Origin: an uncultured Clostridia bacterium
GTDB lineage: Bacteria; Bacillota; Clostridia; Christensenellales; UBA3700
Direction: 5' to 3'
DNA: 57,646 nt
Assembly: GCA_944380395.1 (NCBI GenBank)
Contig: CALWHM010000009.1
Location: forward strand, 1 to 57,646
Positions 1 through 57,646 of this stretch are shown here, one piece after another. Every line of letters starts with the position of its first letter. The stretch's first letter is position 1. The notes beneath the pieces are model-generated. The model did no database searches. It saw only the letters and a program-made list of their open reading frames with translations, and was not told where the DNA came from. The position numbers were made by a program, and so were the translations under genes.

Positions 1-329
1 ACGCCGCCCGCGGCTTCCACTCTCTGCTGCCAAGTGCGCATCCATTCGCCGTCGCCCCAATCGTAAGAGCCGAACAGCCCCACTTTTTTGCCCGAAAGCG
101 ACCCTTCGACGGACGAGAAAAACGGTTCGAATTCGCCCTCTTCAAGTTCCTCTGCTCCCATTGCCGGGCAGCCGAACAACAATGAGTCACTGCTCAATAT
201 ATCGCCGCTTGCCGCGGAAACGGGCAGAAGTTCGACCTCCGCACCCGTATTCTTTGCGCCCTCTGCAACGGCGTTTGCCATTGCCTCCGTATTGCCCGTA
301 CCCGACCAATACACGATAGAAACTTTCAT
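1..329 (-). CDS. Flavodoxin (partial, C-terminus outside window)
   Basis: This is an FMN-binding electron-transfer protein of the short-chain flavodoxin family, which replaces ferredoxin under iron limitation. The N-terminus reads MKVSIVYWSGTGNTEAMA, which contains the phosphate-binding loop (T/S)-x-T-G-x-T (here WSGTGNT). It is followed by LLFGCPAMGAEEL and VGLFGSYDWGDGEW, which match the flavodoxin FMN-contact loops. The start is supported by GGAGG at 336-340, seven bases upstream. The gene runs off the left edge after about 109 codons. It lies directly downstream of the DUF3793 gene in the same direction (25-bp gap), so the two are probably cotranscribed from the palindrome-containing region at 904-1239. 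Confidence 0.93.
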   Translation of the reverse strand, partial: MKVSIVYWSGTGNTEAMANAVAEGAKNTGAEVELLPVSAASGDILSSDSLLFGCPAMGAEELEEGEFEPFFSSVEGSLSGKKVGLFGSYDWGDGEWMRTWQQRVEAAGG

Positions 330-354
330 AAGATACCTCCTGAAAAATATTTTT

Positions 355-891
355 TTATCCTACATTAAAAATCTGCGTGAGCGCCCGCCCCCTGTCCATG
401 TGCCGACAAATACAGGCGGAACAGCGGCGGAACCGCTCGAACATGCGCGCCGCTTCGCCTGCATTTTCGTACACCTTCCACGCGCCGCAAAGGATACAAC
501 CGTCGGGATTGCGCAGAAAGCCGCACACGTCGCCGAGCGGATAACCGAGGAACACGCCGATCTCGTGCGGAAATTCGCCGTTCATGCGGCATTTCAACTG
601 TTCCAGCGCTTCCTCCGCCGAAGCGTATTCATACCCGAACCGCGCAAGAAACGCTCTGACGTCCGGCAAAAAGAGATATTTTTCCAGCCTCTCTTTATGG
701 CAGACATAGACGAGCAACCGTTCCTCGTCCTCCCGCAGAAGTCTGAACAGGAAACCTTTCCTTGCAAAGCGACGTGAAAGCGTTTGAACGACGTTCTCCT
801 CCCCTTTCCGCAAACTGACAAGGCTGGCAATTTTCAGCCCCGCGAACGTAACGCCGCAATGACGGCCGATGGCATATTCCGTTCCGCTCAT
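355..891 (-). CDS. DUF3793 family protein
   Basis: This 178-aa protein has no known reaction. The stretch FPHEIGVFLGYPLGDVCGF near residues 108-126 is the hallmark of DUF3793, a Clostridia family often found beside flavodoxin or iron-responsive genes (family knowledge from memory). Two Cys-rich patches occur: CILCGAWKVY near residue 132 and CSACICRH near 157. They could bind a metal or a cluster, although this is inference. The start has AAAGGAG upstream, and an 18-bp palindrome sits between the likely -10 region and the RBS at 904-921, so a repressor would block expression. The next gene is flavodoxin, which supports a redox or iron role. Confidence 0.8.
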   Translation of the reverse strand: MSGTEYAIGRHCGVTFAGLKIASLVSLRKGEENVVQTLSRRFARKGFLFRLLREDEERLLVYVCHKERLEKYLFLPDVRAFLARFGYEYASAEEALEQLKCRMNGEFPHEIGVFLGYPLGDVCGFLRNPDGCILCGAWKVYENAGEAARMFERFRRCSACICRHMDRGRALTQIFNVG

Positions 892-903
892 TTTGCTCCT
901 TTG

Positions 904-921
904 AGTTCGCTATTGCGAACT
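904..921. promoter_or_regulatory. 18-bp palindromic operator, copy 1
   Basis: AGTTCGC-TATT-GCGAACT is a perfect inverted repeat 13 bp upstream of the DUF3793 start codon. On the minus strand TTGACT (about 16 bp) CATAGT lies immediately before it, so the palindrome would overlap the transcription start. It is one of four copies in the window. The arm order GTTCG...CGAAC is the reverse of the Gram-positive LexA box. Confidence 0.75.
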
Positions 922-1221
922 ATGTGTTTTTTTATAACCAAGTCAAAGCAAAGACGGACTCGCCCTGAAAGGCGTCTTTTGCGCGCTTTGCGGCTCATCC
1001 TCATTGCAATACAACAGTGTGTATTGCCGCTTCGTCGGTCGCCACAATTCATCGCAAAATGCGCTCTTTCAGGGTGCGTAGCAATCGTAAGCGGGCAGAT
1101 TGCCGCAGGTGCAAGGCAAAGCCCGCAGGCAATACAGCGACGTATTGGCAAGGGCTTTAACGCAGCAGATGTGGTGAGATACCCGTTTCCGATCGGGTTC
1201 GCTTTTACTTTGACTTGGTTT

Positions 1222-1239
1222 AGTTCGCATATGCGAACT
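1222..1239. promoter_or_regulatory. 18-bp palindromic operator, copy 2
   Basis: AGTTCGC-ATAT-GCGAACT is a perfect inverted repeat at the distal end of the 336-bp intergenic element, preceded on the plus strand by TTGACTTGG. It is the same motif as at 904, 4841 and 4899. Confidence 0.7.
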
Positions 1240-1294
1240 TGTTATCATTATACACGGAAGGGCGACGCTTGTCAACCCTTCCGCTCAAGTTTTT

Positions 1295-3025
1295 TCAGAT
1301 ACGCCACTCGCCCGACTGTTGTTGCAGTTTGCACATCTTGGCGTAGATGCCGCCCTTTGCAAGCAGTTCTTCGGGGCTTCCCTGCTCGGCGACTTTGCCT
1401 TCTTTCAAGAGGACGAGCTTATCCGCGCCCTCCACCGTGCGCATGCGGTGCGCGATGATGAGCACGGTTTTGCCCTTGACAAGGCGGGAAATAGCGCGCT
1501 GGATGTGCGTTTCGTTCTCCGCGTCGAGGGACGCAGTCGCTTCATCGAGGAGGATGACGGGCGAATCTTTGAGAAGCGCGCGGGCAATGGAAATGCGCTG
1601 CCTCTCCCCGCCCGAAAGCGCCGAGCCGTTTTCGCCGATCATCGTCTGATACCCTTCGGGGAGTTTTTCCACGAATTCGTCGCACTGCGCCTCCCTTGCC
1701 GCGGCGAGCACCTCCTCATCCGTAGCATTCTGCCGTCCGATGCGGATATTTTCCATTACGGTGTTGTTGAATAGCGTGACGTCCTGAAAGACGATGGAAT
1801 ATGCCGAAAGCAGTTTTTCGGGATCGACCGTCTTGACGTCCGTGCCGCCGAGCGTTATCTTGCCGCTGTCTGCGTCCCAAAACCTTGCGGCAAGTTTGGC
1901 TGCCGTACTCTTTCCGCCGCCGGACGGGCCGATGAGTGCCGTAACTTCCCCCTGCTTTGCCGTAAACGACACGCAGGAAAGCACTTGCTCGCCCGTGTTA
2001 TAGGCAAAAGACACATTATCGAACACGATGTCAAAGCCCTGCGTTTTCAGCTCCGCCGTACCCGGCTGAACGGGATAGTTTTCGATCTCGTTCATTCTCT
2101 CGATGGGAATGTTCGTAGAGATGATTGCGGCAAGGTTTTGCAGCGACGAACTTAAAGGATCGTACAGCCGCGACACTACCAGAAGATACATAAAGAACGT
2201 AAGCACGGTTATTGCGTTACTTGCAAGCAGCATTCCGCCGACAAGCGCAACGGTGCCGATGCCGAGTTTCAAAATCATACCAGCGGGAACGACGAACAGC
2301 GCGCTGCCGAGTTCGGACGCGATCATGCGCTTTTCCTGCAAATCAATCTTTTTATCCAAGCCTTCAAGATACTTTTCTTCCGCGTTGTTGGACTTTAAGT
2401 CACGCATGGTTTCGAGAGCTTCCTGAATGCCCTCCGCTACGGCGAGTTTTGCCTCCGTCTGGCGGCGGGTAAACCAGTTCTGCACCTTGCCCGAAAACGC
2501 GACGATGGCGAGCGATACGGGCAACACCCACAGCGCGGCTAGAGCCAACCTCCAATCGAATATGAACAAGCAGACGGCGACGATGACCGTGGAGATCATA
2601 GAGCCGAAAAATTCGGGGATCCAATGTGAAAACGACTGTTCGAGCGTCGTGCAGTCCGCCATAATGGTCGTGGTGAGGTCGGAAAGGTCGCGCTTTCCGA
2701 AGAAGGAAAGCGGCAACTTGCGCAGCTTTTCCGCAAGCGAGATACGCCGCACGGAACTTTCTTTATACGTTGCGTAATAGGTCGCGCCGTACACCCAGCG
2801 GTAGGAAAAAAGAATGAGGAGAACGGCAGCGATCATACCGACGATATAGATCCACAAATGGTTTTGCGGCACGCCGCCCTCATACAAGTCTGCTACAAGC
2901 AGATATAAAAGGCTGACGGGCAGCATGAGCGTGAGATTGTGTACCACGCAGGAAACGGTGGCGATGACAAGGTCTTTTGCGCCCTGCCGTGAGAGCGCGT
3001 ATTTTTTCATGATGTAATTCAGCAT
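1295..3025 (-). CDS. ABC exporter subunit (TMD-NBD), siderophore/IrtB-like
   Basis: This is a half-transporter of 576 aa. Residues 1-300 form the six-helix exporter domain and residues 330-570 form the ATPase. The NBD has Walker A GPSGGGKST, Q-loop FQD, signature LSGGERQR, Walker B VILLDEA followed by TASLD, and the switch His in IAHR, so it has a complete catalytic set. It overlaps the 3' end of the upstream ABC gene by 7 bp, and GGAGG inside that gene serves its start. The pair therefore forms a heterodimer. The family includes multidrug, lipid and siderophore transporters. The ATAFADPE-type partner and the flavodoxin-linked operators favour iron or siderophore traffic, but the substrate is unproven. 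Confidence 0.9.
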   Translation of the reverse strand: MLNYIMKKYALSRQGAKDLVIATVSCVVHNLTLMLPVSLLYLLVADLYEGGVPQNHLWIYIVGMIAAVLLILFSYRWVYGATYYATYKESSVRRISLAEKLRKLPLSFFGKRDLSDLTTTIMADCTTLEQSFSHWIPEFFGSMISTVIVAVCLFIFDWRLALAALWVLPVSLAIVAFSGKVQNWFTRRQTEAKLAVAEGIQEALETMRDLKSNNAEEKYLEGLDKKIDLQEKRMIASELGSALFVVPAGMILKLGIGTVALVGGMLLASNAITVLTFFMYLLVVSRLYDPLSSSLQNLAAIISTNIPIERMNEIENYPVQPGTAELKTQGFDIVFDNVSFAYNTGEQVLSCVSFTAKQGEVTALIGPSGGGKSTAAKLAARFWDADSGKITLGGTDVKTVDPEKLLSAYSIVFQDVTLFNNTVMENIRIGRQNATDEEVLAAAREAQCDEFVEKLPEGYQTMIGENGSALSGGERQRISIARALLKDSPVILLDEATASLDAENETHIQRAISRLVKGKTVLIIAHRMRTVEGADKLVLLKEGKVAEQGSPEELLAKGGIYAKMCKLQQQSGEWRI

Positions 3026-4809
3026 TTAGCACCTCCTACTTTCCACGAAATCGAGGTCTGATACTCCTTATACATATCGCTGTAAATCCCCTTTCGCTCC
3101 ATAAGCTGCACGTGCGTGCCTTCTTCTGCGATTTTACCGTCTTTCAAAACGTAAATCTTATCTGCGTTCTGCACGGTGGTGAGGCGGTGTGCGATCATGA
3201 TGACCGTTCTGCCATTCGCGAGCCGTTCAAACGCACGCTGCACCGCCGCTTCGTTTTCGGGGTCGGCAAACGCCGTCGCTTCGTCCAAGACGAGCACGGG
3301 CGCATTTTTGAGCATGACGCGCGCAATGGCAATACGTTGCTGCTCTCCGCCCGAAAGGTACACGCCCTTGCTGCCGATGACGGTGTCCACGCCATGCGGG
3401 AACTTGTTCAGAATATCGTCGCATTGTGCGTTATGGAGAGCGGCGAGCACCTCTTCCCGCGTTGCAGAAGGTCTGCCCATGCGCACGTTTTCAAAGATGG
3501 AAGTTTTGAGCAGTTTGCTGTCCTGAAAGACATAAGCGACGGTATCGTTCAGCGTCTGCCTGTCAATATCCTTGACGTTGACGCCGCCCACTTTGACCGC
3601 GCCCGACGCCGTATCCCAAAAACGGGCTACAAGTCCCGCAGCCGTCGTCTTTCCTCCGCCGGAGGGCCCTACAAGCGCCACCGTTTCACCCGCTTTTACA
3701 TCAAGAGTGATGCCGTCGATGGCGTTCCTGTCCGCACCTTCATATGCAAACGTCACGTTCTCAAACGTAACGGAATTATCCTTCGGGGTCTGCGGCGCGG
3801 ACGGTTCGGGCAGCGGCTTGATCGCCAAGATACCGTCGATACGCTGCAAGGCGTCGGAAACGATCATATTGTTTTCGCTCATAAACATGACCTTCATCAG
3901 CGTGACCGAGATGATGGGCGTAAAAATGATATAAAAGATGAGGTTCAGAAGGAAGGCTCCGTCCACACCGCCCGCAGTAAAGCAAAGCCCCGCGATGATG
4001 AGCGGCACGAACACGCAGTTAATAGCGGTCGTGAATGCGACCATCGGCCACATCAGGCTTTTGGTGTAGGCGACTACCCATGTATGGTAACTGTCTATGG
4101 AGCCTTTGAAACGCTTGAAAGAGAATACCGTCTGCCCGAATGTCTTGACGACGGGTACGCCGCGCACATATTCCACCGCCTCGTTGTTCATGTTTTCGAG
4201 CGCGCTCTGATACTCTTTCATCTTGCGCGCCATGTCCTTTCCCGTCATTTTGGACATGATGATAAAGCCGAGGACGGTCGGAATAAGGCTCAAAAGTCCA
4301 AGCCGCCAGTCGAACACGAAGAGTAGCACGATCATCCCGACGGGCGTTGCGAACGCGCCCACCATGTCGGGAAGTTGGTGCGCAAGATATGTTTCCGTCG
4401 CCCCGCTCGATTCGTTGACGATACGGCGCACCCTGCCGCTGCCGAGGCTGTTCATAAATCCGACGGGGAGCGTTCCGATATGGCGCATCGCCTTTTTTCG
4501 CATATTGCCCGCCACGCGGAACGCCGCAACGTGCGAGCACATAAGCGCCGCGAAATAGACGAGCATGGAAATAAGCGCGCTGCCGACCGCCCACCATCCG
4601 TACACGGAAAGACTTCCCTGCACCGCGGCAAAATTTCCGTCCGCTTGGATGACTTCACGCACTATAAGCCACACGAAGACGAACGGCACGAGCGCCATGA
4701 GCGCGCTGACGGCGGAAAGCACCCACGAAAGATAGGTGAGCACCCTTCGCCGACCGGCATAGTCCATCAAAACGGAAAAGCTGCCCTTCCCTTTTGCCTT
4801 ACTTTGCAT
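3019..4809 (-). CDS. ABC exporter subunit (TMD-NBD), siderophore/IrtA-like
   Basis: This is the first gene of the ABC pair, 596 aa, with an N-terminal exporter domain and a C-terminal ATPase. Motifs seen are Walker A GPSGGGKTT, signature LSGGEQQR, Walker B VLVLDEA followed by TAFADPENE, and IAHR. The D-loop reading AFADPE instead of SLD is, as recalled, typical of the YbtPQ/IrtAB siderophore-ABC subfamily, which looks like exporters but imports iron chelates. The start codon follows ATAGGAGG. Two AGTTCG palindromes (4841-4858, 4899-4916) lie in its 150-bp upstream region, and tetR is the next gene upstream in the same direction. Confidence 0.9.
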   Translation of the reverse strand: MQSKAKGKGSFSVLMDYAGRRRVLTYLSWVLSAVSALMALVPFVFVWLIVREVIQADGNFAAVQGSLSVYGWWAVGSALISMLVYFAALMCSHVAAFRVAGNMRKKAMRHIGTLPVGFMNSLGSGRVRRIVNESSGATETYLAHQLPDMVGAFATPVGMIVLLFVFDWRLGLLSLIPTVLGFIIMSKMTGKDMARKMKEYQSALENMNNEAVEYVRGVPVVKTFGQTVFSFKRFKGSIDSYHTWVVAYTKSLMWPMVAFTTAINCVFVPLIIAGLCFTAGGVDGAFLLNLIFYIIFTPIISVTLMKVMFMSENNMIVSDALQRIDGILAIKPLPEPSAPQTPKDNSVTFENVTFAYEGADRNAIDGITLDVKAGETVALVGPSGGGKTTAAGLVARFWDTASGAVKVGGVNVKDIDRQTLNDTVAYVFQDSKLLKTSIFENVRMGRPSATREEVLAALHNAQCDDILNKFPHGVDTVIGSKGVYLSGGEQQRIAIARVMLKNAPVLVLDEATAFADPENEAAVQRAFERLANGRTVIMIAHRLTTVQNADKIYVLKDGKIAEEGTHVQLMERKGIYSDMYKEYQTSISWKVGGAKC

Positions 4810-4840
4810 AAATACCTCCTATATATCAAGTTCACCATCA

Positions 4841-4858
4841 GGTTCGTTATAGCGAACT
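4841..4858. promoter_or_regulatory. 18-bp palindromic operator, copy 3 (imperfect)
   Basis: This copy reads GGTTCG-TTATAG-CGAACT, with one outer and one inner mismatch to the perfect copies. It lies 32 bp upstream of the ABC start codon and 58 bp from copy 4, about 5.5 helical turns. It probably controls the ABC operon. Confidence 0.65.
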
Positions 4859-4898
4859 CTGTATCAAAAAAATATGGTTTTGCTCCCGCTTTCCGCGC

Positions 4899-4916
4899 AG
4901 TTCGTATATGCGAACT
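4899..4916. promoter_or_regulatory. 18-bp palindromic operator, copy 4
   Basis: AGTTCG-TATATG-CGAACT has perfect outer arms and lies upstream of the ABC pair and downstream of tetR. With copy 3 it brackets the presumed ABC promoter. Confidence 0.7.
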
Positions 4917-4932
4917 ATATGCCCGAAAGAGC

Positions 4933-4956
4933 GGGGCTTAAAGCCCCTGTTTTTCC
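4933..4956. terminator. Weak terminator-like hairpin after tetR
   Basis: GGGGC-TTAAA-GCCCC forms a short GC stem just past the tetR stop. The T-run is better on the plus strand (TGTTTTTCC), so termination of the minus-strand tetR transcript is only plausible. Confidence 0.35.
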
Positions 4957-4961
4957 TTATA

Positions 4962-5582
4962 TTACGACAAGCCCATAAGCTTATCCCAACCCGCATAGAA
5001 GAACTCGCAGACGGCGTCCACATATTCCATTGCGTCCTCTTTGGGAAAGTCGTGCGCGACCACCTCGAACACGCCGTTAAAAAGAGCGCTTGCAAGCATA
5101 TGGTTGATGTCCCGCCGAACCGTCCTGACGTGAGCGCCGCTTTCGCGCAGCACGCACATAAAGCGTTCGGTGCTTTCCGTTTCATAGTCGATCATTCGGT
5201 CAATGTAATGCTCGTAGCTTGAACCCGCGCTGTGGCAGACGATGAGTTTGAAGCTGTCAAAGTAGTCGTAGATGATGTCCATCATCACGCGCATCTTGCC
5301 CGAAGTGTAAGAGTGCATCTCCCCTTTCTGCTGCTCCGCGGGAAAGGCGGCAAAATTTTCCTGCACGTCCGAAAAATAGGAGTACAGTTTTTCCGCGCCC
5401 TCTCCCACAATGCAGCGGAACATTTCGTCCTTGTCCGCAAAGCGGCTATATAGCATTCCCGTAGTAACGCCCGCGCGTTCCGCGATCGTGCGCATGGAGG
5501 CGTCCGCAAAGCCCCTTTCCATAAATTCCGCTTTGGCGCACTCCAAAAGTTTTGAGTTGATGCTTTCGTCTTTTACCTTCAT
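4962..5582 (-). CDS. TetR/AcrR family transcriptional regulator
   Basis: This one-component repressor is about 206 aa long. The N-terminal HTH reads ECAKAEFMERGFADASM, then TIAERAGVTTGMLYSRF, which is the canonical TetR helix-turn-helix. The remainder is a variable ligand-binding domain. The ATG at 5582 is chosen because it follows CAGGG, whereas the earlier TTG at 5609 would lie at the predicted transcription start. A strong promoter (TTGACA-N17-TATAAT) is overlapped by two tandem palindromes of another sequence class (5603-5629), which implies autoregulation. It is codirectional with the ABC pair and may also respond to its substrate. Confidence 0.9.
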   Translation of the reverse strand: MKVKDESINSKLLECAKAEFMERGFADASMRTIAERAGVTTGMLYSRFADKDEMFRCIVGEGAEKLYSYFSDVQENFAAFPAEQQKGEMHSYTSGKMRVMMDIIYDYFDSFKLIVCHSAGSSYEHYIDRMIDYETESTERFMCVLRESGAHVRTVRRDINHMLASALFNGVFEVVAHDFPKEDAMEYVDAVCEFFYAGWDKLMGLS

Positions 5583-5602
5583 ATTCTGCCCTGTTTTACT
5601 CG

Positions 5603-5642
5603 ATAACAATGTTATTATAACACCGTTATTTTATTCTGTCAA
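5603..5642 (-). promoter_or_regulatory. tetR promoter with two tandem TetR operators
   Basis: On the minus strand TTGACA (5642-5637) and TATAAT (5619-5614) are separated by 17 bp, a consensus sigma-A promoter. Two 13-bp palindromes of form ATAACNNNGTTAT (5603-5615 and 5617-5629) flank and overlap the -10 box. Their position and symmetry fit binding by the TetR protein encoded just downstream. Confidence 0.75.
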
Positions 5643-5792
5643 CAATATTATATGTGTTTCAAGTAAAAAAATTACTCGTTAAAAAATCGCAAGCTTTTAG
5701 CGTTTTGCGATTTGCCAGCTGATTTATCGATCTGTGCCGCCTGTTTTCACGTCTTTATAAAAGAGCCGACGTAAGACGCGATCGCTTGCCTT

Positions 5793-6515
5793 TCAAAACG
5801 GGAGCGCGGTATCGTCTTTTACTTCTTCAAGCGCGTCGTTTTCAAAATCTGTTATTGCAATAAACAGCCGTGCGAACGCAAGCGCCCAACTTAACGGATC
5901 GTTTCTGGCTTTATCGCTTTCTTTACTGTTCGGATTGAAAAAAATATCGTAATCGGCAAATATATCCGTCCAAAAATTCAAATGATCCAGCTTTTCCGCA
6001 ATACGCAATATATCCGTATGTTCGATGTCTTGTTCCCCGTCTTCAAGCATCTCTTTGACTTTTGCCGCTTGGACTATATCCGCCAGTGCGAATACGGGAT
6101 TGTTAAAAAAGAATCCGTATGATTTTGCATACATTTGAAAAAAGTCAAAAGGCGTGTTATACGAAGATGTTTTATGCCGCACAAGAATGATACTGTCTTC
6201 CGTAAAATCAAAAAACTTTTCAACCGCCTCTTTCAAAGACGGAGCGCCTATCAAATGCGCGGGAGTGATCCCGAACCGCGACATACAATCCCCGTCGTCA
6301 TATAAATTTTCGGCTTTCACTCCGTCCAATCCGATAAAATTTGTATAGTGCTCGCATATTTTTCCGTTTTGTATCTTCACCGCCGCTATCTCCGCGATCG
6401 GCGCGCAAGTGAATTTCAATCTTTCCTTGCTTTTGCTATCCGCCAACTCGCCGGAAACCCAATCCAAAACCGTAAATTCCACCATCACGTATGTATTCTT
6501 TTTTGTGTTATACAT
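5793..6515 (-). CDS. Degenerate DEDD exonuclease-like protein
   Basis: This 240-aa protein has the layout of a DnaQ-type 3'-5' exonuclease domain without its catalytic residues. The strand usually reading D-x-E is YVMVEFTVLDW. It is followed by EIAAVKIQNGKICEHYTNFI (like EIGAVKI..GKI...F..L), then RFGITPAHLIGAPSLKEAV and ILVRHKTSSYNTPFDFF, where H-N-x-x-F-D is expected. The fold resemblance is inferred from motif order only. The ATG at 6515 is preferred over one seven codons earlier because AGAGG lies seven bases upstream. It stands alone, with non-coding gaps of about 130-210 bp on each side. It could be a nucleic-acid-binding or regulatory descendant; the function is unknown. Confidence 0.6.
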   Translation of the reverse strand: MYNTKKNTYVMVEFTVLDWVSGELADSKSKERLKFTCAPIAEIAAVKIQNGKICEHYTNFIGLDGVKAENLYDDGDCMSRFGITPAHLIGAPSLKEAVEKFFDFTEDSIILVRHKTSSYNTPFDFFQMYAKSYGFFFNNPVFALADIVQAAKVKEMLEDGEQDIEHTDILRIAEKLDHLNFWTDIFADYDIFFNPNSKESDKARNDPLSWALAFARLFIAITDFENDALEEVKDDTALPF

Positions 6516-6643
6516 TGTAAAACCTCTCATATGCAAAATATTTATTGTATACAGAATAACGCAACCAATGTACCGAAAACGGGATAATACTTGCCTATGT
6601 CAAGCACACGTTATGGTGACAAGTCGATTTTGCTTACACTATA

Positions 6644-7003
6644 TTAAATTCGCCGCATTCGGTAACACCTATCGCAACAGTAATGCTCGTCGCGGGAAAG
6701 TATATACTTATCTTTTTCAAGATCATAGAATTTTATCACCATTTTTATCTCAGTGTCGGTAATACAGCGATCAAGATATAAAAGATATTTCCCTTTCTTG
6801 ACGTCAAATAACAGCCTTCCGCGCGGATATGCCGCAAAATCCGCATACGGAAAACGCTTGTTACTCAGTTTATCCCACATCTCAAAATGTGAATAAGGAT
6901 AATCGACAAAGTCTTTTTCTTCTTGTTCCTCAAAGGCGTAATCAATCCTGTCCGCGATCATTTCGCCACATACAAACCAAAAAATTCCTGTTTTGATTAT
7001 CAT
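6644..7003 (-). CDS. Hypothetical protein, 119 aa
   Basis: I do not recognise a function. The protein starts MIIKTGIFWFVCGEMIADRI, has a conserved-looking centre with PYSHFEMWDKL and YPRGRLLFDV, and ends in a Cys-rich tail CCDRCYRMRR that could bind a metal. It begins one base after the stop of the neighbouring 65-aa gene, so the two are translationally linked. Base composition is lower in GC than the neighbouring housekeeping genes. Confidence 0.6.
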   Translation of the reverse strand: MIIKTGIFWFVCGEMIADRIDYAFEEQEEKDFVDYPYSHFEMWDKLSNKRFPYADFAAYPRGRLLFDVKKGKYLLYLDRCITDTEIKMVIKFYDLEKDKYILSRDEHYCCDRCYRMRRI

Positions 7004-7004
7004 C

Positions 7005-7202
7005 CTATACTTCTTTGTGCACGTATTTTATCTCTTTCGGCTTAACCGTGTCGATGAGTTTTTGAATTGCGTCGCTGTCGGCATGTCCGGACGTATGCAA
7101 GGTGTAAATCGGACATTTCTGCCGTTCGAATATTTCGAGCAATCGTTTTATATCATCTTTTTCGCGGTATGTCTTGTTAAAAAGTTCTACATCAAAATTC
7201 AT
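7005..7202 (-). CDS. Small protein resembling the C-terminal segment of an MBL-fold hydrolase
   Basis: This is a 65-aa ORF with AGGAGAGG before its ATG at 7202. The segment IYTLHTSGHADSDAIQKLI followed by PKEIKYVHKE matches the HTSGHA...P...HxE pattern at the end of beta-CASP/RNase J-like metallo-beta-lactamase proteins. The upstream MBL core is absent: the preceding 200 bp contain no HxHxDH-type reading frame. It may be a remnant of a deleted gene or a small stand-alone protein. It is paired with the 119-aa gene downstream. Confidence 0.5.
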   Translation of the reverse strand: MNFDVELFNKTYREKDDIKRLLEIFERQKCPIYTLHTSGHADSDAIQKLIDTVKPKEIKYVHKEV

Positions 7203-7346
7203 TCTGTTCCTCTCCTCTACCATCTGTAATATATAAATCATATTTTCATAAAAAAAGTCAAGCGTTTTTATTGACGATATGGAATACCCACCCCGTAAAA
7301 TATCGAAGCGTCCCTAAAACCAAGTGACAGTGGTAGGCGAATCGTG

Positions 7347-7377
7347 AGAAAAAATAACGAGAGGCTGCAGCCTCTCG
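7347..7377 (-). terminator. rpsT: rpsT terminator
   Basis: CGAGAGGCTGCAGCCTCTCG (7358-7377) is a perfect hairpin followed on the minus strand by TTATTTTTTCTC. It lies 48 bp past the rpsT stop. A near-identical arrangement follows birA at 31118-31152. Confidence 0.75.
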
Positions 7378-7424
7378 GATATTTTTCAATCGGTTTTTCT
7401 CCTATATTGCTTATTTATATAGGA

Positions 7425-7700
7425 TTACTTTCCGGCGCTTTCGAGATTATAAAGCTCCTTGGACAAACGGGAGATCTTGCGGGACGCGGTATTGTCCTTG
7501 TACACGCCGTCGCTCTTTGCCCTGTCTATAAGGGAAACGGTTTCGGGCAGAAGCTTTTTGGCAAGCTCTACATCGCCCGCGGCTATGGCGGCGCGGAACT
7601 TCTTCACGCTGTTTCTCACGCGGGTACGCTTTGCAACGTTCCTCTCGTTTGCTTTTTCGTTGGTTATAACTCTCTTCTTCTGAGATTTGATTTGCGGCAT
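7425..7700 (-). CDS. rpsT: 30S ribosomal protein S20
   Basis: This 91-aa basic protein begins MPQIKSQKKRVITNEKANERN and has the S20 core KRTRVRNSVKKFRAAI and NTASRKISRL. It binds 16S rRNA in the 30S body. The length is standard. It is divergent from gpr, the same neighbourhood as in Bacillus. A hairpin terminator follows the stop. No autoregulatory leader is evident. Confidence 0.97.
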   Translation of the reverse strand: MPQIKSQKKRVITNEKANERNVAKRTRVRNSVKKFRAAIAAGDVELAKKLLPETVSLIDRAKSDGVYKDNTASRKISRLSKELYNLESAGK

Positions 7701-7825
7701 TTTTACTCCTCCGATATGGATACTTTCCTGTTATTTGCTAGTCAATTTTAGCATATAAAAAAGGGAAAAGCAAGGAATTTATCCATATTTATTATATTTT
7801 TTTACTTTTCGGGCACACTTTCGGC

Positions 7826-8500
7826 ATGGAATACAACTCTTTATTGCTCGAATCTTCCGCCGTTAAAGGCTTAAAGGAGGAAGAATTCGTGCGCCGCGGC
7901 TGCCGCATAACGCACGGACTGCTGCCTTCCGGCGGAGAATACTACACTTTGACGGAGCGCGGCGACGCGCCTTTGGTAAAGCTTTTGTCCGACTATATCA
8001 AAAAACTGGCGGGCGAAGACCCGGACCGCATACTCATTGTGGGCTTGGGCAACCGCGGCATGACGGCGGACGCCTTGGGCAACACCGTTTTAAGCCGTCT
8101 TAGCGCGGGCGGCAAGCCTTACTTTTGTCTGATAGCGCCGCAAGTGAGCGTGACCACGGGCGTGGAGAGCGCGGAAATAGTCGCCGGCATAAGCGAGCGC
8201 GTCCGTCCCGATCTGACTATTTTGGTGGACACCCTCTCCACCTCGCGCTACGAACGCTTGGGCAGATGTTATCAGCTGGGCAACTTCCCTCTTGTACCGG
8301 GAAGCGGCGTGGGAAACGCCAAAGTTTTGACGACAAAAACAAAAACTCTTTCCTTGGGCGTGCCGTTGGTGATAAAGCTGGGCGCCCTGGGCGTGGAAGC
8401 GCTAAAAGACCACGTGGTCACCCCCGCCGATATAGACGAGCGGGTCGCCGTTTGCGGAGAAAATATCGCAAAAGCGATAAATACGGCGTTCGGAAAATGA
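7826..8500 (+). CDS. gpr: GPR endopeptidase (germination protease, peptidase A25)
   Basis: GPR degrades the small acid-soluble proteins that coat spore DNA during germination. The signature segments are ILIVGLGNRGMTADALGN, TTGVESAEIVAGISERVRPD and LTILVDTLS, then PLVPGSGVGN. The two Asp residues equivalent to the proposed catalytic pair (in TADALGN and LVDTLS) are both present. At 224 aa it is much shorter than the Bacillus enzyme (about 370 aa) and lacks a long C-terminal part. No RBS precedes the ATG at 7826. An in-frame GTG at residue 22 has AAGGAGG eight bases upstream and may be the real start, but that would remove the propeptide-like N-terminus. Confidence 0.93.
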   Translation: MEYNSLLLESSAVKGLKEEEFVRRGCRITHGLLPSGGEYYTLTERGDAPLVKLLSDYIKKLAGEDPDRILIVGLGNRGMTADALGNTVLSRLSAGGKPYFCLIAPQVSVTTGVESAEIVAGISERVRPDLTILVDTLSTSRYERLGRCYQLGNFPLVPGSGVGNAKVLTTKTKTLSLGVPLVIKLGALGVEALKDHVVTPADIDERVAVCGENIAKAINTAFGK

Positions 8501-8537
8501 AGCGACTCTCCGCCACGGCGGACAAAAGCGTCCGCGC

Positions 8538-8563
8538 AAAGCCGTCAACCGGACGGCTTTTTC
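8538..8563 (+). terminator. gpr: gpr terminator
   Basis: AAAGCCGTC-AACCG-GACGGCTTT plus TT lies 38 bp after the gpr stop. It is a standard intrinsic terminator. Confidence 0.75.
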
Positions 8564-8878
8564 GTTTGTCTTATTTTTTCAACGCATTCTTCCCAAAGAC
8601 GGGAGATAAACTCGTTCTGCAAGCGCTGGCAGACGTTAAGCCCGGCATTGCGGCGTGCAGTGTTTCCGAAAGCGGTTGCAACAGCGGCAAATGCAGTGCA
8701 ATAAAAGTGATTGTAAGTGATTAAAACGCTTCGGCGAAAAACTTAACCGCCGAATATAAAACCTCATGCCCGCTTACGCTTTTACGGTTAATTGTTAGCC
8801 TGTTTTCGGAAAATATTCGTCAAAACCTTATTTATTGAGTCTTTGCCTGCCTGCGAATAACAGCCGTAATTAAAAAAT
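8564..8878. other. Intergenic stretch, no gene seen
   Basis: About 315 bp between the gpr terminator and the terminator of the XRE gene. A plus-strand frame beginning ATGA at the gpr stop runs to 8724, but it crosses the terminator and has no family resemblance, so it is not called. Confidence 0.5.
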
Positions 8879-8910
8879 ATCCCTCCGGAAAATCATGATT
8901 TCCGAGGGAT
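8879..8910 (-). terminator. Terminator of the XRE gene (possibly bidirectional)
   Basis: ATCCCTCCGGAAA-TCATG-ATTTCCGAGGGAT-type hairpin. On the minus strand it is followed by a TATTTTTTA run and starts six bases past the XRE stop. Confidence 0.75.
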
Positions 8911-8915
8911 ACTTT

Positions 8916-9215
8916 TTATTCTTCGAATACTTCTATCAGGGCTTTTTGCTGCTTGGGGGATAATTTGCGGAAACACTGCAACATCTGCCTTTCGGTTTCG
9001 CTCAATATCTCCACCCTTTCGTTTTCCAAAAAGAATTGCGAAAGCGTTATTCCGAATGCGTTGCAAATGCATTGCAAAGTCTCTAACTTCGGAGGCGATT
9101 TCCTTGCATACAGCGAACTGAGCGTTGCAATCGGAATCCCCGCCTTTTGCGCCAATTTATAGTCCGTCCAACCGCGTTGCCCCTGTAAAACCTTTATTTT
9201 TCCAAGTATATCCAT
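8916..9215 (-). CDS. XRE-family HTH regulator beside the RM-like operon
   Basis: This 99-aa protein has one N-terminal XRE/Cro HTH: KLAQKAGIPIATLSSLYAR, then LETLQCICNAFGITLSQFF. The C-terminal helix LSPKQQKALIEVF resembles small single-domain repressors. It is transcribed divergently from the methylase operon across 109 bp, the geometry of a restriction-modification controller (C-protein-like), although this role is inferred. The ATG lies only six bases after a TATAAT on its own strand, so its mRNA is probably leaderless. The promoter interval holds the palindrome TGCAATTGCA (9254-9263) as a possible operator. Confidence 0.85.
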   Translation of the reverse strand: MDILGKIKVLQGQRGWTDYKLAQKAGIPIATLSSLYARKSPPKLETLQCICNAFGITLSQFFLENERVEILSETERQMLQCFRKLSPKQQKALIEVFEE

Positions 9216-9221
9216 GTATGT

Positions 9222-9227
9222 ATTATA
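9222..9227 (-). promoter_or_regulatory. -10 box of the XRE gene (leaderless)
   Basis: TATAAT on the minus strand lies six bases before the ATG at 9215. No good -35 hexamer is visible, so the promoter may need an activator or an extended contact. Confidence 0.5.
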
Positions 9228-9253
9228 CTATGCATTTGTATACGGCTATATTC

Positions 9254-9292
9254 TGCAATTGCATTGACATTTTTTCGCGTTTGCAATATAAT
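9254..9292 (+). promoter_or_regulatory. Promoter of the RM-like operon with adjacent palindrome
   Basis: TTGACA (9264-9269), 17 bp, TATAAT (9287-9292) is a full-consensus sigma-A promoter. The palindrome TGCAATTGCA (9254-9263) abuts the -35 box and is a candidate operator for the XRE protein. A consensus promoter on such a system suggests that repression is important. Confidence 0.75.
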
Positions 9293-9324
9293 GATATTGA
9301 ATTTGCGTAATATACGGGGGTGTT

Positions 9325-10026
9325 TTGTTGTCACAAAATCAGACCAAATCGAAAAAACGCGTGCGCGATCACGGGGAAGTTTTCACGGCGGAGTGCGAAG
9401 TTAAGGCGATGTGTGACCTTGTGAAGGACGAAACCGAACGCATAGACAGCCGTTTTTTGGAACCCGCTTGCGGAACCGGCAATTTTCTTGAGGAAATTCT
9501 TACGCGCAAACTTGCCGTCGTCAAGAAATTGCATAAGTCCAACCCCTATGATTATGAACGGTACGCCGTGCTTGCCGTCACGAGCATTTACGGCGTGGAG
9601 ATACTTGCGGACAATGCGCAAGAGTGCCGCGAACGCTTATTTGCGTTGTGGAACAAGGAATACACCGCCGTGTGTAAAAAATCGGCAAACGACGAAACGC
9701 GGGAAGCGGTGAAATATATCCTTTCAAAGAATATTCTTTGCGGGAACGCCTTGACGCTTATGTGTGTGGACGAAAACCAAAAAGACACCGATACGCCCAT
9801 CATCTTTCCCGAGTGGAGCTTGCTTGGGACAAAGTTAAAGCGGCGCGATTTTAGATTGGACGTAATGCTAAAAGCGGGAGATAAACCCAACCGCGGGCAA
9901 TCTTCTATGTTTGAAGAGGATATATACAAATATTTGTCCGTTAATCCCGTAACGGGAGAACTTATGGCGGAACCTATATGCGAATATCCGCCCGTACATT
10001 ACAGGAGAGTGCAAGAAAATGGCTGA
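9325..10026 (+). CDS. Gamma-class adenine methylase, subunit A (no NPPY)
   Basis: This 233-aa protein belongs to the N6-adenine DNA methyltransferase superfamily. It has the gamma-class start [17 protein letters not shown] and the SAM-binding motif [17 protein letters not shown] near residues 45-59, then a motif II-like SIYGVEI. It ends before any (N/D)PPY catalytic tetrapeptide, so alone it cannot complete the reaction. The next gene, overlapping by 8 bp, supplies NPPY. Translation starts at TTG (9325 or 9328) after GGGGG. It is the first gene of the operon and sits behind a consensus promoter. Confidence 0.8.
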
Positions 10027-11557
10027 AACTTTTTTTGATAAAATCTATAAAAACAAAACTTTGCACACGCCCGACGTGCTTTCCTGTTTGGCAAATTTGA
10101 GCAATGACGAAGTATTTACCCCGCCCGACATTGCAAACAAAATGCTCGACCTTTTGCCGCAGGAACTGTTCAAGGACCCAAACACCACTTTTTTGGATCC
10201 TGCGTGCAAGACAGGCGTGTTTTTGCGTGAGATAGCCAAACGGCTGATTGTGGGCTTGCAGGACGTTTTTCCGAATTTGCAGGAGCGCCTGGACCACATA
10301 TTCCATAAGCAACTTTACGGCATTGCGATTACCGAACTTACCAGCCTGTTATCCCGCCGCAGTCTTTATTGCAGTAAATATCCCAACGGCGAATATTCCG
10401 TATCGCAATTTGATACCGCAGACGGAAATATCTTTTTCCGCCGCGTAAAACATACTTGGGTGAATAAAAAATGCAAATTTTGCGGAGCGAATCAACAAGA
10501 ATATGACCGCGGCGATGATAAAGAAAATTACGCATATGAGTTCATACATACTTTAGACCCGGAGAAAATTTTTAATATGAAATTTGACGTAATTATCAGC
10601 AATCCGCCTTATCAGTTGAGCGACGGCGGCGCACAATCAAGTGCAAAACCGATTTACAACTTTTTTGTTGAACAGGCAAAAAAATTGTCTCCTCGATATA
10701 TTTGTATGATTATTCCTGCTAGGTGGTATGCGGGCGGTAAAGGTCTGGATAGTTTTCGCAATAATATGTTGCATGACGACCGCATTTGCGTTATCCATGA
10801 TTATCCTAATGCTTCTGACTGCTTTTCAGGGGTCGAAATTAAGGGTGGTGTTTGCTACTTTCTATGGAGCAACGCTTATCATGGACTTTGTACCGTATAT
10901 TCCCACTTAAACGCAGAAAATACCTCACAATTGCACCGTCCGCTATTAGAAGCAAATTGCGACACCTTCATACGCTATAATGAAGCTATCGGCATTTTAC
11001 ATAAGGTGCTCTCTTTTAATGAGGAATCTTTTTCTAAGCTCGTCTTTGCTGCTAAAACTTTTGGATACCGAACTTATTTTACCGACTTTGATATAAAAAA
11101 TGCTCCTGGCAAATACGATAGGAAAGATATTGTTTTGCTTTATGCAAACCATTCGCAAGGATATATGTATAGAAAATCCTTTACTACAGGAGTAAAGTAT
11201 ATAGACAAATGGAAAATTTTTATTCCAGAAGCAGTTGGCAGTGGTAATCTGGAAACCACGATACTAAAACCAATTCTCGGAGCCCCGGGGACAGCTTGTA
11301 CCGAAACATATATTATGAATGGACCCTACGAAAATGAGCAAACAGCAAAAAATGCTATATCATATATAAAAACAAAGTTTTTTCATTTCATGATGGGGTT
11401 AAAGAAAAATACTCAACACACTACAAAATCTGTCTATCAGCTTGTCCCTATGCAAGACTTTTCAAAGCCGTGGACGGACGAAGAATTATATAAGAAATAT
11501 AACCTATCAAAAGATGAAATAGCCTTTATCGAAAACATGATAAAACCTATGGAATAA
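10019..11557 (+). CDS. Eco57I-like adenine methylase, subunit B (NPPY)
   Basis: This is a 512-aa gamma-class DNA methyltransferase. The N-terminus repeats the subunit A pattern ([17 protein letters not shown], then [15 protein letters not shown], residues 31-72), with K replacing the second-position Gly of motif I. The catalytic motif [10 protein letters not shown] is at residues 194-200, followed by [14 protein letters not shown] possible zinc pair CKFC is at 152-155. From about 10550 onward the codons become much more AT-rich than in the first 500 bp, consistent with an exchangeable target-recognition half. The role is methylation of the cognate site to protect from the helicase/nuclease encoded downstream. 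Confidence 0.85.
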
Positions 11558-11632
11558 TGCGTATGTTTTTATATTGACTTTTACATATTGATATGTTAAA
11601 AAATATTAAATAACGCTTAAGTGAGGTAATGT

Positions 11633-12505
11633 ATGAATAAAGCAATTAATGTAGCAACATCTTTTATGAAAAAGTACAACATTCCAAGTGCTACCTTGTA
11701 TCACTATTGTCCTCTTTCTACACTTCTAAGTATTATCGAAAGCATGGAACTTTGGCTTGGTCGTACTGCGTATATGAATGATACTCAAGAAGTGTATTAT
11801 TTTATCAATAATTTAAATAGTTGCTTACAGAAAACTCTCCCTAAAAATAAATTACAACGTTGCAATACCATATTTAAAGAAGTGGATCGTCAGATACTTG
11901 AAGAGTCTCGCTATGCTTTCTGCTTGTCCGAACTATATGATGACGCTGCGCAATGGGAAAGATATTCCGATAATGCCTGCGGCGTTTCCCTTGGTTTCAA
12001 CCCTACTGTACTTATAGCTCTTATACATAATATCCCTCTCACGTTTACACAAGTAGTTTATGGCTATGACCCCATGAATCACGATGTCTATAAAGTGTTG
12101 AAGGAGTATATTGAAAACGATCCGTTCATTGATGATTTTCGTAAAGTCGACGGTATAATCAGCAATATGTTGGCATGTGCAATAAAGTATAAGCACGCAA
12201 GTTTTTCCTCCGAGCAAGAATGGCGGGTAGGCACCCTGTTGAGCGATAATAACAGCTCACAGTTTTGCCCCGATTTCCGTCAAGATTTCAAATTAATGAG
12301 TAATGGCTCTGTAAGGAGCGTTGTCGTTTTAGATCTAAAACGCCGCTGTTCGCGATTTGACATAGCCTTTGATGACTTGTTTGACAATATAATAATAGGT
12401 CCTCGTTCAAAACAAAGCGTTGGAGAATTTCAAGGTTATTTGAAAAAATTAGGTCATGATAAATTGGCTGAAAAAGTATACAAATCAACATGCCCTTTAC
12501 GCTAA
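11633..12505 (+). CDS. DUF2971 domain protein in the RM-like operon
   Basis: This 290-aa protein has the DUF2971 pattern. It begins with LYHYCPLSTLLSIIESMELWL and NDTQEVYYF, then ESRYAFCLSELYDDAAQWERY and ACGVSLGFN, with EQEWRV later. The family is often seen in defence islands; its reaction is unknown to me. It has its own RBS (GAGGTAATGT) and an AT-rich 75-bp gap with a possible promoter (TTGACT near 11575). Its AT-rich base use differs from that of the helicase that follows. It may be an accessory effector or an inserted cargo gene; insertion between a methylase and its restriction partner is unusual. Confidence 0.75.
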   Translation: MNKAINVATSFMKKYNIPSATLYHYCPLSTLLSIIESMELWLGRTAYMNDTQEVYYFINNLNSCLQKTLPKNKLQRCNTIFKEVDRQILEESRYAFCLSELYDDAAQWERYSDNACGVSLGFNPTVLIALIHNIPLTFTQVVYGYDPMNHDVYKVLKEYIENDPFIDDFRKVDGIISNMLACAIKYKHASFSSEQEWRVGTLLSDNNSSQFCPDFRQDFKLMSNGSVRSVVVLDLKRRCSRFDIAFDDLFDNIIIGPRSKQSVGEFQGYLKKLGHDKLAEKVYKSTCPLR

Positions 12506-12518
12506 CATGGAGTAAAAA

Positions 12519-15389
12519 ATGGCAAATAATATAAGTCTTTCCGAAATACTGCATACCCGCCCTGCCGTGGTGCCCACGATATACGGCTACATACTGCCCG
12601 ATTTGAGCGATCACGACGGATATATAAAGATAGGTTATACCGACCGCGACGTGGAAACACGCATACGCGAACAGTTACATGCGGCGGCGATAAACTTCAA
12701 AATTTTATTCAAGGAATCGGCAATGCGACCGGACGGCACCTGCTTTACGGACAAGGACGTGCACAGACTGTTAAAGCGCAAAGGCTTTTTGCAGTTAAAT
12801 GCGGGCGCTGACAGGAACGAATGGTTTAAGTGTACCCTTTCGGACGCGCTTACGGCGGTTGAAGAACTGAGGACGGAAACGCGGTTCGAGGGTAACCGCA
12901 CGTGGAATTTTACCATGCGGCGCGAACAAAAAGCCGCCGTGGACATGACAAAGGCTTATTTTTTGCAGGCAAAAGCGGACGACCCTTCGCGCCCGCCCAA
13001 ATTTTTATGGAATGCGAAAATGCGCTTCGGAAAGACCTTTGCCACATACGAGCTTTGCAAGGCGATGAATTTCAAAAAAATTCTCGTGCTCACATTCAAG
13101 CCCGCCGTGGAATCGGCATGGCAGGAAGACCTTACCCGCCATGTGGATTTCAAGGGCTGGCAGTTTGTTTCCAACAAAGAAGCGCGCTTTGACGCGAAAA
13201 AGCTGGACGAACAATACGAAGCCTGTGACAAGACAAAGCCCATTGTGGTATTCGGCTCATTTCAGGACCTGCTGGGCACGAATGAAGCCGGCGGCATAAA
13301 GGCAAAGAACGAATTTATCCACGCTACCAACTGGGACATAATAATATTCGACGAATACCACTTCGGAGCATGGCGCGAAAACGCAAAAAATCTGTTTGAG
13401 AAGTTTGACGAAGAAGACAACGATTTCGACCTTGAAAAATATCAAACGGAAGAAGCCGGCAATGCGATAAACGAAACTTTTCTTCCCATAACGTCCGCAC
13501 ATTATTTATATCTGTCGGGCACGCCGTTCCGCGCGCTTAATTCGGGTGAATTTTTAGAAGATCAGGTTTTCAATTGGACTTATTCCGACGAACAATCCGC
13601 AAAAGAAACTTGGGACAATTCTTTGGGAGAAAACCCTTATGCCTCCTTGCCCAAAATGGTAATGCTCACATATAAAGTGCCCGATTCGATAACCGCAAAC
13701 GTGGCGATAAACGAAGGATATGACGAATTCGATATAAATGAGTTTTTCCGCGCGGAAGTGCCCGAAAAAGGCAAGTTGGACTCTGCGCGCTTCGTATACG
13801 AAGAGGACGTGCAGAAGTGGCTTAAAATGATACAGGGAAACTATATGCCTGTGGACGGCTTAAAGCTGGGCGCGGAACGCCCGCCCATGCCCTTTTCCGA
13901 CACAACGCTTTTGAACGTACTTTCGCACACCTTATGGTTTTTACCCAATGTGGCAAGTTGCTATGCAATGTATAACTTGCTCAAACAAAAGCAAAACAAC
14001 TTTTTTGCCGATTACAAAGTCGTAGTCTGTGCGGGAGCCAAGGCGGGGATCGGGCTGGACGCATTGCGTCCCGTTTTGAGCGCTATGGGGGACCCTCTGA
14101 CCACCAAGACGATAACCTTATCCTGCGGCAAACTTACTACAGGCGTCACCGTTCGCCCGTGGGCGGGAGTTTTTATGCTGCGCAATTTAAAGTCGCCCGA
14201 AACATATTTTCAAACCGCTTTCCGCGTGCAATCTCCTTGGGAAATAACAAACGATAAAGGAGATAAGGAGATAATCAAGCAGGAGTGCTATATCTTTGAC
14301 TTTGCCTTAGAACGCGCCTTGCACCAAATATCCGACTATTCGTGCCGTTTGAAAGTGGACGATACAAGCCCTGAGCAAAAGGTTTCGGAGTTCATATCCT
14401 TCTTGCCCGTGCTTGCCTTTGACGGTTCGTCAATGAACAGAATAGACGCGCAAGATATTCTTGACATCACCTATGCCGGGACTTCCGCCACCCTGCTTGC
14501 AAAGCGTTGGCAAACGGCGCTTTTGGTCCATGTGGATAACGATACGCTGAAAAAGCTGCAAAACAATCAAGCCGCGCTGGACGCACTTATGCGGATAGAG
14601 GGCTTCCGCTCTTTGAATACGGAAATTCAAACCATCATCAACCGCTCTGAAAAGGTAAAGAATCTCAAAAAAGAAAAAGGCGACAACCTGACGCCCAAAC
14701 AGAAAAAAGAGCTTTCCGAAGAGGAAAAGCAGACAAAATCCTTGCGCAAACAAGTGCAGGAAAATCTTTTGAAGCTTGCCGCTCGTATTCCCGCCTTTAT
14801 GTACCTTACCGATTACCGCGAACAGACAATTAAAGACGTCATCACTCAAATAGAACCCCAACTGTTTCAAAAAGTCACGGGACTTACGGTCAAGGATTTT
14901 GATGTGCTGTGCTCAATCGGTTTGTTTGACGCGGAAAAAATGAACCAAGGCATTTTCGGCTTCCGCAAATACGAAAATTCCAGCCTTTCTTATACGGGCA
15001 TTGACAAGCACGAAGGCGAAGCTGTGGGCGGCTGGGATACGGTTTTGCGCCGCGAAGAATACGATGCGTTATATTCAAAACAACAAGCCTCTTTGACAGA
15101 GTTCGAAAAAGTCCTTATTCCGGAAAAATACCGCAAAACCGCCGAGGACAACGCCTCTCCTTCCCTTTCAAAATCCATCGAGCCCTTGAATGAAGAACCC
15201 GCAATCAATTGGGAAGAAATACTTGCGAATGTGCACTTAAATACGAATGTTATGCATAAAAAATTCGGAAGCGGCTCCATTTCTTGGATAAGCTCCGACA
15301 AAAAATATCTGCGCGTAAAATTCGCCGTAGGCGAAAAGCAATTCGTCTTTCCAAACGCCTTTATATCTGGCTTTTTGACCGTGCAATAA
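12519..15389 (+). CDS. GIY-YIG (T5orf172)-DEAD/DEAH helicase fusion, restriction-like
   Basis: This 956-aa protein has a nuclease-like N-terminus: IYGYILPD and GYIKIGYTDRDVETRIREQ (residues 21-52), with NEWFKC near 107, match the T5orf172 branch of GIY-YIG domains. A superfamily 2 motor follows, with the Walker A-like AKMRFGKTFATYE near 165-180, DEAH-type box IIFDEYHFG near 275-283, YLSGTPFRA (motif III), KLTTGVTV (motif V) and TAFRVQSPW (motif VI). The C-terminus MHKKFGSGSISWI...VKF resembles the small Tudor-like tail of UvrD proteins. The architecture suggests ATP-driven translocation with cleavage by the N-terminal domain. The gene starts 13 bp after the DUF2971 stop, and no RBS stands out clearly. 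Confidence 0.85.
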   Translation: MANNISLSEILHTRPAVVPTIYGYILPDLSDHDGYIKIGYTDRDVETRIREQLHAAAINFKILFKESAMRPDGTCFTDKDVHRLLKRKGFLQLNAGADRNEWFKCTLSDALTAVEELRTETRFEGNRTWNFTMRREQKAAVDMTKAYFLQAKADDPSRPPKFLWNAKMRFGKTFATYELCKAMNFKKILVLTFKPAVESAWQEDLTRHVDFKGWQFVSNKEARFDAKKLDEQYEACDKTKPIVVFGSFQDLLGTNEAGGIKAKNEFIHATNWDIIIFDEYHFGAWRENAKNLFEKFDEEDNDFDLEKYQTEEAGNAINETFLPITSAHYLYLSGTPFRALNSGEFLEDQVFNWTYSDEQSAKETWDNSLGENPYASLPKMVMLTYKVPDSITANVAINEGYDEFDINEFFRAEVPEKGKLDSARFVYEEDVQKWLKMIQGNYMPVDGLKLGAERPPMPFSDTTLLNVLSHTLWFLPNVASCYAMYNLLKQKQNNFFADYKVVVCAGAKAGIGLDALRPVLSAMGDPLTTKTITLSCGKLTTGVTVRPWAGVFMLRNLKSPETYFQTAFRVQSPWEITNDKGDKEIIKQECYIFDFALERALHQISDYSCRLKVDDTSPEQKVSEFISFLPVLAFDGSSMNRIDAQDILDITYAGTSATLLAKRWQTALLVHVDNDTLKKLQNNQAALDALMRIEGFRSLNTEIQTIINRSEKVKNLKKEKGDNLTPKQKKELSEEEKQTKSLRKQVQENLLKLAARIPAFMYLTDYREQTIKDVITQIEPQLFQKVTGLTVKDFDVLCSIGLFDAEKMNQGIFGFRKYENSSLSYTGIDKHEGEAVGGWDTVLRREEYDALYSKQQASLTEFEKVLIPEKYRKTAEDNASPSLSKSIEPLNEEPAINWEEILANVHLNTNVMHKKFGSGSISWISSDKKYLRVKFAVGEKQFVFPNAFISGFLTVQ

Positions 15390-15423
15390 GCTCCTACACG
15401 TGCCGCCTTTCCGCGTCGCACAA

Positions 15424-15455
15424 ATAAAAAAGCCGAACCCAACAGTTCGGCTTTT
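15424..15455 (-). terminator. ssrA: ssrA terminator (bidirectional with RM operon)
   Basis: AAAAAGCCGAAC-CCAACA-GTTCGGCTTTT forms a stem with T-runs on both strands. It lies between the helicase stop (15389) and the tmRNA 3' end (15463), so it can stop both converging transcripts. Confidence 0.8.
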
Positions 15456-15462
15456 ATGTTTG

Positions 15463-15827
15463 TGGTGGAGCTGAGGGGAGTTGAACCCCTGTCCGAAAAA
15501 CTTAAAGCGGCGACTTCTACATACTTAGCCGATTGTTATTGTTCCCTCAAAGCCGGTCAAACGGCAAACCTGCCTATCGGAAAGCCGCTTGTCTTGCAAT
15601 CCGTGCCGCGGCGATCACGGTTGCCCTGTTCCGCTTGGTTCTGCCGGAGCGGGATCGCGGAACTTCCCGTCCGACACTCCGCTATATGTTAAGCAGCGAA
15701 GGCGAGCGTTTGAGCGCTCTCGTTTCTGTTATTGTTTGCGTTTAATTTTAATTTCCGTTTTTACGAAGACGAGCCTTCGGTATGCTTACTCCGCCCGCCA
15801 TTCCCCGTCGAATGCCGGAACAGCCCC
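15463..15827 (-). ncRNA. ssrA: tmRNA (ssrA)
   Basis: The 5' end reads GGGGCTGTTCCGGCATTCGA and the 3' end is a T-arm plus acceptor ending in CCA (GTTCAACTCCCCTCAG then CTCCACCA). The acceptor arms GGGGCUG/CAGCUCC pair. The mRNA-like part encodes, by my reading, the tag ANNNRNESAQTLAFAA followed by TAA. tmRNA with SmpB rescues stalled ribosomes and tags the product for proteolysis. The length of 365 nt is normal. ssrA 3' ends are frequent integration sites, and the RM-like island abuts this one. Confidence 0.95.
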
Positions 15828-15838
15828 TTGGATATTAC

Positions 15839-15867
15839 ATTATATATTATATGCAAGAATCTGTCAA
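15839..15867 (-). promoter_or_regulatory. ssrA: ssrA promoter
   Basis: TTGACA (15867-15862), 17 bp, TATAAT (15844-15839) on the minus strand is a perfect consensus promoter. It would start transcription about five bases ahead of the mature tmRNA 5' end, which fits RNase P trimming. Confidence 0.85.
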
Positions 15868-15924
15868 CAGCGAAAAGTTGCAGTTTTTGCAATAATACTA
15901 TCTTTTATATTATTATATGAAATA

Positions 15925-15956
15925 TTGCATTTTTTAATAATTTGTGTTATTATAAT
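15925..15956 (+). promoter_or_regulatory. Putative promoter of the radical SAM/peptide operon
   Basis: TTGCAT (15925-15930), 17 bp, TATTAT (15948-15953), with an overlapping TATAAT at 15951, lies about 25 bp before the radical SAM start codon in a very AT-rich stretch. Confidence 0.5.
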
Positions 15957-15976
15957 TATAAGGAGCAACTATCGCT

Positions 15977-17290
15977 ATGAATACAGACCACGCTTGGAAA
16001 TTGTCATATTATAACTTAATCATAGACAACTTTAATGATGTTGTTTGTATTTGGAATACTAAGCACGGCTCTGTTGTTCAACTCGATAAAGACATCTATT
16101 CTTGTTTTGAAAAAAATTTTTTCGACTCAATTCCGTCGTCAGACCTCGCCTCTTATATTAAAGAAGGGCTTTTGGTACCGCAAGACTTAGATGAACAACA
16201 AGAAATACTTTTTACCGCTCGGCAAAGGCAATACTCCTTAGGTCAGTCATCGTTAGGTTTCGTTATTGCTCCAACAGTCGCATGCAATTTTAGATGCCCA
16301 TATTGTTTTGAACAAGGTATTGATCGTTGCGGTTATATGTCAAAAGAAACTCAGCGGCTATTTATTGATTTCCTTGAAAAACTTCTGCATAATAATGCTA
16401 ATATTAAGAATGTAAGGATAACTTGGTTTGGCGGAGAACCTTTACTTGCTTATGATAGCGTCATTGTTCCGTTGCAAAGCAAAATTATCGCTTTATGTCA
16501 TAAAATGAATGTGACGGTTGCTTTTAGCATTATTACCAACGGATACTTTTTAACCTCTGAAAAACTTGATTTTCTATTTAAAATCGGGCAAACAAAATTT
16601 GTTCAATTAACACTTGACGGTTCGGGCGAAGAATATGCAAAGCGTAAAAGCACTTCGATTGATGCTTTTTACAGGGTTGTTGATAATTTACTTAACTTGT
16701 CTGATTATTTGCACAAAAACACTATAGATGCAAAAATTAAGGTCAGGCTCAACGTCGACAATGATAATTATGAAGATGTTAAAAATCTTGCTTTGTCTTT
16801 AAAATCAGATTCGCGTTTTTGCGATAACATTGATTTCTCTCTGGAACGCTTACGCAAGTATGGTCATTGCCAAGAATTACAATCCTTTTGTACAACCGAG
16901 GAGTTTGAACATCTAAAATACGATTTCAATTCTTTTCTTGAAAAATCTTTCAAGTTCCCGGAACCTAAAACCGTTTTTTGCGGTCAGCATTGTATGAATG
17001 TATTTTGCGTCGGGATTAATGGTGAACTTTATAAATGCGAACACGATATCGGTATTCAAAAACACGCTGTCGGCAATATCCGGAACGGTTTGACATATAA
17101 TAAGTATTTCTTGGATTTTATGGATTTGCCATTACCGAAAAAGTGCTTGAGCTGCAAAATACTTCCGGTATGTATGGGCGGCTGTCCTCATCGCCGACTT
17201 ATGAATAACAACAATACAGAGTGCGATTTTACAATTAATAATCTTATTAAAGTTGTAAAACATTTTATTTCAGAAAAGGAGGTAAATTAA
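15977..17290 (+). CDS. Radical SAM/SPASM peptide maturase
   Basis: This 437-aa enzyme has the [4Fe-4S]-SAM motif CNFRCPYC (Cys 103, 107, 110), the SAM-binding WFGGEPLL, and a C-terminal SPASM region: CVGINGELYKCEHDIG, GNIRNG, then CLSCKILPVCMGGCPHRR and a final Cys. The N-terminal about 90 residues (VVQLDKDIYSCF, IKEGLLVPQDLD) look like the peptide-recognition front end of RiPP maturases. The gene is AT-rich compared with its neighbours. Its last codons, AAG GAG G, are the RBS of the 27-codon peptide gene that starts at the very next base. The enzyme most likely installs a thioether or C-C crosslink in that peptide. CcpM/CLI_3235-type maturases are a possible relative, from memory only. Confidence 0.88.
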   Translation: MNTDHAWKLSYYNLIIDNFNDVVCIWNTKHGSVVQLDKDIYSCFEKNFFDSIPSSDLASYIKEGLLVPQDLDEQQEILFTARQRQYSLGQSSLGFVIAPTVACNFRCPYCFEQGIDRCGYMSKETQRLFIDFLEKLLHNNANIKNVRITWFGGEPLLAYDSVIVPLQSKIIALCHKMNVTVAFSIITNGYFLTSEKLDFLFKIGQTKFVQLTLDGSGEEYAKRKSTSIDAFYRVVDNLLNLSDYLHKNTIDAKIKVRLNVDNDNYEDVKNLALSLKSDSRFCDNIDFSLERLRKYGHCQELQSFCTTEEFEHLKYDFNSFLEKSFKFPEPKTVFCGQHCMNVFCVGINGELYKCEHDIGIQKHAVGNIRNGLTYNKYFLDFMDLPLPKKCLSCKILPVCMGGCPHRRLMNNNNTECDFTINNLIKVVKHFISEKEVN

Positions 17291-17374
17291 ATGAAGGTTA
17301 TCAAGGAAACGTCCGTTAATTATGGAAGCACTATTAGCGACTGTTGTGATGACTGTGATTGGGGAGTAGATTAA
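17291..17374 (+). CDS. Candidate RiPP precursor peptide, 27 aa, Cys-rich core
   Basis: This very short gene starts with ATG immediately after the maturase TAA, with AAAAGGAGG seven bases upstream, an excellent RBS. The product begins MKVIKETSVNYG, which serves as a leader. It ends in an acidic core with Cys18, Cys19, Cys22 and Trp24 (motif CCDDCDW), then G-V-D and TAA. Spacing, RBS strength and the adjacent SPASM maturase all point to a ribosomally made, post-translationally modified peptide. No protease or exporter gene is adjacent. A large hairpin terminator follows 27 bp later, so the maturase and peptide form a complete transcription unit. It resembles, from memory only, Clo7bot-type Cys-rich peptides, but is shorter. 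Confidence 0.8.
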   Translation: MKVIKETSVNYGSTISDCCDDCDWGVD

Positions 17375-17400
17375 TACAACTCTTTTCGGTTACCAACCTA

Positions 17401-17480
17401 AAAAGAAGGCAGTACGATATTTATCTATGCTTTAATTGCTCTACTAGTAGATAAATATCAGCAACTACTGCCTTTCTTTT
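17401..17480. terminator. Bidirectional terminator between the two radical SAM genes
   Basis: A long two-part stem: AAAAGAAGGCAGTA (17401-17414) pairs with TACTGCCTTTCTTTT (17466-17480), and ATATTTATCTA (17417-17427) pairs with TAGATAAATAT (17448-17458). A- and T-runs at both ends serve both converging transcripts. Confidence 0.85.
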
Positions 17481-18499
17481 TATGATTGCATTAGCTGATT
17501 AAACGAGTAGTTTGTCCATTGGCAAGAACAACTATCGCAAATGTGATTATATGTACACTTTAAACATTTTTTACTTGGTAAAACATAGCATTCGTCGTAT
17601 ATTTGTTTAACATATTCGGATTCACAATAGGCTTGCAGCTCCTCTCCGGTTGTAAAGTCGTTATAAAGTTGCCCGTATCTTTTCGTGTACATCGCACTAC
17701 AAGGAATCAAATTCCCTTTGCTATCAAAAATATAATCCGATCGATCTTTTACCGGGCACCCTTTAGCCAGTTGACCTTTTTTTGCCAACATTTCAATAAA
17801 GTCTGCACCCCAAAAACATGCCGGAAATGTCGGAAAGACCCCTATTTGCTGACACGTTATATTGTCTAATTCTTCATATATTGCTTTAAATTTTTCCACT
17901 ATTTTCCGAGGTTGCGTTCTTTCAATATAATTTTTATAACCGGAAGACATATCGTAGTTATACTCAAACGTAAATCTAAATTTTTTAATGCCGATCTTGC
18001 ATAATCCCCCTATACATTCTAACAGCTTTGCAATATTCTCTTTTGTCACAACCATAAATGCCACAACCGAAATGCCTAATGACAGGCATTTTTCCATCCC
18101 GGCAATTACATTATTGTACATATCCACACCTGTAGTTTCTTTAAATATGTCCGCAGTACTGCCTTTAAGCGAAACAGATATATTGCTAACCCCATGCTTT
18201 CCTAATTCTTTCACGAACACCTTATCGCTTAGCTTAATACCATTAGTAAGGAAACCTGTCTTACATTGTTTATAATTAATATATGTAAGTAAATCTAATA
18301 AATTTGGATATAATGTCGGCTCCCCGCCAATTAATTTAATGTGTTTCACTCTTAATTCACTGAATATATCTACGATATGTTTTGCCACTGAAAGAGGCAT
18401 GGTATCTTTATCGTCATAACCGACATCTTTTGCGTAGCACCATTTGCAACGTAAATTACACACTCTGTTTAAAGTTATGCACCCGTTCACAAAACTCAT
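17480..18499 (-). CDS. Second radical SAM/SPASM protein of the RiPP-like locus
   Basis: This 339-aa enzyme begins with the cluster motif CNLRCKWC (Cys 14, 18, 21) and continues with IKLIGGEPTLYPNL and FLTNGI. The C-terminus is a SPASM-type region: IFDSKGNLIPCSAMYTKRYG, then CLKCTYNHICDSCSCQW. It converges on the maturase/peptide pair and shares the same AT-rich composition, so it was probably acquired with it. It could be a second tailoring enzyme for the same peptide, or act on an unlinked substrate. No peptide gene is seen in the 80 bp upstream of its start. The RBS is AGAGGCGG before ATG 18499. Confidence 0.85.
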   Translation of the reverse strand: MSFVNGCITLNRVCNLRCKWCYAKDVGYDDKDTMPLSVAKHIVDIFSELRVKHIKLIGGEPTLYPNLLDLLTYINYKQCKTGFLTNGIKLSDKVFVKELGKHGVSNISVSLKGSTADIFKETTGVDMYNNVIAGMEKCLSLGISVVAFMVVTKENIAKLLECIGGLCKIGIKKFRFTFEYNYDMSSGYKNYIERTQPRKIVEKFKAIYEELDNITCQQIGVFPTFPACFWGADFIEMLAKKGQLAKGCPVKDRSDYIFDSKGNLIPCSAMYTKRYGQLYNDFTTGEELQAYCESEYVKQIYDECYVLPSKKCLKCTYNHICDSCSCQWTNYSFNQLMQS

Positions 18500-18579
18500 A
18501 TACCGCCTCTTTCTTTTATTAAATATTTTGTTCCTTTATAAAGACTTTTCTCCTACAAGACCGCCTTGACCCTAATAGT

Positions 18580-19503
18580 TCACTTTTTCTTCTTTTCTTC
18601 CCTGCGTTTATCGTTGATCACGGTAAGGGCCTGTTCGTCGATGAGTGTTATGCCCTCTTTTTTGGCTATCTCCACCATTTGCGTGAGCGCGGCTTTTAAG
18701 AATACGCGCGGGATCTTGGTGAGTCTGCCGCACGCTTCGCGGGTGAATTTCACGTCGGGATCTATGCGTTCGGCGGCATAGATGACGGAGTTCACATCCC
18801 CTTCCTTTGCCTGTATCTTCTCCGCAATGGGACGGCGGAAACGCGAATACCAGAAGTTGGTGCTGTCGCGGTAGCCGTAGTCCACGGGGACGGGAGGGAA
18901 ACCGCCCGCGGATACGCCGTTGATAATCGTATCGTAATACTTGCCCTTCATCCAAATTTTATCGATTTTCAGAATAAAGTGCGCGCCCCACTTGCTTGTT
19001 ATGCCGTTGAAGCTGCGGTAAGGCGGCTCATACCCTTCCAAGTTGCCTGCCTTGTCCTCAAACGCGTTTTCCAGACTGTCGTCCCACGTGCATTCAAACA
19101 CTTGGAAGGCTTCCTGCACTATCTTAGGGCGGCTGCCGTCTATCTTACTGGGGCTTAACGTGAACAGGCAGTCCTTCATCTTTTCTTCCGTGGTGTCGCC
19201 GGGGAAGCCCAAGCGCACCGCCTCGCGAAAGTATTTTTTGTCATCGGGGATAAAATTCAATGAAACCTTTTTTGTGCGCAAAATATTCTGAGCCGTGTTT
19301 GAACTGTTGCGGCATTCAAGCAACATTGCGTAATAGTCCTTGCCCGCGATGTAATAGGGAAAACACAGCGAATACGAACCCATATTGGTCATACCGTTTT
19401 CCGAAACCGTGCCCGCAAGCACTGTGGGCATAGGGAAAAATGCGGACGTTTGATAAAAATTGTCCACTATGCGCAGATCTCTGAAACCTTCTTCCTTTTT
19501 CAT
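18580..19503 (-). CDS. Flavin reductase-like (FMN-binding split barrel) protein
   Basis: This 307-aa protein has an N-terminal half with the split-barrel flavin reductase pattern: FYQTSAFFPMPTVLAGTVS, NMGSYSLCFPYYIA, then LECRNSSNTAQNILRTKKVS and LNFI. The C-terminal 120 residues are less familiar and end in a lysine-rich tail. Such proteins bind FMN and reduce or sense flavins. The gene lies upstream of, and in the same direction as, the second radical SAM gene (80-bp gap), but its GC-richer codon use suggests a resident gene. I am moderately sure of the family and unsure of the substrate. Confidence 0.65.
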   Translation of the reverse strand: MKKEEGFRDLRIVDNFYQTSAFFPMPTVLAGTVSENGMTNMGSYSLCFPYYIAGKDYYAMLLECRNSSNTAQNILRTKKVSLNFIPDDKKYFREAVRLGFPGDTTEEKMKDCLFTLSPSKIDGSRPKIVQEAFQVFECTWDDSLENAFEDKAGNLEGYEPPYRSFNGITSKWGAHFILKIDKIWMKGKYYDTIINGVSAGGFPPVPVDYGYRDSTNFWYSRFRRPIAEKIQAKEGDVNSVIYAAERIDPDVKFTREACGRLTKIPRVFLKAALTQMVEIAKKEGITLIDEQALTVINDKRREEKKKK

Positions 19504-19872
19504 AATATACTCCTTATATCTTATACTTATATATTACTACCTTTATATGTTTATTTCAAGGGGTATTTTGCGATTTTCCCGCAAAACCGCTTTTCTCCCG
19601 CCCGCCCGCCGTTGTCTGTGACCGCGCGAAAAAGGTAAAAAGCGCGCCGATATTTGTCCGCCCCGTTCAGCCGCACGCTCTTATTTTCTTCTCGCTATTT
19701 TTGAGCGGCGAGGAATTTTCAATGATTTCATACAAAAAATATTTAGTATAAGTCTGTTTTATCTTGTTTGTGCGATTTATGAATATTTTTTGAATTTTTT
19801 AATGAAAAACGCTTGACAGGAACGCTGATTACAATTTATGATATTTATAACATCAAAATTCAAGGGGGCTTT
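19504..19872. other. Intergenic region with divergent promoters
   Basis: 369 bp without a gene. The left end is AT-rich and probably carries the flavin-reductase promoter. A hairpin TTTTGCG/CGCAAAA lies near 19565-19586. At 19813-19842 there is a strong plus-strand promoter, annotated separately. Confidence 0.5.
19813..19842 (+). promoter_or_regulatory. Promoter of the TPR-like/VirD4-like pair
   Basis: TTGACA (19813-19818), 18 bp, TATGAT (19837-19842) lies about 30 bp before the ATG at 19873. Confidence 0.7.
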
Positions 19873-20787
19873 ATGAACAAAAAGTTTAACTTATCGGATA
19901 TGTATGAGCCGGCGATGGCTTGTTTGGGTTCTGCCGTGCTGCTTTCCAACGACTACTCTACGGCTTATTACGAAAACGCGGACAAAATCATCGAATTTAT
20001 ATGTTCCGCTTACGGCAAAAAAGGACTTGCGGAAAATTTGAAGCAGACGCTTTTGCACTCTTTGAGTGAAATTATCACCGTTCTGGATTGCAGGCTTTTC
20101 CTCTCCCACGGAATGACGGTGGACGGTGCGGACGATTTTACGCAGCTTTTGGCGCAGAACAAGTGCCGCATGATATGTTCTTTCTGCGACATTGCAAACA
20201 GGCAGCCGGCGGATCCCGCGTATCATTGCCTGGACTACTCTTTCGTGCGCAAGTATAATCCCGTTCTCAGATATGCGGAGCTTTCCTACGCCTCCGCGGG
20301 CGGCATAGTTTCCGTGGTGAGATTGGTGGGCATAATGCAGGCGCTGGGCATTGGGTGCGAGAAGAACATACAAAACGCCGTGCGCCGCCTTAAACAGTGC
20401 GCGATGTGGGGCGACATATGCTCCATGCGCCTTTTAGGCTCCCTCTACGCCAACGAGGGGGACGCGCACAACGCGGAGATATTCGACCGACTTGCGCTTT
20501 TGTGCGTTGAATTTCTCAAAGAGGGCGTGACCGTGCTGCCCGACGAAAGCGCGGAAGGCAACTTGCAAGAGGCGGTAGAGCTTTATAACTGCATATCGTC
20601 CATATACTACGACCTTGTGGTCCGTTCGCAGATACAAAACATCGACCTCTCCTTTGTGGAGGCGCTGCTGCACACGGACAATTACAAAAAGCGTTTGGAG
20701 TATATCAACAATTATGAAAAGGGCTTGTGGAAAGAGGAGACGCATTCCAGCGTGAGCTCCATTCCCAGCATAGGATTCAGGGGGTAA
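19873..20787 (+). CDS. TPR/Sel1-like protein upstream of a VirD4-like ATPase
   Basis: This 304-aa protein has no confident family. The helical stretch IQNAVRRLKQCAMWGDICSM, then RLLGSLYANEGDAHNAEIF, resembles a degenerate Sel1/TPR repeat near residues 165-215. The ATG at 19873 is chosen over an ATG/GTG 20 codons earlier because AAGGGGG lies five bases before it and the promoter's -10 box is only 30 bp away. The VirD4-like gene starts three bases after its stop, so they are an operon, and the protein may be an adaptor or substrate-recognition partner of that ATPase (inference). Confidence 0.65.
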   Translation: MNKKFNLSDMYEPAMACLGSAVLLSNDYSTAYYENADKIIEFICSAYGKKGLAENLKQTLLHSLSEIITVLDCRLFLSHGMTVDGADDFTQLLAQNKCRMICSFCDIANRQPADPAYHCLDYSFVRKYNPVLRYAELSYASAGGIVSVVRLVGIMQALGIGCEKNIQNAVRRLKQCAMWGDICSMRLLGSLYANEGDAHNAEIFDRLALLCVEFLKEGVTVLPDESAEGNLQEAVELYNCISSIYYDLVVRSQIQNIDLSFVEALLHTDNYKKRLEYINNYEKGLWKEETHSSVSSIPSIGFRG

Positions 20788-20790
20788 AAT

Positions 20791-22647
20791 ATGAGCATAA
20801 CAGATAAATATTTGCAAAGTTACATCTCCGCGCATTTGGAGAATTCTTACGAGATAAACTATACGGAGATCCCGGAGAGTCTGGGTTTGGAGACGTATTT
20901 TTACGACGAGCTGCCGAACACGGAAGTGAAGGGCTATCCGCTGGCGAGCGATTTTGCGGCGCCGGACGGCTCCGTTTATTCGATGACGGAATACGAAAAG
21001 CTTTCCGCCGCCAAGAAAAAGGAGTGCCGCCTGCGCTACCACTTCCTGCCCATAGAGCACGAGATATATCTGGGCACTACGGGAAGCGGCAAGACCACCG
21101 GCTGCATAGAGCCGCAGCTGCGCGCCATCTCCTCGCAAAAAAACAAACCGAACATCTTTGTGACAGACCCTAAGGGTGAACTTTTCAACCACAATGCGGA
21201 ACATATGAAGAAAATGGGCTATCGCACTTTTGTGCTCAACTTCAAAAACACCACCCGCTCCAACAAGTGGAATCCGCTTTCCGACCTGCTGGAAGTGGTG
21301 CGGCAGATAAAGGGCGTGCGCGCTTCTTCTCCCGAACATTGCACGGGCAGGATACCCGACGGCGTTCCCAAAAACGCGCCCTCATCCGCCTTTGTTTCGG
21401 GCAGATATTATATGTTCGACGGCAAAGCGTTCCCCACCCTTGCCATGGCAAAGCAGATGAAGAAGGTGAAGGAAAACGACCTGAACGTGGAGCTTTCTTC
21501 CCTGATCAACAGTCTGGGCAACACCTTCATCAAGGTGGAGAGCACAAAAGACCCCACCTGGGAGAAGGCGGCGCAGGATCAGGTCAAAGGCTTTTTGCAG
21601 GCGATGTGCGACTATCTGCTCGACCCGTTCAGCGGCTTTACGGAGGATATGTTCACCATATACACGATGACGCAGCTTTTCAACGTGCTCAGGCGCGGAA
21701 TGATGCGCAGATCGGATTCGCGTTCGCGTCCCGACGTGTTCACGCACCCTTTGGTAAAGAATCTGCCCCGTCAGACGCAGAATATGTTCGCTTCCGTATT
21801 CGCAAGCTCTCCCATAACCATGCTCTCGCACCTGAGCGTGCTGGGCAACAGTTTGGGGCCGTGGTGCAAACCGCACATCTACGCGCTCACCACGGGCAAC
21901 GACATAGAGCTTTTCGATGAGAAGGACGATTCTCCCTTCGCCATCTTCGTCATTACGCGCGACTACGAGGCGAGCGACTACGACATAGCCGCGCTGTTCG
22001 TGGACTGGGTATACCGCAATATGGTGGAATATGCGGAGGCGTGCGCCGAACAAAACAAGTCTTGGCGCGACACGCACTTTTTGCTGGACGAATTCGGCAA
22101 TATCCCCAGCATAAACTCCTTTGAAAACAAAATAGCCACCTCCCGTTCGCGCAAGATATACTTCCATCTGGTGCTGCAATCTTACGCGCAGCTGCAAAAC
22201 GTGTACTCTTCCGACGCGAACAATCACTCAGTGGCGAACATAATAAAGGACAACTGCAACAGCATAAACTTTTTGGGTTCGCAGAACGTGGATACCAAAA
22301 AGTCTTTCTCCGACGACTGCGGCTCCAAGACCGTGCTTTCTCCCTTTGTCAAACTGAGCGACGGGGGCGCCCTGCCGCTGTCCACGGTGCCGCTTATGCC
22401 GCTGAGCAAACTGGACCTGCTCACCCCGGGCGACATTTACAGCAAGCGCTTGTTCTTCCCGCTGATAAAAGCGCGCTACGTGCGCAGCTATGTGGCGGCG
22501 GCGCACGGGGATTATCCCGGATTTCTCAACGCGCGCGGCTTGACGGAATTCACGCCCGTCACGCTTGAACCGTACATAAGCGAGAAGTTCCATTTCCCTC
22601 TGCTCAGCGCGGAGTCTGTGGACAAGTGGGAAAATTCCTTCTTTTAA
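20791..22647 (+). CDS. VirD4/TraG-type coupling ATPase, stand-alone and without membrane anchor
   Basis: This 618-aa protein carries the type IV coupling protein NTPase core: Walker A GTTGSGKTTG (residues 95-104), IFVTDPKGELF and KWNPLSDL, then Walker B FLLDEFGNIPSI and the sensor-like LVLQSYAQLQNVY. Coupling proteins normally recruit DNA or protein to a type IV channel. Here no N-terminal membrane helix is visible (the first 90 residues are polar), and no relaxase, VirB4 or other T4SS gene occurs in the window. Codon use matches that of the housekeeping neighbours, so it looks resident, not a recent conjugative import. The function of such solo copies is unclear. Confidence 0.85.
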   Translation: MSITDKYLQSYISAHLENSYEINYTEIPESLGLETYFYDELPNTEVKGYPLASDFAAPDGSVYSMTEYEKLSAAKKKECRLRYHFLPIEHEIYLGTTGSGKTTGCIEPQLRAISSQKNKPNIFVTDPKGELFNHNAEHMKKMGYRTFVLNFKNTTRSNKWNPLSDLLEVVRQIKGVRASSPEHCTGRIPDGVPKNAPSSAFVSGRYYMFDGKAFPTLAMAKQMKKVKENDLNVELSSLINSLGNTFIKVESTKDPTWEKAAQDQVKGFLQAMCDYLLDPFSGFTEDMFTIYTMTQLFNVLRRGMMRRSDSRSRPDVFTHPLVKNLPRQTQNMFASVFASSPITMLSHLSVLGNSLGPWCKPHIYALTTGNDIELFDEKDDSPFAIFVITRDYEASDYDIAALFVDWVYRNMVEYAEACAEQNKSWRDTHFLLDEFGNIPSINSFENKIATSRSRKIYFHLVLQSYAQLQNVYSSDANNHSVANIIKDNCNSINFLGSQNVDTKKSFSDDCGSKTVLSPFVKLSDGGALPLSTVPLMPLSKLDLLTPGDIYSKRLFFPLIKARYVRSYVAAAHGDYPGFLNARGLTEFTPVTLEPYISEKFHFPLLSAESVDKWENSFF

Positions 22648-22699
22648 GATATGACGGCGCCGCACGACGTGCGACGCTTTCTTATTTGTCCGAAACAAA

Positions 22700-22723
22700 A
22701 AACCGCGGCGCGCGCCGCGGTTT
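22700..22723. terminator. Bidirectional terminator
   Basis: AAACCGCGGCG-CG-CGCCGCGGTTT is a perfect, very GC-rich hairpin between the converging VirD4-like and YbjN-like genes. Confidence 0.75.
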
Positions 22724-22742
22724 AACGTTACATTTGCGAATG

Positions 22743-23210
22743 TCAGTCGTTGATCTGCTTCAAAAAGTCACTGAAGTCTATCATACCCTTGCACAGCATA
22801 AACAGTTTGTCGTTATACTTGTCCACGCAATGCAAAAGCAGCTGAATGAGATCCATAAACACCTTGCCCGTGTCCACCGTGCAGTCCCCGAAATAGTTGG
22901 ACACCCTGTATACCACGGTGCCGTCCAGCATATCGAAGTCAAGGCTGCCGAACGCAAGCTTTTTATTTATCTCATTGACCGCCATAATGCCGCTCACCCT
23001 GTCGTCATCCTCGAATTTTACGGGTATGACGGAGTAAAAAGACGCTATGTCTTCGGTAAATTTGATGGTGCAGTTCATTTGCAGATCGTCGCCGCTGGCG
23101 CTGAAATGCACCACGTCCGAATCTCCGTTTTTGTCCGTGCCGTATTTCCAATCCACGCTGTCAAGATAGCTGCAGCATTTTTGAAAAAGAGAGTTTTGTG
23201 TTTCTGCCAT
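22743..23210 (-). CDS. YbjN-like/T3S-chaperone-fold small protein
   Basis: This 155-aa acidic protein has alternating strands and helices: WKYGTDKNGDSDVVHFSAS, LQMNCTIKF, ASFYSVIPVKF and VNEINKKLAFGSLDF, then VVYRVSNYFGD. This is the pattern of YbjN-type domains, which share a fold with type III secretion chaperones. A molecular role is not known. It converges on the VirD4-like gene and is divergent from dnaA. The assignment rests on pattern only. Confidence 0.5.
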   Translation of the reverse strand: MAETQNSLFQKCCSYLDSVDWKYGTDKNGDSDVVHFSASGDDLQMNCTIKFTEDIASFYSVIPVKFEDDDRVSGIMAVNEINKKLAFGSLDFDMLDGTVVYRVSNYFGDCTVDTGKVFMDLIQLLLHCVDKYNDKLFMLCKGMIDFSDFLKQIND

Positions 23211-23337
23211 AATGGTTCCTCCTTACGCGGTCTTTCCGACCGTTACATATATCATAACTTAAATCTCAAAAAATTGCAATACTTTCCGAAAATTTTACAT
23301 AAGAACTTGATTCTTTGCGGCGGATTTTATTTTTTAC

Positions 23338-23366
23338 TTGTAATTTTTCCCGATATATTTTATAAT
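23338..23366 (+). promoter_or_regulatory. dnaA: dnaA promoter, predicting a leaderless mRNA
   Basis: TTGTAA (23338-23343), 17 bp, TATAAT (23361-23366). The ATG that gives the standard MEN... start is at 23375, only eight bases after the -10 box, so transcription should start at or within a base or two of the start codon. No Shine-Dalgarno precedes it. Confidence 0.65.
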
Positions 23367-23374
23367 AAATGCGT

Positions 23375-24739
23375 ATGGAAAATAAGGATGTGAATTTGTT
23401 ATGGGAAGCCGTTGTCGTGGATTTGATGCCGCAGATATCCACGGTGTCCTTTCAAGTGTGGTTTTCCAACGTAAAACCGCTTAATTTTTACAACAACAAG
23501 CTTGTTTTGAGCGTAAAACTGCATTCCAACAAAAAGCAGTTGGATAACACCTACCGCGAACTGATAGTAAAATGCATTCGCAAAAACAGCGATTACATAG
23601 ACGACTTCATCGTGGTTTTGGAGGACGAAGGGCAGCCGCTGCCCGAAGAAAGCTCCGCCGCCGTGGTCGGGGAGCCCAAGGCGAAGGCGGACAATCCGGA
23701 AAGTTCGCACTTCAAAGCCGCCTTCACTTTCGACAACTTTGTGGTGGGCGACAGCAATCAGCTTGTCTTCGCCGCCGCAAAGACCGTGGCGGAAAATCCC
23801 GGGAAAAGCTACAACCCGCTGTTTATCTACGGCGGCGTGGGCTTGGGAAAAACGCATATAATGCACGCCATCGGCAATCATATAGCCGCCACAAAGCCCG
23901 AACTCAGGGTGCGTTACGCCGCGGCGGAAACTTTCACCAACGACTTTATTGAGAGCATTCGCACAAATAAAGATTCGGGGCTGAACAAACTGTTCCGTGA
24001 CAGCTACCGCAACGTGGACGTGCTTATGCTGGACGATATTCAGTCCATCGCAGGCAAACCCAGCACGCAGGAGGCGCTTTTCCACACCTTCAATTACCTT
24101 GTGGAAAACGAAAAACAGATAGTGTTTTCCAGCGACCGCCACCCCTCCCTGCTGAACAACATAGAAGACAGGCTCATCTCCCGCTTTGCCTCCGGGATCA
24201 CCGTGGACATATCTCCGCCCGGACTTGAAACTCGGATAGCCATAGTTCAGCGCAAGGCGTACGGCAAGCGCTTCCATATCTCGCAGGAGTGCGTGTACTA
24301 CATAGCGGAAAAGATACACACCAACATCCGCGAGCTGGAAGGCGCGCTGAACAAGGTGGTGTTTTATTGCGAAATGAACAAAGTTGCGGCAGACAGCGTG
24401 GACATAATACGCGACGCTCTGCGCGACGAGATAGAAGACGGCGGAAGGGCGCTGGACCACGAGGACATCATCGCCGCGTGCGCCGCCTACTTCGGGGTAA
24501 AGTCGGACGATATAACCGGCTCCCGCCGCAGCAAACAGATAGCTTACGCGCGGCAGCTTGCGATATATCTCATATACGATATTCTCGGCTTGCCGCTTGC
24601 GGAGATAGGCACTTATTTGGGCGGCAGAGACCACACCACGATAGGCTATGCGCGCGACAAGATAGACAAGATGCGCCGCGACGATCCCATTGTGGAAAGA
24701 CAGATACAGGACATTCGCGCCAAGCTGGGCAAGGCTTAG
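23375..24739 (+). CDS. dnaA: Chromosomal replication initiator DnaA
   Basis: DnaA binds oriC DnaA boxes and, as ATP-DnaA, melts the origin. Domain I is at residues 1-85 (LLWEAVVVDLMPQISTVSF). The AAA+ domain has FDNFVVGDSNQLVFAAA, Walker A GGVGLGKTH, Walker B VLMLDDIQ and sensor FSSDRHP. The C-terminal domain IV carries RDHTTIGYARDKI for box recognition. The start at 23375 gives MENKDVN, matching relatives, while an ATG two codons earlier is an alternative and a TTG at 23396 has AAGGA in front. dnaN is not adjacent; parB follows after 63 bp, with a GCCGTC/GACGGC hairpin between them. Confidence 0.98.
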   Translation: MENKDVNLLWEAVVVDLMPQISTVSFQVWFSNVKPLNFYNNKLVLSVKLHSNKKQLDNTYRELIVKCIRKNSDYIDDFIVVLEDEGQPLPEESSAAVVGEPKAKADNPESSHFKAAFTFDNFVVGDSNQLVFAAAKTVAENPGKSYNPLFIYGGVGLGKTHIMHAIGNHIAATKPELRVRYAAAETFTNDFIESIRTNKDSGLNKLFRDSYRNVDVLMLDDIQSIAGKPSTQEALFHTFNYLVENEKQIVFSSDRHPSLLNNIEDRLISRFASGITVDISPPGLETRIAIVQRKAYGKRFHISQECVYYIAEKIHTNIRELEGALNKVVFYCEMNKVAADSVDIIRDALRDEIEDGGRALDHEDIIAACAAYFGVKSDDITGSRRSKQIAYARQLAIYLIYDILGLPLAEIGTYLGGRDHTTIGYARDKIDKMRRDDPIVERQIQDIRAKLGKA

Positions 24740-24802
24740 CGCAGTAAGCCGTCTTTCGCGGCAGCAAGGACGGCTGTCAATAAACAAAGAAGGAGAAGTA
24801 CC

Positions 24803-25654
24803 ATGGCAAAGAAAACGGACGTTTTTGAATTGAGCGGAGCAAAAGCTTACGACGAAAGCGGCAATCTGCTGGAAGGAGTGGAGGAAATAGACCTCAGATA
24901 TATAGACGCCAATCCCGACCAGCCGCGCAAAAACTTCGATACGGACGCCTTAGACGAGCTGGCGCGCTCCATAGCGCAGTACGGGGTCATACAGCCGATA
25001 ATCCTTTCCCCCGACGGCGGAAGGTTCACGGTCATAGCGGGCGAACGCAGACTGCGCGCGGCAAAAATAGCCGGACTGAAAAAGATCCCCGCGATAGTGC
25101 GCAGGCTGGACGACGTGGAACGCAGGGAGATAGCCCTGATAGAAAACCTGCAGCGCGAAGACCTCAATCCGATAGAAGAAGCCACCGCTTACAAGACGCT
25201 GATGGAACGCTTCGATCTCACGCAGGAAGAGCTTGCCTCCCGTTTGGGCAAAGGCAGACCCACCGTGGCGAACTCCCTGAGACTTCTCAATCTGGCGCCC
25301 GCCGTGCAGGAAATGCTCATCGCGGGCAGGCTCACGGCAGGTCATGCACGCGCTTTGGTCATAATCAAGGACCCCGTTGTTCAGACCACCTACGCGCAGG
25401 CGGCTTGCGATAAAAATCTGAGCGTAAGGCAGCTGGAATTTATGGTGCAGCGCTATGTCAACCCCGAAAAGAAGAAGCCCGTTCCCAAAACTCCGCTTTC
25501 TCCCGAATTGAAGGGGCTTGTCAAAGATATGCAGCACATATTCGCCACCAAGGTCAAAGCGGTGGGAACTCACGATAAGGGAAGGATATATATCGACTAC
25601 TATACGCAGAGCGATCTGCAGCGCATATTCGAACTTATTGAGAGGTTGAAGTGA
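24803..25654 (+). CDS. parB: Chromosome-partitioning ParB/Spo0J/Noc family protein
   Basis: This 283-aa CTP-dependent DNA clamp loads at parS and organises origin segregation. The N-terminal ParB domain has IDANPDQPRKNF, the CTP-binding GERRLRA (in VIAGERRLRAAK) and IALIENLQREDLNPIEEA. The central HTH is LTQEELASRLGKGRPTVAN, and the C-terminal dimerisation segment ends DLQRIFELIERLK. RBS GAAGGAG. It directly follows dnaA, but no parA/soj is adjacent, and the downstream gene is unrelated. Noc is the main alternative, but the sequence fits canonical ParB, and a near-perfect parS is present at 41620-41635. Confidence 0.93.
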   Translation: MAKKTDVFELSGAKAYDESGNLLEGVEEIDLRYIDANPDQPRKNFDTDALDELARSIAQYGVIQPIILSPDGGRFTVIAGERRLRAAKIAGLKKIPAIVRRLDDVERREIALIENLQREDLNPIEEATAYKTLMERFDLTQEELASRLGKGRPTVANSLRLLNLAPAVQEMLIAGRLTAGHARALVIIKDPVVQTTYAQAACDKNLSVRQLEFMVQRYVNPEKKKPVPKTPLSPELKGLVKDMQHIFATKVKAVGTHDKGRIYIDYYTQSDLQRIFELIERLK

Positions 25655-26970
25655 AAAAAATACTGCCCTGGCAAAAGCTGGATAACGCCGCCACCATCTT
25701 TCCTTTGATGTCCGGCAAGCGCAATCAGAACAATTTCCGTATGCAGGTGACCTTATCCTCACCCGTGGATAAACGCGCGCTGGAAACGGCGATAAACAAC
25801 GTGCTGGCGCGCTTTGAACAGTATAACGTCACCCTGAAAGGCGGCTTTATCTGGTACCGCTTTGAACGCGCGACGACGCCCGTCACCGTGGGCGACGCAA
25901 CCGAGTGGGGAATGTCCCCCCTGCCCCTTTTTGAAAAGGGCGGCAGGACGTTCCGCTTTAACGTGCAGGGCTGCGACATCTACGCCGACTTCTTCCACGC
26001 AATGGGCGACGGCGCGGGCACGGGAGAATTCTTAAAGGCGGTGGTGTTCGAATATCTGAAAGAAACGGGCTGCCCCGTAGAAGCGGAGGACCGGGTGATA
26101 ACCCTCTCCACGCCCGTGGATCCCGGAGAGAGCGAGGACGCCTTTCATAAATACTACAAGCCCCTGCCCTTGAACGAGCTGGAAGTCAAGTCGATGCAGG
26201 GGAGCAAGGCTTTTCACATAGAAGGCACGCGCTATGAAGACCACGGCGCGGAATGCGTGCAATACACGCTGCCTTCGCACGAAGTGCTGAATTTGTGCCA
26301 CTCCATAGGCTGTACGGTTACGGAGTATTTGGGCGCGGCGTTTGCAATGGCGGTTTATGACGGAATGATACGCGGAAAGCGCAAAAAAACGCGTGCGATA
26401 CAGCTTTTTATGCCTATAAATCTGCGCCGTTTCTTCCCTTCCGCCACGCTGAAAAACTTTTCCCTGTTTTCACGCGTGAAGATAGACACGTCCGTTCCCC
26501 CCACAATGGAGAGCTGCATAAAAGCCATACACGAAAGTTTGAAGAGGGACACGGACAAAGCCCTGCTGCAAAAAAAGATATGCACCACCGTGCGCGCGGA
26601 AGTGCTGGGCGTTATGCAGATCATTCCCCGCGCCCTGAAAAGATTTTTCCTGGGCTTTGCCAATCTGTTCTTCGGCAAGGGCAAAAAGACAGCCACCTTC
26701 TCCAACGTGGGCGTGCTGAAATTACCCGAGAGTATGCGCCCTTACGTGACAAACGTGCATTACAGCCTTTGGCCCAACTCCAACTCCCCGTATACGGCGG
26801 TGGTGGTTTCCGTGTGGGACAATCTGAACATCACGTTCAACAAAGCCATAAAAGAGGACAACATAGAGCGCGCCCTGAACGCGCGGTTTGCGGCGGATAA
26901 ACTTAAATACGCCTTCAACTCCCGTTTTTGGTCGGGAAATAAGAGGACAAACAAGGGTACTTCCCTGTAA
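25651..26970 (+). CDS. Condensation/alcohol-acetyltransferase-like acyltransferase
   Basis: This 439-aa protein has the CoA-dependent acyltransferase fold. The N-terminal WQKLDNAATIFPLMS is a common start in this family, and FFHAMGDGAGTGEF carries the HxxxDG-like catalytic motif (His near 114). A downstream FMPINLRRFFPSATLKNF and FSNVGVLKLPE fit the second half. No carrier-protein or adenylation domain is attached, so it is a stand-alone acyl transfer enzyme acting on an unknown acceptor. The start GTG overlaps the parB stop as GTGA, so its expression is coupled to parB, an odd pairing. Confidence 0.75.
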   Translation: MKKILPWQKLDNAATIFPLMSGKRNQNNFRMQVTLSSPVDKRALETAINNVLARFEQYNVTLKGGFIWYRFERATTPVTVGDATEWGMSPLPLFEKGGRTFRFNVQGCDIYADFFHAMGDGAGTGEFLKAVVFEYLKETGCPVEAEDRVITLSTPVDPGESEDAFHKYYKPLPLNELEVKSMQGSKAFHIEGTRYEDHGAECVQYTLPSHEVLNLCHSIGCTVTEYLGAAFAMAVYDGMIRGKRKKTRAIQLFMPINLRRFFPSATLKNFSLFSRVKIDTSVPPTMESCIKAIHESLKRDTDKALLQKKICTTVRAEVLGVMQIIPRALKRFFLGFANLFFGKGKKTATFSNVGVLKLPESMRPYVTNVHYSLWPNSNSPYTAVVVSVWDNLNITFNKAIKEDNIERALNARFAADKLKYAFNSRFWSGNKRTNKGTSL

Positions 26971-26999
26971 AATATAATAAAAAAATCGGAGAAACACTT

Positions 27000-27956
27000 A
27001 TGTATTACATCGGGATCGACGTGGGCGGTATGTCCATCAAAGCGGGCGTTACGGACAAGGACGGCAACGTGCTGCACAAAACCGTGCTTGTGACCAAGGG
27101 CGAGTACAGCGCGGAATACACCATTAGCAACGATATTCACGCGCTTATAGTAAAGCTGCTTTCGGAAGCGAATATCCCCGAAAGCGAAATTGCCGCGATA
27201 GGCATAGGTCAGGCGGGAAGCATAGATTCAGAGCGCGGCATTATAAATTATTGGAACAATATCCCGATGAAAAACGTACACGTGGTGGAAGAGCTGCACA
27301 AGTGGCACTCCTGCCCCGTGTTCATAGATAACGACGCCAACGTGGCTGCCTTGGGCGAATGCGTGTTCGGCGCCGCCAAGGGCATAAGGAATATGCTTTT
27401 GATAACGCTGGGCACGGGCGTGGGCAGCGGCATCATCATAGACGGCAAGATATACCGCGGAGAGTACGGCGCGGGCGCGGAAGCGGGCCATATGGGCATT
27501 GTTATGGACGGCGAGCCCTGCACCTGCGGCAGGCGCGGCTGCTGGGAGGCTTACGCTTCCGTATCCGCGCTCATCCGTCAGACAAAGGCGGCTATGGCGG
27601 CACACCCCGAAAGCAGTATGCACGGCATTGCGCGCGATATGGGCGAAGTGAACGGTATGACCGCGTTCAAAGCCGCACGCGGCGGCGACGAAACCGCGCT
27701 TGAAGTGGTGAAGCAATACGAACGCTATGTTGCCGAGGGGCTTATCAGCTTGCAGAATATCTTCCGCCCGCAGATGTTCCTCATAGGCGGAGGCATTTCC
27801 AAGGAGGGCGAATACCTCACCGCTCCGCTTGAAAAAATGGTATATGATGGAATGTTCGATAAGGAAACGGGCGACGGGATAAAGATCCGTTCCGCCGCGC
27901 TGCATAACGACGCGGGCATTTTGGGCGCAGCCGCTCTTGCCATAAAGAGCCTGTAA
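27000..27956 (+). CDS. ROK-family sugar kinase (glucokinase-like)
   Basis: This 318-aa cytoplasmic kinase phosphorylates glucose or a related sugar with ATP. The N-terminal phosphate loop is GIDVGGMSIKAGV. The ROK centre has FIDNDANVAALGE (catalytic Asp) and LGTGVGSGIIIDGKIYRG, then GHMGI and the zinc motif CTCGRRGCWEAY. The length is typical for Glk of this family. It starts 29 bp after the acyltransferase gene and ends at a strong terminator. Specificity for glucose is likely but not provable from sequence. Confidence 0.92.
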   Translation: MYYIGIDVGGMSIKAGVTDKDGNVLHKTVLVTKGEYSAEYTISNDIHALIVKLLSEANIPESEIAAIGIGQAGSIDSERGIINYWNNIPMKNVHVVEELHKWHSCPVFIDNDANVAALGECVFGAAKGIRNMLLITLGTGVGSGIIIDGKIYRGEYGAGAEAGHMGIVMDGEPCTCGRRGCWEAYASVSALIRQTKAAMAAHPESSMHGIARDMGEVNGMTAFKAARGGDETALEVVKQYERYVAEGLISLQNIFRPQMFLIGGGISKEGEYLTAPLEKMVYDGMFDKETGDGIKIRSAALHNDAGILGAAALAIKSL

Positions 27957-27977
27957 ACTTAACCTTGCAAACACTTG

Positions 27978-28009
27978 CCTTGAAGCGCGCCGCTTCAAGG
28001 CTTTTTTTA
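27978..28009 (+). terminator. Terminator after the ROK kinase
   Basis: CCTTGAAGCG-CGC-CGCTTCAAGG followed by CTTTTTTTAT, 21 bp after the stop. Confidence 0.85.
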
Positions 28010-28017
28010 TCAAAAAA

Positions 28018-28131
28018 ATAATGCCCGAACAATTCGGACATTATCGCCTAAAAAGATACGGAGAGCCTCGGTTCATCATCGGATGTAAGGAAGGGGGAGA
28101 AAACGAGGGTGTACCGCGACCTCTCCGCATA
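28018..28131 (-). ncRNA. Candidate structured small RNA with own promoter and terminator
   Basis: On the minus strand a promoter (TTGCCC-N17-TGTTAT, 28166-28138) would start RNA at about 28131. The first bases, ATGCGGAGAG, pair with CTCTCCGTAT (28065-28056) to close a domain. Inside it CCTCG/CGAGG (28108-28104 with 28070-28066) and CATC/GATG form further stems. An intrinsic terminator AATGTCCGAA-TTG-TTCGGGCATT plus a run of T ends near 28018. On the plus strand the same stretch contains GGGTGTACCGCG, one base short of the T-box core, but no plus-strand gene follows. The class is not recognised. The 28010-28300 interval holds no protein gene. Confidence 0.45.
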
Positions 28132-28137
28132 TATATA

Positions 28138-28166
28138 ATAACACATTTTTCTGCGTTTGTGGGCAA
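28138..28166 (-). promoter_or_regulatory. Promoter of candidate small RNA
   Basis: TTGCCC (28166-28161), 17 bp, TGTTAT (28143-28138) on the minus strand, positioned so that the RNA starts at its closing stem. Confidence 0.4.
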
Positions 28167-28315
28167 AGTTTCAAAAACTTTACCAAAATTTCAAAATTCT
28201 TACATATATTAGATTTTTCTCAATCAAACCCTTTATTTTGCAAAAATTTTCCGCGGAAAACGACGTTCTTCCCGACGTTACGGCGGGGCTTGCGCCGCGT
28301 TCCGCGATTGCCGCT

Positions 28316-29779
28316 TTATCTGAACACCGTATTGTCCTCTCCCTGATAGGGGCGCTGGCGGCTTTGGAAGGAGCCGTCCGGGCTTATCTTTATCTCCGTG
28401 CCTCCGCGCTGTTCTATCTCCTTGGCTATGCCGATATATGCAATGTAGTCTATGCTCATACCGTATTCCAGACGAACGGTGACGTCCTCCCCTTCGGAGT
28501 TCTTCGTCTTCACGTCTATGGCATAGGTGTTATAATGGTCGTGTCCGCAGAATATGCCCTGTCCGCCCTTATCCGCCGCCGTTTCAAACACCAAATCTTC
28601 GTTCACGCCGGGGAAGGATTTTTCTCCGCTCTCTCCCGCCTTGCCGAATACATAGGTCACGTTTTCCGTATTTTGATGTCCGTTATCCTTATATTCGCTC
28701 CAATATGTGCCGTATTCGCGCAGAGGGATATGGAAGAAGAGCAGGCTTTTTACCACGCTGCCGCCGTTATACTCTTTCAGCGCGTCCATCTCGCCCGCAT
28801 ACCAATCTATCTGATCCTGATGTATGTTGTCGTACTTCCACGCTATGCCGAAGTAGTCGCCGTCCGTGTAGGAGTGGGAGTCGAACATTACCATGGCTTG
28901 CGTCAGATGCGTATTCTCCACGTTCGCGTCATAGCTTTGAATGTCCGTTATCTTCACGTTCTCGCCGTTCGGGTGGCGCACCAGGATGATGTCGTTGCCC
29001 AAGCCGGCTATATCTTCCTCTCCTTCCCTGTACAAGAACTTGTCCCACTCTCCGGATTCGTTCATCTCCGTGAAGTAGTCGGAGATCTCCTCTCTGTCAT
29101 ACAGGCTGTAAATTTCCGTATCGTGGTTGCCGAAGCACACCGTCCAATACACGTCCAGCTCGTCCATAAGCGTGCCGAACATCTCTATTTCCCTCTTGTT
29201 GTTCAGCGTCCCCGCGGCATACGGCACGGGGAAGCCCAAGTCGCCCGTGACTATCACAAGGTCCGCCTTTACGCGCTGCACCACCGTGCGCACCGCGTCC
29301 AGCGCCCATCTGTCCTTTTGTGCGGAGAACGGACCCGCGCCCAAGTGGATATCCGTCAAATGCAATATTCTGAATTCGTCGTCGGGGGAAGACGCCACGA
29401 ACTCGTAATATCCCGTGTCGCTCTCGTCAGCGTCTATCAGCGTGAAAGAAGACTCGTATTCCACCGCCTCTATCGTGGCTATATAGTCAAAATTGCCCGA
29501 ATAGCCCACATAGCTGACTATCGCGAATATGGAACAGAACACCGCGATAACTCCGAACACGCACCCCACGATGATAAGGTCGCGCTTGCGGCGCTTTTTC
29601 TTTTCTTCGGGGGTCATATCCTTGCGGCGCTTTTTCTTTTTTTTGCCGTCTTCTTCCTCAAAGTACTTTTCTTCGTTTTCGGAAGACTCTTTCTGCGGCA
29701 AAGCCTGCTCCGCCCGCTCTTCTTCCGCCGGCGTGACGCCCTCTTCTTCGTGGCTGAGCTTTTCTTCGTCTTTTCTCAT
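28316..29779 (-). CDS. Membrane-anchored metallophosphoesterase
   Basis: This 487-aa protein has three parts. A highly charged cytoplasmic N-terminus (residues 1-65, runs of E and K) is followed by one membrane helix (LIIVGCVFGVIAVFCSIFAI, about 67-86) and an extracellular calcineurin-like phosphoesterase. The metal motifs are ILHLTDIHLG (DxH), VIVTGDLG (GDxx), CFGNHDTE (GNHD), FFHIPL and FCGHDHYN (GHxH), so a dinuclear metal site is complete. The ATG at 29779 overlaps the CDF stop as ATGA and follows GGAGG. The substrate may be a nucleotide, a cell-wall precursor or a phospholipid; this is not resolvable. Confidence 0.88.
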   Translation of the reverse strand: MRKDEEKLSHEEEGVTPAEEERAEQALPQKESSENEEKYFEEEDGKKKKKRRKDMTPEEKKKRRKRDLIIVGCVFGVIAVFCSIFAIVSYVGYSGNFDYIATIEAVEYESSFTLIDADESDTGYYEFVASSPDDEFRILHLTDIHLGAGPFSAQKDRWALDAVRTVVQRVKADLVIVTGDLGFPVPYAAGTLNNKREIEMFGTLMDELDVYWTVCFGNHDTEIYSLYDREEISDYFTEMNESGEWDKFLYREGEEDIAGLGNDIILVRHPNGENVKITDIQSYDANVENTHLTQAMVMFDSHSYTDGDYFGIAWKYDNIHQDQIDWYAGEMDALKEYNGGSVVKSLLFFHIPLREYGTYWSEYKDNGHQNTENVTYVFGKAGESGEKSFPGVNEDLVFETAADKGGQGIFCGHDHYNTYAIDVKTKNSEGEDVTVRLEYGMSIDYIAYIGIAKEIEQRGGTEIKISPDGSFQSRQRPYQGEDNTVFR

Positions 29780-30642
29780 ATTTCCTCCTCTATTCGGGCG
29801 TATGTGACGAAAATCCCGTATTTTTCCGCCACCGCCTTTATAGTTTCCTCTGCGGCAAGAATTTCTTCCTGCCCCGCCCATTCTTCAAAGTCCAGCCTCA
29901 CATAGGCTTCCGCACGCTTGGCTCCGCAATCGTAAAGCTTTATGCGCGCGTCCTTCACGCCTTTTTGGTCGAGCGCCAGCTTTTTCAATCCCCGCTCCCT
30001 GCGCTCGTCCCTGCCTCCCAGCAGCTTATATGCCGCTTCCGCAAGCAATTTTATCCCCTGCACTATCATAATTATGCTCACCGCCAGCCCCACCGCGGCG
30101 TCCGCCGGGAAGGAGATGTAGCGGGACAAAAACAGCCCCACCAGCGTGAACAACGTTATGCACGTATCCAATATGCTGTCTATGACCTGCGCCTTTATCA
30201 CCCCGGACGGATACTTTGCGTTGAGCGCTCCGTACCCCGCCGCCATTCCCGCTTTGATCAAGACCGTGGCGGCTATTATGCCGAACTGCACCCATGAGAA
30301 CGTGACCACCGGGTGATAAAAGAATCTGTCCGAAGCCTGCCACGCAAACACTCCGCCCACCGCTATGACTATCACCGCCATAAGCAGCGTGACCAGATAT
30401 TCCGTTCTGCCCAGCCCGGACGGGAATTTTTTATGCTTTTTGCCTTCCAGCGAAAAGCCCGCCGCCGCGCCCGCAGATGAAAACACGTCGCCGAAGTTGT
30501 TCACCCCGTCGGAGATTATGGCAATGCTGTTGGTGTAAACGCCGCATAAAACTTTGGTTATTCCCAAAAGGAAATTTATTCCGCTACCGCAGGCGGACGC
30601 AATAATTTTTATCTTTCTTTCTTCCGCGGCGGAAGCAGCCAT
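29776..30642 (-). CDS. Cation diffusion facilitator (CDF) transporter
   Basis: This 288-aa membrane protein exports divalent metal by proton antiport. Six helices can be followed: NFLLGITKVLCGV, TNSIAIISDGVNNFGD, YLVTLLMAVIVIAVGG and FGIIAATVLIKAGMAAGYGA, then VIDSILDTCITLFTLVG and AVGLAVSIIMIVQG. The metal site in TM2 is NNFGD and in TM5 DSILD. An Asn/Asp rather than His/Asp set favours manganese or iron over zinc (family knowledge). The C-terminal cytoplasmic domain has VKDARIKLYDCG. The start at 30642 follows GGAGG, six bases away. It is translationally coupled to the phosphoesterase. Confidence 0.88.
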   Translation of the reverse strand: MAASAAEERKIKIIASACGSGINFLLGITKVLCGVYTNSIAIISDGVNNFGDVFSSAGAAAGFSLEGKKHKKFPSGLGRTEYLVTLLMAVIVIAVGGVFAWQASDRFFYHPVVTFSWVQFGIIAATVLIKAGMAAGYGALNAKYPSGVIKAQVIDSILDTCITLFTLVGLFLSRYISFPADAAVGLAVSIIMIVQGIKLLAEAAYKLLGGRDERRERGLKKLALDQKGVKDARIKLYDCGAKRAEAYVRLDFEEWAGQEEILAAEETIKAVAEKYGIFVTYARIEEEI

Positions 30643-30858
30643 ATATACCTCCGTCTTTCGCGCGCAAGTTTCCCATAATTTTCCCGCGCGGCACCCGCCG
30701 TCAAAGGGCGGCACTATGTTGAGTTATATATATTATAACAGATAAATCGGCTTTTGCGCCAAAAACTTGAAAATTTTTTGACATAAGCGCGCCTCTTATC
30801 TGTGATACGCCTTAAATCAAGCGCCCTCCGCGCATAAACGCCTTTTCAAAAACGCCGT

Positions 30859-30938
30859 TTTTCAAGTAGCAACTAACAGCACCGCAGGGAAGGCGTGTCA
30901 GACAAGGAAAGACTGTTGCGCATCGCAGGGAGCGTACT
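30859..30938. repeat. 80-bp intergenic repeat, copy 1
   Basis: This segment, starting TTTTCAAGTAGCAACTAAC and ending GGGAGCGTACT, recurs once at 30956 with a single base difference (AGGGAAGG versus AGAGAAGG), at a 97-bp period. Confidence 0.9.
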
Positions 30939-30955
30939 GTAAAAATTATTACCAC

Positions 30956-31035
30956 TTTTCAAGTAGCAACTAACAGCACCGCAGAGAAGGCGTGTCAGAC
31001 AAGGAAAGACTGTTGCGCATCGCAGGGAGCGTACT
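30956..31035. repeat. 80-bp intergenic repeat, copy 2, followed by an inverted arm
   Basis: This second copy is continued by CCTTGTACGTGACC, then AGTAAGCAACTGTCTTGACAC and GCGCCTTATATGCGGTGC (to about 31097). These are imperfect reverse complements of the copy's own GCACCGCAG...AAGGCGTGTCAGACAAG...GTTGC. Copy 2 plus tail could fold into a long imperfect hairpin, the form of a non-autonomous repetitive palindromic element; copy 1 looks like a truncated or duplicated half. Confidence 0.75.
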
Positions 31036-31117
31036 CCTTGTACGTGACCAAGTAAGCAACTGTCTTGACACAGTATCACGCGCCTTATATGCGGTGCCCG
31101 CGTGGGCGAAAAAAGCG

Positions 31118-31152
31118 TGAGAAAAAATTCCGATAGGCTTACCGCCTCTCGG
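31118..31152 (-). terminator. birA: birA terminator
   Basis: CCGATAGGC-TTACC-GCCTCTCGG with a T-run on the minus strand (AATTTTTTCTC), 26 bp past the birA stop. It shares sequence with the rpsT terminator at 7347-7377. Confidence 0.65.
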
Positions 31153-31177
31153 ATATTTTTGAATTAGCTTTTTTCGC

Positions 31178-32143
31178 TTAAAGAATAATACTCACTTCGC
31201 CGGTATTGAGTTTAATAACATTATTATTATTATTACTATTGTCGCTGTTATTAACGCGCACATAGAGGGCGCCGTCGTTATCTATGTTTTCGGCGGTGCC
31301 GAAGTAGGTTATGCCATCCTTTTCAAAGGTTATGTGTTCGCCGATGACGCAGGAGAGTTTGCGGTATTCGTCCATAAACTCGCGGGTGGAGAGTTGCTTT
31401 GCAACGAGCGCAAGCTCCGCTATTATTTTGCCGATGAGTGCGTCACGCTCTTCTTCGCTCACGCTTGATTTGAGCGAACGCGCTTTTTTTTGCAATTCCT
31501 CGGGCATTTCTCCGGTGACGTTTATGCCTATTCCGACCACCGCGCCCAAAATGCCTCCGCCCGCCGCGGTAAGCGATTGAGTGAGGATACCGCACACTTT
31601 TTTACCATCCAAATAAAGGTCGTTGACCCACTTTATTTTAACTTCTATGCCGAAAACGTCCTTTATGGCGCGCGCCGCCGCCACCGCCGCCGCGGGAGTA
31701 AGCGTGAGCATGTCGGGATAACTTTCTATCCCCCTTATGGCAACGCTCATATAAATGCCCGTACCGGGCGGAGAAAAGAATTTTCTGCCCACTCTGCCCC
31801 TGCCCGCGCGTTGGGAATTAGCCGCAACGGCGGTGAGGTGCGGGCACCCCTCTTTGAGCAGTTCAAGCGCCGTATCGTTGGTGGAGTCAGCCACCGAAAA
31901 CAGAAAAACGGGAGTTCCCGTCCCTGCCGCCCGGGTAACGGTACGCGCGCTCGGAGGGCGGCATTCTTTAAGCGCATATCCGCGCGAACTTCCGCCGACA
32001 ATCTCATACCCTTTGGAGCGCAAAGTTTTCACCGCTTTCCACACTGCGGCGCGCGATATGCCCAGCTCCCGCGCCATCTCCTCCCCGGACACGCAGCCTT
32101 TTTTCAGCCTTTCCAGCACTTTCTGCGCAGTAACGCCCCTCAT
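31178..32143 (-). CDS. birA: Biotin-[acetyl-CoA-carboxylase] ligase / biotin repressor
   Basis: This 321-aa bifunctional protein activates biotin to biotinyl-AMP and attaches it to carboxylase BCCP; with its HTH it can repress biotin genes. The N-terminal winged HTH reads SGEEMARELGISRAAVWKAV. The catalytic core has NSQRAGRGRVGRKFFSPPG (ATP/biotin loop), then KWVNDLYLDGKKVCGILTQ and GIGINV. The C-terminal SH3-like domain contains an unusual Asn-rich run (about ten residues of N, S and D) encoded by an ATT/AAT-type trinucleotide repeat at 31215-31255. It overlaps radC by 4 bp. Confidence 0.95.
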   Translation of the reverse strand: MRGVTAQKVLERLKKGCVSGEEMARELGISRAAVWKAVKTLRSKGYEIVGGSSRGYALKECRPPSARTVTRAAGTGTPVFLFSVADSTNDTALELLKEGCPHLTAVAANSQRAGRGRVGRKFFSPPGTGIYMSVAIRGIESYPDMLTLTPAAAVAAARAIKDVFGIEVKIKWVNDLYLDGKKVCGILTQSLTAAGGGILGAVVGIGINVTGEMPEELQKKARSLKSSVSEEERDALIGKIIAELALVAKQLSTREFMDEYRKLSCVIGEHITFEKDGITYFGTAENIDNDGALYVRVNNSDNSNNNNNVIKLNTGEVSIIL

Positions 32144-32835
32144 CTGTGTTTACCGTTGAGCATAAAATTGAACGCAAAGCTGAACACCTGCTTGCGCCCC
32201 ACTATAAGGTGATCCTTCACCTCTATTCCCGAACCTTTGAACAAATCCACCACGCGCGCGGTAAATTCCGCGTCGTCTTTGGACGGACGCGCCCTGTCTT
32301 CCAAATGGTTGTGCAGAATATAGAGCATTTTGGCGTCCTTGTCCAGCGCGGCGCGAATGAGCGATTTTGCGGACATCGTCACGCTGTTTTCATTGCCGCG
32401 CGCCACTTCCCAAAGTCCCGCCACCCCGGCATCATTCGTAAGGAAAAGCGCATACACGCGCTCCGTATCCATATCGGCAAAGAGCTTGTGCGCGTACTGC
32501 GCCACCGAATACGAGTCGGGAAAACGCGCGTTCCAAGCGTAACTATGCCTGCAACGCTCGTCAATCTCCATAATATGCGATAGAAAAAGCGAAGCGTTGG
32601 ACGTCATGCCCGGCACTTCGCTTAACTCCGTCATACCTGCGGAAAGCACGCCTGCGAACGAGCCGAATCTGGCTATCAGTTCGTGCGCAAGCGGATTGGT
32701 ATCCTTTCTGGGGATAAACGGATAGAGCAGATATTCCAGCAGTTCATGGTCGCGCAGGGCGGCAATTCCGCCGTTGATGATCCTGTCGCGCATGCGCTGC
32801 CTGTGATTTTCATGAACGTTCCGCCCTTTTTCCAT
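32140..32835 (-). CDS. radC: RadC/JAB-domain DNA repair-family protein
   Basis: This 231-aa protein has an N-terminal UPF0758/RadC helix-hairpin region (LRDHELLEYLLYPFIPRKDT, then LSEVPGMTSNASL) and a C-terminal JAB/MPN domain. The metal motif HxH-x7-S-x2-D is present as HNHLEDRARPSKDD, but the usual PSGDP loop is replaced by LEDRAR. The biological role of RadC is unsettled. It sits between jag and birA in one minus-strand run with coupled starts (3-4 bp gaps or overlaps). No clear RBS precedes the ATG at 32835. Confidence 0.88.
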   Translation of the reverse strand: MEKGRNVHENHRQRMRDRIINGGIAALRDHELLEYLLYPFIPRKDTNPLAHELIARFGSFAGVLSAGMTELSEVPGMTSNASLFLSHIMEIDERCRHSYAWNARFPDSYSVAQYAHKLFADMDTERVYALFLTNDAGVAGLWEVARGNENSVTMSAKSLIRAALDKDAKMLYILHNHLEDRARPSKDDAEFTARVVDLFKGSGIEVKDHLIVGRKQVFSFAFNFMLNGKHR

Positions 32836-32838
32836 ATG

Positions 32839-33627
32839 TTAAAAACGTCTTTTGCTCACTCCGTAAGACTTGGTTTTTCCAAAACCTTTCTTTTTGAAAT
32901 TGCGGCTGGTTTCCGCGTCATACATATCTATATCCGTGTGATACTTTATATTGCTTTCGCTGACAACGGGCTGAGGTCTTTCCCTTCTCTCCCTGTTATC
33001 TCTGCCCCTGCGTTCGCGCTTGGGGTGCTTGTCCGGCACTATCACCACATAGCGGTAAGGTTCTTCCCCTTCGCTGTGCGTGGATACGAATTTATCATCC
33101 GAAAGAGCGGAGTGTATCACCCTGCGCTCAAAGGGATTCATAGGTTCCAGCTTTATCTCCTCCCCCGTCTTTGCCGCCTTGAACGCCAGCCTGCGCGCAA
33201 GCTTGGTGAGTATCTGCACGCGCTTTTCGCGGTAGTTTTCCCCGTCCACGATTATCCTGCCGTCAAAGCCTTCCACCGTGTTGGCTACCAAAAGCGCCAA
33301 ATACTGCAAGCTGTCCAGCACATCTCCGCGGTATCCGATGATATGCGCCACGTCCGCGCCGCTTATCTCATACAAAAAGCCGTCTTCCGTGACCTTGAGT
33401 TCCACTTCGCAGTCCAGCTCCATACGCTTTATAACGCCGCGAATGAATTCCAAAGCCGCCTTTTCGCCCTTGGGCTTTTCCGTTACTTTTACGGTATACT
33501 TTTTCTTGATAAAACCGCTTTCCTTGACCACTTCATATTCGCAGTCTTCTTCGGCGACGCCCAGCTGCCGCAAGCCCTGTTCCAGAGCTTCTTTCACGCT
33601 GCCCGCCGTTATCTCTACACTTTCCAT
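32839..33627 (-). CDS. jag: Jag/KhpB RNA-binding protein
   Basis: This 262-aa RNA-binding protein partners with KhpA in Firmicutes and influences cell elongation and sporulation. The Jag_N domain is at residues 1-50 (EITAGSVKEALEQGLRQLG). The KH domain is near 90-150 with ADVAHIIGYRGDVLDSLQYL (the GxxG loop reads IGYRGD). The R3H domain is near 155-215 with EPMNPFERRVIHSAL and RYVVI. A basic, disordered tail of about 45 residues follows. It starts one base before the yidC stop ends, in the canonical yidC-jag order. Confidence 0.93.
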   Translation of the reverse strand: MESVEITAGSVKEALEQGLRQLGVAEEDCEYEVVKESGFIKKKYTVKVTEKPKGEKAALEFIRGVIKRMELDCEVELKVTEDGFLYEISGADVAHIIGYRGDVLDSLQYLALLVANTVEGFDGRIIVDGENYREKRVQILTKLARRLAFKAAKTGEEIKLEPMNPFERRVIHSALSDDKFVSTHSEGEEPYRYVVIVPDKHPKRERRGRDNRERRERPQPVVSESNIKYHTDIDMYDAETSRNFKKKGFGKTKSYGVSKRRF

Positions 33628-34958
33628 TATTCGTCTATCTCCACAAGTTCTTTAGCCTGCGCTTTATTGTCTATTATCTTAACGACGATGATGTATATAA
33701 CGTTGATAAACGTGCTCACAAGGTTGCTCATAAAGTAGTATATGGCAAATGCGGCGCTGTACATTATGGCAAACAAGCCCATAATGAGCGGCATTATATA
33801 TGTGAGGATCTTCATCGTCCTTTGCTGTGATTTTTGCTGTTTTGCGTCGCCCATAGGCGCCGTGGGGGACATCTTCTGCATAAACCAAGTGGACAGGAAG
33901 GACAGCGCTATGGAGATTACCGGAAGCACAAAGTATCCGTTCCACCTGCCCGCGTCCCACGTGCCCGTCTTGTTCAGCGCGGTCTGCGCGGGGCCCGTAA
34001 GTTCGTCATAGGAAACGCCCGCCGCGGCAGACGGCATTTGCGCCTGTATCTTGCCGCCCACGAACTCACTCACGCTGGGCACCACGTTGGAACCGGTATC
34101 CGGCATAAACACGTTCTTTATCCACAAAAAGCCTTCCATATTCTCTTCATACGCCGAAACAAGCATTTCTTCCTTGTTTTCGTTGAAGCAGGCGGTGACG
34201 TCGTTCAAAATGTCCTTGTCCGCCTGAGAAAGCGCCTGCGTATAGTCGTTCCTTTCCCCTACGCCGGGCAAAGCGTGCCAAGCGTCAAACAGGGAAAACG
34301 CCTTGGAATATTGCACATAATATGCGTTTGTATTGCTCTCATCGCCCGGAGCAAGATATGCCCCGTCCTTTTGCAGGTGCTGCAAAATTTCCGCGGTGAG
34401 CTTGTCCACCGCTTCTTGCGGCACGTCGTCCGCAGTTCCTTCCGCGTCGGAAGAAGTGAGTTTTTCCGTTTCTGCGGCTATGACGCTGTCCGCCGCCGCC
34501 TGCATGGCGTAAAGGTTGTCCGCGTCCTCGTCATACTCCGTATATGCGGCGTACACGTTTTCTATTATCAATTCGTTTTGATAAGCCACCAGATCTCTGA
34601 ATCCCGCAAACACCACAAAGAAGATCACCATTGTGACGATAAGCGGCAGACACGAAGCGAACGGGTGCAGTTTTTCCTGCTTTTGCAGCTCCGCCTGCTT
34701 TTGCCTGAGCAGCTGAGGCTGATTTGCGTACTGCTTTTGCAATTTGGCAAGTTTGGGCTGCAAGCGCCGCATAGCCTTGCTCTGTTTGCGTTGGGAAATT
34801 TTCTGCCATATATCCAAAGGGGACAAAATAAGCCTGACGATTATCGTAAACACGATGACCGTCACGCCGAAGCTGGGCAGATTATCGGAAAGCTGAACAA
34901 GCCACTTTCCTATCAGATTGTCGGGCAGCGCCGCTGCCAGCAACATCATAAAATCCAT
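33627..34958 (-). CDS. yidC: Membrane protein insertase YidC/OxaA, with a large loop insertion
   Basis: This 443-aa protein inserts proteins into the inner membrane. TM1-2 (GVTVIVFTIIVRLILSPLD, then LPLIVTMVIFFVVFAGFRD) flank a cytoplasmic coiled hairpin with RLQPKLAKLQKQYAN. The hydrophilic-groove Arg is present in IIVRLILSPL. TM3-5 follow near residue 330 (VLPVISIALSFLSTWFMQ, then IMPLIMGLFAIMYSAAFAIYYF). Between TM2 and TM3 lies an acidic insertion of about 190 residues with no counterpart in the 260-aa Bacillus protein. There is no lipobox; the start lacks a classical signal peptide. Confidence 0.93.
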   Translation of the reverse strand: MDFMMLLAAALPDNLIGKWLVQLSDNLPSFGVTVIVFTIIVRLILSPLDIWQKISQRKQSKAMRRLQPKLAKLQKQYANQPQLLRQKQAELQKQEKLHPFASCLPLIVTMVIFFVVFAGFRDLVAYQNELIIENVYAAYTEYDEDADNLYAMQAAADSVIAAETEKLTSSDAEGTADDVPQEAVDKLTAEILQHLQKDGAYLAPGDESNTNAYYVQYSKAFSLFDAWHALPGVGERNDYTQALSQADKDILNDVTACFNENKEEMLVSAYEENMEGFLWIKNVFMPDTGSNVVPSVSEFVGGKIQAQMPSAAAGVSYDELTGPAQTALNKTGTWDAGRWNGYFVLPVISIALSFLSTWFMQKMSPTAPMGDAKQQKSQQRTMKILTYIMPLIMGLFAIMYSAAFAIYYFMSNLVSTFINVIYIIVVKIIDNKAQAKELVEIDE

Positions 34959-35167
34959 TTGGCTTTACCTCGATAATTATCTTTGACGGGGTCAAAGCCG
35001 CCTTCTTTCCACGGGACGCAGCGCAATATCCGCCCTATTCCCATAAAAAAACCTGCCGCGCCGCGCTTTTTCAACGCCTGCCCCATATATGCCGAGCAAG
35101 AAGGCGTATAAATGCAGCGGTTACCAATGAGCGGATTATAATACCTCTTGTAAACTTTGATGAGCAT
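34946..35167 (-). CDS. yidD: Membrane protein insertion efficiency factor YidD
   Basis: This 73-aa protein carries the family signature RYYNPLIGNRCIYTPSCSAYM and GRILRCVPWKEGGFDPV. It assists YidC-dependent insertion at the cytoplasmic face. It overlaps rnpA by one base and yidC by 13 bp, in the conserved rnpA-yidD-yidC order. Confidence 0.95.
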   Translation of the reverse strand: MLIKVYKRYYNPLIGNRCIYTPSCSAYMGQALKKRGAAGFFMGIGRILRCVPWKEGGFDPVKDNYRGKAKWIL

Positions 35168-35535
35168 TATTTTCCCCTCGCCGCAAGTTCGGCTTTTTCT
35201 TTGTCGGAGAGTTTCCCCGCCTTGGTCAGCGCCGCGGACATGTCCGATATGAGTTCGGCAAAACTTGCCTTTGAAGACAGCGCCGACGCCACCAAAATGT
35301 AATTATATCCGTTTTCAATGTAAGGAATAAATCTGCGCGCTATTTCTTTCATTCTGCGCCTTACTTTATTCCTGACCACGCTTTTGCCGACTTTTTTGCC
35401 GGCGACAACGCCTATGCGCATTCCGCGGCGGGCAGGACAGTATACCACCGTCATATACCTGCCCGACGCGCGGCTGCCCTTGGCGTAAACATACGAAAAA
35501 GTGCGCCTGCCTCCCAGGCGATACTTCTTCTGCAT
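35167..35535 (-). CDS. rnpA: Ribonuclease P protein component
   Basis: This 122-aa basic protein is the cofactor for the RNase P ribozyme in tRNA 5' maturation. It begins MQKKYRLGGRRTFSYVYAKG and has the RNR motif GKSVVRNKVRRRMKEI. The C-terminus is slightly extended. It starts three bases after the rpmH stop and overlaps yidD by one base. Confidence 0.95.
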   Translation of the reverse strand: MQKKYRLGGRRTFSYVYAKGSRASGRYMTVVYCPARRGMRIGVVAGKKVGKSVVRNKVRRRMKEIARRFIPYIENGYNYILVASALSSKASFAELISDMSAALTKAGKLSDKEKAELAARGK

Positions 35536-35538
35536 ACC

Positions 35539-35673
35539 TTACGCAGACAGCTTTTTCCTGCCTTTGTTACGGCGCCTTGCCAGCACGTTCCTGCCGCCTT
35601 TGCTTGCCATTCTCTTGCGGAAGCCGTGCACTTTGCTGCGCTGCCTTTTCTTGGGCTGATACGTTCTTTTCAT
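35539..35673 (-). CDS. rpmH: 50S ribosomal protein L34
   Basis: This 44-aa protein reads [18 protein letters not shown] at the start and NKGRKKLSA at the end, standard for L34. GAGGAG precedes the ATG. It is first in the rpmH-rnpA-yidD-yidC-jag operon, and its promoter lies about 40-70 bp upstream. Confidence 0.97.
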
Positions 35674-35710
35674 AGCCTGAACTCCTCTCTTTTATAATAA
35701 TAGCGCATTG

Positions 35711-35740
35711 ATTATAATACAGCGGCAGACGGCTTGTCAA
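35711..35740 (-). promoter_or_regulatory. rpmH: rpmH operon promoter
   Basis: TTGACA (35740-35735), 18 bp, TATAAT (35716-35711) on the minus strand. A second TATTAT-like stretch is nearer the gene. The rest of 35674-35891 shows nothing else. Confidence 0.75.
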
Positions 35741-35891
35741 GTAAAAACGCGGCGGATAAAATTTTTCGCGGGCGCGCGTGCGGCTTACCCCCGCCCTTTT
35801 CATCTTGCCATCTTTATGTCAAAACGCTTATTCAGCCTTGTTATCCGCACTGCGGCGGCGATAGGCGCAATGACGGCGGCAACAATCTGTT

Positions 35892-36683
35892 TTACGCCGC
35901 TTCCGATATCGGGATCAAAAGCTCCGACACAAACGTTTCAAAGCCGTTTTTCTCGCAATAAGAATCATACGTATAATTCGTCAAGTATATCTTTGTATCG
36001 CCTGTTTGTATCAATCCGTAACAAATATATCCGTAAATTCCTTCTTCCGGCAAGTGATTATCTTTTTGTCTGCATTCGACAGTCAAGCCGTTTATTGAAA
36101 GCGTTGTATCATATGCTTCCTTCCAGCCCGGATATCCTTCGAAATATTCGTTTACTATCACATATATCTCGCATTGTTCCATATAGTCTGCCTCTCCCGC
36201 GTCGAGTTTATCAAAGTTATCCCAGCCGAGAGTATAATACAGCGGTATATCCGTTTCCTTATCGAAAGTCAATTTAATATAGCCGTTAACGCGATCGGGG
36301 TTAAAGCGGTATCCTTGCAGCCGAGCATTCACCTCGTCCAAATCGGATTCTTTGCTGTAAGTGGAGTTCGGGGTCCAGCCGAAATGGGGCGGCTCTTCCT
36401 CTTCCGGCGTTTCGGGAGCAACAGTCCCGGGCTGCTCTGTTTGCGTGGACGGCTGTAAAAATATTGTGCAGGGAATAACTATGGCGATGATCACAAGGCA
36501 CGCCAAAGCAGACATGACAAAGCCACGTCTGCGGCTGCTTTTTACCGCTGTTTTTTGCTTTTCGGGATAGTGTTCTTGTATAAAGCGCTCTTCAAACTCC
36601 TTGTCCGTCAGCTCTTGCATTTGGCTTTCGGCAAGCTGCTTTACTATGTTTTCCCCGCGCTTTTTCGTTTTATTTCTCTTCAT
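35892..36683 (-). CDS. Single-pass membrane protein, likely anti-sigma factor of the ECF module
   Basis: This 263-aa protein has a cytoplasmic N-terminus of about 55 residues (including LTDKEFEERFIQEHY), one membrane helix (FVMSALACLVIIAIVIPCTIF) and an acidic-proline linker (APETPEEEEPP), then an extracellular beta-rich domain. The order matches membrane anti-sigma factors, and it is the last gene in an operon led by an ECF sigma factor. No zinc-type HxxxCxxC anti-sigma motif is visible, so the call rests on topology and context. The ATG at 36683 follows AAAGGG. Confidence 0.65.
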   Translation of the reverse strand: MKRNKTKKRGENIVKQLAESQMQELTDKEFEERFIQEHYPEKQKTAVKSSRRRGFVMSALACLVIIAIVIPCTIFLQPSTQTEQPGTVAPETPEEEEPPHFGWTPNSTYSKESDLDEVNARLQGYRFNPDRVNGYIKLTFDKETDIPLYYTLGWDNFDKLDAGEADYMEQCEIYVIVNEYFEGYPGWKEAYDTTLSINGLTVECRQKDNHLPEEGIYGYICYGLIQTGDTKIYLTNYTYDSYCEKNGFETFVSELLIPISEAA

Positions 36684-36692
36684 ATGCACCCT

Positions 36693-37871
36693 TTATTCGA
36701 TATTCACGGAATAAGCGTTTACCGTTTGCAAGTTGTTATCCATATTCAAATATGCCGTTTTCATAGTTTCTATGCCGGACGCTACCTGCAAAAATCGCCC
36801 CGTTTCACTGCTTCCGCCGGACAGCGAATATGTAACTTCATAATACCCGAACGCGCTCATAACATGATTGCATTGCCCGTACCGCGTCGTATAGATATCT
36901 CTGCCGCCCTCCTCCGTTATCTTGGAAATCTCCAATTTTGTTACGAACAATAACAGCGGCTTCTTATCCGTCTGCAAGCTCTGTTTTGCCTTATTATAAT
37001 CCAAACCGCTTGCGTTCATACAGCTTTCATAACTCACACCGTATCCCGCACGCGTGCAATATGCGCTCAGTCCGTTCAAACACTCTTCTTCCGTGTTGCC
37101 GCCCTCATCGGTGCCCATATCCATACAAAGCTGCGCCATTACCCCGTCTATCTCCGCGCCTTGTACGGATTTATAGTTGTATCTTGAACCAAAACCCGAA
37201 CCGGGCGTATAATCGGGGATAAGCTGCGTGCAGTATCTGTCAAAATACGCCACTATATTGCCGGCGGCTATCGGCGCGCAGGCATTGGGCGTAACCTCGT
37301 AACAATATGCGGGAGGTGTGTTTGCCAAACTGAACGAAGAAACCTGTCTGTTTTCGTAATTCACCGTCTTTCCGCCGGATAAAAGCCCGTCGCCCACGGC
37401 CCCGTATCTTATCGGGCAAGCCTGCAAAAACTCTGCTTTAAGCAGTTTTTCTCCGCTTGTCAAAGAAGTAAAGAAGCCTCCTTCCTTGTCCCAATATTCA
37501 AATTCTTTCGTGTAAACGGGCAAGCCCTTTGCCTTTGCAAAAGGATTCTCCGCCCCGGGGCATACTTCCGTCACCTTAACGCCGCTTTCGTCTTCGATCG
37601 CAACGGCATAACCGTATCCGCCGTTTGCCGAATAATCGAATATGTACCCGAGCGCCTTTCCGTCCGTATCGTAAACGGGCAGACGGCTGTAAATTACGGA
37701 GCTTTCCGCTATTCCCAACTCTTCCGCCGTTTGAACAAAAGCGCGGTCGAACTCGTCAAGCTCTTCTTCCGCCGCTGCGGTGTTCGCGCCGAAAACAAGC
37801 GCCGTACTCAATATTGCAACAGCCAATATAACTATGACTATAAAAGATTTTCTTATCAGGTTGTGTTCCAT
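36693..37871 (-). CDS. Secreted cysteine-peptidase-like (C39/papain-like fold) protein
   Basis: This 392-aa protein has a signal peptide (FIVIVILAVAILSTALVFG, cleavage near AAA-EEE). A propeptide-like region is followed by a papain-type core with NACAPIAAGNIVAYFDRY, where Cys is the expected nucleophile and the helix is typical, and then GQCNHVMSAFGYYEV, supplying His. An Asn/Asp third residue is not certain. It resembles the C39-like/C10 secreted peptidases. It overlaps the ECF sigma gene by 16 bp and precedes the anti-sigma-like gene, so it may act on, or be sensed by, that membrane protein. GGAGG supports the start. Confidence 0.7.
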   Translation of the reverse strand: MEHNLIRKSFIVIVILAVAILSTALVFGANTAAAEEELDEFDRAFVQTAEELGIAESSVIYSRLPVYDTDGKALGYIFDYSANGGYGYAVAIEDESGVKVTEVCPGAENPFAKAKGLPVYTKEFEYWDKEGGFFTSLTSGEKLLKAEFLQACPIRYGAVGDGLLSGGKTVNYENRQVSSFSLANTPPAYCYEVTPNACAPIAAGNIVAYFDRYCTQLIPDYTPGSGFGSRYNYKSVQGAEIDGVMAQLCMDMGTDEGGNTEEECLNGLSAYCTRAGYGVSYESCMNASGLDYNKAKQSLQTDKKPLLLFVTKLEISKITEEGGRDIYTTRYGQCNHVMSAFGYYEVTYSLSGGSSETGRFLQVASGIETMKTAYLNMDNNLQTVNAYSVNIE

Positions 37872-38437
37872 TTTTGCGCCTCCAATAATAAGACCTCTTT
37901 TTTGTCCTCATTTGCAACTTCCGCGTGCAACGTTTGTATTTTCTTTATCGCCCGTGAATGCCTTTTCCTTACGGCGGCGTCATTCATTCCTATAATTACG
38001 GCTATTTCCTTAAACGAATATCCGGACCAATAATGCAAAACAAGTATCTTGCGCGTTATCTCGTCCACGTCTTCAAGCACCCTCTGCGCCCTGTCGGAGA
38101 TTTCCGCCTTCTCTTCCATATCTTCAAACAGATAATTTGACCGCGAAACGCATATCTCTTTATAATAAGTGCCCTTGACCGCCCTTTCCGTCATATCCCT
38201 TGCCAAATTCGCGCTCACAGCATACACCCACGACGCGGGATACTCTATCTTTTTGGTCGGAGGCGTATTTGCCACCTTTATAAAAAATTCCTGTCCGACA
38301 GCTTCCGCGTCCGCGTTAGGGAACTCCTTTCTTATAAACGCCACTATTCTGGGGTAATAAAAGCGATAAAGCCGCACGAACGCGCCTTTATCCTTGGCAA
38401 TTTTCTTTATCTGTCTGTTAAACTCTCTTGCGTCCAA
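37856..38437 (-). CDS. ECF-type RNA polymerase sigma factor
   Basis: This is a small sigma-70 factor of about 193 aa. Region 2 is FVRLYRFYYPRIVAFI followed by DAEAVGQEFFIKVAN and YPASWVYAVSANLARD. Region 4 is ITRKILVLHYWSGYSFKEIA followed by VIIGMNDAAVRKRHSRAIKKI, a clear HTH. I chose the TTG at 38437, because GAGGGG lies four bases upstream and the promoter -10 box (38462-38457) leaves only a short leader; upstream in-frame ATGs would lie at or before the transcription start. It overlaps the peptidase-like gene, giving tight coupling. Confidence 0.88.
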   Translation of the reverse strand: MDAREFNRQIKKIAKDKGAFVRLYRFYYPRIVAFIRKEFPNADAEAVGQEFFIKVANTPPTKKIEYPASWVYAVSANLARDMTERAVKGTYYKEICVSRSNYLFEDMEEKAEISDRAQRVLEDVDEITRKILVLHYWSGYSFKEIAVIIGMNDAAVRKRHSRAIKKIQTLHAEVANEDKKEVLLLEAQKWNTT

Positions 38438-38456
38438 TTTTCCCCTCGCATAAATC

Positions 38457-38485
38457 ATTATAGCACATATATGCGCCTTACGCAA
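38457..38485 (-). promoter_or_regulatory. Promoter of the ECF sigma module
   Basis: TTGCGT (38485-38480), 17 bp, TATAAT (38462-38457) on the minus strand. It looks like a sigma-A promoter, so basal expression does not require the ECF factor itself. Confidence 0.7.
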
Positions 38486-38795
38486 TACCGCCTTAATTAA
38501 AAATCGCACGCATATGTAAATATATCGGCGCATCTTGCCTTCAAACCGGGCTTGCGGACAAAATATAACTTATAGTTATTGCCGTTGCGGGCGCGGATTT
38601 TTATCTTGACTTTCGGAATTTTAGCGCCGATATTCCCGTCGGTTATAAATATCGGGCAAGTCAACGGTTTTTCGTATATTTATGCGCAGACGGCGGGATA
38701 ATGCCGCCGTTTTAAGCAGCAAAGCGTTTTTTATCCGAATAATGCGGCGCATTTCATATCTTTTGGTTATTATCGGATTTTAAGCAACTTTCCCC
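38486..38795. other. Divergent intergenic region with hairpins
   Basis: About 310 bp between the ECF module and the helicase promoter. Inverted pairs TTGACTT (near 38606) and AAGTCAA (near 38658), with CCGATA/TATCGG nested inside, are followed by a GGTTTTT run. A second hairpin CGGCGG-GATAATG-CCGCCG plus TTTT is at 38691-38713. The motif TATTCCCGTCGGTTATA (38631-38647) recurs in the 41-43 kb desert. No gene is seen; a short RNA is possible. Confidence 0.45.
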
Positions 38796-38824
38796 TTGCT
38801 TTTTGAGAAGAACGGTCGTATAAT
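38796..38824 (+). promoter_or_regulatory. Promoter of the UvrD/PcrA helicase gene
   Basis: TTGCTT (38796-38801), 17 bp, TATAAT (38819-38824), about 32 bp before the TTG start codon. Confidence 0.75.
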
Positions 38825-38856
38825 ATAAGCGAACATTTGTTTGAAAGGAGAAGGCT

Positions 38857-41016
38857 TTGACGGAAGATATCTTGCGCGGATTAAATGAAAAACAGCTAGC
38901 TGCCGTTACCGCAACGGAGGGCTTTGTACGCGTATCCGCGGGCGCGGGAAGCGGCAAAACGCGCGTGCTCACGAGCAGATACGTTTACATCGCCAAAACG
39001 CTGGGCGTATCGCCCGAGCATATACTTTCCGTGACTTTCACCAATAAAGCGGCGCGGGAAATGCGCGGACGCATTCGCCGCCATATGCCCGACGAGGACG
39101 GCGGCTGGATACTCACCTTTCACAGCGCCTGCCACAAAATACTCAAAGAAGACGGACACTTGCTGGCGCTGCCTTCCAACTTTATGGTGTTGGACGAAGA
39201 AGATCAAAAAAGCGTTTTGCACAAGATATATACGGAAAACGGTCTTTCTATGCGCGATTTCCCGTTCAGAAAATGCTTGGACGAGATAGAGCTTTACAAA
39301 AGCAAGGCAAATTATGTGCCGTATCTCACGGATACCATGCGCGCCTGCCGCGCGCCCGCACTGCCCGAGCAGGACGAACCGAACAGCTTGGACGGTATCA
39401 TACGCGAATATATGAACGTACAGCGCAAAAATTTTTGGCTGGACTTTGCGGATCTGATACAATTCGTACTCTATTTGCTCAAAACAAACGCCGCTGCAAG
39501 AAAAAAGTGGCAAAACGCCTTTGAATATATCCAGATAGACGAATTTCAGGACGTTTCGGGCGAGCAATACGCCTTGGCAAAGATTTTATCCGGCAAACAT
39601 AAAAACCTGTTTATAGTGGGTGATCCCGACCAAACAATATATTCCTGGCGCGGCGCGGACGTGAAGTTTTTCAATAACTTTCCGAAAGATTTCCCCGGAA
39701 CGAAAACCATAACTTTGGACATAAATTACCGCTCCACGCCGCAAATTCTCTCCGCTTCAAACAGTTTGATATCCAAAAACACGGAAAGAGAGGAAAAAAT
39801 ACTCAAACCCACTCTGCCGGGCGGAGATACCCCGGAATATTTCCACTGCCTCTCCCGCACGGAAGAAGCGGACAAGATAGCGGATAAAATTCTTTCCTTG
39901 CACGAAGGCGGCGTTCCTTTTTCCGATATAGCCGTCCTGTTCCGCAGCAACTATATGTCGCGGGTGACAGAAGCCTCTTTAATGCGCAAAAAAGTGCCCT
40001 ATATGATGTTCGGAGGGGTGGAATTTTACAAACGAAAGGAAGTTAAGGACGCCTTGGCATACCTGCGCCTTGCGGTATTTGAAGACGATCTTTCTTTTGA
40101 ACGCATAATAAATATCCCGCCGCGCGGTATCGGCAGAAAGCGAATGCACGCGCTGCACGAATACGCCGCCGCGCAAAACCGCTCTCTTTTTTGTGCGCTC
40201 AAAGCAATTTGTTCCGATCCGCTGTTCAAAGGCACCGGCGCAACCTCTTTTATCCGAATAATAGACGATGCACGGCAATTTGCTCTTTCGCACGATCCCT
40301 TCGAAGCCTTGGATCACGTGCTGACCATAAGCGGATACGAAGCTTTTCTGCGCGACAGCGGCGGACAGGAACGCCTGAACAATTTAAACGAACTCAAAGC
40401 CTCCGCGCGTGAGTTTGTGCAGGCGGAAGGCGGAGATATAGGTGCGGAAGAATATTTAAACTCCCTGTCTCTCATATCCAATGCCGATACGGAAGATAAG
40501 AAAGAACACGTAAAACTTATGACGATACACACGGCTAAAGGCTTAGAATTCCCCTATGTGTTTATCTGCTGTATGAACGAAGGCTCCTTCCCCTCGCGCA
40601 AAATACGCGATAAGGCGGGTATGGAGGAAGAGCGGCGCGTGGCATACGTGGCGCTTACACGCGCAATGCGCGGGCTTTATCTTTCGGACGCGGAAGGCTT
40701 CGATTCTCAATCGGGCGATCAACTCAACACTTCGCGCTTTGTCTTTGAAGTGGGCGCAGACAACCTGAATATAACGGGCAAACTCTCAAAAGCGCATATG
40801 AAGCGCTCTGCTTCTTATATAGAAAGCCGCAACAGAGAAATAGGCATACTTCCGCCCTTACCCAAAGCCGCTTTTTCCGTAAATTCTTCCGTATATCACG
40901 CCGTTTTCGGCATAGGCACGATAAAAGCAATATCCGCAGACGGCTATACGATAGCCTTTGAAAACGGAAAAACCCGCACACTTTCCCTTTCCGCTCCGCT
41001 TTCCCCGATAGACTGA
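38857..41016 (+). CDS. UvrD/PcrA-like superfamily 1 DNA helicase
   Basis: This 719-aa 3'-5' helicase is for repair and for clearing replication forks. Motifs in order are Q-motif LNEKQLAAVTA, I SAGAGSGKTRVL, Ia LSVTFTNKAAREM, II QIDEFQDVSGEQ, III VGDPDQTIYSWRGAD, IV TLDINYRSTPQI, V MTIHTAKGLEFPYVF and VI YVALTRAMRGLYL. The C-terminal Tudor-like tail VYHAVFGIGTIKAI is the RNA-polymerase-binding segment known from PcrA. Translation starts at TTG after AAAGGAG. The gene is divergent from the ECF module and is the first plus-strand gene after the polarity switch near 38.6 kb. Confidence 0.95.
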   Translation: MTEDILRGLNEKQLAAVTATEGFVRVSAGAGSGKTRVLTSRYVYIAKTLGVSPEHILSVTFTNKAAREMRGRIRRHMPDEDGGWILTFHSACHKILKEDGHLLALPSNFMVLDEEDQKSVLHKIYTENGLSMRDFPFRKCLDEIELYKSKANYVPYLTDTMRACRAPALPEQDEPNSLDGIIREYMNVQRKNFWLDFADLIQFVLYLLKTNAAARKKWQNAFEYIQIDEFQDVSGEQYALAKILSGKHKNLFIVGDPDQTIYSWRGADVKFFNNFPKDFPGTKTITLDINYRSTPQILSASNSLISKNTEREEKILKPTLPGGDTPEYFHCLSRTEEADKIADKILSLHEGGVPFSDIAVLFRSNYMSRVTEASLMRKKVPYMMFGGVEFYKRKEVKDALAYLRLAVFEDDLSFERIINIPPRGIGRKRMHALHEYAAAQNRSLFCALKAICSDPLFKGTGATSFIRIIDDARQFALSHDPFEALDHVLTISGYEAFLRDSGGQERLNNLNELKASAREFVQAEGGDIGAEEYLNSLSLISNADTEDKKEHVKLMTIHTAKGLEFPYVFICCMNEGSFPSRKIRDKAGMEEERRVAYVALTRAMRGLYLSDAEGFDSQSGDQLNTSRFVFEVGADNLNITGKLSKAHMKRSASYIESRNREIGILPPLPKAAFSVNSSVYHAVFGIGTIKAISADGYTIAFENGKTRTLSLSAPLSPID

Positions 41017-42372
41017 CCCACACAAATATCCGAACCTATAAGCTCAGAACCTTTCCCCTAATGCAAACTCCCGTTTGAATCAATATGTACACAGCGCTAA
41101 AAGCCGCTCCATATAACAAAAAAGCAGCTATACGCACATAACACATCGCTAGAACAATAAAAAGCCGGCAACAACACCTTACTCATCGGCACAACAAAGA
41201 GAGCCGAATAAATCAAAGTTTGGGCGCAAAACACATCGGTTATACTCAACGATATGACAACGCAATAAAAAGCCTTCAACACATTAACAGCGAAAACAGC
41301 AAAAATAAAAACGCTGCTAACACTTTTTGCAGGTAAAAATCATAAATATACTCAAAAACCACCCACGGAAGCGCTCTTTACCGCTCAAACACGCAAACAC
41401 AACAACTCAATCTCCGCCAAAGCCGGCAATGCAATTTAATTAACAGGAAAACCCGATAAGGCTAAACCGCATTAATGCGGCGATTATACAGATCGGGCTT
41501 GCTACCCGCAAAATCAAACTTGCGTATTAAGAAGCCGGCGGTGCAGAAAAAGCGCGACCCTGCCGAACAAGCAGGAGCAACGCCTGTTTTTACCCCGAAT
41601 ATCACCGGCGCCGCCCATTTGTTTCACGTAAAACATTCCGTATAATTTTCGGGAATAAGCGCTCTTACCCCCGCTCGTTTTACTCCGGTATTCCCATCGG
41701 TTATATATGCGGCACTTTGCCTTTCTGTCAAACAATTTTTTCACCTTATCGCCTTGGCACGAACAGTTCTGAACAATATTTATCATATCGCTCCAAACTG
41801 TGAGCCGCGATCCGTGACTTAAAAACCAAACAAATACCGCATTAAGCACCTAAACCGGTAAAAATACCATATAATAACAACCGCCGTAACAAGCAGAGAG
41901 TATACGGCTTTGCCGCCGCAGCCGCCTGCACGTACCGGAGCAAGCCGACCGTGCTTTTATTATACAACCTTATCCCGCAGGCTAAGTAATCGCCCTTGTT
42001 TGCCGCATATCATAGAACGCCGGCTCTGTTGCCGCAAAAAGCTTTCCGCCCGTCAAAGCAGACGCCTTGCGCCGTTTATTCGAAGTTTGCCGCGCCACAC
42101 ATACGCTTAAATGCCGCCGGGCTAATCTCTACCTTATGCTATTATATACCGCAAAATACCTCCCCAACTCTTTTTATACATTGCCGTAACACATAAAGCC
42201 CCGTAAATGCCGCTTGCATAGCCGAAAACAAGAGTTCTTACCTCTGTTATTCCAAAAGGTTATATTACCGCTATTCCAATGGCAATATTTTCGACAAATA
42301 TTTTCCCATAATATACATAATAATTATAATTTTTATTTTTGAATGCAATTCAAAAATAATATGTAAAAACAC
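41017..42372. other. Gene desert 1 (left part), A/C-rich on the plus strand
   Basis: About 1.36 kb with no credible gene. The plus strand from 41090 to 41450 is strongly enriched in A over T and C over G, with many recurrences of short words such as AAAAAGCC and CAACA. It contains a near-perfect parS (41620-41635) and copies of the motif TATTCCC-N3-GGTTATA at 41689-41705 and (TATTCCAAAAGGTTATA) 42248-42264. Short minus-strand frames here (for example 41097-41282) are low-complexity artefacts. Confidence 0.6.
41620..41635. promoter_or_regulatory. parS site (ParB loading site), 15/16 match
   Basis: TGTTTCACGTAAAACA differs from the consensus TGTTTCACGTGAAACA at one position. It lies in intergenic DNA about 17 kb from parB. 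An exact or single-mismatch 16-mer is not expected by chance in 58 kb. Confidence 0.8.
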
Positions 42373-42401
42373 TTGCCCTTTTGTACGAAATTGTATATAA
42401 T
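42373..42401 (+). promoter_or_regulatory. Leaderless promoter of the 109-aa gene
   Basis: TTGCCC (42373-42378), 17 bp, TATAAT (42396-42401), with the ATG only six bases further at 42408. Confidence 0.6.
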
Positions 42402-42407
42402 CTAAGT

Positions 42408-42737
42408 ATGAAAAAGAACAGAGGATATATAAAAGATTTTAACTTATATATGTTGGGGCTGCGCCGCTATAACCCACACAAACAGCCCGATCGCCAAGTA
42501 AAATTCCGCAAGCGTCCGAGTGATATACTGCCCGAACTTACGGAGATATCCCCCGCTTTCGAATACTCCGCGCTCAGAGATAACGCTTACGCCCTGCGAC
42601 AAGAACTTTTCCTTGAACGAATTAAAAGACTCGCCGGACCCGACCGCCGTAGGCTGCTTTTCGGCTTGGCTTTCATAGAAGGCTATACGATCATCGGAAA
42701 TTCGCTTCAACCAGCAGGCAATTCGCAAGAGAGATAA
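42408..42737 (+). CDS. Hypothetical protein, 109 aa, basic
   Basis: I do not recognise the family. The product starts MKKNRGYIKDFNLYMLGLRR, is rich in Arg and Lys, and is probably mostly helical (LRDNAYALRQELFLERIKRL, then RRRLLFGLAFIEGY). Codon use (frequent CGC, GAC, CTC) resembles real genes in the window, unlike the surrounding desert. There is no RBS; the start codon lies six bases after a TATAAT with a good -35, so the mRNA is likely leaderless. It stands alone about 740 bp before spo0A. A small DNA- or RNA-binding regulator is possible but unsupported. Confidence 0.55.
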   Translation: MKKNRGYIKDFNLYMLGLRRYNPHKQPDRQVKFRKRPSDILPELTEISPAFEYSALRDNAYALRQELFLERIKRLAGPDRRRLLFGLAFIEGYTIIGNSLQPAGNSQER

Positions 42738-43418
42738 AGTTTATCATACAACGCCATATCAAGATTTATTTGCCTAAAAACATGCCGCCGCTTTTCGGCG
42801 CATTTTTCATTGCGAACGGTAAAAGCAAGCAAGGGGCGCAATAAAGCGCTTTTAACCGCAAACAAAGCTAATCTCTGCGCCGCAATTTGCCTTACAACAG
42901 AAAGCGAAAACCAAACGCACGCAGCAAAAAGCCCGGATCTCTGCACTCAGCAAAAAGAGCATAAGCATCACAAAGCGTCTGACTAGCCGCGAGCGCAGGA
43001 AAATACTTTGCCGGTTACAGACATAAAAAAGCATACTCACAGCAAGGCGCCCAACCATCCGCGCCAAAACAAGGCAAGACTCAAAATCCGCGCTCATCTT
43101 ATCTACCGCACCTTTCTAAACGGCAGTGCAACGCGATGCGACCCGTAAACACAGGATAACACATATCGCAACTTTGCTTTTCCGACAGATTCGGCGCGAT
43201 CCAATCGTTCCTCCCGAACTTTTCGCACTTCGAGCCCGACAAACAAACAAAACCCGCACTATAATATCTTGTATTCCCAAAGGTTATAAGGGCGAGTTTT
43301 CGGCTTTTTTATAAAAATCGACCGCGCCTAACAAAAAATATCCCGAAATTTTGCACTGTTTTTGCAAATTTCCGACCATATTTTTCAAAAATAGTTGTTT
43401 TCGCCGTAATTTTCCCTT
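42738..43418. other. Gene desert 1 (right part)
   Basis: About 680 bp without a credible gene between the 109-aa gene and the spo0A promoter. A weak terminator-like stem GCCG/CGGC with CATTTTT lies near 42784-42808. The motif TATTCCCAAAGGTTATA is at 43272-43288. Composition is again A/C-rich on the plus strand. Confidence 0.55.
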
Positions 43419-43446
43419 TTTTCACTCGCCGATTGTAAGTTATAAT
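43419..43446 (+). promoter_or_regulatory. spo0A: spo0A promoter
   Basis: TTTTCA (43419-43424), 16 bp, TATAAT (43441-43446). The spacer GCCGATTGTAAGTTATAAT is nearly identical to that of the Sel1-repeat gene promoter at 47863-47883. Confidence 0.55.
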
Positions 43447-43474
43447 GACGACGTAATTCAAGGAGGTAACAAAT

Positions 43475-44239
43475 ATGACGAAATTAAAAGTAATTGTTGC
43501 GGATACCGACAGGGATTTTTGCAACTCTTTGAGAGCTTCTCTCACAGACGCCGACGGCTTTGAATTGCTTGCCGTCACGGACAGCGGCGTAGACGCCATG
43601 GAGAAAGTTCAACGTTATCAGCCGGATATTCTCATCTGCGATCTCATCCTTCCCGGGATAGACGGTTTTGAACTTATCGCGCGCGTTCGCAAACTCACGA
43701 TAGCCAAAAAGCCGAAAATAATCGTGGTTTCCCGCCTTTCGGGAGAAAACTTCATCTCCAAAGCGCTTGGTGCGGGCGCAACTTACTTTATGGCAAAACC
43801 TGTAGACATCCCCACTTTGCGCGAACGCATGCTGGACTTCTCCGCCAACCGCGCGCAAATTGTGCGCAATTCCGCTTATACGGCTCGCCGCAGCGGTCTG
43901 GACGAAAAACTCTCCAACATATTCATCACCGTAGGTATTCCCGCCCATATCAAAGGCTATCAATATCTGCGCGAAGCGATAAAAATGTCAATAGATAATC
44001 CCGAAATCATCAACTCTATAACCAAAAAGCTTTACCCGGGCATAGCGGAACGATTCAATACCTCCGCTTCAAAAGTAGAGCGTGCGATTCGTCACGCCAT
44101 AGAAGTGGCTTGGAACCGCGGAAAGATAGAAAATATTAACAGCATTTTCGGTATAAAGATATATTCACCCAACGATAAGCCCACAAACGGCGAATTTATT
44201 GCCCTGCTTGCCGATAAGATGATATTGGAAGGCGCGTAA
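43475..44239 (+). CDS. spo0A: Sporulation master regulator Spo0A
   Basis: This 254-aa response regulator, when phosphorylated, turns on sporulation genes at 0A boxes. The receiver domain (1-120) has ADTDRD (acidic pocket), the phospho-acceptor Asp in LICDLILPGIDGFEL, and the Lys in YFMAKPVD. The DNA-binding domain (150-254) is highly conserved: HIKGYQYLREAIKMSID, LYPGIAERFNTSASKVERAI and RHAIEVAWNRGKIENI, then KPTNGEFIALLADK. AAGGAGG precedes the ATG. It is isolated in a gene desert, without the spoIVB or recN neighbours common in Clostridia. Confidence 0.97.
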   Translation: MTKLKVIVADTDRDFCNSLRASLTDADGFELLAVTDSGVDAMEKVQRYQPDILICDLILPGIDGFELIARVRKLTIAKKPKIIVVSRLSGENFISKALGAGATYFMAKPVDIPTLRERMLDFSANRAQIVRNSAYTARRSGLDEKLSNIFITVGIPAHIKGYQYLREAIKMSIDNPEIINSITKKLYPGIAERFNTSASKVERAIRHAIEVAWNRGKIENINSIFGIKIYSPNDKPTNGEFIALLADKMILEGA

Positions 44240-44318
44240 TATTGCTTTGTAACAATTCGACCATAACAGCTTTTCACTCCGTTTTTGCGCGTTCATAAAA
44301 AACAGCACTACAACTCAC

Positions 44319-44348
44319 ACCCTGCGGCGATTGCGATCGCCGCAGGGT
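44319..44348. terminator. spo0A: 13-bp perfect hairpin after spo0A
   Basis: ACCCTGCGGCGAT-TGCG-ATCGCCGCAGGGT lies 80 bp past spo0A. The T-run is absent on both strands, so it may be a Rho-dependent or structural site and not a classical terminator. Confidence 0.45.
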
Positions 44349-46995
44349 AAAAGTCGTTAAGCGCATCGTTAAGCCGCAGAACTTATCCCCCTCCGCAAGA
44401 ACACCTCAAACACAGTTAACGCACCTATCAAACAGCTGCGCATTATGTCGAATTTTATCAAAACCCTGTTCGGCATATATTCTACCCGCACGCCGATATA
44501 AGTATCCGCCGCACACCAAGGCAAGCCAATATGATAACGCCATAATAATAGCTCAGCCGGTGAACACAAACATTTTTATGCCCGTTTTTCGTCAATATTG
44601 TATATCCGGGCGGTAAAATACAAAAGCACAGCCTTGCCAAGCCGATATTGTCCGATATAAATAATTACAGCCATAAAGACGCAGGCTTTTGCCCGTCAAA
44701 CCAAGAACACCGCCCGCTCCTCTATAACAAAAAAACCGAAATGCGACTATCCGGCAATTTACCGAGCGCGCCAAAACCATAATTCTTATTACCGCAAACT
44801 CTTGAATATGGCATTATATTCCGATAACCGACCGTAACCAAGAACAATAACTCAAAAGCTGCCGGCATAAAAACCGCTTATATTCCAATGCGTACACCTC
44901 CGCGCCGCGCATTTCCCGCCGTAAAGCGACAAACAAGCCGACAACACCGTAAGAAAAGAACCGCTCCAATCCCGGTAAAAGCAGCGCGCCGACGACCGGT
45001 TTTTACGCGCAATAAAACACTCGCCGAGAGATAAAGCCTTTACGATTTCGAGCAGCAATTTAAGTCGAAAACCCCTCTTTGCAACCCCCTTGTTTTCGCC
45101 GCTGTAAAATGTTTCCCGTGTAACAATTTTTGCCTGTTTTTAGAAGATATTCGTCTTATTTCGCGCTATTTTAGTATTATTAGGGCTATATCATAATAAA
45201 TAGTTATAAATTTTTCGGACGAAATTCTTCTAAAACACGGTTTTTACAGGCGCATTATCCGCAATTTTATTTGATTGTTCCACGCAGTTTGTGAAACACT
45301 TTTCAGCATTTTTATTTCTAACGGTAAGCGTGTTGGCAAAATTACCGAAAAGCCGCCTTTTTGGCCGCCTTCCCACACGCCCGCGCAACGGTTTTCCGCC
45401 TTTATCTCCCCCGATTAGCGTAAAATTCGCAGAATATAATCGGCCCGCGGTTCCTCACCGCCGCAAAGTTGCAGCAACCTACCGCAAGCGGCGGTTTGCG
45501 GAAATATTGCGAAAACAGCCGACTTAAAGCGCCCTGCCGTGGGTACCTTTGGGTATCCCCCTTTTATCCGGCTGCTCTATATCCGCAGCTTTAATACCAA
45601 GCCTTCAAAGCAGGTTTTTTATTTATCTTCGCTTCCAAACTCTTCTTTATTTTGGGAATTATACCGCCTTCGCAACGAATGTTTGCACTTTCAATGCCGT
45701 TTTGGCTTGAAAATTGCCGCCTAAACGCGTTTTCTTGCCTTTGGTCTAAGGGGAAACCGTCTTCCGCTTCCCGATCGTTTAACGGCGCTTATATGGAGCC
45801 GTACGTATTTTCGCGCATATTTATTATATTATTGTGCCACAGCTGCGCTCAGGCGGCTACGACTCGGCGATAATAACAGCCGTTATCCGCGATAATATCG
45901 GCGGCGATCCGCACCCCTTTTCCCGCTTTATCAAACGCATTTTGCCGTAAAATATGTATCTTTGCCAAGCCTCGATAGAGCACTTTGGCTGTACCGATTT
46001 CGGCATATTTGCGCAATCTGTCTACTTGCCGAAAGCGGCACCGCAATATGCGCAATATATTTTCGCAGCACGCAATATTTTGCCCAAAGCAACAAATAGC
46101 CCGCACACTCCGATTTTCCAAGATGTCTTTGCTCTGCAATAATTTCCAAGATGTCTCTTACAATATTGCCGGATATCCTTCGGCTTGCTTGGCCGGCTTG
46201 TTTTACAAATGCCGCGCAAAAATCGCTCGTCCGCAACTCCACACGCGCGCGTGTGGCTTACCGCAACTCGTCAAATTCAAGATTAAGCCTGTCTCCGCAA
46301 TTTCACACGTGAACGCGCTATCTCAAGCCGCAGACGGCGCCGCTTGCGCTCGCAAACCGCCCCTCGGTTTCACGCATGCGCGCTTTATGTCCGCCCGTAA
46401 AGACTCCGTCAGGTAGTGCCGCCTTTTTCTTATACGCTACAACAGCGCCCCGAAACCGCATTCCACACAAGATCTTGCCTTTTTATGCCCGTTATGAGGC
46501 CGTGATACTCGATTATTCTTGAATTTTTCGCCTTTGGGCAACTCCCGGCGCCACTTTTCACTCTCTCTTTGCAATATTTTTCACGCCCGTATAATCGGCG
46601 CGCCGACATCTGCCCGTCTTCGTTCGCGCGCATTATGCGCGCATATGTCATCGGACGAATAGCTTTGTTCCGCAGCTTTCCGCGCCGCCGATTTTTCGCG
46701 CAGGTGCGCGTGCGAACGTAAACGCTTGCGTATATTATTTTTATTATAATATTTTGTATGCCTTTTTTATGCACTTTTAACATATATACCTATTTTTAAT
46801 AAAATTCTAGCATTTTTCTTGCTGTTTTTCTTGAATTACACGGGTGCTCGGCGCTTGTTTTAAGTGCACATAATATACATAATTGCCGTTAACCGCACGG
46901 CAATTTCGCCGTTCTTGCCGCGTTTCTCTGTCTTCTTGCCTTTTTTCTTTTTAACGCAAGTTGATGATACGCCGTGCCGCACCGAGATAATAATC
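44349..46995. other. Gene desert 2, 2.6 kb
   Basis: No gene can be supported. Base composition drifts from A/C-rich (44350-45050) to T/C-rich (45300-46700) on the plus strand. The many short frames present are low-complexity, overlap each other on both strands and lack RBSs. An AT-rich patch is at 45160-45270, and a two-mismatch parS-like site at 45110-45125. No tRNA, rRNA or CRISPR pattern was seen. Confidence 0.55.
45110..45125. promoter_or_regulatory. parS-like site, 14/16 match
   Basis: TGTTTCCCGTGTAACA has two mismatches to the parS consensus. It lies beside an AT-rich patch in gene desert 2. It is weaker than the site at 41620. Confidence 0.4.
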
Positions 46996-47024
46996 TTGTC
47001 TTTTTTTCTTATTTGTGTTATCAT
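46996..47024 (+). promoter_or_regulatory. Promoter of the DtxR-family gene
   Basis: TTGTCT (46996-47001), 17 bp, TATCAT (47019-47024), about 75 bp before the start codon. Confidence 0.6.
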
Positions 47025-47099
47025 AGTATAAAAGACCGCCGTCTATGAATGCCTTTATTGTTAAGGCGGTCTGCGTATGTGTTGTTTAGGGAGAAAAAA

Positions 47100-47468
47100 A
47101 TGAAAAAAGTCAGTGAAAGTGCGGAAAATTATTTGGAGACCATTCTTGTCCTGTCCAAGCGCAAGGGGAGCGTTCGCTCCATAGATATCGCCAATGAGCT
47201 GGATTTTTCCAAGCCCAGCGTCAGCATTGCCCTCAAACATCTGCGCGAACAAGGGCACGTAGTCATTTCCGAAGACGGCGTTCTTTCCTTGACGGAGTCG
47301 GGCAGGCGCATAGCGGAAGGCATATATGAGCGCCACTTGGTGCTTACCCGCTTTTTTACTTCTCTCGGCGTGGATGAAGACATCGCCCAGGCTGACGCCT
47401 GCAAGATCGAACATATCCTGGATCCGCAAACTTTCAACGCCATAAAGCGCTCCCTGAAAGACCGATAA
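47100..47468 (+). CDS. DtxR/MntR-family metal-dependent regulator (short form)
   Basis: This 122-aa protein has the DtxR-type winged HTH (ENYLETILVLSKRKGSVRSI, then DIANELDFSKPSVSIALKHL) and a dimerisation part (ERHLVLTRFFTSLGVDEDIAQADACKIEHIL) that contains the Glu, His and Cys ligand positions of the metal site. There is no SH3 domain, as in MntR. The family represses iron or manganese uptake genes in the metal-bound state. The ATG at 47100 follows AGGGAGA; an ATG 17 codons earlier lacks an RBS. It is a candidate binder of the AGTTCG palindromes at 0.9-4.9 kb (inference). Confidence 0.85.
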   Translation: MKKVSESAENYLETILVLSKRKGSVRSIDIANELDFSKPSVSIALKHLREQGHVVISEDGVLSLTESGRRIAEGIYERHLVLTRFFTSLGVDEDIAQADACKIEHILDPQTFNAIKRSLKDR

Positions 47469-47854
47469 GAGTTATAACACGATAAAATTCGGTAAGCAAT
47501 CGGAAGGCTAATCGCCCCAAAACAAGCGACGGCTTTCGGGAATATGTCGAAAACCCGACTTAAATATTCAGTTGCGTATATTCTCGGGCAAGCGCGCCCG
47601 ATTGAACACTTCACCTTTCTCCAACACTCTTTTATCTTTCGTTTTATAAAATAACGACGCCGCCTTGCTATAACCAACGGCAATAGTTTTTCGGTATTTT
47701 ACCGAATATTTCTCTATACCGATTGAATCTTTCCTCTATACCCTTATATCAATCAGTCGGTGATTACTCAAAGTCTCTTTATTCCGAAGCCGTCTTGTTT
47801 TGCACTATTTTATATCGATTTTCTCTTAATACTTTCTTAACTATATGGTTTTTA
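47469..47854. other. Intergenic region, nothing identified
   Basis: About 390 bp between the DtxR-family gene and the Sel1 gene promoter. It contains one 0A-box-like 7-mer TGTCGAA (47545-47551), which is at chance level, and no ORF with an RBS. Confidence 0.4.
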
Positions 47855-47883
47855 TTGCTTTTTGCCGATTGTAATGTTATAAT
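47855..47883 (+). promoter_or_regulatory. Promoter of the Sel1-repeat gene
   Basis: TTGCTT (47855-47860), 17 bp, TATAAT (47878-47883). The spacer shares GCCGATTGTAA with the spo0A promoter. Confidence 0.65.
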
Positions 47884-47987
47884 ATGAATGATTACAGCGT
47901 TGTCTTAAATATCGGGTATCGTGGAATGTTTGTTTTAATTTTCGCGTTCCCTTAATCTTTGCAACGCGCATCGCTAAGGAGGACTAT

Positions 47988-50438
47988 ATGAGCGAGCAGG
48001 ACACATCTTCCACTTTAGATACGGTCGACAAGCTTCTTTCACAAGCAAAAAATCTTTTAGAGAAGAAAAACGAAAACCTGGATATCGCCGCCACCCTAAT
48101 GCTTGTCCAGGCTGCAAATATGGGCAGCTTGGAAGCTAAAACCCTTATCGGCGATCTTACTTTTTATGGTCGTTGCGTAGGCAAGAGTCTTGTGGAAGCC
48201 GTGCGTTGGTATGGTAGTGCGGCAGAACAAGGATACGCCGAAGCGCAGCTTAAATTAGGCAAATGTTATTTGTATGCACACGGCGTGGAGAAAAACTACG
48301 ATAAGGCGTTTTCTTTGTTTTCTCAAGCGGCGGAATCCGGGTTGCCGGAAGCTATGTCTTATTTGGCATATTGCTTCATGTGTGGCTACGGCACTCCCGT
48401 AAATTATGAAAAAGGCTTTTCTTATTTCAAAATCGCCGCAGAACAAGGAGATGTCCAAGCGCAGTTTAACTTGGGCGTATGCTATCATAACGGCAGCGGG
48501 GTGCAGCAGGACGATGAAAAGTCTGCCGAGTGGCACGCTAAAGCGGCAGAACAAGGCTTTTCTTTATCGCAATTGTATTTGGGGCAATACTATTTTAACG
48601 GCACCGGCGTCCCTCAAAATTACAAAACCGCAATTTCTCTGTATGAAAAAGCCGCAAAGCAAGACGTAGCTTCCGCACAATTTTGTCTGGGTGAATGCTA
48701 TGAAAAAGGCATTGGCGTGAAAAAAGACATTAAAAAAGCTGTTTCTTGGTATAAAAAAGCCGCAAAGCTCAAAGATAGTGACGCCGAAAAGGCTCTTAAG
48801 CGTCTAGACCCTTCTGCCGCCGCCGAAATACCGCCTACAGACCTGTCTTCTCCTGCCGAACTTTCCGAAATGCTGGTTGCCGAAGGTAAAACGTTATACT
48901 CGAAAAAGAGTTATGCCGACGCCGTCAGCAAGTTCATTCCTGCCGCCGCAATGTCTAATGCCACGGCGCAATATTATATGGGAATGTGTTACGAACATGG
49001 TCGCGGCGTAGAACAAAACTATGAAACCGCCGTCAAATATTATACCGATGCCGCTCAACAAGGTCTAATGGCTGCTCAATATGCATTAGCTCTTTGCTAC
49101 GCAAACGGCGACGGCGTAAAACAGGACTCCGACAAGGCCGCTACTTGGTTTCTGTATGCCGCCGACCAGGGTTTTGCCCAAGCCCAGTTTAGACTTGCTC
49201 TTTGCTATGAACACGGCGACGGAATGCCTCAAGACATAAGCCAAGCCGTTGCATGGTATAAAAAGGCCGCAGAGCAAGGAGATGAATCCGCAATCGGCGC
49301 TTTGATGCGCCTAAACATAGAGCCGGACAGCCACTTATCAAAAAGCTATACCTATGACGACAGCGACATAACTTCCTCTGCTCCGAAAAAGTCTCCGGAA
49401 GAACTTTTTTCAGAAGGAGTGTCTTTATGTTACGAACAAAAATACGATGAAGCCGTAAAGCTTTTTATCGATGCGGCAAATATGGGTCTTACCGGCGCTC
49501 AATTTAATTTGGCTGTTTGCTATGAAAACGGGTATGGTGTTGCCGCCGATATGCGCAAAGCCGTGGAATGGTACACCAAAGCGGCGGAGCTGGGGCATGC
49601 CGACGCTCAATTTAATCTGGCTGTTTGCTATAAAAAAGGAGATGGTGTTGCCGCCGATATGCGCAAAGCCGTGGAATGGTATACTAAGGCGGCGGAACAA
49701 GGGAATACCGACGCTCAAAACAATCTTGGGACTTGCTATAAAAACGGGGATGGTGTTGCCGCCGATATGCGCAAGGCTGTGGAATGGTATACCAAAGCCG
49801 CAGACCAAGGGAATGCCAACGCTCAATTTAATCTGGCTGTTTGCTATGAAAACGGGGATGGTGTTGCCACCGATATGCGCAAAGCCGTGGAATGGTATAC
49901 TAAAGCGGCAGAGCAGGGGGATGCCGACGCTCAATTTAATCTGGCTGTTTGCTATGAAAACGGGGATGGTGTTGCCGCCGATATGCGCAAAGCCGTGGAA
50001 TGGTATACTAAGGCGGCGGAACAAGGGAATGCCGACGCTCAATTTAATCTGGCTGTTTGCTATGAAACCGGGGATTATGTTGCCGCCGATATGCGCAAAG
50101 CCGTGGAATGGTATACTAAAGCGGCAGAACAAGGGAGTGCCGACGCTCAATATAGTTTGGCTCTTTGCTACGAACTTGGCGACGGCGTTTTAGCATCTCC
50201 GTCTAGCGCCGCGTTTTGGTACTTAAAATCTGCCCGACAAGAGCATGTTGACGCGCAGTATAAATTGGGATGTTTATACGAAAAAGGGCTGGGGTTGGAT
50301 CAAAGTCTTTTCAAGGCAATTTTATGGTATTCGAAAGCGGCGGAACAGGGCCATAAAAAAGCAAAAAAAGCCGCTAAAAAAGCCAGACGAAAATGGAAAC
50401 GCCTTGCTAAAAAAGAAGGCTTGGATACAACGGAATAA
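47988..50438 (+). CDS. Large Sel1-repeat (TPR-like) protein
   Basis: This 816-aa protein is built almost entirely of 36-residue Sel1 repeats (pattern A-Q-x-x-L-G-x-C-Y-x-x-G-x-G-V...A-V-x-W-Y-x-K-A-A-E-Q-G). Three blocks can be seen: residues 45-270, 300-440 and 470-790, separated by acidic linkers, with a lysine-rich tail (KKAKKAAKKARRKWKRLAKK). There is no signal peptide or membrane helix, so it is cytoplasmic. Sel1 proteins are scaffolds for protein-protein contacts. Six repeats in the third block are nearly identical at DNA level (49491-50138). RBS AAGGAGG. A Sel1 fragment follows. Confidence 0.88.
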   Translation: MSEQDTSSTLDTVDKLLSQAKNLLEKKNENLDIAATLMLVQAANMGSLEAKTLIGDLTFYGRCVGKSLVEAVRWYGSAAEQGYAEAQLKLGKCYLYAHGVEKNYDKAFSLFSQAAESGLPEAMSYLAYCFMCGYGTPVNYEKGFSYFKIAAEQGDVQAQFNLGVCYHNGSGVQQDDEKSAEWHAKAAEQGFSLSQLYLGQYYFNGTGVPQNYKTAISLYEKAAKQDVASAQFCLGECYEKGIGVKKDIKKAVSWYKKAAKLKDSDAEKALKRLDPSAAAEIPPTDLSSPAELSEMLVAEGKTLYSKKSYADAVSKFIPAAAMSNATAQYYMGMCYEHGRGVEQNYETAVKYYTDAAQQGLMAAQYALALCYANGDGVKQDSDKAATWFLYAADQGFAQAQFRLALCYEHGDGMPQDISQAVAWYKKAAEQGDESAIGALMRLNIEPDSHLSKSYTYDDSDITSSAPKKSPEELFSEGVSLCYEQKYDEAVKLFIDAANMGLTGAQFNLAVCYENGYGVAADMRKAVEWYTKAAELGHADAQFNLAVCYKKGDGVAADMRKAVEWYTKAAEQGNTDAQNNLGTCYKNGDGVAADMRKAVEWYTKAADQGNANAQFNLAVCYENGDGVATDMRKAVEWYTKAAEQGDADAQFNLAVCYENGDGVAADMRKAVEWYTKAAEQGNADAQFNLAVCYETGDYVAADMRKAVEWYTKAAEQGSADAQYSLALCYELGDGVLASPSSAAFWYLKSARQEHVDAQYKLGCLYEKGLGLDQSLFKAILWYSKAAEQGHKKAKKAAKKARRKWKRLAKKEGLDTTE
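49491..50138 (+). repeat. Six tandem 108-bp repeats inside the Sel1 gene
   Basis: Units begin at 49491, 49599, 49707, 49815, 49923 and 50031. Each contains GGTGTTGCCGCCGATATGCG (or a close variant) and encodes one 36-aa Sel1 repeat. Identity between units is very high and includes synonymous sites, a sign of recent expansion or gene conversion, so copy number probably varies between strains. Confidence 0.92.
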
Positions 50439-50613
50439 TCACCCTTCTAGGGTCAGCGCGTATTATAAACCCCTGTTCTCTGCCGTAAAATCGGGAGCAG
50501 GGGGTAAAATTTGGTCAAAATTGCCTTTTGGTAAATTGCAGGTAATGTCACCTGTTTACATTGCCGGTTATCATGGATGGAGCGTCTTGCGCTCTCGCTG
50601 AAAACAAGGCGTT

Positions 50614-51144
50614 TTGCTAAACGAGACCAAAGCCTTTTCATTATTCAAAAAAGCCTCGGCGCAAAATAATGCGGACGGACAATTTTTCACCGGACTTTGT
50701 TATCGTGACGAGGTTGGCGTGCAGCAAAGCCTCAAAAAAGCTGCCATTTTATTTGAAAAAGCCGCAAAGCATGGCTTTTGCACGGCGCAGTGCAATTTGG
50801 GCAACTGCTATCGAACAGGCAGAGGCGTAATGCAAGACGAAAAGAAATCAACGCGGCTTTACCGTCTGGCAGCGAACGACGGGTATATTCCTGCTATACA
50901 TAATCTCGGGAACTGCTATTATTACGGAGTCGGCGTCAGAAAAAACTATAAAAAAGCGGCGAAGCTGTTCCTCTCCTGCGCTGAAGCCGACAGCGACTCC
51001 TGTTTTATGGCAGGAGAATGTTATGAATACGGCAGAGGCGTAACAAAAAACCTTTGCAAAGCAATAGAATGCTATACTGTTGCAGTCAAACACGGACATG
51101 AGGAAGCCAAAGAAGCGCTAACCCGATTGGCAAGTCTGCGATAA
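50614..51144 (+). pseudogene. Sel1-repeat fragment (possible decayed or short paralogue)
   Basis: This is an open frame of 176 aa with four to five Sel1 repeats (FSLFKKASAQNNADGQFFTG, then CNLGNCYRTGRGV and AGECYEYGRGVTKNL). It begins mid-repeat at a TTG with only AAGG upstream, 176 bp after the large Sel1 gene. The intervening segment has no Sel1 sequence. It looks like a 5'-truncated copy left after recombination between Sel1 genes; a short functional gene starting at TTG remains possible. A terminator-like hairpin follows at 51156. Confidence 0.55.
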
Positions 51145-51155
51145 TATTTTGCAAG

Positions 51156-51180
51156 CAGAAAACTTCTAATAGTTTTTCTG
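51156..51180 (+). terminator. Terminator-like hairpin after the Sel1 fragment
   Basis: CAGAAAAC-TTCTAATA-GTTTTTCTG lies 12 bp after the stop. It has a weak A/T-rich stem with a built-in T-run. Confidence 0.5.
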
Positions 51181-51284
51181 TTCTGCACCGATTATCCTTG
51201 AAGATATGTTATAATATAATAGTAAAGCGGCTTTACGCCTGCAATGCGAAATAATATAAGTAATCCAATCCTACAGGAGATATT

Positions 51285-51833
51285 ATGAATAGAATACACA
51301 ATGCAATAATCTATGCGGCAAAAAAGCATGAAGGGCAGGTAAGAAAGGGAACAGATATCCCCTACATAGTTCATCCCATGGAAGTAATGCAGATTCTTAC
51401 GGCAGCGGGCTGCGAAGAAGATGTTGTAGTTGCGGGCATTTTACACGACACGGTGGAAGATACCGATGCCACGATTGAGGAAATAAGCGCCCTGTTCGGT
51501 GAGAGAATTGCGCACCTTGTAGCAAACGAAAGCGAGGATAAGTCAAAGACCTGGCGCGAACGCAAAAGCGCAACGATAGAGCATTTGAAAAACTGTTCGG
51601 ACGAAGAGGCTCTCTGCGCCCTCGCAGATAAACTTTCCAATGCGCGCAGTATTCTTGCAGACTATGTGCTTGTCGGCGAAAAGCTGTGGGAGCGCTTCAA
51701 CAAAGACAAGTTTTCTCTGCTGTGGTATTACTCACAGATACGCGACGCCGCAAAAAGATTCTCCGCAATTTCAATCTGGCAGGAATACAGTGCCTGTGTG
51801 GAAGAAATGCGCAGAATAATCGAAGGATACTAA
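51285..51833 (+). CDS. HD-domain protein, small alarmone hydrolase-like
   Basis: This 182-aa protein has the HD fold of the (p)ppGpp hydrolase branch (MESH1/SpoT-N type). It begins with AAKKHEGQVRKGTDIPYIVHP, then VVAGILHDTVEDTDATIEEI (the HD pair) and ERKSATIEHL, and ends with CALADKLSNARSI (the second-site Asp). No synthetase, TGS or ACT domain is present, so it would only degrade alarmones or related nucleotides. The start has ACAGGAG in front. It stands alone. The specific substrate is inferred. Confidence 0.8.
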   Translation: MNRIHNAIIYAAKKHEGQVRKGTDIPYIVHPMEVMQILTAAGCEEDVVVAGILHDTVEDTDATIEEISALFGERIAHLVANESEDKSKTWRERKSATIEHLKNCSDEEALCALADKLSNARSILADYVLVGEKLWERFNKDKFSLLWYYSQIRDAAKRFSAISIWQEYSACVEEMRRIIEGY

Positions 51834-52035
51834 AATAATGCGATTCTTTTGTCAATAATTTTCGGTAAACTTTCTACGGCTTTTCCTTATTTGCACCGAA
51901 TTTTTGCTTTTTGTCCTCCGATACTATTATATAACGGTCTGTCCGCTGTCTGTCGGCGTAAAACGCATTTTCGATCGACCGGTTGGTCGGTTCGCTCTTG
52001 TTTGTCCGCAGGCGCGGGGCGCCGCTTTTCGTCTT

Positions 52036-53529
52036 TTAACCTACGCTTTTTATATCTCCCGTCTGCACGGTGTGGGCGGAGGTAGTGGAAGACGTGCCGC
52101 CGCGCGTATAGGTCACGGTGACGCTGTCGCCGACTTTTGCGGCATAGGTGGCGTACGCTATCATATAGCTGCGCTCTATGTCAAAAGATATTTTTTCGCC
52201 GCCTCTTGTAATGGTGATATTGGTTATCTTGTCGCCTGCCTGCAAGCCGAGAGTTTGTATTATGCCGCCGTCCGTCACTTCGTGCACGGTCGTGTCGGCG
52301 GTTATCTTGCCGCTGCCGGAAGTTTCGTCATAGACGTAGCGGGAGTTTTCCTCCGTCACGGTTACCCCCAAGGTGAGGGCGTTGAGTCCGCCTGTCGAGT
52401 CGTTCCCGTCGCAAGCGTAATAGTATATGTTGTCGGCAACCGCCTTTACCGTATCCACGGGAATGGCGTAATTTATGCCCTGTTCTTCCTCTCCGTTGCC
52501 CGCGTGAGGCACCCCTATGAGCTGCCCGTACACGTTAAAGCAGCCTCCGCCCGAATTTCCGCCGTACATCGCCGCGTCCACGCGCATAGAGCGGTGCGTG
52601 GTGGTCTGCGAACTTATTTGCAGATTTATGTTTTCGCTGTGCACGCTGACTATGCCTTCCGTAACGCTTATGCCGTCGCCGCCCGTGTTACCTATCACTA
52701 TGGCGGTATCTCCCACATCGTAACTTTCGGCAAAGGCGACTTCACGAACATCGGGATTTATTGCCTGCACGTCTTGTGTTTTGGCTTTTATAAGAGCAAG
52801 ATCGTTTTGTTCCGAGCCGCCCGCGTATTCGCATTCTATGGCGTAACTGCCGTAATCGTAAGAAGTGTAGCCGTTCTGCTCGCCGCTGCTTGCGGGAGCG
52901 CCTTCACTTCCGTAAAGATACAATATTATGCGGCGCGCGATATGTTTGTCCTTCGCTCCGGAAAGGGAATAGGTGAGATTGTCGTCATTGGCGTTTTGGC
53001 TGTATACCACATGATAGTTGGTGATAAACCAAGTGTAATCGCCGTCTATCTTATACACGACCGCGGAACCCGTGTAAACCGCCGCTTTATCAATAGCTTG
53101 AATTCCACCAAACCCTATGCTCGTCTGCGTTTCGTAGAACTCCGTATAGACCGCCGCCGCGGAGCGCAGCACGGAAGAGATGACTTGAGAGTTGTCCTCG
53201 CCTACGTTCACGTCCACGAACTTGTCCACGAACTCTTCGTAAGTCAGGTCGTTATCGCCCGTTGCCAGCTTGTACTGTTCGTATATGTCCGTTGCGGATA
53301 CGCTCGTGCCGTTTGCGCCGTTTGCGCCGTCTTCACCGTTGGTAACTTCAAAAGTAAAGGTGCTGCCGTCCGTATATGTAACGGTGTAGGTGTCCACGTT
53401 TCCGGATGAAGAGGTCTTTTCTATTCCGACTATCCCCACGCCGTCGTTGGTGCATGCGGCTAAAACGCCCGTTGCCACCGCGCATATCACGATGACCGCA
53501 ATTATTGCAAAAAGTTTGTTCTTTCTCAT
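52036..53529 (-). CDS. Trypsin-like (HtrA/Deg) serine protease lipoprotein with PDZ-like tail
   Basis: This 497-aa surface protein has a lipoprotein signal peptide (IIAVIVICAVATGVLAAC, lipobox Cys near 26). A short beta-rich domain and a Gly-Ala-Asn segment (NGEDGANGANGTS) precede the protease. The catalytic triad is visible as His in FITNYHVV, Asp in SEQNDLALIKA and Ser in MYGGNSGGGCF. A PDZ-type domain follows (IIQTLGLQAGDKITNITI). It is probably involved in extracytoplasmic quality control. Its promoter is on the minus strand (TTGAAT-N17-TATTAT, 53612-53584). It is divergent from mnmG. Confidence 0.9.
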   Translation of the reverse strand: MRKNKLFAIIAVIVICAVATGVLAACTNDGVGIVGIEKTSSSGNVDTYTVTYTDGSTFTFEVTNGEDGANGANGTSVSATDIYEQYKLATGDNDLTYEEFVDKFVDVNVGEDNSQVISSVLRSAAAVYTEFYETQTSIGFGGIQAIDKAAVYTGSAVVYKIDGDYTWFITNYHVVYSQNANDDNLTYSLSGAKDKHIARRIILYLYGSEGAPASSGEQNGYTSYDYGSYAIECEYAGGSEQNDLALIKAKTQDVQAINPDVREVAFAESYDVGDTAIVIGNTGGDGISVTEGIVSVHSENINLQISSQTTTHRSMRVDAAMYGGNSGGGCFNVYGQLIGVPHAGNGEEEQGINYAIPVDTVKAVADNIYYYACDGNDSTGGLNALTLGVTVTEENSRYVYDETSGSGKITADTTVHEVTDGGIIQTLGLQAGDKITNITITRGGEKISFDIERSYMIAYATYAAKVGDSVTVTYTRGGTSSTTSAHTVQTGDIKSVG

Positions 53530-53583
53530 TTTTATCCCCTGTCCGCGTCGGCTCAGAGCCTTTTTTACGGATATCGCATTTAT

Positions 53584-53612
53584 ATAATAACAGACATATC
53601 GCCCTTATTCAA
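53584..53612 (-). promoter_or_regulatory. Promoter of the HtrA-like gene
   Basis: TTGAAT (53612-53607), 17 bp, TATTAT (53589-53584), with an untranslated leader of about 50 bp containing GAGG-type RBS AGGGG. Confidence 0.6.
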
Positions 53613-53682
53613 TAGGCATTTCATTCTTTTTACAAACTTAACGTCTTTTTTGCACACTCCGTTGTTTCCGCGCCGCATATGC

Positions 53683-53712
53683 TTGCGGTAAAATTCGTTA
53701 AAATGATATAAT
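53683..53712 (+). promoter_or_regulatory. mnmG: mnmG promoter, predicting a leaderless mRNA
   Basis: TTGCGG (53683-53688), 18 bp, TATAAT (53707-53712), with the ATG of mnmG at 53720, seven bases later. No Shine-Dalgarno fits between them. Confidence 0.65.
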
Positions 53713-53719
53713 ATCTATT

Positions 53720-55570
53720 ATGGAAAAGCGTTACGATGCGATAGTTATAGGCGGAGGTCATGCGGGCGTGGAAGCGGCGCTTGCTTTGGCGCGCACTTCT
53801 TTGCGCACGCTGATGATGACCCTCACCCCGGACGCCATTGCTTATATGGCGTGCAATCCCGCCATAGGCGGCACCGCCAAGGGGCACCTCGTACGCGAAA
53901 TAGACGCTTTGGGCGGGCAGATGGGTATCAATGCGGACGCAACTTATCTGCAAATGCGCATGCTCAACCGCGGCAAGGGCGAAGCGGTGCATTCTCTGCG
54001 CGCTCAGTCGGACAAGATAAAGTATCATCTCACAATGAAGCGCACGCTGGAAGAGCAGGAGAACTTGGACATTTTGCAGGCGGAAGCGGCTCAAATTCTC
54101 ACAAAAGGCGGCGCGGCGTGCGGCGTAAAGACGGCTTTGGGCGACACGTATTACGCAAACGCCGTGGTGGTAGCCACGGGCGTATATCTCAATTCGGACA
54201 TAATAACGGGCGATTGGAGCAAAGAGAGCGGACCTTCCGGTTTTGCAAGCGCCACTCTTCTCACTCAAAGTCTGATGGATCTGGGGCTGGACGTGCGCCG
54301 CTTTAAGACGGGCACTCCGGCAAGGCTGGACGGGCGGACGATAGACTATTCCGTAATGCAGGCGCAGGAAGGGGAGGACGTTTATCCCTTCTCGTTTATG
54401 ACGGAGGGAAAGGCGGTAAACAGCGCCAAATGCTATCTCACATATACCACGCAAGCCACCAAGGACGTGATAATGGCCAATATTGACCGTTCTCCTCTTT
54501 ACAACGGCACGATAAAGAGCACGGGTCCGCGCTACTGCCCGTCCATAGAAGATAAGGTGATGCGCTTTGCCGACAAGGAGCGGCACCAGATATTCATAGA
54601 GCCGGAGAGCGCCTTTACCCACGAAGTGTACGCGCAGGGAATGTCTTCTTCTCTTCCGTTCGATGTGCAGGAAGCGATGTATCATACGGTGGTGGGGCTG
54701 GAAAAAGCGCGGATAGTGCGCTATGCGTACGCGATAGAATACGACTGCATAGACAGCACGCGCCTGCTGCCCACCCTGCAAGTGAAGGGGATAGAAGGAC
54801 TTTATACGGCAGGGCAGATAAACGGCAGTTCCGGATATGAAGAAGCCGCCGCGCAGGGACTTATGGCGGGCATAAACGCTTCCCTGAAACTGAGGGGCAA
54901 AGATCCGCTTGTTTTGCGGCGCGACGAAGCTTATATAGGGGTATTGATAGACGACCTTGTCACCAAGGGCACGAACGAACCTTACCGAATGATGACCGCG
55001 CGCGCGGAACACCGGCTGCACTTACGGCAGGAAAACGCGGATATGCGCCTTACCCCCAAGGGCATAGAAGCGGGGCTTGTGAGCGCAGAGCGCAGGGAAA
55101 AGTTCGAACGCAAGCGGGAGCAGGCGGAAAGTTTTGCGCCGCTTTTGAAAAAGTATCCGTCCAAAGCCCTGTCTGACGCGTTTTTGGCGGAGCTGGGGGA
55201 AGAGGGCAGCGGCTCTTATTCTTACGAACAGCTCTTCAAGCGCACGGGCGCAAACGCGGAAAACGTAAGCGCGGCTTTCCCCGAATGGAGCGGCTGCGAT
55301 CCGCGCGTGCTGGGAGAACTTATCACCTCTTGCAGATATGCGGGATATTTGGAAAAGCAAAAAGCCGCGATAGAGCGCGAAAAGAAGATGGAGGACAGGC
55401 TTATTCCTCCCGATATAGACTACCTGAATATGCACGGGCTAAGGCTGGAAGCCCGCCAAAAACTGGACAAGATCCGCCCCCTCAACCTGGGGCAGGCGGC
55501 GCGCATTTCGGGCGTTTCGCCCGCGGACATAACCGTGCTGATGGTGCGGCTTTCGGGGAGGGGAGAGTGA
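53720..55570 (+). CDS. mnmG: tRNA uridine-5-carboxymethylaminomethyl modification enzyme MnmG (GidA)
   Basis: This 616-aa FAD enzyme, together with MnmE, modifies U34 of certain tRNAs. The N-terminal FAD loop is VIGGGHAGVEAALALAR. Conserved blocks follow: NPAIGGTAKGHLVREIDALGG, RAQSDKIKYHL, FKTGTPARLDGRTIDY and YDCIDSTRLLP, then GLYTAGQINGSSGYEEAAAQG and LVTKGTNEPYRMMTARAEHRL. The C-terminal helical domain ends LNLGQAARISGVSPADI, for MnmE and tRNA contact. mnmE is not in the window. It overlaps rsmG by one base (TGATG). Confidence 0.97.
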   Translation: MEKRYDAIVIGGGHAGVEAALALARTSLRTLMMTLTPDAIAYMACNPAIGGTAKGHLVREIDALGGQMGINADATYLQMRMLNRGKGEAVHSLRAQSDKIKYHLTMKRTLEEQENLDILQAEAAQILTKGGAACGVKTALGDTYYANAVVVATGVYLNSDIITGDWSKESGPSGFASATLLTQSLMDLGLDVRRFKTGTPARLDGRTIDYSVMQAQEGEDVYPFSFMTEGKAVNSAKCYLTYTTQATKDVIMANIDRSPLYNGTIKSTGPRYCPSIEDKVMRFADKERHQIFIEPESAFTHEVYAQGMSSSLPFDVQEAMYHTVVGLEKARIVRYAYAIEYDCIDSTRLLPTLQVKGIEGLYTAGQINGSSGYEEAAAQGLMAGINASLKLRGKDPLVLRRDEAYIGVLIDDLVTKGTNEPYRMMTARAEHRLHLRQENADMRLTPKGIEAGLVSAERREKFERKREQAESFAPLLKKYPSKALSDAFLAELGEEGSGSYSYEQLFKRTGANAENVSAAFPEWSGCDPRVLGELITSCRYAGYLEKQKAAIEREKKMEDRLIPPDIDYLNMHGLRLEARQKLDKIRPLNLGQAARISGVSPADITVLMVRLSGRGE

Positions 55571-56238
55571 TGTACGACTGCCTTCAATTGCTCGACTTTG
55601 CCGCGCGCAATTCAAAGCTTGATGAGTTTGCGAAGTTTTTGAAGAGCGAAAACGCAAAATACAACCTCACCGCGATAACGGAAGAAGCGGAGATAGTTTC
55701 CAAACATTTTTACGACAGCCTTGTGGGCGAACGCTTTTTGGAAGAGGGCGCAAACGTGTGCGATATAGGCAGCGGCGCCGGCTTTCCGCTCATACCGCTC
55801 GCCCTGCTGCGCGGGGACTGCTCCTTCACGGGCGTGGACTCCACGCAGAAAAAAGTGAATTTCATAAACGCCGCCTGTGCCAAGCTGGACATAAAAAACT
55901 GTTACGCCGTGCATGCGCGCGCGGAGGACATAGCGAAAGAGAGCTTCACCGCCGTAACTTCCCGCGCCGTCGCCGCGCTGAACACGCTGGCGGAATATTG
56001 CCTGCCCGTCCTGAAAGTCGGCGGCGTTCTCATCGCCTATAAGGGCAGCAACGCGGAAGAAGAAGTGCGCGCGGCGGCAAAAGCGCTGCAAATTTTGGGC
56101 GGAAAGACGGAAGAGATATTCCGTTACTGCCTGCCCACGGGAGAAGAACGCGCGCTTGTCAGGATAAGAAAGGTTTCTCCCACGCCCGCAAAGTATCCGC
56201 GCCCCGGCAACAAGCCGCGCATAAAACCCATAAGTTAG
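55570..56238 (+). CDS. rsmG: 16S rRNA m7G527 methyltransferase RsmG (GidB)
   Basis: This 222-aa SAM-dependent enzyme methylates G527 of 16S rRNA. The N-terminal helix region has YNLTAITEEAEIVSKHFYDSL, the SAM loop is VCDIGSGAGFPLIPLALL, and FTGVDSTQKKVNFI and VTSRAVAALNTLAEY follow. The ATG at 55570 is coupled to the mnmG stop, with GGGGAG in front. recF begins two bases after its stop. Confidence 0.95.
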   Translation: MYDCLQLLDFAARNSKLDEFAKFLKSENAKYNLTAITEEAEIVSKHFYDSLVGERFLEEGANVCDIGSGAGFPLIPLALLRGDCSFTGVDSTQKKVNFINAACAKLDIKNCYAVHARAEDIAKESFTAVTSRAVAALNTLAEYCLPVLKVGGVLIAYKGSNAEEEVRAAAKALQILGGKTEEIFRYCLPTGEERALVRIRKVSPTPAKYPRPGNKPRIKPIS

Positions 56239-56239
56239 T

Positions 56240-57307
56240 ATGTTCGTTACGCAGGTAAAGCTGAATAATTTCCGCAACTACGCGGACAAGGTCTTTGAGT
56301 TTTCCAAAGGGCTTAATGTGATAGTGGGTCCCAACGCCACGGGAAAGACCAATCTTTTGGAAAGCGTGTATATGTGCGGCTTGGGCACTTCTCCGCGCGT
56401 GACACGCGACAAGGACGTGATAAAGTGGGGAGAAAAGGGCGCTTTTATCCACTTGGAACTGCAAACGCGCTTCCGCAAGCACACGGTGGATATGTTCATA
56501 GACTGCAAAGAAAAAAAGCGCGTGGCGATAGACGGCATTCCCATAACCCGCCTTGCCCAATTGATAGGCACCCTAGGAATAGTGTTTTTCTCACCGGACG
56601 AGTTGAAGCTGGTAAAGGACGCGCCCGTGGAGCGCAGGCGTTTTATGGACGTTTCCCTCTCTCAGCAATCTTCCAAATATCTGTTCGCACTCTCGCGCTA
56701 CAACGCGGTGCTGCTGCGCCGCAACAAATTGCTTAAAACTTTGTCCCCGGGGGAGGATTTGAAAAACTCCTTGCAGGTGTGGGATATTCAGTTGGCGGAA
56801 GAGGGCGCGCGCGTTATAAAGGCAAGATACGCGTTTGCAAGAGAGCTGAAAAAGTTCGCCGCGCAAAAGCACGTTGTGCTAAGCGGGGGCAGGGAAACGC
56901 TCTCTTTGGAATATGAAAGCGATGTTGCGGACGGGGACGAAAAGCTCATTGCAGAGGCGCTTTCCCAAAAGCTGTTTATGAGTTACGATAAGGACTGTTC
57001 CTTGCAATACACCACGGTGGGACCGCACAAGGACGACATTAAGATATCTTTGGACGGCATAGACGTGCGCAAATTCGGCTCTCAGGGGCAGCAGCGCACG
57101 GCGGCGCTTTCGCTCAAACTTGCGGAGATCTCCTTGTTCAAAGACAATATGGGGGAAGAGCCCGTCCTTCTTTTGGACGACGTGCTGTCCGAACTCGACG
57201 AAGACAGAAGAAAGACCCTTCTGAAAGAAACTTCAGCCTTTCAAACGATAATAACCTGCACGGAATACACCGAAGGCGTTGAAGCCAACATTATCAAGAT
57301 GAATTAG
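56240..57307 (+). CDS. recF: DNA recombination/repair protein RecF
   Basis: This 355-aa SMC-like ATPase loads RecA at gaps. The N-terminus is VTQVKLNNFRNYADKVFEF, Walker A is VGPNATGKTNLLESVY, and the signature region is TTVGPHKDDIKISLDG followed by SQGQQRTAALSLKLAE. Walker B is PVLLLDDVLSELDEDRRK. It is cotranscribed with mnmG-rsmG and not with dnaA-dnaN, an unusual location. A bidirectional terminator follows. Confidence 0.97.
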   Translation: MFVTQVKLNNFRNYADKVFEFSKGLNVIVGPNATGKTNLLESVYMCGLGTSPRVTRDKDVIKWGEKGAFIHLELQTRFRKHTVDMFIDCKEKKRVAIDGIPITRLAQLIGTLGIVFFSPDELKLVKDAPVERRRFMDVSLSQQSSKYLFALSRYNAVLLRRNKLLKTLSPGEDLKNSLQVWDIQLAEEGARVIKARYAFARELKKFAAQKHVVLSGGRETLSLEYESDVADGDEKLIAEALSQKLFMSYDKDCSLQYTTVGPHKDDIKISLDGIDVRKFGSQGQQRTAALSLKLAEISLFKDNMGEEPVLLLDDVLSELDEDRRKTLLKETSAFQTIITCTEYTEGVEANIIKMN

Positions 57308-57316
57308 TTTTGCATA

Positions 57317-57355
57317 TAAAAAGTCCCCGAGCCGCACTCGGGGACTTCTTTTTTT
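57317..57355. terminator. recF: Bidirectional terminator after recF
   Basis: AAGTCCCCGAG-CCGCA-CTCGGGGACTT with a CTTTTTTT run on the plus strand and an A-run on the left for the minus strand. It separates the converging recF and rubrerythrin genes. Confidence 0.85.
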
Positions 57356-57367
57356 GCGGTTTTGAGC

Positions 57368-57646
57368 TTAATAGTTTTCCTTTCTCAGCTGGAAATAAGC
57401 CCTGGGGTGGGCGCATACGGGGCAGACTTCGGGAGCCTTATTTCCTATATGTATATGTCCGCAGTTGCGGCACTCCCAAATCATATCTCCGTCGCGGGAG
57501 AACACCACTCCGCCTTCTATGTTGGCAAGCAGTTTGCGGTAACGCTCTTCGTGCGTCTTTTCTATCGCCGCCACGCCCTCGAACATTCTGGCGATATTGT
57601 CGAAACCTTCTTCCTTTGCCTCTTTGGCGAAAGTAGCGTACATATC
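57368..57646 (-). CDS. Rubrerythrin (partial, N-terminus outside window)
   Basis: Only the C-terminal 92 or so residues are present. The end of the diiron ferritin-like domain is seen in [20 protein letters not shown] and [15 protein letters not shown], which carry the expected E and ExxH ligands. The rubredoxin-like domain follows as [12 protein letters not shown], then [11 protein letters not shown] (two CxxC pairs). Rubrerythrin reduces peroxide in anaerobes. The gene continues past the right edge, since no RBS or start is required at the internal Met. Confidence 0.95.

Follow-up and report, generated by a model that had tools for sequence, protein, structure and literature searches.

A three-gene cassette of two convergent radical SAM enzymes and a 27-residue candidate RiPP precursor

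Several described pathways in which radical SAM enzymes modify RiPP precursors come close to the locus reported here. PapB forms a link between Cys and Asp across a spacer of 0-6 residues, and PapA carries six CX3D/E motifs (PMC9413430). Two further pathways rely on a pair of radical SAM enzymes: in thuricin CD, TrnC acts in complex with TrnD (PMC12093266), and RumC of ruminococcin C requires both RumMC1 and RumMC2 (PMC8188230). For the cassette itself we found no description in the open-licence PMC literature, where absence is weak evidence, and the terms Clo7bot, DCDWG, CCDDCDW and CCNQDCDW gave no mention there either.

The locus lies in a window of 57,646 nucleotides, the whole stretch of DNA analysed, and spans about 2.5 kb. 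It comprises rSAM1, a SPASM radical SAM gene for 437 amino acids (15977-17290, plus strand), a 27-codon ORF for the candidate precursor MKVIKETSVNYGSTISDCCDDCDWGVD (17291-17374, plus strand), and, beyond a large hairpin (17401-17480), the second radical SAM gene rSAM2 (339 amino acids), which converges on the first two from the minus strand (17480-18499). The stop codon of rSAM1 abuts the start codon of the peptide with zero gap, and the Shine-Dalgarno sequence AAGGAGGT (17276-17283, plus strand) falls within the maturase's own last codons, as an earlier note on this DNA had described; the remaining features it listed, from the ORF coordinates to a peptide ending in CCDDCDW plus three residues, are likewise present in the sequence. 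The large hairpin that it placed after the peptide is also there (-28.7 kcal/mol, z -5.3; 0 of 200 shuffles equally stable). Its 3' arm extends to the rSAM2 stop codon, and it is probably a bidirectional terminator; a simple terminator scan did not return it. rSAM1 and the peptide would be co-transcribed and probably translationally coupled. A perfect minus-strand promoter near the cassette (15867-15839) is placed as the tmRNA promoter, and its reading as an invertible switch was dropped on that assignment.

This trio of genes, its order and its convergence recur at three of three loci, namely the window, L034 and L135/G679, and the flanks differ among them. L034 was detected with the rSAM1 alignment and its adjoining rSAM2 recognised afterwards; L135/G679 was detected with the rSAM2 alignment, its adjoining rSAM1 and peptide being recognised afterwards. 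Between the window and L135, rSAM1 is 63% identical in a gapless alignment, and 52% identical against L034; for rSAM2 the values are 62% and 44%, both gapless. AGGAGG precedes the peptide in all three loci, and further hairpins, with z -6.2 in L135 and z -7.9 in L034, occupy the equivalent position. With the peptide, its Shine-Dalgarno sequence, a hairpin and the convergent second gene all retained at two other loci, the locus is more than a chance arrangement. The three known cassettes come from a MAG (L034), a 4.3-kb contig (L135) and, for the window, an assembly that is 88% complete in 66 contigs; kinship of the hosts is given for the window and G679.

This comparison also bears on the objection that the 27-codon ORF is a chance reading frame behind a radical SAM gene, as its shortness and the lack of a family match in Pfam or NCBIfam might suggest. 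The peptides of the other two loci, MTVIKETSVFYGSTISDCCDDCDWGID and MIVLKESSVSYEADVTSCCNQDCDWGID, are orthologous to that of the window, and 15 of 28 alignment columns are invariant. Specifically, the window and its nearest relative, L135, show 12.0 differences per 14.5 synonymous sites and 4.0 per 66.5 non-synonymous sites, and the peptide is thus under strong purifying selection. The pattern CC(x1-2)DCDWG occurs in 0 of 100 window shuffles and once in the genome searched. Orthologues, selection and shuffles together rule out a chance ORF, whose remaining probability we regard as negligible, and the locus has what marks a RiPP precursor, a conserved short ORF adjoining a maturase. The earlier note had named maturase homologues lacking a conserved short ORF downstream as the finding that would count against it; in both of the closest homologues, an orthologue of the peptide, 27 or 28 aa long, comes immediately after the maturase gene. 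In these peptides a conserved N-terminal half, MxVxKExSVxY, is joined to an acidic, Cys-rich tail, CC..DCDWG[VI]D. Tyr11, Trp24 and Gly25 are invariant in all three, and the C22-X4-D27 spacing around D-W-G is constant; Cys-Asp spacing overall is not fully so, with L034 having a one-residue insert between C19 and D21.

The stronger expectation, that a short ORF always follows the maturase, fails in the wider family: outside the cassette, flagged ORFs precede the maturase gene in 11 loci and follow it in 10, and of the 96 loci in the wider survey 73 have none. A leader-type Cys-rich ORF is present within 450 bp in 21 of 38 sampled rSAM1 homologues, the window included, and absent from 17, versus 2 of 78 other large ORFs at the same loci, a comparison whose leader rule derives in part from these same data. 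In the nearer homologues, many precursors have Asp interspersed among the Cys. The survey shows that short-leader, Cys/Asp-rich precursors make up a larger family, present in Clostridia and outside it, of which a large part has no name among the NCBIfam models tested. The suggestion that the product is unusually small loses force, as other rSAM1 homologues adjoin ORFs of 25-28 aa (L044, L051), and precursor size by itself is not unique.

The protein encoded by rSAM1 has the radical SAM motif CxxxCxxC (C103-X3-C107-X2-C110, invariant in 38 of 38 aligned rows) and matches Pfam Radical_SAM at 51.4 bits, above the cut-off of 29.5. The seven-Cys SPASM pattern is defined as CX9-15GX4C, CX2CX5CX3C and C, and rSAM1 carries it complete (C335-X13-G349-X4-C354, C390-X2-C393-X5-C399-X3-C403, C416), with 53.4 bits against the NCBIfam SPASM model TIGR04085 (cut-off 27). 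An N-terminal region of about 95 residues, common to 17 aligned rows, corresponds in size and position to an RRE and matches 8vpo weakly (E 0.0022), with no PqqD/RRE match in Pfam at E <= 0.1. This region would probably read MxVxKExSVxY, the putative recognition sequence of the peptide. In a midpoint-rooted tree, the three cassette rSAM1 proteins form a clade of their own (support 100/99) among maturases with short-leader Cys/Asp-rich precursors, and L012 and L035 are the nearest relatives outside the cassette (support 99/98).

What rSAM1 does to the peptide can be approached through its relatives. RiPP maturase models match across most of its length, and its profile finds 5wgg as the best solved structure (E 9e-44), with a far weaker match to the sactipeptide maturase SkfB (6efn, E 1e-14). 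Among the matches listed, it falls well short of the curated cut-off for each named maturase family, and for that reason no chemistry is transferable to it. A thioether of some kind is nonetheless its probable product. More specifically, rSAM1 may act on the tail CC..DCDWG[VI]D by forming a bond between a Cys sulfur and the side chain of an Asp in a PapB-like manner, with C22-X4-D27 around D-W-G as the best candidate ring; we put forward this Cys-to-Asp, ranthipeptide-type link tentatively, as a proposal somewhat short of an even prospect. The enzyme could also be a dedicated peptide maturase that forms a Calpha thioether, as in sactipeptides, or a C-C bond at Trp24 or Tyr11, a possibility with a real but minor share of the probability. 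The invariance of Trp24, Gly25 and Tyr11 would fit such a product, and the scores below every listed family cut-off leave room for it, whereas the interleaving of Asp with Cys in precursors of nearer homologues is expected if Asp is the acceptor, and for PapB, one of the six best models for rSAM1, the published chemistry is Cys-to-Asp (PMC9413430).

In rSAM2, the CxxxCxxC motif already stands at residues 14-21, which leaves no room for an N-terminal RRE. The spacing of its SPASM-like Cys (C248-X13-G262-X4-C267, C312-X2-C315-X5-C321-X2-C324, C326) ends one residue below the standard, no SPASM model matches it in Pfam or among the 25 of 60 NCBIfam matches listed, and it reaches 74.6 bits against the PapB model NF047865, whose cut-off is 340. 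The assignment to the SPASM group comes from TIGR04085 for rSAM1 and, tentatively, from the Cys pattern for rSAM2, with the Pfam SPASM model matched by neither at E <= 0.1.

It is quite likely that both enzymes act on the peptide, as had been proposed from the window. Linkage argues for it: rSAM2 travels with the peptide in all three cassettes, and their ORF lists hold no separate small Cys-rich ORF beside it. Since rSAM2 lies on the opposite strand, it is from this linkage that we infer joint action. Without a recognition domain of its own, rSAM2 would act on the same tail, either complexed with rSAM1 or after it, and would add a further modification, which may be another thioether or a C-C bond centred on Trp; any one specific chemistry for it is doubtful. 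Were rSAM1 the only enzyme to modify the peptide, rSAM2 would have another target, a peptide elsewhere or a small molecule, and be linked for regulation or mobility. Its strand and its lack of an RRE-sized N-terminal region would suit such a role, as would the contexts of its homologues. Among five further ones, L010 and L023 are directly followed by their own long Cys/Asp-rich ORF, L136 and L214 adjoin an ABC-type ATPase, and three (L011, L136, L214) have no Cys-rich peptide beside them, so that the family is not confined to such targets; L137, the best rSAM2 relative in viral contigs (36% over residues 1-159), shares its contig with a terminase and is cut by the contig end. Against this, the convergent partner is kept in three of three loci despite their differing flanks, with no alternative Cys-rich ORF at hand, and we judge a separate target distinctly improbable.

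Viral or plasmid carriage of the cassette is rejected on the scans made. The L135 peptide has no tblastn match in plasmids or phages at E up to 10. Viral contigs scanned with single proteins, the window rSAM1 and the L034 rSAM2, give no relatives, and alignment scans find weaker relatives only (38 loci for rSAM2, 36 for rSAM1), with inspection covering L137, the best of those for rSAM2. The peptide DNA pattern occurs in 24 stretches of viral contigs and a CC(x1-3)DCDWG frame in nine viral loci, which are taken as chance since a radical SAM-like ORF is present in none of the nine stretches examined.

No exporter, leader peptidase or immunity-like gene is recognised beside the three cassettes among the flanking ORFs scanned, and the product would accordingly act in the cell or use genes elsewhere. 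The earlier note's remark on the absence of a linked protease or exporter is correct for the adjacent genes; at 7-15 kb from the cassette, the window has an ABC transporter gene pair with a TetR-type regulator (1295-5609) and a GPR-type germination protease (7826-8500). PqqA serves as the peptide source of PQQ, and the peptide here might likewise yield a small cofactor or metal ligand, its acidic Cys cluster being used in the cell rather than secreted as a bioactive. The strongly acidic, thiol-rich tail D-C-C-D-D-C-D and flanks in which no export or immunity-like gene is recognised would agree with this, but no oxidoreductase or processing gene is seen travelling with the cassette, RiPP loci without linked export also occur, and the ABC transporter genes of the window are 11 kb off; we consider such a role unlikely.

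Taken together, these data make it likely that the three genes form a self-contained RiPP cassette that moves horizontally and in which two enzymes act on one peptide. The boldest extension of this reading, a speculative one with low probability, is an undescribed RiPP class: a pair of dissimilar radical SAM enzymes would together convert the ten C-terminal residues of the 27-aa peptide, itself left uncleaved, into a compact polycyclic unit of Cys, Asp and Trp that serves in the cell as a peptide-derived cofactor or metal ligand, and the whole 2.5-kb cassette would move between bacterial families. With two enzymes and a single 27-residue substrate, the system is a very small complete RiPP system and should therefore be unusually easy to reconstitute. 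It offers direct tests of how a partner guides a radical SAM enzyme that lacks a recognition domain to its substrate, and of the chemistry that two different SPASM-type enzymes put on a single ten-residue core.

Among known systems, Clo7bot (TIGR04334) resembles the cassette in its maturase, to which rSAM1 is similar over residues 10-430 (E 3e-53; both orthologues match as well, the best E of the three being 2.9e-53), and in having Cys-rich precursors that open directly with a short leader, like those of the Paraclostridium plasmid copies. Membership is nevertheless rejected, with rSAM1 at 180.9 bits versus a cut-off of 600 and apart from the Clo7bot row L007 in the midpoint-rooted tree; the window also has one 27-aa precursor with three Cys in place of a series of longer ones, a second enzyme, and no adjoining transporter, which a Paraclostridium plasmid copy has. 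The sister precursors of L012 and L035 belong to the closest rSAM1 relatives outside the cassette, start with MEIIK[DE]A, and lie downstream in both, with an additional upstream ORF in L012; they differ in length (40-57 aa) and Cys content (4-9), and no linked rSAM2 is seen on their short contigs (5.9 and 6.9 kb). PapB-type ranthipeptides (NF047865) likewise pair a SPASM radical SAM enzyme with a target rich in Cys and Asp, whereas rSAM1 scores 111.3 bits over residues 100-413 (cut-off 340), the peptide has three Cys in place of the six CX3D/E motifs of PapA, and a second enzyme is present. The sactipeptide pairs TrnC/TrnD and RumMC1/RumMC2 likewise provide two radical SAM enzymes per RiPP pathway; in the cassette, by contrast, the best-matching family is not the same for the two, one has no region of RRE size, export genes do not adjoin, and both enzymes converge on a single 27-aa peptide.

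The cassette of the window consists of two radical SAM genes, rSAM1 and rSAM2, around a candidate precursor peptide. Specifically, rSAM1 (15977-17290, + strand, a 437-aa ORF) is followed by the 27-aa peptide ORF, MKVIKETSVNYGSTISDCCDDCDWGVD (17291-17374, +), whose start codon directly adjoins the rSAM1 stop codon and whose ribosome-binding site, AAGGAGGT (17276-17283), is encoded within the final codons of rSAM1. The convergent rSAM2 is a 339-aa ORF (17480-18499, - strand). A hairpin at 17401-17480 (-28.7 kcal/mol, z -5.3) was matched in stability by 0 of 200 shuffles, and is absent from the output of a consensus terminator scan of the window.

Several features accompany the cassette in the window. 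A tmRNA gene with the tag ANNNRNESAQTLAFAA (15463-15827, -) has a 12/12 sigma-70 promoter match at 15867-15839; the start of rSAM1, which runs the opposite way, is some 110 bp upstream of this promoter. Located 3' of the tmRNA gene, 9325-15389 (+) holds restriction-modification/defence-type genes, which encode MmeI-type and Eco57I-type methylases, a DUF2971 protein with a weak PDC-S31 match and a T5orf172-helicase with a Type IIG-like match. A TraG/VirD4-type coupling protein (20791-22647, +) is encoded near an ORF that is DnaA-like by eye (23369-24739).

The same arrangement recurs in other genomes. A genome collection was scanned with six aligned rSAM1 homologues as query; of 573 confirmed stretches the best 80 were kept, and the top match was the locus L034 (CALVLT010000021.1, a MAG of an uncultured Clostridia bacterium). 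Here, an rSAM1 that is 52% identical overlaps the following peptide, MIVLKESSVSYEADVTSCCNQDCDWGID, by four bases, and downstream of the peptide come a hairpin (z -7.9) and, in convergent orientation, a 339-aa gene that aligns gaplessly with rSAM2 at 44% identity. The rSAM2 alignment A3 (window, L034 and the loci L010 and L023), run against 391 genomes of the class, matched three at E <= 1e-40, namely the window's own, G679 and G866. G679, from a different family of the same class, carries the identical arrangement at locus L135 (rSAM2 62%, rSAM1 63%, peptide MTVIKETSVFYGSTISDCCDDCDWGID, hairpin z -6.2); in G866, the cassette arrangement was not found. Since L034 was reached via rSAM1 and G679 via rSAM2, each locus was detected through a single enzyme, and its remaining two genes came to light beside that enzyme afterwards. 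The flanks differ among the three loci. In the window they hold a tmRNA gene and a protein of 307 aa whose Pfam matches are all sub-threshold; in L034, citrate synthase and a 1926-aa ORF that matches nothing in Pfam; and in L211, the stretch examined for the third cassette's flanks, an integrase-core fragment and a protein with a metallo-beta-lactamase fold.

Between the peptide genes of the window and L135, the 28 codons including the stop divide into 14 identical, 11 synonymous and 3 non-synonymous, which by Nei-Gojobori amounts to 12.0 differences over 14.5 synonymous sites and 4.0 over 66.5 non-synonymous sites. Between window and L034, synonymous sites are saturated, with 18.1 differences over 65.5 non-synonymous sites. 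Invariant in all three peptides are M1, V3, K5, E6, S8, V9, Y11, C18, C19, D21, C22, D23, W24, G25 and D27, and their sole length change falls between C19 and D21.

The two enzymes are unlike each other. rSAM1 matches numerous RiPP-maturase models, and among the matches listed (25 of 50 families) the SPASM domain alone reaches its curated cut-off; scores against cut-offs, in bits, are 180.9 vs 600 for the Clo7bot maturase, 170.9 vs 600 for CefB, 169.5 vs 525 for TIGR04463, 149.6 vs 400 for geopeptide, 128.1 vs 500 for FlmE/OhkG and 111.3 vs 340 for PapB. The full SPASM cysteine pattern is present. Against solved structures, a profile of 38 rSAM1 homologues has as its top match 5wgg (E 9e-44), the structure of CteB, a SCIFF/ranthipeptide maturase. 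For rSAM2, the top matches are MoaA-type models, covering the first half of the protein, and PapB, over residues 10-335 with 74.6 bits (both among the matches listed, 25 of 60); the top structural match of its profile is MoaA (E 4e-10). Its radical SAM motif begins at residue 14, so that rSAM2 lacks a recognition domain at its N-terminus.

A midpoint-rooted tree built from the 38 homologues of rSAM1 groups the enzymes of the three cassettes in one clade (support 100/99), with L035 and L012 as sister (99/98), and places the Clo7bot enzyme of L007 at a distance. Short ORFs adjoin many of these homologues, starting like M[EK][IV][IL][IK] and ending in Cys-rich, frequently Asp-rich tails, as in MEIIKDAINNYDFALCNCDNNNSTDSCPGGYDASWDQCAAN, which lies 3' of the maturase in L035, and MEILIKAKPNFTSYAYPCSDDQCGDCKSQGADGCSTDATCYSD, which lies 5' of it in L014; the window peptide's start, MKVIKET, matches this leader. 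Such an ORF was flagged in 23 of 96 loci (2 cassette relatives, 11 upstream, 10 downstream), a count in which L014 and L037 are one and the same contig. A fixed precursor rule (an ATG start, a length of 20-100 aa, a Cys content of at least 3 residues and 7%, the leader pattern, and a position on the same strand no more than 450 bp away) was satisfied beside 21 of 38 homologues vs 2 of 78 control ORFs (at least 250 aa, more than 1.5 kb distant, same loci), a comparison that is descriptive because the leader pattern was derived partly from the loci tested. The 17 homologues failing the rule include 4/4 Bacteroidota, 2/3 Actinomycetota and several from Clostridia. Peptide length is not unique, with ORFs of 27 and 25 aa in L044 and of 28 aa in L051.

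The wider family offers further observations. L035, from Candidatus Scatousia (Bacteria incertae sedis by taxonomy look-up), has two similar tandem precursors 3' of the maturase (5294-5683, +), MEIIKDAINNY... and MEIIKEAINNY.... In L030 (8199-9506, -), four distinct Cys/Asp-rich precursors with leader ME[IV]LI or MKILI lie upstream of a single maturase, and a 199-aa protein gene sits between the third and fourth. Proteins of 199-233 aa with a hydrophobic N-terminus adjoin Cys/Asp-rich precursors in L028 (7758-8459, -) and L030 (8758-9357, -); they have no match in Pfam or PADLOC and may be partners of the wider family, in export or immunity or as effectors. L008 (9247-14440, G017:C4) is a single island in which three radical SAM genes are accompanied by three Cys-rich ORFs that differ from one another; CNPD/CGPD repeats occur in one of these ORFs (MLLLEDVTDTVRVITMCNPSYDDPSTCNPDSGWCNPD...). 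A few kb from the island are genes that, by eye, resemble DNA methylases.

Outside the cassette, five further rSAM2 homologues show 29-40% identity. Directly 3' of two of the five, with frames that touch or overlap, is a long Cys/Asp-rich ORF (L010, ...YGECDCSNCMVCTDCRDSDCDCELDCDCDCDYDC; L023, ...EYGDCDSNDCYTKKDCDCACVCECDCDCHCVCECDDCDCYC); L011, L136 and L214 have no such ORF directly after the homologue. In L011, a 27-aa ORF with one Cys follows, and the homologue's frame is without a CxxxCxxC motif. The homologues of L136 and L214 come directly after an ABC-type ATPase (Pfam ABC_tran). On the precursor-like ORFs of L010 and L023, set against the three loci without, the rSAM2 group includes likely peptide maturases. 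No other peptide was seen adjoining rSAM2 in the cassette, and most simply the 27-aa peptide would be a substrate common to rSAM1 and rSAM2. The ATPase/homologue pairs (L136, 2559-4016 (-) with 1480-2520 (-); L214, 33-1424 (+) with 1465-2529 (+)), whose ATPases are UvrA-paralogue-like by eye, possibly constitute a separate system. An rSAM2-like ORF also occurs on the viral contig L137 (5909-6583, +; 36% identity over residues 1-159), truncated by the contig edge, together with a terminase-like ORF (by eye; 2858-4702, -).

Both enzymes are rare, in counts that include the query's own genome and come from overlapping genome sets. Relatives of rSAM2 occur in 3/100 near relatives at 1e-20, in 3/397 genomes of the order at 1e-25 and, at 1e-40, in 3/391 of the class, 1/207 of the phylum, 1/201 relatives of L034's genome and 2/186 of G679's order. 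For rSAM1, the counts are 2/100 relatives and 13/397 of the order at 1e-30, and 1/13 in G679's family at 1e-60, this being G679 itself. Neither rSAM1 (1e-30) nor rSAM2 (1e-20) was found in six other genomes of the same genus (G001-G006). The G+C content of the cassette is 35.3% against 48.4% for the whole window, 32.2% vs 39.1% outside in L135 and, in L034, 58.1%, above the 52.6% of its flanks. These observations fit horizontal movement of the cassette, composition alone being no proof.

In the model that best accounts for the data, rSAM1 would recognize the leader of the 27-aa peptide and form a Cys-to-acceptor thioether within its acidic tail, with rSAM2 performing a second radical step, either afterwards or jointly. 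rSAM2 docking would rely on rSAM1 or on the modified peptide. There are precedents: PapB forms Cys-to-Asp links spanning 0-6 residues, each with a mass change of -2 Da (PMC9413430); the TrnC/TrnD pair assembles into a complex and works jointly (PMC12093266); and PqqE, which is without a RiPP recognition element, requires the separate PqqD (PMC8326336). Radical SAM RiPPs are an already known kind of system. For the pairing seen here, with two dissimilar enzymes flanking a single Cys/Asp/Trp peptide of 27 aa, none of the NCBIfam matches listed supplies a name at its cut-off, and the pairing was not found in the literature searched.
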